From: a virus
IMG/VR virus record: IMGVR_UViG_3300050821_002366
Span: 1-47,587 of that record
DNA length: 47,587 bases
Direction: 5' to 3' (one strand)
Shown in pieces: positions 1-47,587 of the stretch; positions within the stretch are counted from its first letter, which is position 1; every line of letters begins with the position of its first letter. Position numbers and translations under genes: made by a program. The notes beneath the pieces were generated by a model that did no database searches, was not told the DNA's origin, and saw only the letters and a list, made by a program, of their open reading frames with translations.

Positions 1-98
1 GCCCGAAGAGGCAAGAGAAATTGTCACCGCCGTTGCCGAGGCGCTATCGAAGGCCGTAATCGTGACCGTTACGCCGACGATATTTGCGGCAGAAGGTA
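1..98. repeat. Terminal direct repeat, left copy (circular overlap)
   Basis: These 98 bases are identical to 47490-47587. An ORF stays open in the same frame across both copies, so the ends join into a circle. An overlap of about 100 bases is what a k-mer assembler leaves on a circular or circularly permuted genome, so it need not be a real end of the packaged DNA. Confidence 0.95.
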
Positions 99-585
99 CG
101 GAAAACCCAAAGTTCTGAGCGATGAGCGTTTGGGTAAGCTGAAATCCCGAAAGCGTAGCTGCTGGCAAATTTACCGAAGTAAAAGACGAGCTGGAGGATA
201 GATTTGCTACGTTAGTCCACGATATGCCGAATGAAGAAAATACAGACGCCGCGCCGGTAGGACGCGAGGGAGTATTGACGATGTTGCCCGGAAGGAAAGT
301 GGCATAGACGCCATCGTGAGCCGTGATATTACCGGGATTCGACCAAGCCGCCCCCGTTACGGTTACGTTCGACCCTGAAGTACAGCCTTTCGGCCCTACC
401 GATTCGCCATTGAATGAAAAAACCGTCTGCTTACCCGGTCGCATCTTGACCGAGCCTATTACAAAGTCCACATCCCAGCAAAGCGGACTAGCGCCTTCGG
501 GCAAATCCGTTGGGGAAGCCTCCGTATAGAGTCCTAGGAAGCTCCCCAGCGGGATGCTTGTATAGCCTGCTCCTGCGTTGAACAA
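1..585 (-). CDS. Large virion protein, N-terminal part (tail nozzle/stabilisation-like); continues at 47587..43707
   Basis: This is the first 195 codons of a 1455-residue protein whose remainder is at 43707-47489. The chosen start is TTG at 585, preceded by AGGGGA six bases upstream. The frame has a stop at 631-633 and no other start codon before residue 48. The start lies 8 bases after the stop of the 123-residue gene. The N-terminus contains a stretch reading roughly GLYTEASPTDLPEGASP followed by VDF...GSVKMRPG. That pattern (avoid-overlap opening, then 'xxRPG') is common at the start of large phage minor structural proteins that form tail tubes or stabilise the connector. The nozzle role is inferred from size, motif and gene order. 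Confidence 0.75.
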   Translation of the reverse strand, partial: MFNAGAGYTSIPLGSFLGLYTEASPTDLPEGASPLCWDVDFVIGSVKMRPGKQTVFSFNGESVGPKGCTSGSNVTVTGAAWSNPGNITAHDGVYATFLPGNIVNTPSRPTGAASVFSSFGISWTNVANLSSSSSFTSVNLPAATLSGFQLTQTLIAQNFGFSVPSAANIVGVTVTITAFDSASATAVTISLASSG

Positions 586-593
586 GTCGTCCC

Positions 594-965
594 CTAGATG
601 CGCACGAATACAGCATGGAAAGAAATCGTATCACCCGATACCGCCGCCGGAATTGCCGCTCCGTTGGTCAGTTCGGTGAGCGGTGATTGTGCCGCCGCTC
701 CGGTTAGGATTTGTATCGTATTTCCGGTCTTTTCCCATGCATACTGGTAACCTGAGCCGCCGAAGCTAATAAACTCGACCCAGATGGGAAGCTGCGACGT
801 GCTCTTGATGCCTTCAATCTTCCACGAAAGAGCTACGCCGCCCGTGGCATACGTTAGCGGAGACGCGCCGATTGCGACAGTTCCGTAGACGTGTTGCATC
901 CGCTGCGTATTGTCGTATCCATTTGGGTACGCGCTCGGAGTGATTGTTGCTGTAGTTCCTGCCAT
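594..965 (-). CDS. Small virion protein of unknown role
   Basis: A 123-residue protein starting MAGTTATITPSAYPNG, with a strong ribosome site (GAGGAGGG) before the ATG. It is rich in Ser, Thr, Gly and beta-branched residues, and its C-terminal half reads like a beta-sandwich (VSGDTISFHAVFVRI at the end). It lies between the exported fibre-like gene and the nozzle-like gene, transcribed with them. Position suggests a minor tail or head-tail protein. I recognise no family. Confidence 0.75.
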   Translation of the reverse strand: MAGTTATITPSAYPNGYDNTQRMQHVYGTVAIGASPLTYATGGVALSWKIEGIKSTSQLPIWVEFISFGGSGYQYAWEKTGNTIQILTGAAAQSPLTELTNGAAIPAAVSGDTISFHAVFVRI

Positions 966-1000
966 GTTTGTGCCCTCCTCAGGACTTTACTTCTACAAAA

Positions 1001-4000
1001 TCAATCGGCGCAGCTCCATGCGATTGTATCCGTGCTTGTTCCCGTCAAAACAACAACGGTCGTCGTCGGCGCGGTCTGTACTGCGTTCGCTGCCGTTTGG
1101 TCGTTGGCCGTGCAAACAGGGGTGGTAGGATACGAGCGCGGGAAGGTCACTGTGGCAGTTCCGCCGACAAGAGCGACTGTTCCGCGTCTAGCGTTGGCTG
1201 GAGCTTGTGCCGATGCGAGGTATCCAGGCCCACCGTATCCTAGCGCATTACCAGATATTGTTTCGCTAGAAACGTCGTCTTTTAGGAATGTGGCAGGAGA
1301 AGTAGGAGTAGCGCACCCACCGCAGTTTCCAATAGCTAGACCTTCTCCGGTAACTGAGGTTCCCTTTCCGGCTCCATAAGTATATTCGATAAAAGGGGCA
1401 GAGGCTCCGGCGAGAAGGTACTGGAACATACCGCCAAATACGTTAATTTGCTTCGCGTTAGTTCCGAATATGGCCGAGGTCGTGAGGTCGCTTACCTGAT
1501 TTCCTTCCATGCGCAGGCCGTAGAAATTGGCGATGGTCTGCGTTGGGAACTGTGCGCTGCCCCCGCCATCGGTAATTGTGATGTTGTGCTGGCCCGCGCC
1601 GGGATGATTTATGGAGCAGGAATCGCAGTTGAATACGTTGAGCTGGTCCTGAGCGAACCCTCCAGTTGTGCCGACGAGACAAAGCGGAGTCACGCCCGTT
1701 CCGCTAAGTCCTTCGGCCCCGATATGGAATCGGTCCGCTCCCGCCGTTCCGGTAATCTTCACCGCGCAGGCATCAATGTTGGTGAAGAACTCGTCGTTGT
1801 CGAAATTGGACTCGAACACGTCCGATATAACCGCTGTGGCACCTAGAGTATTCGTTGCCCCTGCTGCGCTGGATTTGAACGTCATTCCGCTCATGCCCAT
1901 GTAGCTCAAGGCAGAGCTGGTGGTTCCGGTGCAGTAGACGGCTCCCTCGTTCGTGCTCGATTGCGTCTTGACCGTCATGTTCGTGGTGTACATCGAAGCG
2001 GTTCCCACGATAGAGGTCAGGCCATATTGAGTAATGGCGCAACCCGTTCCGCTGGTGATTGTCGAGGTCCACTGGCCGATTTCAGGAACCAGCCAAGAGA
2101 CTTTGCTGGGCGTTGGTGTACCGACAAGGATAGGAGCGGCGATAGTTTCGGTCGTAGGCTCGCTGCGCGAGTCGCAAAATCCCCCGACCGCGATAGCAGC
2201 CGTGATGCAGGCGTTCACGCGAACGTCCAGTGTCGCGCCGGGGAATTGATTCGAGCAGAAGATCGCGTAAGTGGTGATACATGGTGAGTACAGTCCCCCA
2301 GCCGTGAGCGTAGTCGAGCCACTCGCATTGACTGTAGGGGCGGGTCCGCCGCCCGCGCTAGATACCGTGTCCGAACAACTTGCGGTTATGGCGAGATGGT
2401 TACACGCTACAACTCCCTGACCGTTGCGATACACGCTGTAGAATAGGGTGCCTGCCGAAAATGTGAAGGACGGAGCGCAAGTCTGGTTCCCGCTGGTCGT
2501 GGTGCAGGTAACCGAGGCCGATGGATTAGTCGTGTTGCCGTCATAGCCCCAAGCCGTTGCGGTGTAGACCTGAGCGCCTACGGGGACCGAGCCGCCCGAC
2601 GTTCCTGAGATGGAAGTCGAGACGGGAACAGGCACCGAGAGCGGGAAGAAAATATCAAACGCCGGACCAACATGCACCGGAGAATCTAACAATTCGACGT
2701 TGACCGGAAAACTCCCCGAAGAGCATACGTTTGACCCGTTGATGGATAATCCAGCGAGGCAGGCGTTGGAGTTGGGCCTATCCCGCTGTACATTCATGTT
2801 CTGACCAAGAGAGGTGCCGCTCATGTTGGCGATGACTGCGGAGAAAGGACTTCCAGTCAGAATACCCGGAGTTCCGCCAGATTCCGCGCTCACGTTCTGC
2901 ACGTCATCCAAAATGACCGTAGGGGCGTTCGCTCCCTGATTCGATACCATGGCCTGAGTGCTCGAATCCTGCGTTCCACCTTTGACGTGGATTATCGCGT
3001 TGTTCGCGGTGCCGATGGTGAGCCAAGGTGTGCGAATCGCTTGCGAGTACGATGAATTTAAGAAGTAATTCTGCTGCGATCCTACCGCCGGGGTGGAATC
3101 AACCAGCGCTCCTCTGCCGACCGCATAGCAGAAGTCGCAAGTAAACGACCCTGCCCCTTGTGTGTTTGCCGGATTATTGATAGATGCCAGCATCGGGGCG
3201 ATGGAGTATCCGTAGGTTGGCGTATCATTCACCGAAAATAGGGTGTGGTCAATGTGGGTGAGGGACGTGCCCATCATGTACAATCCGCCGCCGGTGATGT
3301 CGGTTGAGCCGGGGATCGCGAACTGGTCGTGGTCAAAGGACGAGCTAAACGTCCCGCCTTGGCTCAGTATCGCGAGTAGTCCGTTAGACTGCCCATTGAA
3401 CGCTACCGTGGTCACCGTTGCCGGGGCTGGAATCACTACTGCGGGATAGGCCGATCCTACGTTTACACAAGCCGCTGGCCCGAAGGCGAATTGGTTGACT
3501 ACGGTACAGGAGCCGCCGAGGTCTCCCGTCCATTTAAGGCCTCCACCGAACTCCACTGATTCGTTGAAGGTGAGCGAGCTGCTTTGCAAAAATGTGACCG
3601 AGGTATTGGGCATCACCTGATGCGAGTTAATCGGATAAGTCGTCCCTGTGGGCGAGGCCGGTAGATGCACGCTGGCGTTTGTCGGATTGGTTGTGGCTGA
3701 AACGAAAGCCGCCTTGAGTCCGGGTCCGTCATCGAATAGCGCGGTAAGTCCAGAAGCGGTCTGAGTTGCCGCGCTTGCCACGACTATGCTGGCCGTGCCC
3801 CCTCCTGAAACAATCGTGGTCGCTAGATAGTCGTTCGTCGCGCTTCCGGGGCAGCTAGCGGGAACGTAACTCGGAATAGGAGGCGCGACTTGCCCGTAAT
3901 CATCCCAATAGGTTGCGCCGGGAATCGTGGGGCGAGGATTTGCTCCGTTGGTCCAAACGTAGAATTGAAAGCCGCCCGATGTAGGCAGTACCAGATGATT

Positions 4001-5251
4001 CGAGTTATAGATTGTAATGGTGCCGCCGGTCGCGCTTGTGGTTACCGAGTTACCTCCGCGAGTGTCCTGACCTTGCAGCGCGGTGAATTGAGAAGTTGTG
4101 GGAGTCGAGACGACGATATATTGCCCGCTGAAAGTCGCATCGCTTCCGTTCGCGTAATAGAACGTGGCATTGGGAGCAAGTCCGCTTGCGCCTGTGGTGT
4201 TGAACGTCATCACGTTATTGGCGCGGGTAACCGTAGAGACTGCAATAGAGGCTATAGGGCCAAGTTGCGCCTGGCCAATCGTAGTAGCAACTGCGGCGCT
4301 GCACGGACTGAATCCGCCGGACCTGTCTATCGCCGCAATCGTGTAGCTGTAGGTTGTCGAGCCTGTCGTCAATCCCGTTACCGCGTGGCCCGTATTCATT
4401 CCGGCGCGAGCGAGCGACGGCGTGACGCTGGTAATTGTGGGCTGTGGCAAGGTTGAAGCAGGACCAGCCCCGTAGATTACGATTCCATCGTTGTTTTGAA
4501 ATCCGGTGCCAGAAACAAGGGTTACCGCTGTCGTTCCGCTTACCGTGGCCGTAGTCGAAGGTACGCTCGATACCGCCCGCATATTCGCGCAGGTCGTATC
4601 GGCCCACGGATTGACCCCGCAAGCGAATAGGCTTGAACTGAACGTCGTCGGATTCGGCACGGTGCCGCCCGAAAACGTGCTGCTTGGGCATCCCGCTGTC
4701 GTCAAATTGCTTGAGCCATCCGTACAGACCAGTAGGCTTGGGCCGAGAGCGGTATCTTGCAGCGCGGTAACAACTACCGCCTTAAACGTATTCGTCGCTC
4801 CCGTAAAATTGTTGGGTAGAGGTAGAATGTTCGTACCCGATACGGTGCAAGCTGAAGTCGAGGAGCCTGCCGCGCAAGGCACCGAGATGGAGTAGCCGCG
4901 AGGAAGAAAAGTAAAATTCGAGCTAGTCACCGTCACCGTAGCATTGCCCGAAGTCGTATAAAATTGGAAGTTGCCCTGCCCGTCGGTCGTGATTGACCCT
5001 GACGGAGATACGACCGGAATCGTAAGCTGCGGGTCCATGAAAACCTGAATCGGATTCGGGCAAGGCAGAGGGCCGGAATAGACTCCGTTCGTGTAGTTTG
5101 CCGAAGAGTAAGCGCAGACCGAAACCGTAGCTCCGGCAATCGCTTGTCCTGCGGTATTCGTAACGCTGCCCGAAAAATATCCGCCTTGCGCGAAAGCCGG
5201 AAGCGTAGCCGCAAAGAAAACGGCAAGCAGCAAGAGTCCTCGTCTTACCAT
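1001..5251 (-). CDS. Giant cysteine-rich exported fibre/spike-like protein with Sec signal peptide
   Basis: A 1416-residue protein. Residues 1-21 are a classical signal peptide: MVRRG, a hydrophobic core LLLLAVFFAATLP, then AFA|QG as a signal-peptidase I site. The mature protein begins GGYFSGSVTNTAGQAIAGATVSV, like a carboxypeptidase-regulatory/transthyretin-type beta domain. Long Ser/Thr/Gly-rich beta regions follow, two of which look like right-handed beta-helix rungs (roughly residues 560-780 and 1100-1330). The end (about 1355-1416) reads GTVALVGGTATVTFPRSY, typical of fibre-tip domains. I count about 34 cysteines, many as CxxC or close pairs, which suits folding in an oxidising compartment. 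The ATG has GGAGG seven bases upstream and overlaps the preceding adaptor-like gene by 7 bases. A tail fibre or spike is the likeliest role, but the signal peptide is abnormal for a virion protein. It could instead be a phage-encoded surface protein. Confidence 0.8.
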   Translation of the reverse strand: MVRRGLLLLAVFFAATLPAFAQGGYFSGSVTNTAGQAIAGATVSVCAYSSANYTNGVYSGPLPCPNPIQVFMDPQLTIPVVSPSGSITTDGQGNFQFYTTSGNATVTVTSSNFTFLPRGYSISVPCAAGSSTSACTVSGTNILPLPNNFTGATNTFKAVVVTALQDTALGPSLLVCTDGSSNLTTAGCPSSTFSGGTVPNPTTFSSSLFACGVNPWADTTCANMRAVSSVPSTTATVSGTTAVTLVSGTGFQNNDGIVIYGAGPASTLPQPTITSVTPSLARAGMNTGHAVTGLTTGSTTYSYTIAAIDRSGGFSPCSAAVATTIGQAQLGPIASIAVSTVTRANNVMTFNTTGASGLAPNATFYYANGSDATFSGQYIVVSTPTTSQFTALQGQDTRGGNSVTTSATGGTITIYNSNHLVLPTSGGFQFYVWTNGANPRPTIPGATYWDDYGQVAPPIPSYVPASCPGSATNDYLATTIVSGGGTASIVVASAATQTASGLTALFDDGPGLKAAFVSATTNPTNASVHLPASPTGTTYPINSHQVMPNTSVTFLQSSSLTFNESVEFGGGLKWTGDLGGSCTVVNQFAFGPAACVNVGSAYPAVVIPAPATVTTVAFNGQSNGLLAILSQGGTFSSSFDHDQFAIPGSTDITGGGLYMMGTSLTHIDHTLFSVNDTPTYGYSIAPMLASINNPANTQGAGSFTCDFCYAVGRGALVDSTPAVGSQQNYFLNSSYSQAIRTPWLTIGTANNAIIHVKGGTQDSSTQAMVSNQGANAPTVILDDVQNVSAESGGTPGILTGSPFSAVIANMSGTSLGQNMNVQRDRPNSNACLAGLSINGSNVCSSGSFPVNVELLDSPVHVGPAFDIFFPLSVPVPVSTSISGTSGGSVPVGAQVYTATAWGYDGNTTNPSASVTCTTTSGNQTCAPSFTFSAGTLFYSVYRNGQGVVACNHLAITASCSDTVSSAGGGPAPTVNASGSTTLTAGGLYSPCITTYAIFCSNQFPGATLDVRVNACITAAIAVGGFCDSRSEPTTETIAAPILVGTPTPSKVSWLVPEIGQWTSTITSGTGCAITQYGLTSIVGTASMYTTNMTVKTQSSTNEGAVYCTGTTSSALSYMGMSGMTFKSSAAGATNTLGATAVISDVFESNFDNDEFFTNIDACAVKITGTAGADRFHIGAEGLSGTGVTPLCLVGTTGGFAQDQLNVFNCDSCSINHPGAGQHNITITDGGGSAQFPTQTIANFYGLRMEGNQVSDLTTSAIFGTNAKQINVFGGMFQYLLAGASAPFIEYTYGAGKGTSVTGEGLAIGNCGGCATPTSPATFLKDDVSSETISGNALGYGGPGYLASAQAPANARRGTVALVGGTATVTFPRSYPTTPVCTANDQTAANAVQTAPTTTVVVLTGTSTDTIAWSCAD

Positions 5252-6051
5252 GCGTTTCCTCCGGGTGCGTCTCCGCCTTCGTTGCCGAAGCTGTTTCGGA
5301 AATAGGGCACGCCTTGGTCCTGCCGCGTCTGACGATTCACGAGTTCGGTGATAGCGGCTTCGGCTTTTTGCAGTAGCACCGGAGCTTGTTCGGGCGAGCG
5401 CGGCGAAGCAAAAATCCAGGCCGTGAGCAAAGCAAGAGCATCCGTAGAATCCTCAATGTTAATCGTGATTTGCGAGAATTGCGCGACGTTCGTAGCGCTA
5501 ATGGGCGTAACAATCATCGCTTCATAGCGGATGCGGAAGTCCAAGGTCGAAGTTGCGCCCACGAAGTTAATCCGGTCCTGCCGGTACTCCCATTCGTAGA
5601 TATAATTCGTAGGATAGTGACTGCCAAGTCCGTCTTTCGGCTGGCTGGTGCGTTGAAACGGCATGTTAGAGCCGCTAGTACGCTGCCAAAGTTCCAAGAC
5701 GGCAAGACAATCAGGCGGAAGTACAGGGGCCGCGTTCATATTTACGCCATCGAAGTAGCCTTGAAAGCCAATAAAGCATTGCAGGCCGGGGTCGGTATTG
5801 GTGACACCCGTTACCGGAGTCAGGATTACGTTGTCTTTGATGAAAGTCTTTGAGCTATTGTTCGGAAGCCTGCGCGAGAGATGCCGAATCGCCGCGTTAA
5901 GGCAGGGCACGGTGAACGGAGCCGAATCGGTGAACGTGCGCCCTTCGCCCGGAGTATTGGTCGCGCCCGCCTGAGTGTCGTTCAAGTGGACGCGAGTAAG
6001 GTTTAGCACGTCCTCGACTACCGGATAGACGCCCGGCGCTGTTATCGGCAT
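5245..6051 (-). CDS. Probable head-tail adaptor/connector protein
   Basis: A 268-residue soluble protein starting MPITAPGVYPVVEDVLNLTR. It has an all-helical N-terminus, a central segment with FIGFQGYFDGVN and YPTNYIYEWEYRQDRINFVG, and a C-terminal helical part rich in Ala and Gln. The pattern (start helix, 'CLNAAIRHLSRRL', a middle beta insertion, final helices) resembles phage adaptor proteins that sit below the portal. GGAG lies eight bases before the ATG. It follows the hairpin at 6071-6132 and precedes the giant fibre-like gene. The adaptor role is inferred from position and gross pattern. Confidence 0.6.
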   Translation of the reverse strand: MPITAPGVYPVVEDVLNLTRVHLNDTQAGATNTPGEGRTFTDSAPFTVPCLNAAIRHLSRRLPNNSSKTFIKDNVILTPVTGVTNTDPGLQCFIGFQGYFDGVNMNAAPVLPPDCLAVLELWQRTSGSNMPFQRTSQPKDGLGSHYPTNYIYEWEYRQDRINFVGATSTLDFRIRYEAMIVTPISATNVAQFSQITINIEDSTDALALLTAWIFASPRSPEQAPVLLQKAEAAITELVNRQTRQDQGVPYFRNSFGNEGGDAPGGNAW

Positions 6052-6070
6052 TAGCTAGCTCCAAAAAGCA

Positions 6071-6132
6071 TCACGGGGGAAAAGACTGTGATTGAACTCA
6101 GGCAAGCTCATCAGTCGCCGCCTCCCCCGTGA
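6071..6132 (-). terminator. Long-stem hairpin, possible terminator or attenuator
   Basis: TCACGGGGGA (6071-6080) and TCCCCCGTGA (6123-6132) form a perfect 10-bp stem with a 42-base loop. On the minus strand the hairpin follows the 272-residue gene's stop and is followed by TGCTTTTTGG, a short U-run, then the ribosome site of the next gene. The loop is long for a classical intrinsic terminator, so partial termination or mRNA processing are alternatives. Confidence 0.5.
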
Positions 6133-6136
6133 AGAT

Positions 6137-6955
6137 TTACGCCGCGCTATCGTCCTCTCCGGCGTCTGATTTCTTAGCCCTCTTTGTCTTGGGGCGATCT
6201 TCTTCGCTCATCACGCCCGCTTTAATCGTCTTGTCCCAATCAATCACGCAGAGCTTTCCGGGCAGGTCGGGAATCGCGTGATAGGCTTGGCCCTTGCGAA
6301 TCGGCAGTCCGCAGTTAGGACAATCCACCGGAACTTGCGGGATTCGATTCCACGCCGAGCCAGCCTTGAAATAATTGTCGGCCATGTAATGCATTTCGGT
6401 CAGAAGCTCGCGCTTGTTTCCTCGGTCGAATCCATCACCCTGCGTGAGCAATTGACGCAAGGTCGCTTCGAGCTTCTTTTTAGCGTTCGCTAGTTCGGCC
6501 TCGGTTGGTACTTCGTTGAGGCTCCAGAACACGCCAAACTTCGAGAGGTCGTTACCATCCGAGAATACGGTATTCGCGTCAATTGCCGCGTCCTGATTCA
6601 GCGTCAAGTTGTTCGGATTGATTACATCCATCGCCACTTTGCGGCCGTCGAATCCGCGAGTACGCGCCTGACCCGTGTCGGCGTCCTGCCAGCACTGATT
6701 CACAATATCGGGAAGTCGCAGCGCCTTGATGTACGTTTGCCCTTCCGGGCAGGCGTGAATGACCAGCTTCGAGAGCAGTGGCGGGCGATACACGACGAAC
6801 TCTTTCGGGCAGATATTGAAGAGATATACGTAAAATTCAGGAGTCCTGAAAAGATTGGGGTCGTCGGTTACGAAGTGAGTCATCCGATTGGCATTAAGCG
6901 TCATCGGGTCTTGCACGTCTTTTCCAGTCTGATTTACGATTGTTGCGTCGGCCAT
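6137..6955 (-). CDS. Conserved phage structural-region protein with a zinc-ribbon-like CPNCG motif
   Basis: A 272-residue protein starting MADATIVNQTGKDVQDP. A CPNCG knuckle is at about residue 217, with only one later Cys (LCVID), so a full zinc site is uncertain. The C-terminus is charged and Lys-rich (KTKRAKK, then acidic), suggesting a flexible tail. The ATG is preceded by the shared element GAACTCAGGAG. It lies between the capsid/co-chaperonin block and the adaptor-like gene. No enzyme motif is visible; a head-completion or minor capsid role is possible. Confidence 0.65.
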   Translation of the reverse strand: MADATIVNQTGKDVQDPMTLNANRMTHFVTDDPNLFRTPEFYVYLFNICPKEFVVYRPPLLSKLVIHACPEGQTYIKALRLPDIVNQCWQDADTGQARTRGFDGRKVAMDVINPNNLTLNQDAAIDANTVFSDGNDLSKFGVFWSLNEVPTEAELANAKKKLEATLRQLLTQGDGFDRGNKRELLTEMHYMADNYFKAGSAWNRIPQVPVDCPNCGLPIRKGQAYHAIPDLPGKLCVIDWDKTIKAGVMSEEDRPKTKRAKKSDAGEDDSAA

Positions 6956-6961
6956 TTTATT

Positions 6962-6972
6962 CTCCTGAGTTC
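6962..6972 (-). promoter_or_regulatory. Shared leader element GAACTCAGGAG (third copy)
   Basis: Eleven bases shared with the two longer copies at 7906-7918 and 10696-10708; here the next bases upstream are TA instead of TT. It holds the ribosome-binding site of the 272-residue gene. Confidence 0.5.
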
Positions 6973-7646
6973 TAGTTTAATTTGTGGATGCTCGGGCCTT
7001 TCGGAACCATCGAAGCGAACTTCATGGCCCAAGCCCAGTTCTTTTCAATCTGCTGAATCTTCTTCTCGATGATGCTCGTTCTACAGCCCTGCCGCTGGAA
7101 ACTAACTGGCCCCTTAAACGCCGGAGTCGCGTCCTCCAGCCTATCCGCGATGCGTAAAGTCTTGGCGTTCTCTTCGCGGTCGTGGATTTCCTTGAGCGCA
7201 ACGCGGCGCTGGTAATAACTGGCGTCGGCGCATTGCAGGATGATGGGAATCACCATATCTATGACCATCGAATTGAGCGGTAGAAATTCTTTGACCAGCT
7301 TGCCGTTGACGAACGCACGGTGACGGAAAGGCTGTACAATCTCGTAACGACCGCGCCACGGATAGTCACCAAGGATTTGCGTTCCGGTGGTCTCGTCATA
7401 GTTCTGCGAGTAATAAATCTCGGGCGTGCCGTAAGTCTCGGGCGCTTTCCACTGTCGCAAAACCCAGCAAGGGTCGCCGTCGGCTTGCAACGTAGGCTTA
7501 CCATCCTTGATAATCGTCGCGGTCTGAGACCAGACGATATCGAAATTAGCGGTCCCGAAGCGGTTGAGACCGCCAATCTGTTCGATGCGCCGTTGATACT
7601 CCGGCGGGCAAATACGCCTTTCGTCTCCCGTGATTCGCCAATTCAA
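6972..7646 (-). CDS. Conserved protein of the capsid region, unknown function
   Basis: A 224-residue protein starting with TTG at 7646, read as (M)NWRITGDERRICPPEYQ. GGGAG lies eight bases upstream, and the start shares TTGA with the stop of the groES-like gene, so the two are translationally coupled. The middle has Trp/Tyr-rich beta segments (PCWVLRQWKAPETYGTPEIYY). The C-terminus is helical and charged (REENAKTLRIADRLEDA, then EKKIQQIEKNWAWAMKF). Likely a head or connector component from its place. Confidence 0.7.
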   Translation of the reverse strand: MNWRITGDERRICPPEYQRRIEQIGGLNRFGTANFDIVWSQTATIIKDGKPTLQADGDPCWVLRQWKAPETYGTPEIYYSQNYDETTGTQILGDYPWRGRYEIVQPFRHRAFVNGKLVKEFLPLNSMVIDMVIPIILQCADASYYQRRVALKEIHDREENAKTLRIADRLEDATPAFKGPVSFQRQGCRTSIIEKKIQQIEKNWAWAMKFASMVPKGPSIHKLN

Positions 7647-7897
7647 TTCGACAGCTCCCTTCCATAAATCTCGCTCAGGCGAACCAGCACTAAATCTTCG
7701 CCATCAATCTGCACGTCCATCGCCCCGTATTTCGAGAACAGTACGGTATCGCCCTTCTCGACAGGCAGGTTAGTGGCAACGGCAACGACGCTGCCCTTGT
7801 TCGATTTCTCCTGCGCCATGTCGGGAATTACGAGCGTGCTATCGGTTTTCATTTCAATCCGGCGAATCAAAACCATATCGTTCAAAGGCTCAAACAT
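7643..7897 (-). CDS. groES: GroES-like co-chaperonin (Cpn10)
   Basis: An 84-residue protein starting MFEPLNDMVLIRRIEMKTDS. It follows the Cpn10 plan: N-terminal PLNDMVLIRR, a mobile-loop segment EMKTDSTLVIPD in the position that contacts GroEL, then GSVVAVA and the dome-core strand GDTVLFSKYGAMDVQIDGEDLVLV. E. coli GroES has about 97 residues, and phage versions such as T4 gp31 replace it to fold the capsid protein. AGGAGA precedes the ATG and is part of the shared GAACTCAGGAG element. It lies directly after the major capsid gene, so it probably works with host GroEL on capsid folding. No groEL is present. Confidence 0.88.
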   Translation of the reverse strand: MFEPLNDMVLIRRIEMKTDSTLVIPDMAQEKSNKGSVVAVATNLPVEKGDTVLFSKYGAMDVQIDGEDLVLVRLSEIYGRELSN

Positions 7898-7905
7898 TCT
7901 GTGTT

Positions 7906-7918
7906 CTCCTGAGTTCAA
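7906..7918 (-). promoter_or_regulatory. Shared leader element TTGAACTCAGGAG (copy before groES-like gene)
   Basis: Thirteen bases identical on the minus strand to 10696-10708, with eleven of them also at 6962-6972. Each copy contains the ribosome-binding site of a late gene. Conservation reaches 7-8 bases beyond the ribosome site itself, suggesting duplication or a shared translational signal. Confidence 0.55.
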
Positions 7919-7968
7919 GTGGAAAGGGGTGAGCGATTTCCGCAACACCCCTCTCTTGTTTGTGTAAA

Positions 7969-9285
7969 CTAGATGGCCGGGATGGCCGCGTTCTGGATGA
8001 AGCTGCCCGCTCGCACGTTCGAGTTGGCCAGATTCATGCAAGAAACGTAGTAGAAAATGCTGGAAGTGAGGTAGCCGCCGCCAGCAATATCGGGTACAGG
8101 AGCTACTGTTACTCCACCACCAAAGTCATACAACTCCAGCGGCAGCATTTCGCCCAAGTACCAGGTCTCGGGAGCGAATAGGTCGAGACGGCCCGGCAGC
8201 GCGTTCCAGCCGACGTGCAAATCGTGCCCGCCGTAGGTGCGCGGGAAGAATTTGCTGGCCATGTCGAGCGAGTTCTCGCCCTTGATTTCCTGACGATTAG
8301 CGATGACGACGTTGTAGTACAGATTCTCAATCGCCGCCGCCTGGTCCGGCCCGGTGTACCAGATAGCGTCCTTGATGTACTCGCTTTCCTGCCCTAGAGC
8401 GCGACCCATCAGCGTAGTGCAGCGATGTGCTGTGCCCAAGGTAATTGCTCCGCCGTTCAGGTTTACGGTCGAAGTCGAGAGCCGTCCGGGAAAGGATGCG
8501 CGAGACAGGCCGTTGAGCGTTCCGGTATTCGAGTTGACCTGATAAGCCCGCAGGCCCATCAGAGACGAGCCCGCCGTTCCGGCAGCCCCGGCGATTACGA
8601 GCAAATCGGTGGTTGTAGTGCCCGAAGGCAATACGCCCGCCGAGTAGATCGTATTCGAGACGCCATCCACATAGCTGATCGTGAACGAGCCACGTAGAGT
8701 TCCGCCCGAACTGAATACCTGAATCACCTGCTGGTCCACGAACTGTACCGCTACGTTCAATCCTACGATTGAGCTGGTGGATTGACCGGAGCCGGTGCCG
8801 TTATTGACCGTGGCCGTAGTCGGAATGGTGTCGAAGGTTCCGGTTCCATCCGAGTTGAACAAGCCCTCCAAGCCTTGAGAGGCTTGCGTGAGCGAATTCT
8901 TGAGTTCCTGGGCCTGTACGTTGAAAAGCCCGCGCTTCTTGCCCTCGGTTGCGATGCGGGAAAGAAAGGTAATTTCGCAGCCGGAGTAGAAGAATACGGG
9001 CGAGAGCGCCATACCGGCCCACTGCGAGCCAGTACCGCGTCCGAGAGAGTCGCCATTTCCGGTACCCTGCGCAATCGGTGCGCCGCTCTGAATCCGCATC
9101 GGGACTCGGAACGATGGCCGTGTTACGCCTCCGGCAGCGGTTACGTTGGAGATGGGAATTACGGTGGCGCGTTTCTTGAAGAGGGCATACAGCGTGTCCC
9201 CTTCGTAAATCAAATCGGGGATGTCTTTTGCAAAGGCGTCGAGTTCAATGGCCTCGACAGCCGCTTCACTGAGCGGATTTGCCAT
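7969..9285 (-). CDS. Major capsid protein (HK97-fold type)
   Basis: A 438-residue protein starting MANPLSEAAVEAIELDAFAKD. It has the layout of an HK97-fold capsid protein: an N-terminal helical arm to about residue 45, a beta-rich E-loop-like region (RPSFRVPMRIQSGAPIAQG), a long helix around EGKKRGLFNVQAQELKNS, a Gly/Thr-rich insertion near residues 145-260, and a C-terminal domain with DLHVGWNALPGRLDLFAPETW. It lies between the scaffold gene and the co-chaperonin gene, the expected place. No N-terminal cleavage site is obvious. It is preceded by a 198-base leader without a gene. Assignment rests on size, pattern and position. Confidence 0.85.
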   Translation of the reverse strand: MANPLSEAAVEAIELDAFAKDIPDLIYEGDTLYALFKKRATVIPISNVTAAGGVTRPSFRVPMRIQSGAPIAQGTGNGDSLGRGTGSQWAGMALSPVFFYSGCEITFLSRIATEGKKRGLFNVQAQELKNSLTQASQGLEGLFNSDGTGTFDTIPTTATVNNGTGSGQSTSSIVGLNVAVQFVDQQVIQVFSSGGTLRGSFTISYVDGVSNTIYSAGVLPSGTTTTDLLVIAGAAGTAGSSLMGLRAYQVNSNTGTLNGLSRASFPGRLSTSTVNLNGGAITLGTAHRCTTLMGRALGQESEYIKDAIWYTGPDQAAAIENLYYNVVIANRQEIKGENSLDMASKFFPRTYGGHDLHVGWNALPGRLDLFAPETWYLGEMLPLELYDFGGGVTVAPVPDIAGGGYLTSSIFYYVSCMNLANSNVRAGSFIQNAAIPAI

Positions 9286-9483
9286 GCGGAATCCAGAACA
9301 ACTAAGCTCACCGTGGTCTCAGCCCGCCTGAAAGTTGAGCCAGTGGCGCAACTCCTAACCGTTAAGCTAGGGTGCCGCACAACTGCCTGATTCAAGTAGG
9401 AATGTCGCTTAGTTTTTAGCGTGGATGACTCGCGCCACGGGATTCCCAAATCACTTGTATACTAGATTTACTCGATTGAAAAG
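9286..9483 (-). promoter_or_regulatory. Untranslated leader of the capsid gene with several small inverted repeats
   Basis: A 198-base gap inside an otherwise packed late operon. Minus-strand hairpins visible include CGTGG/CCACG near the start, AGTTG..CAACT enclosing GCC-ACT-GGC, and TCAG/CTGA. A possible -10 (TATACA, around 9460) has no convincing -35. It may hold a capsid-gene promoter, an RNA-processing site or translational control. No tRNA folds here. Confidence 0.4.
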
Positions 9484-10686
9484 CTATTTTTTCCAACTGA
9501 CTGCTTTACCGCCGATGTAACCCTTGCCCTGCATGAATAAAAGTTCCCAGCCGCGTATCTTGTCGAGCTTCGATACTTCGGGTTTCTGAGAAAGAAATCC
9601 TTGCGGCGCGGGTGCCTTGCCGTTTGTCGGCGCAGGCTTGCGTACTCCGTTCGTTGCTCCGTAGCGCCGCGCCCAGACCGCCTTCGTCGCCTGTCGTGCC
9701 GCCTCTTCGATTCTGGCATTGACGTAGCGCGTCACCTTTTCGGGTGCTTCGCGCTTCGCCAGCATAGCCTTGAGTTCGCGCTGATACTTCGCGTCCGCCT
9801 GCAACATCTTTGAGACTTCGGCGTTAATTCCCGTAGCCAGGTCGGTTTTGGCCTCTGCCGTTAACGGATGCAGTTTCAGATTGGGCGCAAGAGACCTTAG
9901 AATCACCGAGTTCATGTGCGCTATCGTAGTTCGTGCGATACCGCCTTTGTAGGTCTTTTCCTCTTCCTGCGCAATCCTCTGCTCGCGGGTATCGAGTTCC
10001 TTCGCTCGCGGGTCTTCGGCGGTTGCTTTCGACTTGCGCATCTCGGCGTCTACGTCGGCCATCAATCCTTCGAGATGTTCCGCTGCTACTTTCGAGGCCG
10101 GGTCCGTCGAACCTTTCAGCGACGCGATAATCTGCGGTATCTGGTAATTCTTGAGCGTGTTGCCGATAACCGGAGCGACCGCGTTGCCGTAAGCCGCAGG
10201 ATCGAGCTTCCAGAGCTTTTGTAGCACATGGGGTACGAGCTTCTTGAATCCGTCGGGCGAACTTTCAATGATGTCATCGAGAAATTCGGGTCTTCCCGCC
10301 GCGATGTCCTCGTCCACCTTCGATAGTGTTTCGGCCTTGGTCTGAAGCTCGCTGATTCCTTCGTCGCCGCCGATAGCCTCATAGGACATCTTGAGCGCCG
10401 ATAGTTCCTGTACCTTGCCCAGCTTTTCGTAAGCCTGCTGGCGGAAGTACACATCGTTGAGCGTCTTAGCGACGTTTGCCGTCTCCGGGTTCTCGCGCAA
10501 CGATTTGAGCGCTTTCTGTACGTCACGAGGAAGAGCGCGGGCGTCGCCCTTGGTTTCGTCTTGCGGCTGTTCGCCTTCGGGGGTTTCTGTCTCTGGTTCG
10601 GGCGGGTCAGTTACGTCAACTTCGGGCTGGACACCTTCATCGCCAACTTCAACGGGCGAATCCAAAACTACTTCTTCTCCATCCAT
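9484..10686 (-). CDS. Capsid scaffolding protein
   Basis: A 400-residue protein starting MDGEEVVLDSPVEVGDEG. The first 55 residues are acidic and Pro-rich (PPEPETETPEGEQPQDETKG). Most of the rest is helical and highly charged, with coiled-coil character (DVQKALKSLRENPETANVAK; AKELDTREQRIAQEEEKTYK). The C-terminal 40 residues are basic, as in scaffold proteins whose tail binds the capsid shell. GGAGG precedes the ATG within the shared leader element. The order portal - scaffold - capsid is standard. There is no sign of a fused protease. Confidence 0.8.
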   Translation of the reverse strand: MDGEEVVLDSPVEVGDEGVQPEVDVTDPPEPETETPEGEQPQDETKGDARALPRDVQKALKSLRENPETANVAKTLNDVYFRQQAYEKLGKVQELSALKMSYEAIGGDEGISELQTKAETLSKVDEDIAAGRPEFLDDIIESSPDGFKKLVPHVLQKLWKLDPAAYGNAVAPVIGNTLKNYQIPQIIASLKGSTDPASKVAAEHLEGLMADVDAEMRKSKATAEDPRAKELDTREQRIAQEEEKTYKGGIARTTIAHMNSVILRSLAPNLKLHPLTAEAKTDLATGINAEVSKMLQADAKYQRELKAMLAKREAPEKVTRYVNARIEEAARQATKAVWARRYGATNGVRKPAPTNGKAPAPQGFLSQKPEVSKLDKIRGWELLFMQGKGYIGGKAVSWKK

Positions 10687-10695
10687 GCTTGAATC

Positions 10696-10708
10696 CTCCT
10701 GAGTTCAA
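10696..10708 (-). promoter_or_regulatory. Shared leader element TTGAACTCAGGAG (copy before scaffold gene)
   Basis: Identical over 13 bases to 7906-7918. It carries the ribosome-binding site of the scaffold gene and lies between the portal stop and the scaffold start. Confidence 0.55.
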
Positions 10709-10711
10709 TCG

Positions 10712-13225
10712 TTACTGTACGGGACCGCTTGGTGCTGGCTCGGGCGGCGGCGGTTGAATCTTAATGCCTGCCTGTCCGGCCATCTGAACTTGTCCATCGG
10801 GCGGCAAATCAGCGAAGTTGATGGACTCGCTGACCTTGGACTTGCTCTGACTCTGCGCTGCCGCTGCCTGCTGCTTTTGAATGATGGCGAAATGCTCCAT
10901 CGCGTGTAGCTTCACATTCTCGAAACTTTCTTTCTCTTCGGGCGTTCCGTTCTTCGTCTTGCGCCCGTCGGGAGAGTTAATCCATTCGGCTAGCGTGTCG
11001 TATTCCACTTGGTGATTATCGAATTGCTCGTCAATCGGCACCGTTGAAACCAGCTTGGGAATCTGGGCAATCGCCTGCTGCATCTGCTGCTTTGCCTGAG
11101 GCGGAATCTGCTCGCCACGAGCCTGAGCGCCTTGCAGCATCGAGGCTACTTTCTCGCCTATTTGCTGAAGCTGAGGATTAGGAATAGGTCCGGTCTTGAG
11201 CAGGATTTCGAGTTCGCCAAGCTGCTTGTCCACCGAATCGGTATCCGGCAAATCGAAGTCCGCAAAGCCTGTTCCGTCCTTGATGAGCTTCAAATTCTTG
11301 GGCAGCAAAGCCATTTTCTGTACGATAGGATTCTTCGCGGCGGCGTCCATGAACGTATTGAGTCGGGCGTTACGCTCGCCCTGAGATTCCGGGAATTGCG
11401 AGTCGGCTTCGGGGTAGCAAAGTACGTTACCTTTCAAATCGTCCAGCTCGACCATCACGCTATTCGCTTCGCCTACCGATTGCTTGACGTTGTTTTGTCT
11501 ACACCGCGCCGCGCACATCACCGCTTGCCGGTTCATCGAAGCATGGGCCGCTTGAATCGCGTGCCAGGCCGGGCCAAGCCTGCCTAACGCCTGGTCGCGC
11601 TGCGTATTAATTCCAGTAGCCGTGTCGTTGCCTTCGGTGTCACCGCCAGAAAGAGCCGGGTAAGCGCCAGAGAGTAGTTGCGAGAGTTCGCCGCAGAACT
11701 TGTCTATTGCCGAGGACATAGCTTCCGGGGCTTCGATGTCCGGGTCTTCGCCCATCAGCTCTTGAAACGGCACGCCGGGTTGGCGCGTGAACGGTACGAC
11801 CATCGCCGGAGAAGTTGGCAGGCTTTGAATCGCCGCGATATTGAACGACTGGTTATCCATGTACGTTCGCTTTACGCCTTTAACGAAGTACAGGTCGAGC
11901 AGGTCTACCCAGTTATTGACGCGCTTCTGAATCGGAATCATCCACGCGCCGAGCGGAGCGGAGTTCATGCCATCGGAAGGATTGGCCTTAGCTAGCGACC
12001 AGTGGTCATCCATGGATTCATTGCGAGCGAAGGCAAACTCTTTGCCCGCGAATACGACCAGAGCGCCGTCGGGAAACATCTGCATAAGCGTGTCCCGCAT
12101 CCCGTCGGTGTTCGGGCAGTCCATGAACGCTGCGGGCCTGAGCCACGTCTTGCTGACGGTTACGTCGTTCACCATGGCATCGCCAGTAACATACGAAGCG
12201 TTTAGCGCCAAGGCGCAATTGATTCTGGCAATGCGGTCTAGCTCGTTCTCTCCCGGTCCGCCGCCGGGCGCTATCTTGTCGGCAATCCACGGAAACATAG
12301 CCTTGACCTGCGATTGGTCGTGCTCTTTCGAGTAGTTCAGGAAGTGCCATTCGCATTGCTCTTTCGTATTCATTGGCACTTTAGTTTCTAGCTTGCCCGC
12401 GCAGATAGCTACCTCGCGGCCTTTAGGCGTCTTGCCCTCATTCGTGCTACTGCTGGAAGAAGAATCGTCTCGATTTGAATCTGAAAGTCCTTCAGGTTCT
12501 CCTTGAACGCTATCCAGTCCAGTTGGCTGAGGCGCTTGCCCTCCCTCTGCCTCTGGTCCTGCGCTGCCATCTGCTTGCGAAACAGGAGAAACCGTACCGC
12601 CTTCGACTTCATCTTCGGGCACGACGGCTTGCTCATCTTGCTCCTCCTCGAATCCGAAGCGCTGCGCATCCAAGACGTAATCCACCAGGATATGCGCTCT
12701 GCCGTCGTTATAGAGATACCGCGCCTCTTCGGTTTGTAGCAGAATCAAATCGTTGTTGCGGGCAAATACCTTCTTGAACTCTTCGGCTGCGTTTGCCGCC
12801 GTAATGTCCTTGTCGTTTTCCGGGTCTTCCGGCTCAAACTTAATCTTGGGCGTATCCCGCGTCAGCGCGGAAATTAGAATCTGTCCGGTAGGCGAATAGA
12901 TATTCGTTTCTAGGTTATCGAACGACTTGTTCTCGTTGCCCTTCTTCTCTTGCGGCAGCATCCAGCCGCCCGAAGGCCTCCTGAGCAAGTGCTGATAGCC
13001 TCTATCGAATAGCCTAGCTTGCCACGCCTGCGTTACCTCGAAACGGCGCGAGGCCATATCGCGTTGCGAGGCTTTCTGCACCAAGTCGCGCAAAGCTCCT
13101 ATCTGCGTATCTTCGAGGTCGTCGGACTTGAAGGTTTGTTCGGGGGAAAATGCCCACGGAGCGTAAAGGCCAAGCGGTGCGTCTAGCTTCTCGTCGCCCT
13201 GCTGGGTAGAGTTATTTTCGGCCAT
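10712..13225 (-). CDS. Portal protein
   Basis: An 837-residue protein; start chosen at ATG 13225 (MAENNSTQQGDEKLDAPLG) because the open frame upstream overlaps the 53-residue gene. It fits the large portal class of short-tailed phages. The N-terminal half has QAWQARLFDRGYQHLLRRPSGGW and NLETNIYSPTGQILISALTR. A stem/clip region includes the DLYFVKGVKRTYMDNQSFNI segment, and there is a characteristic GGDTEGNDTATGINTQRDQA motif before a helix with two Ala/Met/Gln-rich turns. The C-terminal third is Gln/Ala-rich and helical, like a barrel or crown. An acidic Ser-rich insertion lies near residues 220-270. It stands between terminase and scaffold as expected. Its last and first bases abut neighbouring genes. 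Confidence 0.85.
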   Translation of the reverse strand: MAENNSTQQGDEKLDAPLGLYAPWAFSPEQTFKSDDLEDTQIGALRDLVQKASQRDMASRRFEVTQAWQARLFDRGYQHLLRRPSGGWMLPQEKKGNENKSFDNLETNIYSPTGQILISALTRDTPKIKFEPEDPENDKDITAANAAEEFKKVFARNNDLILLQTEEARYLYNDGRAHILVDYVLDAQRFGFEEEQDEQAVVPEDEVEGGTVSPVSQADGSAGPEAEGGQAPQPTGLDSVQGEPEGLSDSNRDDSSSSSSTNEGKTPKGREVAICAGKLETKVPMNTKEQCEWHFLNYSKEHDQSQVKAMFPWIADKIAPGGGPGENELDRIARINCALALNASYVTGDAMVNDVTVSKTWLRPAAFMDCPNTDGMRDTLMQMFPDGALVVFAGKEFAFARNESMDDHWSLAKANPSDGMNSAPLGAWMIPIQKRVNNWVDLLDLYFVKGVKRTYMDNQSFNIAAIQSLPTSPAMVVPFTRQPGVPFQELMGEDPDIEAPEAMSSAIDKFCGELSQLLSGAYPALSGGDTEGNDTATGINTQRDQALGRLGPAWHAIQAAHASMNRQAVMCAARCRQNNVKQSVGEANSVMVELDDLKGNVLCYPEADSQFPESQGERNARLNTFMDAAAKNPIVQKMALLPKNLKLIKDGTGFADFDLPDTDSVDKQLGELEILLKTGPIPNPQLQQIGEKVASMLQGAQARGEQIPPQAKQQMQQAIAQIPKLVSTVPIDEQFDNHQVEYDTLAEWINSPDGRKTKNGTPEEKESFENVKLHAMEHFAIIQKQQAAAAQSQSKSKVSESINFADLPPDGQVQMAGQAGIKIQPPPPEPAPSGPVQ

Positions 13226-13373
13226 GACGCTTTGCAGATACCTCTGAGAACTTCGGGAGCGTCTTGTAATCCGTTGCGCCCTCCCACTCTTTGACTGCCG
13301 CCGGGCCACCCAAGGCTTTCATACCTTCCTTAGTATGGCCCCAAGCGTTCTGCGCCTTCGAGACGAACGGCAT
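13212..13373 (-). CDS. Short basic protein upstream of portal
   Basis: A 53-residue protein starting MPFVSKAQNAWGHTKEGMKA and ending HGRK with a TAA stop inside the portal start region. Its ATG immediately follows the stop of the zinc-ribbon gene (TAAATG), so it is coupled at both ends. Short proteins beginning MPFVSKAQ...WGHT...G..ALGG recur near portal genes of environmental phages. The function is unknown. Confidence 0.7.
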   Translation of the reverse strand: MPFVSKAQNAWGHTKEGMKALGGPAAVKEWEGATDYKTLPKFSEVSAKRHGRK

Positions 13374-13562
13374 TTACGCTCGCTTAACGTAAGGCGGTAC
13401 GACAACCTTTGCTGGCGCAGCCGGAGGCTTAACCTCTTTCTCCGGGTGCGAACGGAATAGCTCTTTCTCGCACTTCGGGCATTGGCCGGACATGACGCGC
13501 TCGCTCCCGTCGTTGACGGTTCTGACGAACGCGCCACAGGCGGCGCACATGATTTGCGACAT
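13374..13562 (-). CDS. Small zinc-ribbon protein
   Basis: A 62-residue protein with CAAC near residue 6 and CPKC near residue 29, a four-cysteine zinc-ribbon pattern, followed by a Pro/Lys-rich tail. GAGGTG lies about seven bases upstream of the ATG. It sits between the possible decoration protein and the 53-residue gene. Zinc-ribbon miniproteins often bind nucleic acid or protein; nothing more can be said. Confidence 0.7.
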   Translation of the reverse strand: MSQIMCAACGAFVRTVNDGSERVMSGQCPKCEKELFRSHPEKEVKPPAAPAKVVVPPYVKRA

Positions 13563-13563
13563 T

Positions 13564-14163
13564 TTACACCTCGCTCAGAGTTGCGGTGCCGTGCGCTCCG
13601 GTAACGTACCAGATGCCGCCGTGCGCTTGCAGCGTGATGGCATCACCAATCGCCGCAAAGGTCACCGTATCGAACGCGCTGTTGATCGTATTCGCCGGAG
13701 TCGTCAGCGTATGCGCGTGAGCCGTGATGCAGGATACCTCAATTTCCATGCCATCGTCGCCCGTACCTTCGCCGCCCGATACCGGAGCCACCAGAGTTGC
13801 CGCCGTAGCCGAAGCGCCGCCAATTGTGATAAGCCCAGGCTGCTTGATGACTGCGCCAGCCGCCGTAATGGTCTGGAAGTTTCCTCCGGAAGCCGAGGCA
13901 TCGTTAAGCGCCGTAACCCAAACGCTATTCAGGATGTCGAATACGAATACCTGGGCCGAGACCGCGCCAGCCGCCTGAGCCGGTTGCACGAAGCCGTATA
14001 CGTTCGTGAACGAAACGAGCCTCCCGCCGGTTGAATCCTGCTGGAAAATCAGTACGATTTCCTGCCCGTCGGTATTTCCATTCGTCAGCGTAAAGGCCGT
14101 GGTTGCCGCCGACAGGACCGTGCGAATCGAAGGCTGCCCGCTCGTGGAAAGAATCGTTGCCAT
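13564..14163 (-). CDS. Virion surface or decoration-like beta protein
   Basis: A 199-residue protein starting MATILSTSGQPSIRTVL. It is almost entirely beta-prone and rich in Ala, Thr, Gly and Val, without cysteine-rich or enzyme motifs. The phrase 'IVLIFQQDSTGG' in its first quarter resembles '[12 protein letters not shown]' in the exported fibre-like protein at 36803-39040, so the two may share a small beta domain found in tail or head fibres. GGGAGA precedes the ATG. Head decoration or head fibre is the best guess from its place before the portal. Confidence 0.6.
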   Translation of the reverse strand: MATILSTSGQPSIRTVLSAATTAFTLTNGNTDGQEIVLIFQQDSTGGRLVSFTNVYGFVQPAQAAGAVSAQVFVFDILNSVWVTALNDASASGGNFQTITAAGAVIKQPGLITIGGASATAATLVAPVSGGEGTGDDGMEIEVSCITAHAHTLTTPANTINSAFDTVTFAAIGDAITLQAHGGIWYVTGAHGTATLSEV

Positions 14164-14227
14164 TCTAGTGTTCTCCCTTTGCTCGCGCCTGTCGAGCGCC
14201 TACCACTTCCCAGCTACTCCCTAATCT

Positions 14228-14611
14228 CTACATGCCCGGTATCGAACTCATTTGCATTGAGTCCATGGGCTGATTGGTCTCTTCCGGGCTTTGCTCGCTT
14301 TCGGGAATCCCGGCTGCAATCCGGGCGTGCGAGTGCGCCTCTTCCGCGCTTCCGTGCGAGCTGTGATGCGTGTATCCGCCATGCTTCGAGTGCATTTCGT
14401 GCTTTCCTGCGGCGTGGTCGTGCTTGAGCTGAATATCGTTCGCGGGGCCGTGTTCGGCAACTACGGAGTGAATATCCTTCTCTTCGTGCGGGCCTTCGTC
14501 CGTCGGGGCCATCTCTTTCGATTTGCCCATGTCCGGGCGCTTCACGCTTGCTTTGGCATCGGCTTCGGGGTCCATCGCCTTGCTCTTCTTTCCCGCAAAG
14601 GCCATCGTCAC
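14228..14611 (-). CDS. Hydrophilic His/Glu/Lys-rich protein, unknown
   Basis: A 127-residue protein starting with GTG (MTMAFAGKKSKAMDPEADAK), GGGAGA upstream, GTGA overlap with the preceding gene's stop. It is low-complexity: Lys/Glu/Asp in the first half and then many His (KHDHAAGKHEMHSKHGGYTHH). Such a protein is probably disordered and might bind metals. No family recognised. Confidence 0.6.
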   Translation of the reverse strand: MTMAFAGKKSKAMDPEADAKASVKRPDMGKSKEMAPTDEGPHEEKDIHSVVAEHGPANDIQLKHDHAAGKHEMHSKHGGYTHHSSHGSAEEAHSHARIAAGIPESEQSPEETNQPMDSMQMSSIPGM

Positions 14612-14895
14612 TGTGTTTTCTCCCGGAGCGCCTGTTTCTCCTCTGCTGCTGTGAGTTCGCGTTCGTGTTCGCGCTCAAGATAAGCGAAACTGTCCTTGTT
14701 GTAAAGAGGTATTTCGTTTGGCGGCAATTGAATCGGCTGGGTCAGCTTCGAGTAGACCGCGCCTTGCGGCGTCGTAGTGCTCGTCAGCGCTATCTCCATG
14801 CGGTCCATCTTGCCGTGGGCTACGGCGAGTTGTTTCTTCAGCCATTCAATCTCGGCTTCGAGATGCAGAACGTAGTTAGACTTTGGAAAGTTCAC
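14608..14895 (-). CDS. Small coiled-coil protein downstream of terminase
   Basis: A 95-residue protein starting MNFPKSNYVLHLEAEIEWLK. Two predicted helices flank a Pro-rich linker (QPIQLPPNEIPLYN). The C-terminal helix is strongly charged (LEREHERELTAAEEKQALR). It overlaps the preceding gene by 20 bases. The function is unknown. Confidence 0.65.
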   Translation of the reverse strand: MNFPKSNYVLHLEAEIEWLKKQLAVAHGKMDRMEIALTSTTTPQGAVYSKLTQPIQLPPNEIPLYNKDSFAYLEREHERELTAAEEKQALREKTQ

Positions 14896-15127
14896 AGAAT
14901 TTCTCCAAGGCTTGCTCGGTATTCATTTCCTGCGGGTCATAAATCATCTGCCTAACCACGTGGTCTTTGACTTGGGCAATCATACTGCACGTCCTAGCGA
15001 TTGGCGCTCCATCGTCGCCGTAGACCGGAAAGACTGAAACTCCCTCAATCTCGTACAACAGAGGCCCCTTATCTGGAGCCTCTATCCTTCTCTCAAGCTC
15101 TTCGATTTCATTCCACTTCACTCTCAT
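14876..15127 (-). CDS. Small protein coupled to large terminase, unknown
   Basis: An 83-residue protein starting MRVKWNEIEELERRIEAPDK, its ATG overlapping the TGA of the terminase (ATGA). It has an N-terminal helix, a central beta hairpin (LLYEIEGVSVFPVYGD) and a C-terminal helix. No recognised domain. Confidence 0.65.
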   Translation of the reverse strand: MRVKWNEIEELERRIEAPDKGPLLYEIEGVSVFPVYGDDGAPIARTCSMIAQVKDHVVRQMIYDPQEMNTEQALEKFCELSKV

Positions 15128-16650
15128 TCCTTAATCCTCGTTTCCCACAGCGGAACGTATTTAGGTACGAACGCCTCGCTCTCGCTTTGCAGATTGGCTT
15201 GTTGCTTCATCATGTAGAAATGCCGCGATACTTTGTCCTCGATTTGCTCCGCGTGCTCGCGTATCTCGATTTCGCGTGGCTTGCCCTTGGGATTGAGGTA
15301 CGAGAGCAGCCCGTAACGGAAGCCATCATACTCGTCATCCTCAACCGTGTTAGCCTTCATTACGTCTTCGAGGTCTTTGCCGTTCTTTCCTCCCCGCACG
15401 AGGCTTGGTATCGCCTGAATAATTCCTGGGCAAGTATCGAGGATGGCCAGTTCGTCGGAGTCGAAGAGGTTGTAGATGAGGGTAGCTCCGGCGACTCGAT
15501 CATCAGACGCTCTAGCCACAGGTGGAATAAGAACCTCGCTTTGGTTCGCTCGCAACGCTTTATTGAGCTGATCTGCTGGTGTGTTATTCGGGTCGGTGCG
15601 GTTGAACCGCTCAGGTGAGAAGAAGAAGTGCAGTATCTTGTCTGCTCCGTTTTCCCTGATAACTCCTTTGGCGAGGTCTTCATAGCTCATCTCCTTCGTG
15701 ACCCACTCGTGGTAGCAAACGACTTTGTTCTTGTACGTTCCGTCGAAGGCCGACTTAACAAGCGCTCGCGTGTACCAGTAGAACGCCGAATGATGTGCTA
15801 AACCCCAGTCGCCACCCATCCATTTTGGCTGCCAGCTTTGCCATTTGATTGCGTCAGGGTCTTTGCGTAAGTCTACGACGTGCCGCATGTGCGAGAAGTT
15901 CGTATAGTATTGGCCAGCCACGCTGTTGATGTCTCCGTAAAGCATCTTCTGGCGCAGCGCGGGGCTTAATCTATTTAGCCGGTTGATGTAGTCCGGGTCT
16001 TTCGCCATCAGGTGCGGATTGTCCAAAATCGTGGAGTGGTTGTAGAAATAGTTCTTAGACTCGTAGGTCCCTGACTTCTCAAGCTGCTCGACCGGCTTCT
16101 TGTCAATGAATAGCTTCTTGACCCAGCCCCAGCCTATGCCGTAAGGATTCGTGGCGAGAGCCATCGTCGGCGTAGGCCCAGAGACCTTGTTGCGGTTGCG
16201 AGCCGTCAGGAAGTCCCATATCTCGAAGGGAAACTCTCCGGCTTCATCTATGCCGATAAAGCTGAAACCAGCCGAGAGATACTGGTTTAGGTCTTTGACG
16301 TGAAGGTTCTCGCAATGCCCGAAGAACAGTTTGGATTTATTGAAGAACGTAGCAATGTGGTCCGAGGCGTTGTACTTGTAGAGTTCGGGCGGAACGCTGG
16401 CCAGGAAATCCTGAATCAGTCCTTTGTTGAGTTCGTTGAAGTCCTTGCGAAGTAATAGGACATGGCACCCAGGATAGAGGCAACAATAATAGACAGCTTC
16501 CCAAAGAAGAAACCAGGACTTGCCAGAACCAGCCCCACCCACAGCAGCACGATAAGGAGCAGGAGAAGTATGTAGCTCACGAATTTTAGGAGTAGGATAA
16601 TAGACTTTAGCAAGGTCGAGCCTCCCTTCGCTGTCAATGTAATCAGGCAT
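15124..16650 (-). CDS. terL: Terminase large subunit
   Basis: A 508-residue packaging motor: an ATPase that pushes DNA into the prohead, plus a nuclease that cuts it. Walker A is GGAGSGKS at residues 38-45. Walker B is FIGIDEAGEF at 131-140, with D135 and E136. A coupling motif ATNP lies near 166-169. The RNase H-like nuclease starts with D281 in MGGDWGLAH, and a late acidic pair is near 451-456 (DDEYDGF). The length is normal for TerL. The ATG lies inside the stop of the upstream 74-residue gene (8-base overlap). Confidence 0.95.
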   Translation of the reverse strand: MPDYIDSEGRLDLAKVYYPTPKIRELHTSPAPYRAAVGGAGSGKSWFLLWEAVYYCCLYPGCHVLLLRKDFNELNKGLIQDFLASVPPELYKYNASDHIATFFNKSKLFFGHCENLHVKDLNQYLSAGFSFIGIDEAGEFPFEIWDFLTARNRNKVSGPTPTMALATNPYGIGWGWVKKLFIDKKPVEQLEKSGTYESKNYFYNHSTILDNPHLMAKDPDYINRLNRLSPALRQKMLYGDINSVAGQYYTNFSHMRHVVDLRKDPDAIKWQSWQPKWMGGDWGLAHHSAFYWYTRALVKSAFDGTYKNKVVCYHEWVTKEMSYEDLAKGVIRENGADKILHFFFSPERFNRTDPNNTPADQLNKALRANQSEVLIPPVARASDDRVAGATLIYNLFDSDELAILDTCPGIIQAIPSLVRGGKNGKDLEDVMKANTVEDDEYDGFRYGLLSYLNPKGKPREIEIREHAEQIEDKVSRHFYMMKQQANLQSESEAFVPKYVPLWETRIKE

Positions 16651-16867
16651 CTTCCTTCGGCGGTTCCGGTTTGTACGGCTCGAAATGTGTCATTGCGTCG
16701 TTTATCTTCCATTCTTGCCGCGAGATACTGCGCGTATCGAATAGGCTGCCTGCGTAGATCATAAAGTGAGCGCTCGTTTCGTCAGCGACTTGCTGCGCCG
16801 AATGTCCCAGTGACTTTAAGATCATTAGGTTCGCTCGCTCTTGCGGCGTCAGGGGCGTGGGCTTCAA
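16643..16867 (-). CDS. Small HTH-like protein overlapping terS and terL
   Basis: A 74-residue protein from TTG 16867 with GAGG nine bases upstream. It overlaps the 3' end of terS by 86 bases in another frame and terL by 8 bases. The stretch LTPQERANLMILKSLGHSAQ followed by VADET reads like a helix-turn-helix. The tail is Pro-rich (KPEPPKEDA). Alternative starts at 16825 or 16762 would reduce or remove the overlap. A DNA-binding packaging accessory is possible. Confidence 0.6.
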   Translation of the reverse strand: MKPTPLTPQERANLMILKSLGHSAQQVADETSAHFMIYAGSLFDTRSISRQEWKINDAMTHFEPYKPEPPKEDA

Positions 16868-17315
16868 TGGCTTTTACCTCGATGGGCGGACGTGTATCCG
16901 CACTTATGACTACGACTTGAATCTGCTGCTTGCCTGGGTCCTGTTGCTCGGACTGCGGAAAGGCGTTGCGCAGCTTGAATGCTGTTTCAAGAGCCTTGTT
17001 ACGAGCGTTCCATGCCGGAGTTTTCTTCTCGTCAGTAAACTTGCCCTCGAATTGCGCGAGCATCGTATCTTCGGCGCTGAGTGCGGGCAGTAAATATTTT
17101 GCGATTAGAGCTTCTTGCGTAAGGCCCATGCGGTCCATTACTTGCGGCATCTTCTGCTTTAGTGCATTGAGGGCTTGATACCCTGCTTGGCGAGGATTGT
17201 TCGGGGAGTAGCCTGCGTACTCGGCAGCCTCTCTAACGCTCTTTCCACTCAACACGCCTTTGATTAGCTTGCGTTGTAGTGGGGTTAGAGTGCGAAGTGT
17301 TGCGCCTGAGGCCAT
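16782..17315 (-). CDS. terS: Terminase small subunit
   Basis: A 177-residue DNA-recognition subunit. Its N-terminus, LTPLQRKLIKGVLSGKSVRE followed by AAEYAGYS, is a helix-turn-helix of the kind used by small terminases to bind the packaging site. The middle helices (about 55-115) would form the oligomerisation core, and the C-terminus is flexible. The ATG lies only 8 bases downstream of a good -10 box, so its mRNA is probably nearly leaderless. It is the first gene of the late operon. Confidence 0.85.
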   Translation of the reverse strand: MASGATLRTLTPLQRKLIKGVLSGKSVREAAEYAGYSPNNPRQAGYQALNALKQKMPQVMDRMGLTQEALIAKYLLPALSAEDTMLAQFEGKFTDEKKTPAWNARNKALETAFKLRNAFPQSEQQDPGKQQIQVVVISADTRPPIEVKAIEAHAPDAARASEPNDLKVTGTFGAASR

Positions 17316-17323
17316 CGCGAGCG

Positions 17324-17352
17324 AATATAAACTCTTAGCTTGGTTGCGTCAA
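17324..17352 (-). promoter_or_regulatory. Late-operon promoter before terS
   Basis: On the minus strand TTGACG (17352-17347) and TATATT (17329-17324) are separated by exactly 17 bases. Only 8 bases separate the -10 from the ATG at 17315, leaving room for a leader of 0-3 bases. An inverted repeat CTCTT/AAGAG (17332-17336, 17351-17355) surrounds the -35 and could be an operator. Confidence 0.7.
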
Positions 17353-17355
17353 GAG

Positions 17356-17706
17356 CTATTGAGGCCCCGACAGCGCCGCCGCTTCTAAATTTAACCTTCG
17401 CATTCTCTTGAGAGAAGAAGCTTTACGCGCATCGCAATTTTTAGCATCCCACTCTTCAGCAGTTACGCCCTTGCAATCAATTACGAAATGAATCGCTTCG
17501 TCTTGCGCCTGAGCGAAACGATTGTTAAATTGTATTCTTCGTCGAATGCTATCTAGGTCTTTGTCGATCTGTGAAGAGTAATCTGGTTCTGGTGCCTTCG
17601 CAACAGCCTGAAAGACTGGAGTAGACGGCTTCCCAACCTTTGGCTCCGAACAGCACCCGCCCAGCGCCCCGAGCGCCAGCACGGATACGAGGAATAGATT
17701 CTTCAT
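17356..17706 (-). CDS. Small lipoprotein
   Basis: A 116-residue protein starting MKNLFLVSVLALGALGGCCS: a short signal peptide and a lipobox LGGC, with the acylated Cys at about residue 18. The mature part has a Pro-rich linker and a charged helical segment (QIDKDLDSIRRRIQFNNRF). GAGGAG precedes the ATG, which overlaps the TGA of the membrane gene upstream. As the last gene of the early operon, it may be a superinfection-exclusion or envelope protein. Confidence 0.75.
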   Translation of the reverse strand: MKNLFLVSVLALGALGGCCSEPKVGKPSTPVFQAVAKAPEPDYSSQIDKDLDSIRRRIQFNNRFAQAQDEAIHFVIDCKGVTAEEWDAKNCDARKASSLKRMRRLNLEAAALSGPQ

Positions 17707-17894
17707 GGCCTGCTCCTCGGGAACCACGTATCCCTAAAGGTCATAATCGTTCCAGTAAGGCCTAGAGCAAAATAAACCGATCCCAATCTGGGGTTAGGTC
17801 CAAAGAATCCCATCGTCCCGCCAATGAGGAAAAGAAGGGATATAAGGAAACTCAATGGTGCCAACTGCAACCTAAACTTTCTCCAATTCACCAT
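17703..17894 (-). CDS. Small two-helix membrane protein
   Basis: A 63-residue protein with two hydrophobic segments (LAPLSFLISLLFLIGGTMGF and VYFALGLTGTIMTF) and a basic C-terminus. GGGAGG precedes the ATG. It is coupled to the lipoprotein gene by ATGA, suggesting the pair act together in the envelope. Confidence 0.7.
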   Translation of the reverse strand: MVNWRKFRLQLAPLSFLISLLFLIGGTMGFFGPNPRLGSVYFALGLTGTIMTFRDTWFPRSRP

Positions 17895-17963
17895 CGCTTG
17901 CCTCCCAGCACCACGCCCAACGTAAACAGAATAGGTCTCACGCGCTCACCGCCGCAGAAGAAT

Positions 17964-18362
17964 TTACTGGAAATCATCTTCGCCTTCGACAGATGTTGGT
18001 TGCGTACTCGTTGGGGCTTCCTTCGCTTCGGCTTTGGCAATTGCCGCCTTCGCTGCGGTGTATTGCGCCAGAGCCTTCGGAGTGGCCTCGGAGTTTATAG
18101 CCCAGCTTCCCCAACTGGAATCCGCCCATTCTATGAAGGCCTTGCAACCGGCCAGAAGTTCAGGTGCTACTTCAATAAGATTCGCGTTGGCCTCAGCAAC
18201 ATTCTGTGGATAATCGCTACGAATGCCTCCCTCTTCGTAAGCGGAGAATCCTTCGATAATTGCCCTACCGTCAGGCCCACGCAAGGTAGGAGTCTTCCCC
18301 GGATTCATAAATCCCAAATCTTTCTCTTCCCACTTCCATTCCCAAGGCCCCGGTGTATGCAT
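17964..18362 (-). CDS. Conserved phage 'HTPGPW' protein
   Basis: A 132-residue protein starting MHTPGPWEWKWEEKDLG. Phages widely carry proteins beginning HTPGPW, followed by a 'xxNAxLIxxAPxLL' helix, here AEANANLIEVAPELLAGC at about residues 57-74. The C-terminal 35 residues are Ala/Lys/Glu-rich. The family's function is unknown. GGAGG precedes the ATG. Confidence 0.8.
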   Translation of the reverse strand: MHTPGPWEWKWEEKDLGFMNPGKTPTLRGPDGRAIIEGFSAYEEGGIRSDYPQNVAEANANLIEVAPELLAGCKAFIEWADSSWGSWAINSEATPKALAQYTAAKAAIAKAEAKEAPTSTQPTSVEGEDDFQ

Positions 18363-18423
18363 TTACAACCTCCAATCGAAGATACCTTCCTGTACCTCTC
18401 AACCGAATGTCGAAGGGACGGCC

Positions 18424-19131
18424 TTAAAGTTCAGCCTGTCGCCGCCCCTTGGTCACAGAGGCAACGTGCTCGGCGTGCTGCGCGAGAGACATCGGATTGG
18501 CTCTCATGTCGCAGGTGCAGACTCCAAGCGAAAATTCTGGCACCGGATTGAATAGAACTGGGTACCACTTGTGCTCCACGGTCTGAGAGGCGCTCGCCGC
18601 CCGCGCTGGTCCGCTATTCTCATTTTCCCACTCTTTACAATTGGTAAGTTTAATGTGCCTTCCGCTGTGCTCTGTCCCGGATCGCCAGCAGTAGCCTAAC
18701 GGACCTTTCGGGGCCGATGAAGCTATGTAGTCTGCCTGTCCCGGCGCGGGCACATCCGGCCCGGTTAGCGCATCCGGGGTTTTGGGAGGATTCGCCAATG
18801 TGGCAGAGTGGTCACATTTTTTCTCGGCGGCATCCTCCCCCTGGAAATCACGCAGAGTTCTTACACTCTCCGCGATGCTGTGATACTGTTCGACGGATTG
18901 CTGGGCGATTATCTTCCACGTATCGCTTCGACCCTCTTGAGACATCGACTCAACCGTTCCATCCGCCGCCCTCTCGCAAATGCCAATCACCTGATTTAGT
19001 GCTTCCTTGCGGGCAGCGGCCAGCGCGGAGTACACATGAGCAGACATCTTGTCCCAATCAACGACCATCTCGAAATCCACTTGGCGAGCAAAGCCCGTCA
19101 GCTCCTTCCGCAATTCCTGCTCACTCTTCAT
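18424..19131 (-). CDS. Early protein of unknown function, helical N-terminus and Cys/His-containing C-terminus
   Basis: A 235-residue protein, start chosen at ATG 19131 (MKSEQELRKELTGFARQ) because GGAGAGGG precedes it. Residues 1-100 are helical. A Pro-rich linker follows, then Trp/Cys/His residues (GYCWRSGTEHSGRHIKLTNC; LGVCTCDM; LAQHAEHVASV). The scattered Cys/His may bind zinc. I recognise no family. Confidence 0.65.
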   Translation of the reverse strand: MKSEQELRKELTGFARQVDFEMVVDWDKMSAHVYSALAAARKEALNQVIGICERAADGTVESMSQEGRSDTWKIIAQQSVEQYHSIAESVRTLRDFQGEDAAEKKCDHSATLANPPKTPDALTGPDVPAPGQADYIASSAPKGPLGYCWRSGTEHSGRHIKLTNCKEWENENSGPARAASASQTVEHKWYPVLFNPVPEFSLGVCTCDMRANPMSLAQHAEHVASVTKGRRQAEL

Positions 19132-19171
19132 TTCGCCCTCTCCTCTCCCGCAAACCCGCAGCCCCAAAGTC

Positions 19172-19585
19172 TTAGGTTGAAATCACGCTGTTCGCCGGGT
19201 GAGATTGCGCACTCGGTTCAATTGGAATCGCTTCTAGGTAGCGAATCATCTTTCCATGAGATTCTGCGTGTTCAATCTCGCTGCGCGTGGACGACCCAAT
19301 GTAGCCTCCTACGTTCAGCACCAACACCTCGTCGGCAAGGTCAATCTTTTGCTTGTGCAATTCATCCAGTTTTATTTTCTGTTCCGGCGTGCAGCCCACG
19401 TCCTCGGAATGATGCATTTCCTTTTGGGCGTGCGGATAGAAGCCAACGCTCAGGACAATGTTCCCAGCCATCGTCTCTTCGTAATTGGACTTTTGGAACT
19501 GGTCGTAAAATCGCGTCGAACCGCAGAGGCAAACTATCTTCGGCAAATCGCCGCAAAGCTCAAGCCAATTTTCAACTCTCCGCAT
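19172..19585 (-). CDS. Nucleoside 2-deoxyribosyltransferase-like protein
   Basis: A 137-residue protein. PKIVCLCGSTRF at about residues 15-26 is the first strand and loop of the deoxyribosyltransferase/DUF4406-type Rossmann fold. LDELHKQKIDLADEVLVLNV followed by GGYIGSSTRSEIEHAESHGK (about 73-112) carries the usual ADEVLVLN strand and the SxxxxxEIEHA helix with the conserved Glu. These enzymes or relatives act on nucleosides or nucleotides, so a role in nucleotide salvage or base modification is plausible. The strong ribosome site GGGGGAG precedes the ATG. Confidence 0.75.
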   Translation of the reverse strand: MRRVENWLELCGDLPKIVCLCGSTRFYDQFQKSNYEETMAGNIVLSVGFYPHAQKEMHHSEDVGCTPEQKIKLDELHKQKIDLADEVLVLNVGGYIGSSTRSEIEHAESHGKMIRYLEAIPIEPSAQSHPANSVIST

Positions 19586-19625
19586 CTCAACTCCCCCTCT
19601 CGCTTGAATTTACTGGGCTGCTCGG

Positions 19626-19844
19626 TCACGCAATCTGATACAGTTCGCAAGGCACGGCGTTGCTGCTTGGACCTCGGCTATATCCGTTCACGTTTTGTTC
19701 CAACGGGCATTCTCTCGACTTCATCCAGCGCGTACATTTTCCGCAGCTTGGGCGGGCAGCTTCTTGCTCTTCGCGAAGTCTATCTATTCGTTGCGTCTCC
19801 GCGCTGAACCGTTCTGCCCAATCAAAGATTCCCAAAATGCTCAT
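19626..19844 (-). CDS. Small Cys-containing early protein
   Basis: A 72-residue protein starting MSILGIFDWAERFSAETQRI. A charged helix is followed by CGKC (about 34-37), then single Cys at RECPL and PCELY, so a loose four-cysteine metal site is possible. AGGAGA precedes the ATG. No family recognised. Confidence 0.6.
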   Translation of the reverse strand: MSILGIFDWAERFSAETQRIDRLREEQEAARPSCGKCTRWMKSRECPLEQNVNGYSRGPSSNAVPCELYQIA

Positions 19845-19863
19845 CTGCCGTCTCCTGGTCCGC

Positions 19864-20019
19864 TCAAACTCGTCTGCCGAACCTTTCGCATGGCATGTGC
19901 TTACGGGAGTCGTGGCAATTCAAACACTCTTCGCAGCGCCCAGAGACATGCCTTCCATCCACGCGACCTAGGTAGTACCCGCCGCAAATTCCGAACACGA
20001 ACAGCAAAATGCATAGCAT
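19864..20019 (-). CDS. Small membrane-anchored Cys-rich protein
   Basis: A 51-residue protein starting MLCILLFVFGICGGYYLGRV: one N-terminal membrane helix, then a polar part with CEECLNC and later MPC. GGAGG lies ten bases upstream. A frame-compatible start further upstream would add a segment without membrane character. The function is unknown. Confidence 0.55.
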   Translation of the reverse strand: MLCILLFVFGICGGYYLGRVDGRHVSGRCEECLNCHDSRKHMPCERFGRRV

Positions 20020-20060
20020 AAGTCTTGGTCCTCCACTCGTCTGCCGAACGCTAGGGGCGG

Positions 20061-20225
20061 TCAGCCGCGCTCCACAAACTTGTTGCACATGCATCGCCAC
20101 TCCGGTTTCCCGCCAACCCACTTTATGAAATTACATTCGTCCGAAAGCTCGGTGCCGCCATGCTCGATTCTTTCGTGCTTACATTCAGCGCAAACGTCAT
20201 GTCCCGACTTAGCTTCACCGCCCAT
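20061..20225 (-). CDS. Small Cys/His-rich (zinc-binding) protein
   Basis: A 54-residue protein starting MGGEAKSGHDVCAECKHERI, with CAEC near residue 12 and a second set ending CMCNKF. The motif suggests a treble-clef or ribbon. A strong ribosome site GGAGGGAGG is directly upstream. The gene follows the structured noncoding segment 20226-20432, so that RNA would be its leader. Confidence 0.65.
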   Translation of the reverse strand: MGGEAKSGHDVCAECKHERIEHGGTELSDECNFIKWVGGKPEWRCMCNKFVERG

Positions 20226-20432
20226 CTTCGCCTCCCTCCGCTAACACCTGGCCGCGAGCAGCCCACCAACCATCTGCCGAAGGTCAATGGCCTAAAAATA
20301 TGGACCCAGGCTGGACCGCTGCCGTCTCACACGGCTTACCCTTCAGCGTTAGCTCCCCTTACGGAGAACAAACCAGCCCAGGAATCCCCACGAGTGCGAC
20401 TCGCAGGAAACTTTTTGCGCTCCCACCTGGCG
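20226..20432 (-). other. Noncoding segment with a structured-RNA candidate
   Basis: No frame on either strand gives a credible gene. On the minus strand 20309-20378 folds as a closed multi-branch shape. P1 pairs 309-314 (GGCTGG on plus) with 373-378 (CCAGCC). Inside it are a hairpin 321-325/331-335 (GCCGT/ACGGC) stacked on 317-320/345-348 (CGCT/AGCG), and a hairpin 353-356/363-366 (CTCC/GGAG); add 20000 to each number. A further hairpin, CGAGT-GCG-ACTCG, is at about 20391-20403. No known riboswitch motif was recognised. Confidence 0.4.
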
Positions 20433-20996
20433 TTAAGATGGGGGCCGTTCAGCCACATAAACAATTACGCTGTCACCAACAGTAATTCCCACCGGACGAA
20501 TCTTTCCTACGTTGAACAGCAAATCTTCGCTGCTATCGGAAAGCTCTACCGTTGCCGCAAAGGGGCTAAGCGGCGCTGCGGGCGTCTGTTTTGCGGGAGC
20601 AGCGCTGGCCTCGCGCTGTGCCGCACATTCATAACAGTGGTCAGCAAGCCAGACGCCGTGGGAGCAACGAATTACATCGGGATATTGCTTTCCGTTTATC
20701 AGTCGCACCTTGCTCATCTCCCCACGAAACCAATCGTTTATGCGTCTCGCCAGCCTCTCGTTATTTATTATCCCGTCCGAATCAATTTCGTCACCGTCCC
20801 GGTCGCATGTTTGCCAAATCATGTCGTCTACCTGCTCGGCAGTCAGGCTTATTTGTTTTTCTTTCGCGTCCGGCGCTGCGTTGGATGAATCCGGCTCGGC
20901 CAGTAGTTTTCGCAGCGTACCGCAATCCACAGAAACAAATTGGTCGTCTCGCAGCCTTCCAACTAGTTTGGCCAGCCTTGCATCGCGCTCGCTCAT
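20433..20996 (-). CDS. Early protein of unknown function
   Basis: A 187-residue protein from ATG 20996 (MSERDARLAKLVGRLRDDQF), overlapping the upstream stop by ATGA. The N-terminal half is helical and acidic. A middle segment, IRCSHGVWLADHCYECAAQR, has Cys/His spaced like a zinc knuckle; similar CxHG....CxxC segments occur in several phage small proteins. The C-terminal 40 residues are beta-prone. No enzyme motif. Confidence 0.65.
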   Translation of the reverse strand: MSERDARLAKLVGRLRDDQFVSVDCGTLRKLLAEPDSSNAAPDAKEKQISLTAEQVDDMIWQTCDRDGDEIDSDGIINNERLARRINDWFRGEMSKVRLINGKQYPDVIRCSHGVWLADHCYECAAQREASAAPAKQTPAAPLSPFAATVELSDSSEDLLFNVGKIRPVGITVGDSVIVYVAERPPS

Positions 20997-21208
20997 GATT
21001 GACGCTCCCCCGAAGACACTTTCCCGTTCCACCTACGCACAACTTCTGCGGCAAATTCGTGATCGTTGGTGCTAATCAAAGGTGCGTAATTCCCTCCGTC
21101 TATTGGGTGAGGTGGTCCGTATACATGAGATTTCGTAGAACCCTCAGAGACAACGAGACGCAGCTTCCATTCAGACATATTCGGATATTCCGGTGAGTTA
21201 CTTGCCAT
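20993..21208 (-). CDS. Small early protein, unknown
   Basis: A 71-residue protein from ATG 21208 (MASNSPEYPNMSEWKLRLVV) with GGAGG upstream. It ends in HEFAAEVVRRWNGKVSSGER. It is compact and mixed alpha/beta with no cysteine. The stop overlaps the next gene's ATG. Confidence 0.6.
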   Translation of the reverse strand: MASNSPEYPNMSEWKLRLVVSEGSTKSHVYGPPHPIDGGNYAPLISTNDHEFAAEVVRRWNGKVSSGERQS

Positions 21209-21305
21209 TGCTGTCCTCCTGCTTTTGCCCTGCTGCCCCGCCACGGAAGGGCAAGGAATTGCGTTAAATCAGCTTCGCCTTAGTCAGGCGATCTTGCTCG
21301 TACAG

Positions 21306-21731
21306 TCAGTTGCCTTCGCCTGATCCTAGCAATCTTTCTGGTCGTGACTCGATTGCCTTATCCAGTTGCGGCAAGAGATGCTGGGCAATGGTGCGTCCGT
21401 CTTTAACAACAACGTAGGGCAGCATCAGTTCGCGAAACTCCATGACGCCGGAGTTGGCTGCTTCGTAAACAGATTTTAGGTGGTAGAAAAGAACGCGCCA
21501 AACCCGACGAAGCTCCTGCTCTTGTTGGTCGGGTCGGGCCTTTACGCTGACCAAGGCGACCACGCGAATCTGGTATGTCTTTCCGTCAATGGGAACTTGG
21601 GCAGAGAATCCTTCCGAGTAAGGGTCAATCTGAGAGACGAACGCCACGCCCAAAGCTCCATTGGTCATCAGGAGTTTGCGAATTTGCTCTTGGCTGCGCG
21701 ATACCGGAACGTCCGTACCCTCATATGCCAT
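21306..21731 (-). CDS. Conserved phage protein, unknown function
   Basis: A 141-residue protein starting MAYEGTDVPVSRSQEQIRKL. Proteins with this opening (a short Val/Pro stretch, then RSQEQIRKLL) recur in environmental phages. The core has beta strands (GFSAQVPIDGKTYQIRVVAL) and a long helix with WRVLFYHLKSVYEA. It likely forms a small alpha/beta domain. The function is not known. Confidence 0.75.
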   Translation of the reverse strand: MAYEGTDVPVSRSQEQIRKLLMTNGALGVAFVSQIDPYSEGFSAQVPIDGKTYQIRVVALVSVKARPDQQEQELRRVWRVLFYHLKSVYEAANSGVMEFRELMLPYVVVKDGRTIAQHLLPQLDKAIESRPERLLGSGEGN

Positions 21732-21951
21732 CTGGTGCCTCCTTTTTCTTTGGTGCCGTTCCGCAACATCCTATTGCCACTTTGAACTTATATTCCGACC
21801 CGCCGAATCCCTCTGTTAGAACCCCGATTCCACCGACCACAATCAGGTCTCCACCATTCGCCCTTACCCAGTGCTGCGTTGCTGCCAGAAGGTTGTGCGC
21901 CGGATCGTTCTTCCTGAATTTCAAAATCGTCCTGCGCTTGCGAATTGCCAT
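21721..21951 (-). CDS. Small conserved phage protein, unknown
   Basis: A 76-residue protein from ATG 21951 (MAIRKRRTILKFRKNDPAHN) with GGAGG six bases before. The stretch NLLAATQHWVRANGGDLIVV followed by GG resembles a common phage small-protein pattern 'NLLAAV..(Y/W)V.ANGG...V.GG'. The function is unknown. It overlaps the next gene by 11 bases. Confidence 0.65.
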   Translation of the reverse strand: MAIRKRRTILKFRKNDPAHNLLAATQHWVRANGGDLIVVGGIGVLTEGFGGSEYKFKVAIGCCGTAPKKKEAPDGI

Positions 21952-22064
21952 TAACCGCCTCCAATCGAAGATGATGTTCTGTTCGTCCCTCACCACTTGT
22001 CGAAAAGCTGGCACTTCCAGTTCCCGCCGTTGCGTTGCTGCCCCGGTGACACGGGGGACGCGCC

Positions 22065-22283
22065 CTAGTCGGTCAATATTTCGTGCTCACAGACACAGAA
22101 CGAGCCTCCCGGCAAATCGTCCGAGTGAGTCAAGAACTTCTTTCCATCGCAATCTTTGTCCTCGTATCGCTCTCCCATGTCCCTTACGCGCACAACCTTC
22201 TTCAGCCCAACCTTCTCCGCTTCTACAAAAGGTGACACAATGCCGTGTGCGTTAATAAGCCTTGCTGGTTGCCATTCGCTCAT
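22065..22283 (-). CDS. Small early protein, unknown
   Basis: A 72-residue protein starting MSEWQPARLINAHGIVSPFV, overlapping the preceding membrane gene by ATGA. It is charged and has CDGKKF and a late FCVCEHE. No recognised domain. The 113 bases after it contain a small hairpin (CCCCG/CGGGG, 22041-22056) before the next gene. Confidence 0.6.
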   Translation of the reverse strand: MSEWQPARLINAHGIVSPFVEAEKVGLKKVVRVRDMGERYEDKDCDGKKFLTHSDDLPGGSFCVCEHEILTD

Positions 22284-22480
22284 CTCATCACCTCTACATG
22301 CCGTGATAGCCAGTAAATCTCAAACGCGAATCCCAGTGCCGTCAGCAATAGTCCAGAGCAGAACATGATTGCCTTGTTGCGAAACTTCTGGCAATAACCC
22401 GTGCCGAGCAATAAGGACACGCACGTTGCAACCCACGACATCCCACCGACAACGATTAAGAAAATCTTCACAAAGCTCAT
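22280..22480 (-). CDS. Small two-helix membrane protein
   Basis: A 66-residue protein starting MSFVKIFLIVVGGMSWVATC with two membrane helices (about 4-26 and 36-56) and a short basic end. GGAGG precedes the ATG. It is one of four consecutive tiny membrane protein genes. Confidence 0.65.
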   Translation of the reverse strand: MSFVKIFLIVVGGMSWVATCVSLLLGTGYCQKFRNKAIMFCSGLLLTALGFAFEIYWLSRHVEVMR

Positions 22481-22501
22481 CTCAGCGCCTCCACGACATC
22501 G

Positions 22502-22633
22502 CTAGTGCTTGGCCTTAAATTCCGGGATTCGTCGCTTCTCGCGCCAGAGCAGCACCGGCACTAGGATTATCGCCAGCACCGTAATCACCGCCGCCGCGCC
22601 CAGCAGGAACGAGTATAGGTCAGGGTTTTGCAT
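22502..22633 (-). CDS. 43-residue single-pass membrane protein
   Basis: It starts MQNPDLYSFLLGAAAVITVL. One helix (about 8-29) is followed by a basic tail WREKRRIPEFKAKH, giving an inside-C topology by the positive-inside rule. GGAGA is six bases before the ATG, and the frame overlaps the upstream gene by 14 bases. Confidence 0.6.
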   Translation of the reverse strand: MQNPDLYSFLLGAAAVITVLAIILVPVLLWREKRRIPEFKAKH

Positions 22634-22754
22634 TGAGATTCTCCAGCGCTTTGGCAACTCGACTTAAGTAACCAGATATGTCCAAAAGGACAACGAATAT
22701 AAATCCTAGTCCAACACATACGAGAGCGTGGAATACAACAGGGTCATCGTTCAC
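22620..22754 (-). CDS. 44-residue single-pass membrane protein
   Basis: It starts with GTG at 22754, reading (M)NDDPVVFHALVCVGLGFIF, with GGGGA seven bases before. The hydrophobic helix continues to VVLLDI. The tail is amphipathic (YLSRVAKALENLN). It overlaps the next and previous genes. Confidence 0.55.
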   Translation of the reverse strand: MNDDPVVFHALVCVGLGFIFVVLLDISGYLSRVAKALENLNAKP

Positions 22755-22911
22755 GTCCGGCTCCCCGCGGCAAATCTTCGCAGTCCGGTGCTTTGAATCT
22801 CTCTTCGGCTGCGACGAAGGCCGCAATCATGACCAGTGCCGCAAATCCAGCCAAGCCTACGAGCGCCGCTAGGCCGATGAGTTGCCCTATGCTGATGGTT
22901 GAGTCTGGCAT
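22744..22911 (-). CDS. 55-residue single-pass membrane protein
   Basis: It starts MPDSTISIGQLIGLAALVGL, with an Ala/Gly/Leu-rich helix to about residue 34 and then a charged tail (AEERFKAPDCEDLPRG). AGGAGGG precedes the ATG. It overlaps the 3' end of the zinc-finger-like gene upstream by 25 bases. Confidence 0.6.
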   Translation of the reverse strand: MPDSTISIGQLIGLAALVGLAGFAALVMIAAFVAAEERFKAPDCEDLPRGAGRER

Positions 22912-23060
22912 TTTGCCCTCCTGATTTTCGCTGACCGGAGTAACGCGATGTTAAAGCAGCCGCAGCACATCACCACACGCGAATCGCAATATCCAAGCTG
23001 TCCGCAACGAGTACATCGCAAGTCGGGCAGCAAGATGATTCGTAGCGTCGGCAGCTTCAC
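22887..23060 (-). CDS. Small zinc-finger-like protein (GTG start)
   Basis: 57 residues from GTG 23060, overlapping the upstream TGA (GTGA). CTRCGQLGYC is near residue 16 and CCGC near residue 31, a four-cysteine arrangement. There is no good ribosome site, so translation would depend on coupling. The overlap with the next gene is 25 bases, which lowers confidence. Confidence 0.5.
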   Translation of the reverse strand: MKLPTLRIILLPDLRCTRCGQLGYCDSRVVMCCGCFNIALLRSAKIRRAKCQTQPSA

Positions 23061-23191
23061 GGCTTGCGCCAGTCTTTTGCTTGACAATTGGGGCACTTCA
23101 ACGGTTCAGGCTTACGAGGCACCCACTTGTGATCGCACTTGTGGCACTGATACCCCATGAACCTTTCAAACGCTTTGTCGTGTTTGTTCAT
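23057..23191 (-). CDS. Small zinc-ribbon protein at the head of an early operon
   Basis: 44 residues starting MNKHDKAFERFMGYQCHKCD and ending CPNCQAKDWRKP. YxCxxCxxxW.PR...P..CPxC....W is the classic zinc-ribbon found in small DNA-binding proteins and at the ends of transcription regulators. The ATG lies 6 bases after a -10 box, so the mRNA probably starts at or next to the ATG. Confidence 0.75.
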   Translation of the reverse strand: MNKHDKAFERFMGYQCHKCDHKWVPRKPEPLKCPNCQAKDWRKP

Positions 23192-23197
23192 GTCGAG

Positions 23198-23226
23198 ATA
23201 CTACATTATGTCGTAATGGCTGTCAA
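23198..23226 (-). promoter_or_regulatory. Early promoter with internal palindrome
   Basis: On the minus strand TTGACA (23226-23221) and TAGTAT (23203-23198) are 17 bases apart. Within the spacer is the palindrome CATTA-N5-TAATG (23204-23218), a likely operator. The ten bases AATGTAGTAT over the -10 (23207-23198) recur in the GIY-YIG promoter at 29194-29203. The ATG follows after 6 bases. Confidence 0.75.
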
Positions 23227-23232
23227 GGAAAA

Positions 23233-23595
23233 TCAGAGCCAGCGAGCCAGAAAGCTCTTGGCCTCGCCGGTCAGCACTTGCTGGGTAGTGAAGCGGAATA
23301 CCTTGAAGCCCATTGCCGAGGCCGTGGAGTATTTCAGGCAGTCCTCGGAGTAGCCTTCGCCTCGCGTGTGTCGGCCTTGGGACCAAGCGCCGCCCTCGAT
23401 TTCGATCAATACGCCACTTGGAGCCAAGGGTAGGCTGTGAGTATGCGGTAGGAAGTAATCAGAAGCCCACTGGCGCATCGGAGCGGCGAACCTGTGCTCA
23501 ACCTCCACATTCCGTAGCCCAAGCTCTCCTAGGTGCCTTTCCAGCAGTATTTGGGCTTCGGTCAGGCGCTTCTTTTTGGCTGGGCGCTTAGGCAC
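23233..23595 (-). CDS. DUF559/Vsr-like PD-(D/E)XK endonuclease
   Basis: A 120-residue nuclease-like protein. After a Lys/Arg-rich start it has RQWASDYFLP, then VLIEIEGGAWSQGRHTRGEG, then DCLKYSTASAMGFKVFRFT. This is the typical pattern of the Vsr/DUF559 branch: a 'D..xP' strand, 'xEIxGG.W..GRH.RG.G' with the catalytic Glu, and 'D..K...a...G..V.R'. Such phage enzymes cut DNA at mismatches or branched structures. Its stop lies just before the early promoter. Confidence 0.8.
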   Translation of the reverse strand: MPKRPAKKKRLTEAQILLERHLGELGLRNVEVEHRFAAPMRQWASDYFLPHTHSLPLAPSGVLIEIEGGAWSQGRHTRGEGYSEDCLKYSTASAMGFKVFRFTTQQVLTGEAKSFLARWL

Positions 23596-23767
23596 GGGAT
23601 TTGCTCCACGAAATGGTTATCGGAACAACTTTCTCGTCACTGAACGCACATCCGTCTGCTAATTCCTTGGTCCGGTAAATTTCAGCGCACTCTTCGCCTT
23701 GGCAATTCTCAAGGACGAAAATTAGCTTTCCAGTTGAATCAAGAATCGCCCACGCGCTGACTTTCAT
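23588..23767 (-). CDS. Small early protein, unknown
   Basis: 59 residues from ATG 23767 (MKVSAWAILDSTGKLIFVLE), coupled by ATGA to the HNH gene. It is a beta-rich small domain with ENCQGEECAEIY in the middle. Small proteins of this form accompany nuclease genes in many phages. The function is unknown. Confidence 0.6.
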   Translation of the reverse strand: MKVSAWAILDSTGKLIFVLENCQGEECAEIYRTKELADGCAFSDEKVVPITISWSKSRA

Positions 23768-24084
23768 CCATGCTTTCCTTTTGGCCCGCGATGGCAGGTT
23801 GGGCACAATAGTTGCAGATTCGTTAGAGAGTCATCGCCGCCCTGTGAGCGCTTGATGATGTGGTCGCACTCGCCGCGAACTCCTAAATCTCCCAGCATAG
23901 GGACTACGCGGCCACACTTTACGCAGCGGTGATTGTCCCTGACAAATACATCAATTCGGAGGGTTTCCCAGTCCTTCGGCCCCAAGAATTCCTTGCCGGT
24001 CGTGGTACAGAAGCTCGCTCGGTCGAGGTATCCGCGCCGCTTCGACTCTTCCCGGTCCCACTTGAATTTTCGCTTCACTAGCAT
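23764..24084 (-). CDS. HNH endonuclease
   Basis: 106 residues from ATG 24084 (a GTG at 24078 is better spaced from AGGAG). RVDVFxRD-like RIDVFVRDNHRCVKCG at about 44-58 supplies the first zinc Cys pair. CDHIIKRSQGGDD (73-85) has the catalytic DH. NLQLLCPTCHRGPKG (89-103) has the second Cys pair and the final His. All HNH key residues are present, so it is probably active. It may nick DNA for replication, packaging or homing. Confidence 0.85.
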   Translation of the reverse strand: MLVKRKFKWDREESKRRGYLDRASFCTTTGKEFLGPKDWETLRIDVFVRDNHRCVKCGRVVPMLGDLGVRGECDHIIKRSQGGDDSLTNLQLLCPTCHRGPKGKHG

Positions 24085-24392
24085 TGCTCCTGACCGCACC
24101 AAGGTAGCCTAGTCGGAATAAGCTTCTCGCCCACGATAATCATGCGCTCAATCGCTGTCACCGCCGGACGTGGACAGAACGAGCAGAGCAGCATGTTGCC
24201 GTCCTTGCTTACCTTGAAATGCGGATTCGAGAAGTCTACCGACTCGCGAGGGTTCATGTTGTAGCGGTTGCGGCCCGTGAAGATTTGCGCCCCGTGAGGC
24301 CGTTGTCTCGCCCGGCGCATACACTCCCGGTTGCTGATGCGATGGGCTTGGGCCGCTTCTTCGGCGCTGGAATACTTGTAACGTCGTCTCAT
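24078..24392 (-). CDS. Small Cys-containing basic protein
   Basis: 104 residues starting MRRRYKYSSAEEAAQAHRIS; the ATG overlaps the stop of the HNH-fusion gene (TAATG). The first half is an Arg-rich helix (NRECMRRARQRP). The second half has CSFC and a later CGQEQC, a possible zinc site. A DNA-binding helper next to the nucleases is plausible. Confidence 0.65.
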   Translation of the reverse strand: MRRRYKYSSAEEAAQAHRISNRECMRRARQRPHGAQIFTGRNRYNMNPRESVDFSNPHFKVSKDGNMLLCSFCPRPAVTAIERMIIVGEKLIPTRLPWCGQEQC

Positions 24393-25168
24393 TACGCACG
24401 CTCCTTGTTTTGGGCCTCAACAAGTGGGTCTAAAATTTCGCTTATTTCTGCCTTGAATTGCGTCCAGTTGTAAATCTTGAGCGCCAAAGTCTGAAGCTGT
24501 GCGGCTGTGAATCCCCAACTAGACCACGCCGCGATTATTTCGTCGAGTTGTCCGTGGTTTATGTAGTTGCAACGGTTGCGAAGGATGCCGCGAACGTAGA
24601 GATATTTGGCCTTTTCCGGGTCAGACTTTTCCAATCGTTTCCACTTAATAGTGCGCGGGATTCTGTCGAAGGCCTCTGCCCACGTTTCCTGTGTCTCTTT
24701 GTAGTATTTAGCGAAGGTCTCCCCGGACGTAATCAGAACATCCTCGAATCCGTAAAGTTTCACCCACTTTTTAATTAACTCTCTCCCTAATGCGTTGGGT
24801 CCAAATTTGGAAGTATCCATGCGAGAAATTATCAAATCTACTTCCTCATCTTCGATGTGCGATAATTCCTCCTGCCACTCGGCAATCATCCTCATCTGTT
24901 CACGTCGCTCTTGAAGCATTTCCAGTTGAACCCTCTTTCTCTCCACCGACACGTTTTCCGAAAGACGAACGGCTCCTTTTCCACCGTTACAATCCACACA
25001 CGATGTTGTGAGATTAACGATGTCGTCAGAACCGCCTTCTGCTACCGGGTCAATGTGGTCAACTTGGAGGATTACTTCGGGCGACTTTCTACCGCAATAT
25101 TGGCAAGTGAAACAGTCTCTCTTGAATACCTCAAAACGCAAGCGGCGACTCATTGGTTTTCGCGCCAA
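24392..25168 (-). CDS. HNH nuclease fused to a helical domain of replication type
   Basis: 258 residues from TTG 25168, six bases after GGGAGA; ATG 25153 is the alternative. The HNH part spans about 8-70: RLRFEVFKRDCFTCQYCG, DHIDPVAEGGSDD with D37-H38, then CVDCNGGKG. A charged coiled-coil follows (90-115), then a helical domain with KYLYVRGILRNRCNYINHG near residue 200. That last motif recalls the 'RYFxGIxxN' element in phage proteins linked to replication initiation or HNH fusions. The next gene upstream carries another replication-type tail. The nuclease is certain; the replication link is inference. Confidence 0.8.
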   Translation of the reverse strand: MARKPMSRRLRFEVFKRDCFTCQYCGRKSPEVILQVDHIDPVAEGGSDDIVNLTTSCVDCNGGKGAVRLSENVSVERKRVQLEMLQERREQMRMIAEWQEELSHIEDEEVDLIISRMDTSKFGPNALGRELIKKWVKLYGFEDVLITSGETFAKYYKETQETWAEAFDRIPRTIKWKRLEKSDPEKAKYLYVRGILRNRCNYINHGQLDEIIAAWSSWGFTAAQLQTLALKIYNWTQFKAEISEILDPLVEAQNKERA

Positions 25169-25476
25169 TTATATTCTCCCACGCGAAGCTCGGCCTCGAT
25201 TCCTTCATTCCGGGCGGCGAATCGCTTTTCCTTCTTGAACCAGTTAATCAAGAATCGTTCCGTATTCTTGGGCCACTGTCTTCGCGGGCGAGTATATAGC
25301 CAAGAATCAGCTTCCCTATAGGCCGAATACCTGTCTACTTCGGGGAATAGTTCCGCTAGAACATGGTGAATCTCTTCGCTCACTTCAATGCATCTACCGC
25401 GATACGCACTGAACAGATTCAAAAGGATTTTCCCTTCAATCAAAACATAACTGCAAAATAGCACGTGCTTTGCCAA
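25150..25476 (-). CDS. Short protein with a replication-protein-like C-terminal tail
   Basis: Up to 108 residues from TTG 25476, but there is no ribosome site there. A TTG at 25422, with GAAGGG upstream, would give 90 residues. The end (WLYTRPRRQWPKNTERFLIN, then WFKK) matches the 'A.WL..NP.R......RFL..W' tail seen on phage replisome-organiser proteins. No N-terminal initiator domain is present. It is the first gene after a 143-base noncoding gap (25477-25619), in which no strong promoter was found. Confidence 0.55.
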   Translation of the reverse strand: MAKHVLFCSYVLIEGKILLNLFSAYRGRCIEVSEEIHHVLAELFPEVDRYSAYREADSWLYTRPRRQWPKNTERFLINWFKKEKRFAARNEGIEAELRVGEYNWRENQ

Positions 25477-25619
25477 ACTTTAGGACAGGTAATTCGCAAT
25501 CGCAACGACAGTAAAGGGCTTACGACGCCGGAATAGCTATTGACCTACAGGTTGTATGCAAATTCGCGCACCACTACTAATTGTGCTTTTTGAATACATG
25601 TCTATATGTGGTGTTAGTA

Positions 25620-25910
25620 TCAGTCCGGGTACACAATATGTAGTGGTTTTCCCTCGCAACAATCTGCGACTTTATCCAAAATCTCCGGCCAAGTGAGCGT
25701 TTGGGGCAACAAGCGATAGGCCGTATGGGTCTGTCCGTTAACCGATTCCCGGCGAAGCTCGATTGCGTGGCCAGATTTTCTCAGTTCGTGTATTCGACGT
25801 GTGTGGGATGCGATTTTGAGGGACATGATTTCTGGTAGTGGCACCCAGTTGCCTTCGTATCTCCGCAGCAGCCGTAAAATTCTCTCGCACTGGGCTAATC
25901 GCTCACTCAT
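25620..25910 (-). CDS. Winged-helix DNA-binding protein
   Basis: 96 residues from ATG 25910 (MSERLAQCERILRLLRRYEG), overlapping the upstream stop (ATGA). The segment ILRLLRRYEGNWVPLPEIMS followed by LKIASHTRRIHELRKSGHAI is a clear winged helix: helix, helix, recognition helix with TRRIHELR, then the wing GHAIELRR. Such phage proteins are usually small transcription regulators. The last 30 residues may be a small extension. Confidence 0.75.
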   Translation of the reverse strand: MSERLAQCERILRLLRRYEGNWVPLPEIMSLKIASHTRRIHELRKSGHAIELRRESVNGQTHTAYRLLPQTLTWPEILDKVADCCEGKPLHIVYPD

Positions 25911-26176
25911 ATCTTGTCCCCGAAAATGTGGAATACAAGGTCTCCACATGCCAGTTGAATGGTTCCTAGGAATTGCTTAGGGGCAAAATTCATAAGGTCT
26001 CCCGTGGCAACGGTTCGGATGATGTAGTCATCAGTTGAATTGTCGGTTTCTACTAACGCCCACAGCATAGGCTTACCATGCTGCACCTGAACGGATAGAA
26101 TCTTTGCCCCAAACGGAATACTCAATATTTGAGAGTCGGTTAAACTTAGTTCGTACTTCCAAACTTTTAAGCTCAA
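25907..26176 (-). CDS. DUF7352-type small phage protein (TTG start)
   Basis: 89 residues from TTG 26176 (MSLKVWKYELSLTDSQILSI), six bases after AGGGGA. The pattern KVWKYEL...D.Q....P.GAKILSVQVQ.GKP.LWALV is that of a widespread small phage family of unknown function. The ribosome site lies in a switch-like hairpin (26181-26224), so translation is probably controlled. Confidence 0.8.
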   Translation of the reverse strand: MSLKVWKYELSLTDSQILSIPFGAKILSVQVQHGKPMLWALVETDNSTDDYIIRTVATGDLMNFAPKQFLGTIQLACGDLVFHIFGDKI

Positions 26177-26180
26177 GGTA

Positions 26181-26224
26181 TCCCCTTTGGGCCGGGCTAG
26201 AAGGGGAAGTGACTCACCCGGCCC
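26181..26224 (-). promoter_or_regulatory. Two-state hairpin controlling a ribosome-binding site (candidate)
   Basis: In the minus-strand RNA, GGGCCGGG (26224-26217) pairs perfectly with CCCGGCCC (26196-26189). The loop contains TCCCCTT (26207-26201), which is a 7-base perfect complement of AAGGGGA (26187-26181), the ribosome site. If the loop pairs with the ribosome site the first stem must open, so the leader can be either stem-1 (site free) or site-hidden. Confidence 0.5.
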
Positions 26225-26289
26225 CGCAACTCCGTTACAGCTTAAACTTGCGCCGACCAACTTCTCGCTTGAATTTTTCTGCCGCCAGA

Positions 26290-26607
26290 TTATTCAGGTA
26301 CACCGTCTTGTTCGGCCAACATCCTGTCGATTTCACGGTCTGCCAAAGCATCTCTCCAAGCTCGATACATGAAGTCGAGGGCGATGGCCTTGTTGTGGAC
26401 TCGCTTGATGATTCGGTCTTTTTCGTGGTTCCACTGGCAATAGAGAGACGGGTCATCGAGTTCAATTTGGAAGCGGGTTTTAGGCTTAGGCCCATCGTTC
26501 AGTTCCCTCTCGCGCAGTTCCTTCGTGTGGTCCACGATGTGAAACTCGCTGGTATCTCCCCGCGCCACCTTCTGCCGGAAGTATTCAAGGCAGGTCTGAG
26601 CGTTCAT
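26290..26607 (-). CDS. Early protein, unknown, coupled to the 301-residue gene
   Basis: 105 residues from ATG 26607 (MNAQTCLEYFRQKVARGDTS), ATGA overlap. It is charged and mainly helical, with KTRFQIELDDPSLYCQWNHE in the middle and a C-terminal RMLAEQDGVPE. No recognised domain. About 113 bases separate it from the next gene, and they contain the two-state hairpin. Confidence 0.65.
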   Translation of the reverse strand: MNAQTCLEYFRQKVARGDTSEFHIVDHTKELRERELNDGPKPKTRFQIELDDPSLYCQWNHEKDRIIKRVHNKAIALDFMYRAWRDALADREIDRMLAEQDGVPE

Positions 26608-27509
26608 TCGGCGCTCGGATTGGCGACATCTTTCACCACCACGCCCTTGTTCCGGCACACGTCGTGAAACTTGAGCCAATCCTTACCGGCAATCAAGCGG
26701 TGATTGGGATTCTCCGGCGAGACGCGCTTGGCTCCTACCAGTTCGAGGCCAGGACCGCTAATCAGGTGGTCGCCTTTGGGGTCTTTGGGGTATTGCAGCA
26801 CGAAAATCACCTTGGCCGGGTCTAGGCCCACTCTAAAAGTGGGTTTCTTGGCGGTTTCCTGCCTCGCCACGCGACTTTTGACCTCGGCTAGGCGTTTCTC
26901 CCCAACCTCGGCTGCCGCTTCGCTAGAACCGCGCTCTAGCATCTCTTCTGCCGGAGTTGGCTGGTATCCTGCTAAGACAGGAACGAAGGCAAGTACGTTC
27001 CGAAGGGCTTTGGCGCAAGCGCGGGTCTGGGCCATGCTTTTTAGCTGGTAGAGCGGAGTAGGAATCTCGCCCACCTTGGTTTTTTTGCCGTTCACCCACT
27101 CGTATTTCGAGCGCATCCCCCACTTGTCCTCGTCGTTCAGGCACATGGCCTCGGCAGCCGATACTTCGACTCCGTTCGATGACAAGATCGCGACGGCGCG
27201 AGCCTCAAAACCACTGACCTCTCCGTATTGGACGTGGGTGCTTGAGACTACCTTGGCGGAGATGCCGTAGAATCGTCCTACGGTCTGCCAGTCCTCGTAG
27301 GTCAGGTAGGTTTTTCCATTCAGCACAACTTTGTCTTTCTTCGATTCGATAACGTCTTTGAGCGCGAGAGCCGCTTTGCGAGCTTCGGCCAGCACTACCG
27401 CCGGGTCTCTCTCGACCGATAAAGCCACTTCTACATGCGGGATGATTTCTTGCGAGTCGGTGTATTCGTCGTCTACCACTGATTCTGGGTTGCTATTGTC
27501 GTAGTGCAT
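26604..27509 (-). CDS. Conserved phage protein, possibly recombination-related
   Basis: 301 residues starting MHYDNSNPESVVDDEYTDSQ. The core (about 55-190) has GKTYLTYEDWQTVGRFYG, GFEARAVAILSSNGVEVSAA, and then SMAQTRACAKALRNVLAFVP followed by VLAGYQPTPAEEM. The MAQTRA.AKALR helix recurs in a large phage family carried among recombination and replication genes; I am not certain it is an annealing protein. A linker (200-230) joins a small C-terminal domain ending ...VVVKDVANPSAE. It is the biggest early gene. Confidence 0.7.
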   Translation of the reverse strand: MHYDNSNPESVVDDEYTDSQEIIPHVEVALSVERDPAVVLAEARKAALALKDVIESKKDKVVLNGKTYLTYEDWQTVGRFYGISAKVVSSTHVQYGEVSGFEARAVAILSSNGVEVSAAEAMCLNDEDKWGMRSKYEWVNGKKTKVGEIPTPLYQLKSMAQTRACAKALRNVLAFVPVLAGYQPTPAEEMLERGSSEAAAEVGEKRLAEVKSRVARQETAKKPTFRVGLDPAKVIFVLQYPKDPKGDHLISGPGLELVGAKRVSPENPNHRLIAGKDWLKFHDVCRNKGVVVKDVANPSAE

Positions 27510-27717
27510 AAATTTCTCTCCTGACCGCTTGCGTCCATTGCTCGCTCAATCTGTCCTGCGCTTTTGCCAGTTCCAGCAAGGTCATCAGCGCGGCGTTAAT
27601 TTCCGGGAGGTTCATGCTCTCGCGGTTGATTTCGATGTACGAAGATTCATGTTCGTACGCTCGTCCAACCATTTGCCGAGCGTGCAGCACTACTTCGCTA
27701 GTTAGAGTATCGGTCAT
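27493..27717 (-). CDS. Small helical early protein
   Basis: 74 residues from ATG 27717 (MTDTLTSEVVLHARQMVGRA) with GAGG upstream. It is mostly helical (EINAALMTLLELAKAQDRLS), with a possible coiled coil. It overlaps neighbours by 20 and 17 bases. Function unknown. Confidence 0.6.
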   Translation of the reverse strand: MTDTLTSEVVLHARQMVGRAYEHESSYIEINRESMNLPEINAALMTLLELAKAQDRLSEQWTQAVRREIYALRQ

Positions 27718-28003
27718 CGTCAGCCTCAATCTCGCGGCTCGATTCCAGGCCCAGCGCAATCATCTCGTTGCGAATCTCCACGCAGAACTGGCAGAGCACC
27801 GATGTCCCGCGATAGAAGCCCTTGCCCGTGTCCACCAGCTCGTTCCTGTCGTAGCGTTCGCCGCAGACCTCGCAGACGTGATTGAGGTTTGGCGGATTCT
27901 TCTGGTTGCCGAGGATGATGTCCATCGCTTGATTCATCGGCGAATTGGTGATGTCCGCTATTATCTTGTCAATCATCTGGTTGGTGCGCTTGAAGTGACT
28001 CAT
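27698..28003 (-). CDS. Small zinc-binding protein with CxxC...CxxC
   Basis: 101 residues starting MSHFKRTNQMIDKIIADITN. CEVCGERY at about residue 44 and LCQFCVE at about 70 form a treble-clef or ribbon. The helices on both sides are charged. DksA/TraR-like and HNH-like remnants were considered, but no catalytic DH is seen. It may bind DNA or RNA polymerase. Confidence 0.65.
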   Translation of the reverse strand: MSHFKRTNQMIDKIIADITNSPMNQAMDIILGNQKNPPNLNHVCEVCGERYDRNELVDTGKGFYRGTSVLCQFCVEIRNEMIALGLESSREIEADDDRYSN

Positions 28004-28248
28004 GCCTGTTTTTCCTCCAGTTCGGTTAAGAGATTGTCTATGGCCTCTTCCTCGGTTGCGCCAATTCCTTGCGGCCCGCCCTTCCAGGCCCCGTCCTCTC
28101 CGCCGATGAAGTCCACGTCGTAGCTATTGGAATCTATGGCCGAGAAGTCCCATCCGCGATGGGGCGTAGGGTTAGCGGTCGGGCTAACGGTGATGTCCTT
28201 GGGGTCCACGCCTACTGCCTTGGCTCGCTCCATTTGCTCGACAGTCAT
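28000..28248 (-). CDS. Small acidic early protein
   Basis: 82 residues starting MTVEQMERAKAVGVDPKDIT. The C-terminal half (GWDFSAIDSNSYDVDFIGGE, then ATEEEAIDNLLTELEEK) has a beta region and an acidic helix. It overlaps both neighbours by ATGA. Unknown function; the acidity might suit a DNA-mimic or inhibitor, which is speculation. Confidence 0.6.
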   Translation of the reverse strand: MTVEQMERAKAVGVDPKDITVSPTANPTPHRGWDFSAIDSNSYDVDFIGGEDGAWKGGPQGIGATEEEAIDNLLTELEEKQA

Positions 28249-28529
28249 TGTTTCACCTTGTAATCGTAAACGGTTCGTAGTCGGGAAGAGAATTGTCCGC
28301 CTTTTAGTTTCCTAAAGGCTTTTATCCATGGCATAGCGTCATCTCCGACTCTGATGTATTCTATGCAATGAAACCTAAACTCTTCCGCTCCCTTGCAAAC
28401 AATTACCCCAGGATTCAATCCCCAATCGTCAGCGACCGACTTTAGATGCTCCGATTGCAAGCTAGAGATGGATTTGTACATCTCATCAATCTGCGATTTA
28501 AGTTGTCTAGTTCTATCGCTTACAGGCAT
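28245..28529 (-). CDS. Small early protein, unknown
   Basis: 94 residues starting MPVSDRTRQLKSQIDEMYKS. An N-terminal coiled coil (about 5-35) is followed by a compact alpha/beta part with VCKGAEEFRFHCIEYIRVGD. AGGAGA lies upstream of the ATG. Function unknown. Confidence 0.6.
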   Translation of the reverse strand: MPVSDRTRQLKSQIDEMYKSISSLQSEHLKSVADDWGLNPGVIVCKGAEEFRFHCIEYIRVGDDAMPWIKAFRKLKGGQFSSRLRTVYDYKVKQ

Positions 28530-28627
28530 CGTAGTCGTCTCCTGATTTCACTGATTCGATACTCGGTCGGCTTGCTCTGCCGCCTGTAGCACAGCAGGGC
28601 TAGCACGAGAATGGTTGTTAGCATCAT
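28520..28627 (-). CDS. 35-residue single-pass membrane protein
   Basis: It starts MMLTTILVLALLCYRRQSKP (ATG 28627 overlapping the previous TGA; ATG 28624 is an alternative) and ends RRRLRCL. One short hydrophobic stretch and a strongly basic tail. It overlaps the next gene's start by 10 bases. Confidence 0.5.
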   Translation of the reverse strand: MMLTTILVLALLCYRRQSKPTEYRISEIRRRLRCL

Positions 28628-28908
28628 CGAATTACCTTCCTAAATGTTGTCACGGCATGGAGCAAAAGACCGGAATATCCCACTAGATTGCGTCCGCGCA
28701 GCCAAAGGTCAAATACATCCTCTAGCTTGGCCGTTTCAATCCACTCTCGGGTGTTCTGAAATTCTCCACGGCCATCGGATGTCGGATTCTCTTGGTCGGG
28801 ATATTTTTCTTCCCATAGAAGCTCGTAGCCGTAACGCTCTCTAAGTAGCTTCTTGAGTCGCGGTCCGACCGTCAATTTCGTTCCATACAGCTTGGAGTTT
28901 TCGATCAT
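28624..28908 (-). CDS. Small early protein, unknown
   Basis: 94 residues from ATG 28908 (MIENSKLYGTKLTVGPRLKK), ATGA overlap. It has a basic start, a central YGYELLWEEKYPDQENPTSD loop and a helical C-terminus with DVFDLWLRGRNLVGYSG. No recognised domain. Confidence 0.6.
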   Translation of the reverse strand: MIENSKLYGTKLTVGPRLKKLLRERYGYELLWEEKYPDQENPTSDGRGEFQNTREWIETAKLEDVFDLWLRGRNLVGYSGLLLHAVTTFRKVIR

Positions 28909-29027
28909 TGGCTTGCGGCTCCCGCGATGACGAAGCCGATAAAAGCTCCGGCTGCGCCAATCAGTGCCGCCTTGACCAGCCAGAGGGCTATTTCCTGCAT
29001 GGCTTGCTGGCGAACGGTACGGCTCAT
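28905..29027 (-). CDS. 40-residue single-pass membrane protein
   Basis: It starts MSRTVRQQAMQEIALWLVKA. The C-terminal half (about 17-38) is a membrane helix rich in Ala/Gly. Its ATG overlaps the stop of the regulator gene (ATGA). Confidence 0.55.
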   Translation of the reverse strand: MSRTVRQQAMQEIALWLVKAALIGAAGAFIGFVIAGAASQ

Positions 29028-29176
29028 GACTTCTTCCTTGCGAGGTACGCATCCACCGCCGCCGAAATTAAGCGAGAAATGAATATCCCCGACTTGTTCG
29101 ATTCGTCTACCAGCTTCTGATAGGTCAGGTCCGGTACCCTTACTGGTTTCGATGCCGGATGTTGTTTGCTTTTCAT
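29024..29176 (-). CDS. Ribbon-helix-helix DNA-binding regulator
   Basis: 50 residues starting MKSKQHPASKPVRVPDLTYQ and ending in AAVDAYLARKKS. The beta strand (about 11-17) precedes helix A (18-28, YQKLVDESNKS) and helix B (32-46, ISRLISAAVDAYLA). This is the Arc/MetJ/CopG plan, in which two strands of a dimer contact DNA. The ATG is 7 bases from the end of a -10 box, so its transcript is probably leaderless. It probably controls its own promoter and the divergent GIY-YIG promoter, and perhaps the 23198 promoter. Confidence 0.75.
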   Translation of the reverse strand: MKSKQHPASKPVRVPDLTYQKLVDESNKSGIFISRLISAAVDAYLARKKS

Positions 29177-29177
29177 G

Positions 29178-29206
29178 TTGCAGAGAATAGCAGAATGTAG
29201 TATATT
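29178..29206 (+). promoter_or_regulatory. Promoter for the GIY-YIG gene
   Basis: On the plus strand TTGCAG (29178-29183) and TATATT (29201-29206) are separated by 17 bases. AATGTAGTAT (29194-29203) overlaps its -10. The expected RNA starts about 29213, giving a 15-base leader with GGGGGA before the ATG at 29228. Confidence 0.65.
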
Positions 29207-29213
29207 GTGTCAA
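29184..29213 (-). promoter_or_regulatory. Promoter for the regulator gene, overlapping the divergent promoter
   Basis: On the minus strand TTGACA (29213-29208) is followed after 18 bases by TATTCT (29189-29184); a 17-base spacing would give CTATTC. It lies on top of the GIY-YIG promoter, so polymerase can occupy only one. The first transcribed base is expected at or next to the ATG at 29176. Confidence 0.6.
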
Positions 29214-29227
29214 GGGGGAATCTAAAA

Positions 29228-29512
29228 ATGTTTAGGCTGATTTACATCCTGACCGACCCAAGGGGAAAGAGGTGGTTCTACGTGGGAGTAAGCGCAAGTC
29301 CTAGTCAGCGTCTTAAGCAGCACATCAATAAGCCAGCAAATGTCCGTATGGCTAAATGGATAAAGGTTCTAAAGGACAGGGGGTTGGAGCCTGAACTAAC
29401 TCTTCTCGACATGTGTACCAAAGAGGAGTCTATGGTCGCCGAGTCGGACTGCATAAAATTCATAGCAGCGACTAGGGGCGACCGTTTCTGTATGAACGTA
29501 AACGGTCTCTAA
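29228..29512 (+). CDS. GIY-YIG family endonuclease
   Basis: 94 residues starting MFRLIYILTDPRGKRWFYVG. IYI (5-7) and YVG (18-20) are the GIY and YIG strands. R28 lies in SPSQRL. E72 lies in VAESDCI, and N90 near the end, so the catalytic set is kept. Small single-domain enzymes of this type cut DNA, often as homing or mobile genes. It is the only plus-strand gene, with its own promoter and terminator. ATG 29228 is preferred over GTG 29207 because GGGGGA precedes it and GTG abuts the -10. Confidence 0.85.
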   Translation: MFRLIYILTDPRGKRWFYVGVSASPSQRLKQHINKPANVRMAKWIKVLKDRGLEPELTLLDMCTKEESMVAESDCIKFIAATRGDRFCMNVNGL

Positions 29513-29513
29513 C

Positions 29514-29589
29514 CAAAATAGTTCGGGGCCAGCACCAAGCCCTTGGGAGAGTGACTGATGCCAGCCCCGAATTGACCTTACTTATTTTG
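29514..29589. terminator. Bidirectional terminator between converging genes
   Basis: Nested inverted repeats: CAAAATA/TATTTTG (29514-29520, 29583-29589), TTCGGGGC/GCCCCGAA (29522-29529, 29564-29571), and an inner CCAAG/CTTGG (29535-29539 with 29542-29546). The GC-rich stem has A-rich sequence on one side and T-rich on the other, so it can end RNA from both the GIY-YIG gene and the late operon. Confidence 0.6.
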
Positions 29590-29647
29590 TCGGCACCCTC
29601 CTATGCTTCTAGGTGGAAAGCCGCTTGATAGTGCTGCGGTCTCTGTA

Positions 29648-30121
29648 CTACTTTTCTGCCTTAACTGCGGCGACGGCTGCCGGAGCCTGCGGCGGAACGG
29701 TTAGAACCAGGGATTCGGCTACGACCACAGCCGCCGTTACGGTTACTGCGACCGAATCGGATAGATTGTTTGACGGGTCGGTTGCCGAAATGTTGGCCGT
29801 TCCCGCGCTTACTGCAGTAACTAGACCGCTAGCAGGGTCCACCGTCGCTACCGCCGAATTGTCGCTGGCGAAAGCGATTGCCGCCGTAATGGGTACCTGT
29901 GTTCCTGTTCCATTCGGTCCACTAAACTCCGCTACCGTTGACTGAACCGCTCCTGCACCAACTACCAAAGTGACCGGCTGTCCCACTGTTCCTCCGTGCT
30001 GCGATGAGATTTTTAGTACGAGTGACTTCGCTTTGCTGCCTTGCTTCACCAATTCGATGAGCAATTCCTTGATGTCCTGCAATAGCTCGTTGTCTGATTC
30101 GTGATGGTGCCACCATGCCAT
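29648..30121 (-). CDS. Ig-like (Big_2) domain protein at the end of the late operon
   Basis: 157 residues from ATG 30121 (MAWWHHHESDNELLQDIKEL), six bases after GAGG; ATG 30133, overlapping the previous stop, is the alternative. A helical start leads into a bacterial Ig-like group 2 domain at about 45-140: VTLVVGAGAVQSTVAEFSGP, then IAFASDNSAVATVDPASGLV followed by TAVSAGTANISAT. Such domains are common on phage particles, where they bind cell-surface carbohydrate. Probably a capsid or tail accessory. Confidence 0.75.
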   Translation of the reverse strand: MAWWHHHESDNELLQDIKELLIELVKQGSKAKSLVLKISSQHGGTVGQPVTLVVGAGAVQSTVAEFSGPNGTGTQVPITAAIAFASDNSAVATVDPASGLVTAVSAGTANISATDPSNNLSDSVAVTVTAAVVVAESLVLTVPPQAPAAVAAVKAEK

Positions 30122-30129
30122 GAACCACC

Positions 30130-30300
30130 TCATTTGCTAGGGCTGGATACGTTGACGGTAACCGGCGAAGGCGCATCGGGAAAGGGCAGAGGGTTGGGCG
30201 TCGGCTGATTTCGATGCAGCTTCTTGACCAGAAGAACGATTAAAGCCTGAGCTTCCGGCTCCAACAGGAGAATCAATTGCGCTATGGCGTCCACTCCCAC
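30130..30300 (-). CDS. 56-residue protein, possible membrane-associated
   Basis: It starts with GTG at 30300 overlapping the TAG of the lipoprotein gene (TAGTG), with TAGG six bases upstream. It reads (M)GVDAIAQLILLLEPEAQALI, then VLLVKKLHRN, then a Pro-rich tail. The first half is hydrophobic but includes Glu, so it may be amphipathic rather than membrane-spanning. Its TGA overlaps an ATG of the Ig-like gene. Confidence 0.55.
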   Translation of the reverse strand: MGVDAIAQLILLLEPEAQALIVLLVKKLHRNQPTPNPLPFPDAPSPVTVNVSSPSK

Positions 30301-30812
30301 TAGTAGCCTACCTGCACGTAGGAGCTTACCTGAATTTTAAGCTGACGCATCTCTGCCGATGTCGGCGGCGTGCCGATGGCCGGTGGACTGACAACCGTTG
30401 AGCCAAAGAAAGCTAGGGCGACGTTAAGGCCAGTGACTACCGCCGTGGCGTAGAGCTGGATTTTGTTTTGCGTCGCTGGATTCAGGATGCGAAGCTGCTG
30501 CAATTCGGTGGGCGAGAATAGTCCCGAGGCGAACGCAGTGAAACAAGCCGCAAATTTAGCGCCCTGCCCGGTCAATCCCGAGACGCCAGCGATGCAGACC
30601 GAAAGCTGATTGTCGAGCGTCTTGGCCAGGTTCACAAAGTTGGTGTAGGCGGGCTGGTCGCTTACCGGAATAGCGGGAGTCTCGGCAGAGGCGACTTGAA
30701 TCACGGCGGTCAGTACGTCCTCGGCTCGGTTGGCAACTGCGAGCGGCGAGGAATTGCAACCAATCAGCGAAGCGCACAGCAGGACTGCTACGGCGGGGGC
30801 TAGTCTGGTCAT
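30300..30812 (-). CDS. Phage-encoded lipoprotein
   Basis: 170 residues from ATG 30812 (MTRLAPAVAVLLCASLIGCN) with AGGAGA upstream. It has a signal peptide and lipobox SLIGC, with the acylated Cys at 19. The mature part is Ala/Thr-rich and helical (EDVLTAVIQVASAETPAIPV), with two further Cys. It follows the endolysin, the usual place of an outer-membrane spanin or an envelope-targeted exclusion protein. It is long for a typical outer spanin. Confidence 0.75.
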   Translation of the reverse strand: MTRLAPAVAVLLCASLIGCNSSPLAVANRAEDVLTAVIQVASAETPAIPVSDQPAYTNFVNLAKTLDNQLSVCIAGVSGLTGQGAKFAACFTAFASGLFSPTELQQLRILNPATQNKIQLYATAVVTGLNVALAFFGSTVVSPPAIGTPPTSAEMRQLKIQVSSYVQVGY

Positions 30813-30826
30813 TTTTCTCCTAAATG

Positions 30827-31186
30827 TCACGAATTGTAGTACTCCGAAAGTGTGTTTACAACAGAGATTCCGAGCTTGTGAGCAACAATCTGCGCCCATG
30901 CAGGAGCCATGTCGCCGCCAGTATACAAATCCGCCACGGTTAGAAGCGTCATGTTCGGTTTATAGACGTGAGACTTTCCGGTCAGCATCAAGTCCACTTG
31001 ATTCTCTAGGGCGGTCCACCCGGCTTGCTCGTTCGGGAAGATCGTTTTCCCTTGGTCCACGCCGCAGCCCACATCTCCCATTTCTAGGTCTCCGGGGTTA
31101 TTGCAACGCTGAGGGAGCGATCCGGGAGCGTTGAATCCTTCGGCCTGAGCGATGGCTTGTGCGAGAAGTAGGACCTTGGGATTCAT
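30827..31186 (-). CDS. Endolysin (lysozyme/transglycosylase-like)
   Basis: 119 residues starting MNPKVLLLAQAIAQAEGFNA. The opening resembles small phage peptidoglycan hydrolases: helix ending in AEG with E16 as the likely catalytic acid, then PGSLPQRCNNPGDLE, a Gly-rich loop, IFPNEQAGWTALENQVDLML and a terminal NTLSEYYNS. It lacks a signal peptide, so it would need a holin to reach the wall. AGGAA precedes the ATG. Confidence 0.75.
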   Translation of the reverse strand: MNPKVLLLAQAIAQAEGFNAPGSLPQRCNNPGDLEMGDVGCGVDQGKTIFPNEQAGWTALENQVDLMLTGKSHVYKPNMTLLTVADLYTGGDMAPAWAQIVAHKLGISVVNTLSEYYNS

Positions 31187-31300
31187 ACGAGATTCCTTGT
31201 ATTTCCTGTTATAAGCTCCGTGTTAGACTTTCCTACATTGCCGTCCGACAAGAGGGGCACCGTTACCTTAGCCGGGACCAGGACCCCTCCGGCAATCTTC

Positions 31301-31510
31301 CTAGTGATGCCACACTGGGAGTCCTAAATTCGTTCCGTAGCCAATGTACTGCAAGAACATTATCAGCAGAAAAATAAACAGCAGGATTCCTAAAATCAGC
31401 ATGAGGGGCTGGGGTATGGATACTCCGGTCAGCGAGAGCAGCCAGCGGATGCCGATAATCACCACGGCTACGACGCACACGAATATCAGGAATTGAATCA
31501 TGAACATCAT
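31301..31510 (-). CDS. Holin candidate, two membrane helices
   Basis: 69 residues starting MMFMIQFLIFVCVVAVVIIG. Helices span about 3-29 and 36-57. The polar tail is short (GYGTNLGLPVWHH). AAAAGGAG lies upstream. It is directly upstream of the endolysin, which makes it the best holin candidate in the genome. Confidence 0.6.
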   Translation of the reverse strand: MMFMIQFLIFVCVVAVVIIGIRWLLSLTGVSIPQPLMLILGILLFIFLLIMFLQYIGYGTNLGLPVWHH

Positions 31511-31522
31511 CTGAAGCTCCTT

Positions 31523-31918
31523 TTACTTCCAAAAGTGGGATAGTAAGAACAGCACCACCCCGACTAGCCCGACACTTACCGAAATCTTTCCTATCAGATT
31601 CGATTGAAAACCGTTCACTTCATCGCGCCACTTCCCGAAATCCTTAAAGAACTGATCGAAATTCTCGCGGGGCAGAAAAGCCTGCTCCTTGAGCTTGGCC
31701 TCTTGGTGCGCATGATTCAGAACGTCTAGCCTGCGCTGCAATTCGATGTAGGCTAGTTCGTTAGCCTGCTTCATATACGTCAGGTTCAGTGAAAGAATCT
31801 CGCGCAACGCTTGGTACTGAGTGTCTACGAACTTACGGCGATGCTCCAATTCCCGGTCAACGTATTCGACGAGCGAGAGGGTGATATACGCCCCATGCGG
31901 GCTCGTCGTTTCGTTCAC
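31523..31918 (-). CDS. Coiled-coil protein with C-terminal membrane anchor
   Basis: 131 residues from GTG 31918 (GTGA overlap with the upstream stop; GGAAGG upstream). A long helical part (about 15-85: YVDRELEHRRKFVDTQYQAL) leads to FDQFFKDFGKWRDEVNGFQS and then a hydrophobic helix to the end (about 110-130). The tail-anchored form could be an inner-membrane spanin-like or holin-regulating protein. Confidence 0.65.
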   Translation of the reverse strand: MNETTSPHGAYITLSLVEYVDRELEHRRKFVDTQYQALREILSLNLTYMKQANELAYIELQRRLDVLNHAHQEAKLKEQAFLPRENFDQFFKDFGKWRDEVNGFQSNLIGKISVSVGLVGVVLFLLSHFWK

Positions 31919-32529
31919 GCCTCGGCCTTCCTTCCTTTCAATCGAGAAATACGAGCTAGCCACGCGCAGCCCGAACAGACCAGAATTGCTGGCAGCCATT
32001 CGTTCGTGCGCATCCAATAGGAGTTCCACAGGTGCATGGTTAGGCCCAGTTCAAAGACAGCCTGCGCCAGCCAGAAGGCCATGAGAGTTAGCGAAATCCT
32101 TTGCCATTGCGGGGTATGGTGCGCCGCGCCCAAGCCAGAGCAGACGGCCATGAAGATTAAGACGGCGGCATCAATCGTCGCCATCCAATCGAATAGGCCA
32201 AGGTTTCGGTTGAGTACCACGGAAGAGACGGTCAGCATGGCGACAGCCGCGCCCACGCAGACCGCCAGTAGTCTTGCCGGGTGTTTCCTAATGGCTTCTC
32301 GCATGATACCCAGCATTGTCGCGTACACCACTAGGCTCAACGCAATAAAGACAATCGCGTATAACTCGTTCGTAATATCCTCCACCTTTGCCAGCACCGC
32401 CTCTCCGATTACCGAAGCCATAAATTGAGCCATCAAATACCGATGCACTACGCGGGGCGTGGGTACGCTTGCCGCCCAGCCGATACATAAAACCTGCGCG
32501 GCCAAGCGAGCAAGTGCCAATCCCGACAT
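31915..32529 (-). CDS. Multi-pass membrane protein
   Basis: 204 residues starting MSGLALARLAAQVLCIGWAA, with five or six hydrophobic segments and short charged loops; the end is basic (LARISRLKGRKAEA). It overlaps the next gene's GTG. It may be a lysis-region protein or a cell-envelope modifier. No family recognised. Confidence 0.65.
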   Translation of the reverse strand: MSGLALARLAAQVLCIGWAASVPTPRVVHRYLMAQFMASVIGEAVLAKVEDITNELYAIVFIALSLVVYATMLGIMREAIRKHPARLLAVCVGAAVAMLTVSSVVLNRNLGLFDWMATIDAAVLIFMAVCSGLGAAHHTPQWQRISLTLMAFWLAQAVFELGLTMHLWNSYWMRTNEWLPAILVCSGCAWLARISRLKGRKAEA

Positions 32530-32530
32530 G

Positions 32531-32698
32531 CTACGGGATGATCGCGCCCGTCTCGCGGTTAATCTTCACTACCGTTCCATTCGCTGCCGTGAACTTCAAT
32601 GTGCCGGGCGCGGTGCCGAGCGTGATGTCCCAATAGACTTTGGTGCCGTCGTAAATCACCAGTGTTTCCCCTGGGAATGGTGGGCCAATGGGCGTCAT
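32531..32698 (-). CDS. 55-residue protein, small beta domain
   Basis: It starts MTPIGPPFPGETLVIYDGTK and ends RETGAIIP. The ATG overlaps the stop of the 79-residue gene (TAATG). A compact beta-prone sequence without cysteine. Function unknown; the tight coupling suggests it is real. Confidence 0.6.
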   Translation of the reverse strand: MTPIGPPFPGETLVIYDGTKVYWDITLGTAPGTLKFTAANGTVVKINRETGAIIP

Positions 32699-32937
32699 TA
32701 GTCGTGTTCTCCTCTTCGGCGGGGTCTGAAGTCTACCCCTTCGACAGACCTGCCTGTATAGGACTCAAATGCAGTCCGAATCTTGGATACTTCCAGCCTG
32801 AGCGAGGTGTAGTTGGCGTCAAGGAATTCCACTTTGGTCTCTTGATTCCCTGCTCGCTTACCGAACAGGTACGTGTTGGCGATTATCGAGATGCAAATCG
32901 TCGCCAGGCTTCCCAAAATCATCTGCCACACTGTCAT
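32698..32937 (-). CDS. Small N-anchored membrane protein, spanin-like
   Basis: 79 residues from ATG 32937 (MTVWQMILGSLATICISIIA) with GGAG upstream. One N-terminal membrane helix (about 3-25) then a polar helix (AGNQETKVEFLDANYTSLRL). The form fits an inner-membrane spanin or an antiholin, but there is no second spanin component to confirm it. Confidence 0.6.
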   Translation of the reverse strand: MTVWQMILGSLATICISIIANTYLFGKRAGNQETKVEFLDANYTSLRLEVSKIRTAFESYTGRSVEGVDFRPRRRGEHD

Positions 32938-32951
32938 CAGCTCCGCCCAGA

Positions 32952-33293
32952 CTACTTGTTCGGTGCTACGTTCTGAGCAACCTTGACCGCTTCGGCGGCG
33001 GCGTCGGCTTGTGCGGCTACAGCTTGTGTTGCTTCGGCAGCAGCTTTCAGACTCGCCTGTACCTGGTCGGGAGCGCCGTGAAGCTGTAAGAACTCTCCCA
33101 TGCGATATAGACCCATGACTAGGAAGTTGATGCCCATGAGCTTCCACAGCATAGTGCTAGGAATACTGAGCAGCGCTCCGCCCGTTCCGGTGGTCAGGGC
33201 TATCGCGGCTCCGCTCAAGAACGAGCGCATGATGCCCATGAGCCAGGTAGACCAGTCGTATTTCTTAGCGTTTACAACCATCGTCACGGACAT
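32952..33293 (-). CDS. Membrane protein, holin-like, Ala-rich coiled C-terminus
   Basis: 113 residues starting MSVTMVVNAKKYDWSTWLMG. Two membrane segments (about 17-43 and 49-65) are followed by an Ala/Gln helical tail (QVQASLKAAAEATQAVAAQA). AGGAGG precedes the ATG. It could be a holin or a scaffold for another envelope protein. Confidence 0.6.
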   Translation of the reverse strand: MSVTMVVNAKKYDWSTWLMGIMRSFLSGAAIALTTGTGGALLSIPSTMLWKLMGINFLVMGLYRMGEFLQLHGAPDQVQASLKAAAEATQAVAAQADAAAEAVKVAQNVAPNK

Positions 33294-33300
33294 ACGCCTC

Positions 33301-33639
33301 CTATTGTGCTGCGATTGTCGCTGCCCCTGCCGTGATGGAAAACGAAGCCGGTAGAGTCTTGGTCACGCCCTGAAGCGTCAGCGTGGGCGAGGTTGTTGCG
33401 GGCGGAATCGAGACTACCCACGTCGGGGTAGTGCCTGTTCCTAGCGAGTAGGCTTCTCCGGTTCCATAGGTGCATTTGCTGAATTTTCCGACCGGGGGAG
33501 TTCCGCACATGGCAATAGTAACACTTGAGTCAACCGAGTAAACGAGTGCCCCGCCAGTGAAGTATCCGCCCGACGCTTGAGCGCCTAGAGCAATCGCCGC
33601 GAGCAGTACAACCATAAACGCTGTGCCAATGTATTTCAT
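33301..33639 (-). CDS. Small exported protein with signal peptide
   Basis: 112 residues from ATG 33639 (MKYIGTAFMVVLLAAIALGA) with AGGAGA upstream. A signal peptide precedes a mature start near QASGGYFTGG, much like the GGYFSG start of the giant protein at 1001-5251; both then carry a beta segment with cysteines. This suggests a duplicated N-terminal module. Likely a fibre-cluster component or surface protein. Confidence 0.7.
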   Translation of the reverse strand: MKYIGTAFMVVLLAAIALGAQASGGYFTGGALVYSVDSSVTIAMCGTPPVGKFSKCTYGTGEAYSLGTGTTPTWVVSIPPATTSPTLTLQGVTKTLPASFSITAGAATIAAQ

Positions 33640-33646
33640 AAGTCTC

Positions 33647-36028
33647 CTACCAGGGGAACCCTGGGGGTGTAGCAAATCCTTGCGTGGGACTGACAATCGG
33701 ATTGATTCCGTTACCCGTGAGGGTGATTACCAGTGGACTGCCGGTCGCGCTACTGGCAAAACTGAGTGTGGCTGGGAACGTGCCAACAGTCACCGGCGAG
33801 AAGGTAACCGCCGCGTTGCAGGATGCCGATGCCGCCAGAGTAGAAATGGCGTTGCAATCGGTTCCTGTAGAGGGCGTGACCTTGGCGTACAAGCTGGGAT
33901 TCGCGCCGCCGAGCGTGACGGCGACTCCGGTTAATCCCGTTGAGCCATTATTGGTGATGGTGACGAATTGCTGCGGAGATACCGTGCCGTCCACCACGTT
34001 GCCGAATGAGATCGAGGTTGCGCTTGTGCCGGTCTGCGAGACCCCTGTACCGGTGAGCGCCGAGGTCTGGGTGCCCGCGCTATCGGTCACCGTGAAAGTG
34101 GTAGATCGTGCGCCGATTCCCGTTGGCCCAAAGGTTACCGTGTAGGTGCAGCTTGAAGATGCCGAGAGAGTCGTAGAGCAAGTCCCGGCCCCGGTGTTGG
34201 TGAAGTCTCCGGTGTTCCCGCTTACGTTCGCCGCGCTGATTCCAGTTATTCCTGAGGCCGTGGTATTGGAGAGTGTGAAGGTTGCGGCTGCGCTGGTGTT
34301 GGTCAGCACCGTGGAAGGATAGGTATTGCCTGTGGGCGAGAGCGTGACCGAACCACCGCTGGTCTGAAAGAAATACGCGCCTTGGTCCCAAACTCCGCCA
34401 GTCGTCTGCCGCACATGCGAGGTTACCGCCGGACAGGTAATCGTTCCGGTCGTGTAAGAGCAGCCATTCGTGGTGCTGGCAGCAAAGGCAGGCCCGAAGT
34501 TGGCGACTTGGCTAGTCTCGTTCACGCCGGTGCCTACCGTGGCGTTGGATGATAGCGTGGGAGCGTAATCGTTTCCGGCAACGTACCCCTGAGCGTTCGC
34601 AACTGAAATCGTTTGGAACACGTCACCCGCGCAGCTTGTGACTCCGCCATTTACCGTCGTGACTTTGGCGTACACCGCAGAGCAGGTAGAGCCGTTGTTG
34701 GTGATGTAGTGATTGTTTGCGTCAGTGATGGCCCAACTCGAAGAGTTCCCGTTAGCCCAGACCGCTACGTTATTCTTCGACTCCCAAGTGTTGTTGAATA
34801 TCAGGGTAGTGGTAGCGAACGCCGGATTCTCAAAGTTGTTACAGTTCGCCGCGCAATTCACGTCGTGCCCCACGTTGTTGTAAACGTAATCAGTTAGGCC
34901 AGTAGTGTTCTCATTGAACCAGAAAATAGCCGATAGCGGCTGGCTAAAATCAGTGCCGATGAAACGCACCAAATTGTTGTAGAAGAAATTGTTCGACGGA
35001 TATTCTCCGATGCAGAACCACATATCGGAGTGGGTCGAGTTGGACTGGTCGTTATTGATATGCTCGAAAAGGTTGTCGTGGGCAATGTGGCAGTTGTCCA
35101 AAATCTGCGTCCCGCCAAGATTCCGCATCACGCTGTACTCCACGTCGTAGCCGTCCGCGTCTATTCCGTTCATCGAAAGCGGGTCGGAATCAGCGCCGTC
35201 AATAATCGTGTGGGTGATAAGCGTGCCCTGCTCAAGCTGGGTGTTGCCGAGCATCGCTTGGACATTGTTGCAGACGCCCGATGGCGTCGAGTTCCCGCAG
35301 GTCGAAGGCGTAAAGGCGGTATGCGTCCAGCCGTGAAAGTAGAGATTCGAGAATACGTGGAAGCTGGTTTTCTGCGAGTTTCCGCCAAAGTGTTTCAGGT
35401 ACGCGTGCTGATTGCTATTGTTCGGCGTGTCATTCCAGCACAGGCCGGTAAACTCGAAATTATCCAGCACCGTGTATTCGCTGCCCAGAAAGCCGAAGAA
35501 CCAGAAGTTCGTTCCCGCAGGGAAAGCGCAGCTTGCTACAATTCCCCCTGCCGTAACTGGGTTGTCTCCGTTCAGCACAGGTCTACCGAACGACGCTCCA
35601 GAGAACCACGTTGGGTCTACTCCGATATAAATTAGGTTAGTGGAATTTCCGGTGGTATTGAAGTTCCAGATTCCTCCGGTATATGGAGTCAGGGCGCTAT
35701 TGCCGACGTGCCACACATCGTTTCCGCGAACGATGATACCCTCGCCCGCAGTAATCGTGGTTGAGGCACAAACCCCAGAACAGTTCGGCATACCGGGAGC
35801 GTGCAGCCAAGGATGTCCCGACGCCTCGGATAGTCCATCATTTGAGTCCGAGCCATTAGAGGCGACGAAGAAGCAGCTTGTCACGCCGATAGCCGATAGA
35901 GGTCCGGGGGTGGCTGATGGAGTGCGGGAGTCGTAGCTTACCGAACTAGCCGGGCAGGTACCGCCAGCCGCCATAGCAGCAACGGGAGCCAGCAAGACGA
36001 GAAGCGCGAGATATAGAAATCGTTTCAT
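33647..36028 (-). CDS. Exported beta-helix protein with Hydin-like (choice-of-anchor D) repeats
   Basis: 793 residues from ATG 36028 (MKRFLYLALLVLLAPVAAMA) with AGGAC upstream. Signal peptide about 1-22. A right-handed beta-helix follows (about 60-480: GEGIIVRGNDVWHVGN; YTVLDNFEFTGLCWND; THTIIDGADSDPLSMNGIDA), as in tail spikes or polysaccharide lyases; a clear catalytic triad is not visible. Two ASPM/SPD-2/Hydin-type beta repeats (roughly 560-660 and 665-775; SISFGNVVDGTVSPQQFVTI) end the protein. These repeats are common in acidobacterial surface proteins, so capture from a host is likely. Roughly 20 cysteines. Confidence 0.75.
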   Translation of the reverse strand: MKRFLYLALLVLLAPVAAMAAGGTCPASSVSYDSRTPSATPGPLSAIGVTSCFFVASNGSDSNDGLSEASGHPWLHAPGMPNCSGVCASTTITAGEGIIVRGNDVWHVGNSALTPYTGGIWNFNTTGNSTNLIYIGVDPTWFSGASFGRPVLNGDNPVTAGGIVASCAFPAGTNFWFFGFLGSEYTVLDNFEFTGLCWNDTPNNSNQHAYLKHFGGNSQKTSFHVFSNLYFHGWTHTAFTPSTCGNSTPSGVCNNVQAMLGNTQLEQGTLITHTIIDGADSDPLSMNGIDADGYDVEYSVMRNLGGTQILDNCHIAHDNLFEHINNDQSNSTHSDMWFCIGEYPSNNFFYNNLVRFIGTDFSQPLSAIFWFNENTTGLTDYVYNNVGHDVNCAANCNNFENPAFATTTLIFNNTWESKNNVAVWANGNSSSWAITDANNHYITNNGSTCSAVYAKVTTVNGGVTSCAGDVFQTISVANAQGYVAGNDYAPTLSSNATVGTGVNETSQVANFGPAFAASTTNGCSYTTGTITCPAVTSHVRQTTGGVWDQGAYFFQTSGGSVTLSPTGNTYPSTVLTNTSAAATFTLSNTTASGITGISAANVSGNTGDFTNTGAGTCSTTLSASSSCTYTVTFGPTGIGARSTTFTVTDSAGTQTSALTGTGVSQTGTSATSISFGNVVDGTVSPQQFVTITNNGSTGLTGVAVTLGGANPSLYAKVTPSTGTDCNAISTLAASASCNAAVTFSPVTVGTFPATLSFASSATGSPLVITLTGNGINPIVSPTQGFATPPGFPW

Positions 36029-36035
36029 CGTAGTC

Positions 36036-36803
36036 CTAGTGAAACACGATTGCGTTAGCGCAGTAAGGCTGAGAATTGCTATTGGTCCATGTTGGAGCTG
36101 CGCCGTTAGTGGTATTAAGCAGAGTCGCGGAACCAAAAACAGCAGCTCCGATAAAATTCGTATAGGTCGTGATTCCCGAGGGAGTACCACCTTCAGGAGT
36201 AATCGCCTGGATAATTAAGCTATTTGGCCCTGCCAAGGTTAGCGGCCCTACTCCCGGCATACTGGTACCGCCAGCGGTATTCTGGAGTAACGTGGTTGAG
36301 GATGAATCTACAACTGGAGTTGAGCCTGAGTAGCTATATTCTTGAATACGCCCCTCGTTTGACACGGCCCCAGGCGAGGCGGAATTCCACGTAAAAGTAA
36401 GTGAGGTCTGACCACCTACTGATTTCGTGCAATAGGCATCACTCAAGGCCTGACCAGCTCCCTGACTCACTTGAACTGGCGTATAAACTACCCATGCGTT
36501 TTGACAGACACCGGCGGTTGGTAGAGTTGTGCCGGAAATAAAAACTCCTGCGTTGGCGATTCCCTTTATCACGATTAGGCTGCCAGAGGTCGTAGAAGTG
36601 ATGGTATTGGAACATGTTGCCGACGAACCAGTACACCCCGAAGTCGCCGTGTTTTGAAGTAGGGCTACGGTGCCCATGCCACTTGAAAGTGTGCCCCCAA
36701 TCGAGACCGGGCCTTTAATCGAGACCGGACCTTTGGCGGTTTCCTGAGCCGAGACGCCCAATGGAGCGAGAAGCAGGGCCAAGGTTAGGAGTAGAGACCT
36801 CAT
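36036..36803 (-). CDS. Exported protein of the fibre cluster
   Basis: 255 residues starting [20 protein letters not shown] (signal peptide ending VSAQ). The mature start holds a short repeat, KGPVSIKGPVSIGG, from a tandem DNA repeat near 36700-36735. The rest is a beta-rich Ser/Thr/Gly domain with paired Cys (GCTGSSATCS). The ATG overlaps the preceding stop (TAATG). Confidence 0.7.
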   Translation of the reverse strand: MRSLLLTLALLLAPLGVSAQETAKGPVSIKGPVSIGGTLSSGMGTVALLQNTATSGCTGSSATCSNTITSTTSGSLIVIKGIANAGVFISGTTLPTAGVCQNAWVVYTPVQVSQGAGQALSDAYCTKSVGGQTSLTFTWNSASPGAVSNEGRIQEYSYSGSTPVVDSSSTTLLQNTAGGTSMPGVGPLTLAGPNSLIIQAITPEGGTPSGITTYTNFIGAAVFGSATLLNTTNGAAPTWTNSNSQPYCANAIVFH

Positions 36804-39040
36804 TACTGTACAACCTCTAACTTGCAGGCGCTTCCTCGGCGAATATTGAGCGAGGCGGTTGTACCGCTTGTCGAAGCTGCGTTAATAATGAAGGTTGCTC
36901 CAGCAGTGGGCGAACCTTCAATCGTGCCCGAGATTTTGGCCCAATAATTTGTACTAGTGACTCCAGCGGCGCTACTGGTCACCAAGGTCTGAGAGCCAGT
37001 GGTAGTGTTGCTTAGGTAACCGTTTACATCCGCGCCAGCCAAAGTATTCTGCACCGAGGCCAATCCGGTGAGTTGGGTAGGAGCAGCGGAGATATTGAGT
37101 CCGAACACCGGGCCGACCAGCGTGGCGGCTGTCGATTCCCATAGTAGATCGCAGGTATAGCGATAGTTCTGGGCAACAGCGGTAGCGGGAAGGGTCCACG
37201 AGAATACGGTAGAGGGAGTGACTGTCGTGTTGGTGTAGTCCGCTCCGCTTATGGTCTGAATAGTGACGAGTCCGGCAGGCTGCCCAGGAATACAGCCCTT
37301 GTCCACGTTGTTATAGTTAATGTGGAAGCAGTGATTGGTGGAGTCGGCGGAGATTATATCCGTCGAGGCAAGACCTGTGGCGATTGTGCCCTCGCTCTCT
37401 CCGATTGCCCCGCCCGTACCTACGGTAAAGGATGGAGGCGAGGTGCCGATACCAGCGATGGGAGCAGTGACGCCGCCTGTTCCTGTGTATGCAAGAGTGG
37501 TGGCGTTGTCGCTTAGTAGAGAGTTTGTGGGGCAGACTCCAGCGCCGCCGCCCTTGGGTATCACGTTCGCAGTCAAAGCTGCGGTCATGGAAATTGCGGT
37601 GGTGCTAGTTGCGCAGACTACCCCACCAGAGGTTAGCCCGGAATTTATCTCAGTCAGCGCCAAACTCTTGTTGGTCAACGTCTGAGTGTCGGTGGTGCCG
37701 ACTATCGTTCCAGCAGGAGCGGCCACCGAAGAGGTTAGAGTGGTGGCGCTGCCCGCGATAGGAATCTGGCCGGTAGTTAGGCCGCTAATTCCGCTTGAAC
37801 CGGTTGAGGAAATCTGTGTCCCGAAGGCGCTGGGCGTGAGAGTGATGTTGGTCCCGGCTGTTAATAGCCCCGGCGAGCAAAGCGCGTTGTAATTTACGTT
37901 GTCGGGAGTTCCTACGTTGCACCAAGTTCCGAGAGGCAAAGGTATGCCCGTGGCTCCGGCCACTCCGTTTACCGTTGAGGTTGTGGCCTTGAGGGTGACG
38001 GTACCCGAGGATGTCCCTGAGTTCTCAACTAGCGTATAGGGACTATTTCCAATAGACGCAGCCGATGGCAGTGTGGCATTAATCGCGCTGGCGCTTGTCA
38101 GTTGGACTACCTTGCCCCGCATATCGGAAGTCACTAATGGATAAGAGGTCGTCTGATTGTTGAACGTCTGCGAAGGCACAATCTCAGCGCAGATGCCGGA
38201 ATTGTTGACGCCGAAGTAGTCTCCAGCGACAAGGCCGTTGGGAGTGCATTGCAGGAAGTTCGTTCCGCCGCCCGTCGGAGCGCCCAAGTCGGTAACCGTG
38301 ACGTGGCTGGAAGTGACGCCGAATCCAGCGATGTCTCCGTTGGTGGGCACTGTGGCGATTCCTAGGTTAATCAGGTCGGCCAACCCGTTCCAGAAGTGTA
38401 CGTTGTTCAGCGCGGAGTCTACGCCGTAGTTATTCGTGGAAGAGCTGGTAAATCCTCCCGATGAAGGCAATTCCAAAAGAGCCGATGAGGTCAGATTTAG
38501 TGAAGGACTAGTGCCGAAAACCACAGCGCCCGTACCTGTTTCGTCGGTGACTGCCGAGGCCAGATTCGCACTCGATGGGGTGGCCAGGAAACTTCCAACT
38601 CCAGTGCCTAGTCCACCTATCTGCGAGATGGTGTAATCATTAGTTGTAGCTACCACCGCTCCGGTGCGCCCAAAAACGGAAGAAACCGCTCCGCCACCTC
38701 CGCTGCCTGAATTCGTGCCATACCAGGTATTAGACAGGGAATTGAAAACAAATCCTAGCGTGGTTGTAGCGCTGGCCGAGGTCGAGACCGTTCCCGCGCC
38801 GCTGATATTGCCGCCAAACGCGACCGAATGGCCCGTAGAGTCTTGCGTGAAAATCACACTGATTTGCTGTCCGGGAAGAGGGTTTATGATACTGACGCTG
38901 TTGATTTGCGCCGTGACGGGAACGAAGAAAGAGTTGTTGTTCTGCGATACGTCAAGCGTTACCGCTCCAGCGACGATGGGCACCTGCTTTTGCGCGAAGC
39001 AGGGATAAGCAAAGAGCAAAAGCAGTAGAAGTTTTCTCAA
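36803..39040 (-). CDS. Exported tail-fibre-like protein
   Basis: 745 residues from TTG 39040, GGAGA upstream, TTGA overlap. Signal peptide [17 protein letters not shown]. Fibre-type sequence follows: [20 protein letters not shown], then [20 protein letters not shown], phrases common in phage tail fibres. A phrase [12 protein letters not shown] resembles one in the 199-residue gene at 13564-14163. The C-terminal 130 residues look like a separate beta domain. Tail fibre is the likely role; the export signal is odd. Confidence 0.8.
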
Positions 39041-39411
39041 CTGAGTTCTCCCGTTAGCGTAATCGAGGTACCCGTGAAGGTAGCGACGCTAATCTGATAG
39101 ACCAAGCCCGGCTCCAAATCTTTTATCTGCACGATGGGCGCGGCATGAACGTCAATCGAAGTATCCGCCGTCGAGTAGGCATTGAAGGTGCCGCCAGTCC
39201 CTGAAATCGAGGCCTTGAGCGTAATGGTGCAAACGCTGAATGCGCCCGAGGCGACGAGCGTCAGGATTCTCGCTTGACTGTTGAGCGCGGGCTGAATCGT
39301 GAAGAAATAGCTGCCCGTTGTGCCCGTTCCGGTCGCGGCATTGACAAGCGTGGTCGGCCCGTAACCGGGAGCCAAGAGCGCGGGTTGAAGCTGTGTCGGT
39401 AGTTGGGGCAT
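39037..39411 (-). CDS. Small beta-rich protein before the fibre cluster
   Basis: 124 residues starting [26 protein letters not shown] upstream. Beta-prone throughout ([40 protein letters not shown]). Possibly a tail or fibre attachment protein. No signal peptide, unlike its downstream neighbours. Confidence 0.6.
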
Positions 39412-39420
39412 AAAATCTCC

Positions 39421-40629
39421 TTATTGCTGTCTTGATGCTGCGAATTTTCTCTGCAACTCAATCTTGTCGAGCGCGTACTTGTTAGCTGCCTCACCCGTCA
39501 TACCCTTGGGAATAGAAACTTCGGCCGGAGAACCAGACATCGTAGCCCAGGTCGTCCCGTTGTCGTCGGTACGAAAGCTCGGAGATTCGGCTTCAGGAGG
39601 CCCAAAGGTAGTCGTAGAGCGCGGAGGACCGTAGCTCTCGGCCGGAACGTACAGCACGCCACGGCCACGACGTAGCAATTCCTGCGCGGCTCGCGGGTCG
39701 CCTTTTTTAGCCAGCGGGCTGAGGAGATTCCCTTTTCCAGCCGTATCCGGCCCGGGTACGCTTTCGGGCGTCAGCTTGTAATCGGGCGTCGGTCGAATCG
39801 GAACTTTAGTTACGCTCGGGTAATAACCGCTTTCCTGCTCAGGACTCCCTGGTACAAATCCAGATTTAGTAGCAGGCCCTCCGAAAAGTGTCTGTCCCGG
39901 TCTGATAACTTTGGGCGGCTTGAAGAAATCAGGACTGGGTGGATTCTCGCTCGCCGGGTAGCCGAACGGGTCCAGCGCAGGCTTGGCTGGTAATAGCGTG
40001 TCCGCGAGAGTTGGGCTGACTTTTCCAAGAGCTTCTCTGCCGATAGCCGGAATCTTGGGAATCATTCCTAGAGCGAGTCCGCCTGCCGTTGTGCCTAAAG
40101 CGTTACGTCCTGTTTCCAATAATTGCTCGGTATCAGTAGGATTCTCTCCCGACATAGCCTGTCCGGCCATCGTTCCGAGTCCGGCGCCGCCTCCGGAGAG
40201 CGCAGAACTTGCCAGCAATCCCGCAGCAGGGGCGGCCATGGGAGCCAGTGCTGCGCCAGCCGTGGCCAGCCCTGCCTTGGCACTATCTTGCACCGTTTTC
40301 TCTGGTGCTTGCGACGAAGGTCCGAATCCCGGCGATCCTGTGCTGCGAGCCGAGGCCGAAGGCACGTCGGTCATTTGCTCCGACTTCGGCGGAAGCATTT
40401 TCGGGCCGGACGCGAGCAATCCCGCCGTGCGGCTGACGGGCTGAATAACGGGAGAGTCTGCGCCTGGGCGAGCTTGTGCTTGCGCCTTTTGTTGCATCCC
40501 CGCGCCCGTCTTTAGCTCCATGGTCTCGATAGACGAATTTCGTTCTTCGGGAGACATATCCTTCGGAAACTTTAGCGTTCCGAGCGTCGGATGCTGCACG
40601 ATATCAAGCCCGTTCGTTGCGCTACTCAT
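39421..40629 (-). CDS. Probable internal virion protein, Ala/Pro-rich
   Basis: 402 residues starting MSSATNGLDIVQHPTLGTLK. The opening LGTLKFPKDMSPEERNSSIE is the 'xxFPxDMSxxEixxxi' element found near the start of many phage internal and tail-associated proteins. The remainder is Ala/Gly/Pro-rich and probably disordered or helical. Position after the nozzle and GNAT genes suggests an ejected internal protein. Confidence 0.65.
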   Translation of the reverse strand: MSSATNGLDIVQHPTLGTLKFPKDMSPEERNSSIETMELKTGAGMQQKAQAQARPGADSPVIQPVSRTAGLLASGPKMLPPKSEQMTDVPSASARSTGSPGFGPSSQAPEKTVQDSAKAGLATAGAALAPMAAPAAGLLASSALSGGGAGLGTMAGQAMSGENPTDTEQLLETGRNALGTTAGGLALGMIPKIPAIGREALGKVSPTLADTLLPAKPALDPFGYPASENPPSPDFFKPPKVIRPGQTLFGGPATKSGFVPGSPEQESGYYPSVTKVPIRPTPDYKLTPESVPGPDTAGKGNLLSPLAKKGDPRAAQELLRRGRGVLYVPAESYGPPRSTTTFGPPEAESPSFRTDDNGTTWATMSGSPAEVSIPKGMTGEAANKYALDKIELQRKFAASRQQ

Positions 40630-42007
40630 AGCGCCCCGATTGCGGATTCCAAGTTTTACCGCCAGCCGTAGCGGCGGAGACTTTTCCGCCTGCTTGTGGC
40701 TTTACTTCGTCCCGCGCTTTCTGCAAATTCTTCATGGTTTCTACAATCTGCGAGCGAAGCTCCGGCGAGAAGTACGGAGCTTCGGGACTGAATAGGTGCT
40801 TGCCCTTGGCCACTACCGAGTTCATCAGGTCTTGCGCCTTAGTCAGCATTTCGATTTGCGGTTGAGTCATGCGGAATCCGCTAGAAGGCTTGGCTAGCTC
40901 GAAATACTTCTCCATCAGCGCTTCGTCGCCCGCGCCCGTAAACTTTCCGCTCTTGAGGTAATCATCAGCGTAGGCTTGCGCGGCTTTACCTGATTCTTCG
41001 CCTGCCTCGGCCTTAGCTGCGCCGCCCGCTCCGGCCTTAGCTTTCCAGAAGTTATCTATTGACTCGCCCGGGTGGTCTTTCATCCATTCTTCGCGGTCAG
41101 TCGGCTGTCGCGGCGTCTTGTCTCGCGTCTTAATCGTGTCTCTCGCCTTGTCGCGATTCGCTGGAGTATCGGGCAAGCCATGAGCCTGTTCGTAGTCGCT
41201 TACTTCCTTGTCTTGTTCCGATGCGGGCTTATCGGGCTTCGCATCCTGTTGCGCGGCTAGGAACTTTTCTACCGGAGCCGTGGGATTTTGCTCGCGCCAC
41301 GCCTCGAAAGCGGTCTTAGCCTCGGGATGCAAGAGAGCCGTCACGCGAGCGTCATCGAGCTTGCTTGCCTCGGCAGCCTTGCCGGGCATCTCTTTTGTTT
41401 CTTCGATATTCTTTGCGGTTTCGGCGTCGAGGTTTCCGGCTTGTGCTTCCTTCTCTTCGTTACCCGTAGCCGCCGTCATGCCGCGCTGGTTTTGGGCTGA
41501 TTGCAATTTCTCGTTTAACTGGCTGCCCGGTATTAGGCTGGTAATCTGCGGAGCGAATACGTCTCCCGCGATGTTAGCCGCTTCTCCTAGCGCGTGACCT
41601 ACTTTCCCTAGAAATCCGGGATGCTCCGACACCGGACTACCCCACGGATGGGCCTGCTTGTACTGATTGATTTCCTCTTTCTGGGCGTAGAAGCCGGGCG
41701 TCCCCGGCTCGTCTGTCACTGTCGGCATACCGGCTTGAAATTCCTGCCTGCCTGCGGCGTTCGATTCCGAGCGTGTAGGATTTTGCAGGGCCGGAATAGC
41801 CGGGGCTGGTTGTGTAGCTGGAGCGGTCTCGGCTGGTTGCGGAGCTTCGCCTTGTGCTACCGGAGAGGCAGAGCGCGTAGGCGGCAGCATCGGCAGCGGC
41901 GTCGAGGGCTGCATACCCATGTTGCCCATAGCGGCAGGAGGGCCAACGAGCAAATGCGGCGCGTGAATTGCTGCTACGCTATCGAGATCATCGAGAGATA
42001 GTGGCAA
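40622..42007 (-). CDS. Probable internal virion protein, Ala/Gln-rich
   Basis: 461 residues from TTG 42007 with GGAGG four bases upstream. The first 90 residues are Pro/Ala-rich. The remainder is helical with many Gln, Lys and Glu (ETAKNIEETKEMPGKAAEAS). DWKDDHPGES-like DREEWMKDHPGESIDNFW is present. It resembles low-complexity ejection proteins of short-tailed phages but has no clear enzyme motif. Confidence 0.6.
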   Translation of the reverse strand: MPLSLDDLDSVAAIHAPHLLVGPPAAMGNMGMQPSTPLPMLPPTRSASPVAQGEAPQPAETAPATQPAPAIPALQNPTRSESNAAGRQEFQAGMPTVTDEPGTPGFYAQKEEINQYKQAHPWGSPVSEHPGFLGKVGHALGEAANIAGDVFAPQITSLIPGSQLNEKLQSAQNQRGMTAATGNEEKEAQAGNLDAETAKNIEETKEMPGKAAEASKLDDARVTALLHPEAKTAFEAWREQNPTAPVEKFLAAQQDAKPDKPASEQDKEVSDYEQAHGLPDTPANRDKARDTIKTRDKTPRQPTDREEWMKDHPGESIDNFWKAKAGAGGAAKAEAGEESGKAAQAYADDYLKSGKFTGAGDEALMEKYFELAKPSSGFRMTQPQIEMLTKAQDLMNSVVAKGKHLFSPEAPYFSPELRSQIVETMKNLQKARDEVKPQAGGKVSAATAGGKTWNPQSGRYE

Positions 42008-42667
42008 TTATCCTCCAAAGCCCTTAGCTGCGGCTCCTGCGCCCTGACCCAAAGCCCCTAATCCCTGCATAATTTGCGTGAAGTCCTGTACCCAACCCGT
42101 CTTGTCGGCGTTGATTTCCGCATTGATGTCGCCCGTCTGCAAGCCCATCGAAGAAAGCATGGCGCTCGTATCGGTGCCGTACAGACCGGCGAGTTTTCCT
42201 TGCGCGGATTGCTGTTTCTCTTGGGCTAGATTCGCGCTCTTGTTCGCTACGCCTAGCGCGTTATTCGACAGAGCTTGCGTCTTGTCGCGAGCCGCCTGGT
42301 CGAGAGCCGCCCCGTAGCCGCCCGCGTTGCGCGTCTTTGCGGCCATCTGTGCGCCTTCGCCAGTGATTCCAGACGTAGCGCCGCCAGCGCCCTGCTCGCC
42401 AGCGACAAGCATGTTATTCGTTTCGGCGGGTGTGTAGCCGGTCGGATTATTTGCTTCTTGTTCGAGTCCGGGGATGAGCGAAGAGCCTATCTGGTTCGCG
42501 CCGGTGCGTTCTTGGCCTGCCACGCCTTGCGCTACTCCTGCCGCCTGTTTTGCTTGTTTATTTGCGCCACGGTCGGCCAGCGCTAGAGGGCCGGAGTATT
42601 CGTAGCTCTCGCGTTCGAGAAGTTCTCCGGTTTCGATGTTGTAGACCGCGTAGGTGGTAATTCTCAA
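42008..42667 (-). CDS. Probable internal virion protein (gp14-like position)
   Basis: 219 residues from TTG 42667 (RITTYAVYNIETGELLERES), seven bases after GGAG; GTG 42706 would add 13 residues but lacks a ribosome site. After a short beta start it is Ala/Gln/Gly-rich with helical runs (AKQAAGVAQGVAGQERTGAN) and ends in a hydrophobic Gly/Ala stretch. The first of three internal-type genes after the GNAT-fold gene. Confidence 0.65.
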   Translation of the reverse strand: MRITTYAVYNIETGELLERESYEYSGPLALADRGANKQAKQAAGVAQGVAGQERTGANQIGSSLIPGLEQEANNPTGYTPAETNNMLVAGEQGAGGATSGITGEGAQMAAKTRNAGGYGAALDQAARDKTQALSNNALGVANKSANLAQEKQQSAQGKLAGLYGTDTSAMLSSMGLQTGDINAEINADKTGWVQDFTQIMQGLGALGQGAGAAAKGFGG

Positions 42668-42712
42668 TTGGCGCTCCGTTCGCGGGTAGCGCCTGAGGTT
42701 ACCCACGCGAAT

Positions 42713-42720
42713 ACTAGCAT
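42713..42720 (-). promoter_or_regulatory. Weak extended -10 promoter candidate
   Basis: In the 30-base gap between genes the minus strand reads TTATGCTAGTATTCG: a TGC directly before TAGTAT is an extended -10, but there is no good -35. It could supply extra transcription of the internal-protein genes. Confidence 0.3.
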
Positions 42721-42736
42721 AAAACTGTATTGCAAG

Positions 42737-43132
42737 TTACAAAATCAGCGAGTACGACTGCCACGGCGACTTGATGAACCCCAAGGCAATCAGCCGCTTG
42801 CTAAAACTCTTCTCCAGATCGGGCGGGCAAAATAGCGTCAAACAATCAAAACCGCGAGCCGAAGCCTCGTTTACTACCGCATCTCGCAACTCTTGCAGTG
42901 CGGCCCAACGCGCCGGAGCGTCGCTCCATTCATGGTCCAAGACCAGATAAAGTTCGCCCGTTACCTTGGTGGCCGCAATCATCGCCGTCTGGCCCTTATC
43001 GTCTACGTAAGCCTTTCCTAGCAGGAATAGCGCGTTTTTCTTGTCGGGCAGGCATACGTCGTCCAGCCCGGAGCGCTTTAGCGTGTCGCGCATCCAGTCG
43101 GCGTCGGAGTCTTTCCAGTCTCGCAGGCTCAT
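42737..43132 (-). CDS. GNAT-fold protein, gp13-like in position
   Basis: 131 residues starting MSLRDWKDSDADWMRDTLKR. The second half follows the acetyltransferase fold: TGELYLVLDHEWSDAPARWA, then LQELRDAVVNEASARGFDCL, then FSKRLIALGFIKSPWQSYSL. The R/Q-x-x-G-x-G/A acetyl-CoA loop is not clear, so it may not be catalytic. T7 gp13, a small protein of related length between the nozzle and internal genes, is the closest positional counterpart. ATGA overlap upstream. Confidence 0.7.
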   Translation of the reverse strand: MSLRDWKDSDADWMRDTLKRSGLDDVCLPDKKNALFLLGKAYVDDKGQTAMIAATKVTGELYLVLDHEWSDAPARWAALQELRDAVVNEASARGFDCLTLFCPPDLEKSFSKRLIALGFIKSPWQSYSLIL

Positions 43133-43677
43133 AGCGTTTTACCCGAAGTCCGTTTAGGTCCGGGCGCGGGGCGATAGAACGTCTTTCCAATTCCTACGCC
43201 CGGCTGACTTCCATTTCCTGCTCCCGTTCCGCTACCCGTTGAGGGCAAAAGCGAGAGCGTAGACCCGCTCGACATCACCACACCCGTAGGCGAATTACCG
43301 CCAAAGTTTACGGGCTTCGACGGCTGGCTGTTCGGAAGCTGATGGAAAGCTCGAAAGAAATAAGTTCCTTGCGGCAGGCTCAAGACTCGATGCCGCGCCG
43401 CCCCTAAATCTTCCTGATAGGCTCCGTTGAACGATGGGTCGGTGCCCCACTCCACGAAATAGCGAAAGTTTTTCTGCGTCGGTGCCGAGTGATTGATTAC
43501 AACGTGGGCCAGTCCCGCTCCGTCCGAAGCCACAGTTAAGCCTTGAATCGGCGGCGGCGTAGGACTGACTCCGCTCGCGTCAATTCCGCTGAATAAGCCC
43601 AGATTGTTGATTCCATCCTCGACTCGCTGCAAGGCAGTTCCCAGGAATCTGCCGAAGCTAGGCATCTTGCGCAGCAT
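43129..43677 (-). CDS. Fibronectin III-like virion protein
   Basis: 182 residues from ATG 43677 (MLRKMPSFGRFLGTALQRVE); no strong ribosome site. An N-terminal helix, a PTPPPIQG linker, then an FN3-like beta domain (about 50-135: LTVASDGAGLAHVVINHSAP; YFVEWGTDPSFNGAYQEDLG; GTYFFRAFHQLPNSQPSKPV). The C-terminus is Gly/Ser-rich and basic. Probably attached to the tail or nozzle. Confidence 0.65.
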   Translation of the reverse strand: MLRKMPSFGRFLGTALQRVEDGINNLGLFSGIDASGVSPTPPPIQGLTVASDGAGLAHVVINHSAPTQKNFRYFVEWGTDPSFNGAYQEDLGAARHRVLSLPQGTYFFRAFHQLPNSQPSKPVNFGGNSPTGVVMSSGSTLSLLPSTGSGTGAGNGSQPGVGIGKTFYRPAPGPKRTSGKTL

Positions 43678-43706
43678 GGTGATTTCGTCTTGTAGCGAAA
43701 GGGGAA

Positions 43707-46700
43707 TCAGACACCTCTCACCGGGAACATGACGTTCTGGCGCATCATCATCACCATTTCGCTCATCTCGAAAAACTCGCCTACTGCGTTCGTAGAGAAC
43801 TGCATGAATAGCCGGTTGCACTCTTCGTTGAGCGGGATTTCTCTATCGAACGTAGCCGTAGCCTGCAACTGAATCGGGAAAAGAGCTTCAGCGAACGGGC
43901 TGGTGATGCTGTTTGGCAAAGCCGTAATCAGCAGATTACCATTGCCCGTGACGTTCATGGTCATGTAGGCGTAGAGCTTTTGCACGTTGCCCATCTGTAG
44001 CGCTTGCTCGGTATCGGGCTTGGTGAAAGCGTAAGTCGTATACACCATGTTAATCGGTGAGCCGTCATCGTTCGCTAGGCCATCAATCAATTGGTAAATC
44101 TTTCCGGTACCCATCGAATTTCCCAGCATCACCGGCGTAGTTGTATCTTGGCGCTGGATGAAGTCCGCGTAAGGCGCTTGAATCTGCCAGATGGTCCACT
44201 TGCGCGACATATCGAGAGCAATCAGCTTTCCGGTAAAGCTCGAAGCTCGGATCGTCTGCCGCTCGATTAAGTCCGATACCGTGTTGACTTCTTTGTAGCT
44301 CATCGCCAGAACGACGTTGGGCGTCTGCGGATTTGAATTGGCCGGAGCGTTGGGCAAGAACTGATTCGGAGTCGGCAGCGGTACGCCAACCAGAATCCTC
44401 TTGTTTACGATGTCGTTGCGCACCCATAGCGAGTATCCGAATTTCCAGTTAATGAGATTCCAGAGCGTGCGGATATCCCCCGAAAGGGGTACAGGCTCTC
44501 CGCCGTTGAAGATATAGAGTCCTGACTTTCCGGCAATTAGTGCGTAATCTTCGCCCGCCTCTCCGCCGTCTACGTAGTCCACGCCATTGATTGAGGGCGT
44601 ACCGATAAAGTCCGAAACCGTGCGCTGATTCCACTGCGCGGGTTCAAGCGAAGGATTGTCATTGGTGGAAATAAAAGAACCCGTCTTGACCACGTAGAGC
44701 GTATCGAACAGCGTGAAACAAGCCCTGACCGCTTGTTGGTTGGTAATCGAAGCGTCGAAGTTTCCGCTAATTTGGTCGAACGACTCAAAATCTCCCGCGT
44801 AAGAGCCGGCTAGCGCCGTAGTCAGGATTGGCTCGACGGTAGGGAACACGTCGAATCCGTCTAATTCAAAATCTACGAGCGTAGCAGGCACGTTCGTCGC
44901 GGCGACGAAAAGTTGCAGGTCCGCAGGCACGGTGACAAACGGAGTCGTCAGCATCGGCCCCGAGAATATCTGCATATTCGTGCTCATCGTGTTGATGGCG
45001 ATAGCGAGCGAGCCATAAAACTTGTTGAATCCGGGACTGTAAAGGCCAATCTGGAAAGTTCCGCCTGCAATACCCGAGGGATTCCGCACCGTACAGCGCA
45101 CCGAATAGAGCGTGTTCGGTAGAATAATAGGAACATTGTAAAAGTCCTGAAATGCGGGCTGCATGATAAAGCCCATCGTCGCTTGCGGCGAGCCTGTAGA
45201 GTTTTGCACGTAGTAAGAATTTCCAAATACGGGCGAGACGTTGAGCGTGCCGAGATACGGGCCTTGGTTCGTCGGATGCGTCCAACCGAGCGGCACAAGA
45301 TGAGTTCCTAGAGGGTTAAGGAATCCGCCATCGAACGTAGGATTGAGAAATTGAGTAATCTTGTTTAGCTCGCCCCAGTGAAACATGCGATTCGCGTAAG
45401 CGATATTTCCGAGAGACGGGCCAAGTTCTTTCAACTCAAACAGGTTGAATCCTTGCACGTCAATCGCTTGTCCTGCGAGTAATACGGCATCGGTGATCGT
45501 CAGCGTCACTTGCGTTGTCGTGTTGTCGTTCACCCAAGTAGACGAATAGGTAGTAGAGACTCCATTGTTGACTATCGTAGTCGGAAACTCTTGGGTGAAG
45601 AAATTAGCTCCGTTCGCTCCCGTAAAGGCTAGTCCTCGCGCTACGACGTTCGGCGGTCCTATCGGCAGATTGGTCACAACGATGGCGTTCGCGCTGGCCG
45701 TAAGAGTAAACGTCACCGGCGTTGAAGGCGCGGTCAGATAGCCCGAAGCGGTGACGAAGAATACGACACATTCTCGGCTTCCCGCGCCGAGCAATCCGGC
45801 AACCGATAGAGTCCCGCCGCCGGAGTTTCCGAATATCGGGCTAGTTGCCGAACCGACGAGAGCAGGCGCAGGGTCGAATTGAAACTCCGTCCCGTTGATA
45901 ATCGCTTGCCCCGCTTCCGCCGCCGAGGCAATGTTCGGAGAGAGCAAATTAACCGTAAACGTCGTGCCCGTTGCGGCAAGAATCGTCGCGTTGTTGACAT
46001 TGAATATCCCGTTGCCGTTGTCGGTCAAGGTAACGGTAACTTGCTCGCCCGCCGCCGGTAGCGCTCCCGTAATAAGCGTGAAGTTGTACGTCGCCACGTT
46101 GGCGGTGAGACTCGTAGCAGTTATGGCAAGCTGCGCGGCGTTCGGGGTGAAAAGCACATTCCAGCTTTGATTCCAAGCGGTAACACCCGCTCCGGCTATC
46201 GCAATCTGCGAGCCTACCTGTACGTTCGGTACCGGAATAGTGGTGAAGACGCTCGCAAGCGTTGCCTGATAAGCCGAACCGCCCGCTGGGGGAAACTGCT
46301 CGGCCAGTTCGACCGAAAGTGCGGTCACCGTAAACGTATTGAAGATTATCCCGCCGTGTCCCGGAGTCGTGCCTACCGAGTTGACGATATACGTTCCGTT
46401 CGGGCTTTGCCCTGAAACGCTCCCGAACCCGGACAGGAATACGCCGTTTCCTACGACGATATTGGGGTCAGGAGTTGTCGGACCTCCGCCATAGTAAATC
46501 GTGATGACGTTTCCTGCGACCGAGTTGTTACCGGGGCCGATACTCCACAAAAGAGCGGTAATCGCGGTTACGGGAGCGTTCTGCGTAATGCCGTTGGGCG
46601 AAGCGACTATAGGGTAAGTTGTAGACGTGAAGCCTACCGACGGTGGCGCTCCGGGGCCTACCTGAGAAGTGCGATTCAGCGTCGTTCCGTTCCACTGCCT

Positions 46701-47587
46701 CGGGATGTCTTGCCCGGCGATGAGATTCGAGAAATCTATATACTCCACGTCATCGAAAGTCGTGCTTTTCGCATAAATCGAGAGCAGCCCGGTAAACACG
46801 CTCGATAGCACACCCGGATTGTTCGTTACGTCCTCGTCCCAGAGCACGCCGTTGGAATCTACCGCGAGAGTCGAGACCTGCCCATCTCGTTGGGCATACG
46901 TCTTGAACCAAGTGAAATTCTGGCTACCCGATGCTAGAAAAATAGTGCAGTCCACGAAGTCCACGAACTCTTCGGCTGTTCCTGACGTATATTGAATCGC
47001 CACGCCGAAGCCGGGGCTATTTAAGTCCGCAAACGTTAGCGTCGTCCCCCACATATCGGTTTGCGATCCGAGCAGGACGCGAGAATCCGTGTTAATCGGT
47101 AGCGGGCAGCCTTTTACAACTCCTACGGGCACGCCATTCTTCAAAAGCTGAACGGTCATCGTCGGAAAATTCGCGCCAGTGAAGTGCCCCGTAACTCCGA
47201 TTTCAATTCCGATGATGGGCTGCGAAGGAAGGCTAAATCCAAAACCTTTGGCCTCAAGATAATCGGAGAGAGAGAGCGTATAGAAAACGACAATTTGGAC
47301 GTTATTGACGTTGACCGTCGTTGCGCCTGCGGGAGTCGAGCGAACGACTTGAATCGTAGCCCCAAACGAAGGGTCGTTGACGATTGCAGGAGAAAGCATG
47401 GCCCCAAGCGTGTTGTTGTTTGCGCCTACGGTGAATAGCCCCGGCGTGTTTGTCAGCGAAGCCGTGATCGCTCCGCTTCCAATCTGGCTGCCCGAAGAGG
47501 CAAGAGAAATTGTCACCGCCGTTGCCGAGGCGCTATCGAAGGCCGTAATCGTGACCGTTACGCCGACGATATTTGCGGCAGAAGGTA
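43707..47587 (-). CDS. Large virion protein, main part (tail nozzle/stabilisation-like); N-terminus at 1..585
   Basis: This is the bulk of the 1455-residue protein that starts at 585 across the circle. The long middle is beta-rich (Thr/Val/Gly/Asn). The C-terminal 400 residues hold TLYVVKTGSFISTNDNPSLE, then DYVDGGEAGEDYALIAGKSG followed by LYIFNGGEPVPLSGDI, repeated blade-like units. That form fits beta-propeller nozzle or stabilisation proteins (T7 gp12 / P22 gp10 class). It precedes the FN3 and GNAT genes, in the T7-like order. The apparent GTG at 47516 is an internal codon. Confidence 0.75.
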   Translation of the reverse strand, partial: PSAANIVGVTVTITAFDSASATAVTISLASSGSQIGSGAITASLTNTPGLFTVGANNNTLGAMLSPAIVNDPSFGATIQVVRSTPAGATTVNVNNVQIVVFYTLSLSDYLEAKGFGFSLPSQPIIGIEIGVTGHFTGANFPTMTVQLLKNGVPVGVVKGCPLPINTDSRVLLGSQTDMWGTTLTFADLNSPGFGVAIQYTSGTAEEFVDFVDCTIFLASGSQNFTWFKTYAQRDGQVSTLAVDSNGVLWDEDVTNNPGVLSSVFTGLLSIYAKSTTFDDVEYIDFSNLIAGQDIPRQWNGTTLNRTSQVGPGAPPSVGFTSTTYPIVASPNGITQNAPVTAITALLWSIGPGNNSVAGNVITIYYGGGPTTPDPNIVVGNGVFLSGFGSVSGQSPNGTYIVNSVGTTPGHGGIIFNTFTVTALSVELAEQFPPAGGSAYQATLASVFTTIPVPNVQVGSQIAIAGAGVTAWNQSWNVLFTPNAAQLAITATSLTANVATYNFTLITGALPAAGEQVTVTLTDNGNGIFNVNNATILAATGTTFTVNLLSPNIASAAEAGQAIINGTEFQFDPAPALVGSATSPIFGNSGGGTLSVAGLLGAGSRECVVFFVTASGYLTAPSTPVTFTLTASANAIVVTNLPIGPPNVVARGLAFTGANGANFFTQEFPTTIVNNGVSTTYSSTWVNDNTTTQVTLTITDAVLLAGQAIDVQGFNLFELKELGPSLGNIAYANRMFHWGELNKITQFLNPTFDGGFLNPLGTHLVPLGWTHPTNQGPYLGTLNVSPVFGNSYYVQNSTGSPQATMGFIMQPAFQDFYNVPIILPNTLYSVRCTVRNPSGIAGGTFQIGLYSPGFNKFYGSLAIAINTMSTNMQIFSGPMLTTPFVTVPADLQLFVAATNVPATLVDFELDGFDVFPTVEPILTTALAGSYAGDFESFDQISGNFDASITNQQAVRACFTLFDTLYVVKTGSFISTNDNPSLEPAQWNQRTVSDFIGTPSINGVDYVDGGEAGEDYALIAGKSGLYIFNGGEPVPLSGDIRTLWNLINWKFGYSLWVRNDIVNKRILVGVPLPTPNQFLPNAPANSNPQTPNVVLAMSYKEVNTVSDLIERQTIRASSFTGKLIALDMSRKWTIWQIQAPYADFIQRQDTTTPVMLGNSMGTGKIYQLIDGLANDDGSPINMVYTTYAFTKPDTEQALQMGNVQKLYAYMTMNVTGNGNLLITALPNSITSPFAEALFPIQLQATATFDREIPLNEECNRLFMQFSTNAVGEFFEMSEMVMMMRQNVMFPVRGV
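47490..47587. repeat. Terminal direct repeat, right copy
   Basis: Identical to 1-98 over all 98 bases; see the left copy. It lies inside the large virion gene. Confidence 0.95.

Follow-up and report, generated by a model that had tools for sequence, protein, structure and literature searches.

Five proteins encoded in the virion module of the virus record IMGVR_UViG_3300050821_002366 are likely adhesion fibres or spikes that are made as Sec/SPI precursors and join the particle outside the cytoplasm. The whole record of 47,587 nt was analysed and is referred to as the window; it features a 98-bp terminal repeat and is, hence, a complete circular virus genome. According to textbooks, the fibres of tailed phages fold in the cytoplasm and are attached there, and signal-bearing fibres contradict this view; new in kind would be the attachment outside the cytoplasm. 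If true, this points to an unstudied assembly route—with regard to the time and place at which particles acquire exported fibres, the formation of trimers in the periplasm, and the reason for which certain hosts favour it—and would explain the cysteine richness of these fibres.

The genome appears podovirus-like since tape-measure and sheath genes are absent. The virion genes lie on the minus strand in the order terminase, portal-type, scaffold-type, capsid, adaptors, and fibre slot 1, which holds the 1416-aa gene. Slot 1 is followed by a 123-aa gene, a large gene of the 1269-aa type, a number of structural genes that are conserved, and a 124-aa gene. Next comes fibre slot 2, where genes of 745, 255, 793, and 112 aa stand in a row, and behind it lies a small gene that encodes a membrane segment. 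Apart from the terminase, all genes were named from their order and conservation. The landmarks of the module are:

15124..16650, minus strand: terminase large subunit (phrog_2, E 2.6e-36)
13564..14163, minus strand: 199-aa head-module protein without a signal peptide; has a domain in common with the 745-aa protein, where it directly follows the signal peptide
10712..13309, minus strand: putative portal-type protein, assigned by order; homologue in G183 contig 37 (E 1e-93)
7969..9285, minus strand: major capsid protein, by position and conservation; the query that opened the phage family
5245..6051, minus strand: conserved adaptor-type protein g5245, which marks slot 1; syntenic homologues in Terriglobia genomes
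594..965, minus strand: g594, conserved small virion-module protein of 123 aa beside slot 1, without a signal peptide; homologues of relatives at the same place
43707..47516, minus strand: g43707, large structural protein by conservation, 1269 aa as listed, frame open to the record end
39037..39411, minus strand: g39037, 124-aa protein without a signal peptide just upstream of the slot-2 cassette, conserved in the relative L212 (37%); candidate attachment hub

By synteny with relatives, the five proteins occupy both fibre slots, in agreement with the virion-module location proposed by an earlier, sequence-only reading, whose coordinates and lengths for the five genes—all on the minus strand—are correct:

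1001..5251, minus strand: 1416-aa fibre/tailspike-type protein (g1001) in slot 1, between g5245 and g594; signal at residues 1–21; 34 Cys
5189..5251, minus strand: signal peptide of the 1416-aa protein, MVRRGLLLLAVFFAATLPAFA↓Q, by n/h/c-region and A-X-A rule (↓, cleavage site)
4841..5188, minus strand: mature N-terminal domain of the 1416-aa protein with the cysteine pair VC...PC; matches predicted phage tailspike structures
36803..39040, minus strand: 745-aa tail-fibre protein, TTG start; signal at residues 1–16 (39040-38993); 11 Cys
36036..36803, minus strand: 255-aa protein; signal at residues 1–19; 5 Cys
33647..36028, minus strand: 793-aa parallel-beta-helix-like protein with C-terminal ASPM-SPD-2-Hydin/Cep192-type domains; signal at residues 1–20; 20 Cys
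33301..33639, minus strand: 112-aa protein; signal at residues 1–22; 2 Cys

Signal peptides were called by our own rule: a basic n-region, a hydrophobic h-region of at least seven residues, and small residues at −3 and −1. The controls were ten known signals and five cytoplasmic proteins, and since one known secreted control, PhoA, was missed, the rule is conservative. All five proteins are called SPI, with the sites FA↓QGG, FA↓QKQ, SA↓QET, MA↓AGG, and QA↓SGG, three of the five having Gln at +1. Of the 63 called genes of the window, only three others reach the same threshold, two of them lipoproteins and the third a probable membrane protein. When N-termini are shuffled, 0.4% (other genes) to 1.7% (these five) still pass, which puts four signal genes in a row far beyond chance. 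The starts are preceded by ribosome-binding-like sites—GTAGGAGACTT-ATG and CACTAGGACTACG-ATG for two genes and AGAGG, GGGAG, and GGAGG for the other three—and support for the TTG start of the 745-aa gene comes from the relative L212:10056, whose signal peptide and CFA↓Q site are the same and whose start is ATG. The Sec signals noticed by the earlier reading are, by this rule, well formed on all five proteins. The cysteine richness it reported for three of the proteins holds as well, with 34, 20, and 11 residues in the three largest: Cys makes up 1.5–2.5% of the five proteins, whereas the large structural proteins of the window, among them those of the capsid, portal, and scaffold type, have 0–0.9% and small adaptors reach 2%.

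The assignment as fibre type is supported by the explicit tail-fibre phrase of ten residues (VFGRTGAV type) in the 745-aa protein, by an N-domain common with fibres, and by predicted structure, and covers the proteins other than those of 255 and 112 aa. PHROGs and Pfam gave almost no direct matches for the five proteins. The predicted N-domain of the 1416-aa protein (pLDDT 66, pTM 0.60) matches predicted phage tailspike-type structures with a best E of 2e-5 and a TM of 0.62, and nothing was found below E 0.05 in a fold search of the PDB. The AlphaFold model of the 255-aa protein, made without an alignment, is uninformative (pLDDT 31). Ordinary tailed-phage fibres have an N-terminus free of a signal, whereas signal peptides are found on all five of these proteins. 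As far as can be judged by sequence, they work like fibres yet are not ordinary members of the tail-fibre class.

The phage family was opened by the capsid query alone: scans for close relatives with the 745-aa, terminase, 1416-aa, and portal proteins returned none; in the phage collection, tblastn found no match to the 1416-aa and portal proteins and, with the 745-aa protein, nothing beyond the VFGRTGAV phrase; and an alignment scan that started from the N-domain returned G026 only. The closest relative found is this same G026, with a capsid 73% identical; its g43707-like protein shows 54% identity, and those of G029, G030, and G033 show 43–44%. G026 features five consecutive signal-bearing genes directly after the orthologues of g40622, g39421, and g39037, so that the search of related phages that the sequence-only reading had proposed finds the same feature at the same slot. 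The 625-aa protein of G026 (L212:10056-11933) aligns with the 745-aa protein across the signal and the first 100 residues at 49%, with CFA↓Q kept; an alignment at 48% links its 610-aa protein to the N-terminus of the 1416-aa protein; and an 843-aa signal-peptide protein weakly matches the 793-aa protein.

Two signal peptides compared with their L212 counterparts have a pN of 0.16 and 0.24—the latter that of the 1416-aa protein—at a pS of 0.65 and 0.75, respectively, with a pN below that of the following domains, on few codons and with pS near saturation. On these comparisons, the signal peptides are a recurrent feature kept by selection. The same values bear on the explanation that the genes are relics captured from secreted host adhesins, whose signals play no role. 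Domains common to secreted proteins of Acidobacteriota would fit such a capture, but the conservation of the signals and their recurrence in unrelated tailed phages (see below) disfavour it, a cysteine covaries with the signal, and this origin is extremely improbable.

This cysteine is found by comparison with the more distant relatives G029, G030, and G033, which carry the homologous fibre N-domain at these slots without a signal, starting with MPLFRRDF or similar. Their fibres (520, 1099, and 211 aa, respectively) have the same N-domain, slots, capsid, and 1269-aa-type proteins as the window—the N-domain copies of G029 and G030 match the 610-aa protein of G026 at E 2e-6 to 5e-4—but lack the signal peptide and the second cysteine, and one of them has collagen repeats. 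The second cysteine of the N-domain (VC...PC) is present in nine of nine signal-bearing and none of four signal-less sequences, with a Fisher p of 0.0014 that is not a strict probability since the sequences are related. A cysteine seen only alongside an export signal would be expected if a disulfide is formed outside the cytoplasm.

The host of this soil phage is very probably an acidobacterium, presumably of the class Terriglobia (Acidobacteriota). Capsid homologues occur in 54 of 399 Terriglobia genomes, and eight of the loci examined combine capsid, g5245-like, g1001-like, and g43707-like genes. The N-terminal or central part of g1001 is found in seven of these eight, at up to E 1e-60, and the N-domains of the homologues follow signals ending in A↓QGSR or A↓QSSR, with the start codons of G097, G077, and G167 provisional. 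Clusters of portal, capsid, adaptor, signal-bearing fibre, and 1269-aa-type genes are seen in G183 C37, G119 C14, G167 C46, G077 C21, G114 C3, G038 C2, and G097 C1 (L240-L259); their proteins are alike between genomes, and other genes are interspersed. The cluster may be a common provirus or a domesticated element resembling a gene-transfer agent.

Chromosomes of Acidobacteriaceae (L126, L131, L134, L144, L145) encode a giant VFGRTGAV protein whose N-terminus is hydrophobic and, after it, a secreted beta-helix protein (YYVDCNYGSNGNPGT). This pair was considered as a prophage cassette and rejected, since the flanking genes look cellular, and it is, hence, counted only as a host relative.

Such secreted host proteins outside prophages would agree with an explanation in which the five proteins are not part of the virion but secreted or surface proteins—morons that alter the cell surface, mask receptors, or act on the surroundings. 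The 112-aa protein and the beta-helix-like protein of 793 aa in particular could be true secreted proteins. There are precedents: Lom, encoded among the tail genes of lambda, is an outer-membrane protein with a signal peptide (PMC12309495), and genes with Q-rule signals in Nixviridae prophages of Porphyromonas gingivalis—the nearest report found—were read as modifiers of the host outer membrane (PMC10367356). Morons of the Lom/Bor type are, like the window proteins, signal-peptide proteins of a tailed phage, in the case of Lom near tail genes, but they are single small outer-membrane proteins and not runs of large fibre-domain proteins. The Porphyromonas genes likewise are phage genes adapted to the Sec/SPI pathway of the host with Gln at +1, but their function is unassigned and interpreted as outer-membrane modification rather than as fibres. 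Against a moron role, both fibre slots are filled by the five proteins, and neither the window nor G026 shows a further large fibre-like gene. The N-domain is the same as in the signal-less fibres at the same slot, ten signal-bearing fibre-type proteins are recorded in Cellulophaga phage particles, and Pfam gives no match to a small outer-membrane beta-barrel of the Lom type, the five proteins being mostly large and of the fibre type. Taken together, a moron role is unlikely.

Unrelated phages, too, have fibres with signals. When viral contigs were scanned for the VFGRTGAV-type fibre phrase, at least 119 stretches were obtained, and among the matches listed, about 12 of 100 ORFs with a complete 5' end carry convincing signal peptides, as counted by eye from the table with L019 added and L035, L079, L113, L008, L093, L108, and L043 discounted. 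Several of these genes stand in runs of two or three signal-bearing genes. The median Cys content of VFGRTGAV fibres among the matches listed is 1.36% with a signal (n=14, including the window protein and one doubtful member) and 0.07% without (n=65), with p 1e-5, and p 1e-3 when restricted to GC >= 0.5. L043, entered as signal-positive in this comparison, seems rather to be another tail protein with a membrane segment. Where wider flanks were considered, the signal-bearing fibres occupy the position that is usual for fibres. In G009, a tailed phage of the HK97 type (head protein phrog_4523, E 5e-189), they stand directly after the tail-tip genes. In the myovirus G011, they come after the baseplate wedge gene (phrog_6, E 4e-51), and the signal-bearing protein of 1437 aa is itself similar to tail-fibre families, at E 8e-31. 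In a MAG of Acidobacteria, an integrated prophage encodes a tape measure and a J-like protein, after which come a 410-aa gene and three genes with signals. An isolate of Lacibacter cauensis (Bacteroidota; L166, G019 C4 ~477869-480757) has an apparent integrated element with a 962-aa signal-bearing VFGRTGAV protein, whose gene is adjoined by a second signal-bearing gene.

GenBank records of cultured marine Cellulophaga phages flag the proteins that were identified in particles by MS/MS. Ten flagged fibre-type proteins start with signal peptides, nearly all with Gln at +1: gp085-087 of phi18:3 (KC821620), gp091-094 of phi10:1 (KC821618), gp25-26 of phi39:1 (KC821626; the signal of gp25 called by eye), and gp08 of phiSM (KC821616). 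These flags do not distinguish cleaved from uncleaved protein, do not give N-termini, and could also register a co-purified secreted protein. Like the window, these phages feature consecutive fibre or pectate-lyase-type genes with A/S/G↓Q signals in the virion module, in several tailed-phage families; they differ in the host phylum, in having few cysteines, in lacking detectable orthology to the five window proteins, and in that the signals go unmentioned in the records. These records give the firmest backing for a virion location, which by analogy would be expected of the five proteins in the present phage. PhiSM gp09 is 63% identical over 1081 aa to the MS-verified gp024 of phi13:1, with the homology beginning at residue 23 of gp09, just past the signal; where gp09 has the signal, gp024 has an anchor of 168 residues made of Mtd_N and collagen. 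The N-termini of signal and linker are 83–95% identical between phages of different families, while the bodies differ.

The signal on fibres is common but not universal, since it is absent from the MS-verified proteins examined of phi40:1 and the crAss-like phi14:2 and from the fibres of phi13:1/phiST. The premise of the sequence-only reading, according to which tailed-phage fibres carry no such signal, is too broad and fails for many phages of Acidobacteriota and Bacteroidota. Signal peptides were absent from phage hypervariable proteins in a survey (PMC6199706), and no statement of signal peptides on tailed-phage fibres was found in the open-access literature.

N-termini left unstated in the MS/MS records would also accommodate a hydrophobic N-terminus that stays uncleaved, either as an inner-membrane tether until lysis or as a plug that attaches the fibre to the particle. 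The A-X-A sites and the Gln at +1 are, however, conserved in the nine of nine signal-bearing N-domains compared, and a complete fibre N-domain, used elsewhere without a signal, directly follows the site. In a small sample of Acidobacteriota contigs (L192-L211), Gln is also the commonest residue at +1 of predicted signal peptidase sites (9 of 28). An uncleaved N-terminus is quite improbable. The Q-rule, Gln at +1 of most SPI substrates, has been described as specific to Bacteroidetes.

For the preferred export route, the fibre precursors would be threaded through the SecYEG of the host, and the leader would be cut off by signal peptidase at A↓Q, A↓A, or A↓S. The exported fibres would fold outside the cytoplasm, where the conserved cysteine pair and the other cysteines could oxidise. 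Attachment of the mature fibres to the particle would come next, again outside the cytoplasm, and the simplest occasion for it is lysis, which would bring particles and the exported pool together; the first exported protein may dock via its ordinary fibre N-domain, and the others may build on it. Export, cleavage, disulfide formation, and attachment at lysis are all steps suggested by the features above, and to our knowledge no mechanism is known that brings exported fibres to particles. In filamentous phages, the virion adhesin is exported by Sec before it joins the particle. Their coat proteins resemble the proposed route in that Sec export precedes entry into the particle, but these phages are non-lytic, have ssDNA, are extruded and assembled in the membrane, and have no tail.

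The sequence-only reading had left two alternatives, passage of the fibres through the periplasm with later attachment or display on the infected cell. The former is the better supported because of the signal-less relatives with the same domain at the slots, the conservation of both bodies and signals, and the MS/MS records of Cellulophaga phages; surface display is less so. Some tailed phages, thus, probably finish fibre assembly outside the cytoplasm. With somewhat more confidence than doubt, this can be extended to a class of tailed phages with varied tail types, spread over two or more bacterial phyla, whose receptor-binding apparatus would be built outside the cytoplasm—by Sec export, trimming by host signal peptidase, periplasmic oxidation, and addition to otherwise complete particles at or after lysis—and in which the swap of anchor and signal on the same fibre body would let phages and secreted host adhesins exchange fibres. 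The annotation of environmental phage fibres would change, as such proteins are now liable to be dismissed as host contamination or labelled as morons, and such fibres may, for a simple reason, fail when expressed in the cytoplasm of E. coli.

Outside the fibre slots, the protein encoded at 30133-29648 features a Big_2 Ig-like domain and matches phage structural and major tail protein families. Two lipoprotein-type genes, likewise outside the fibre cassette, are located at 17709-17356 (MKNLFLVSVLALGALGG↓CC) and 30812-30300 (MTRLAPAVAVLLCASLIG↓CN) and may encode spanin or surface lipoproteins.
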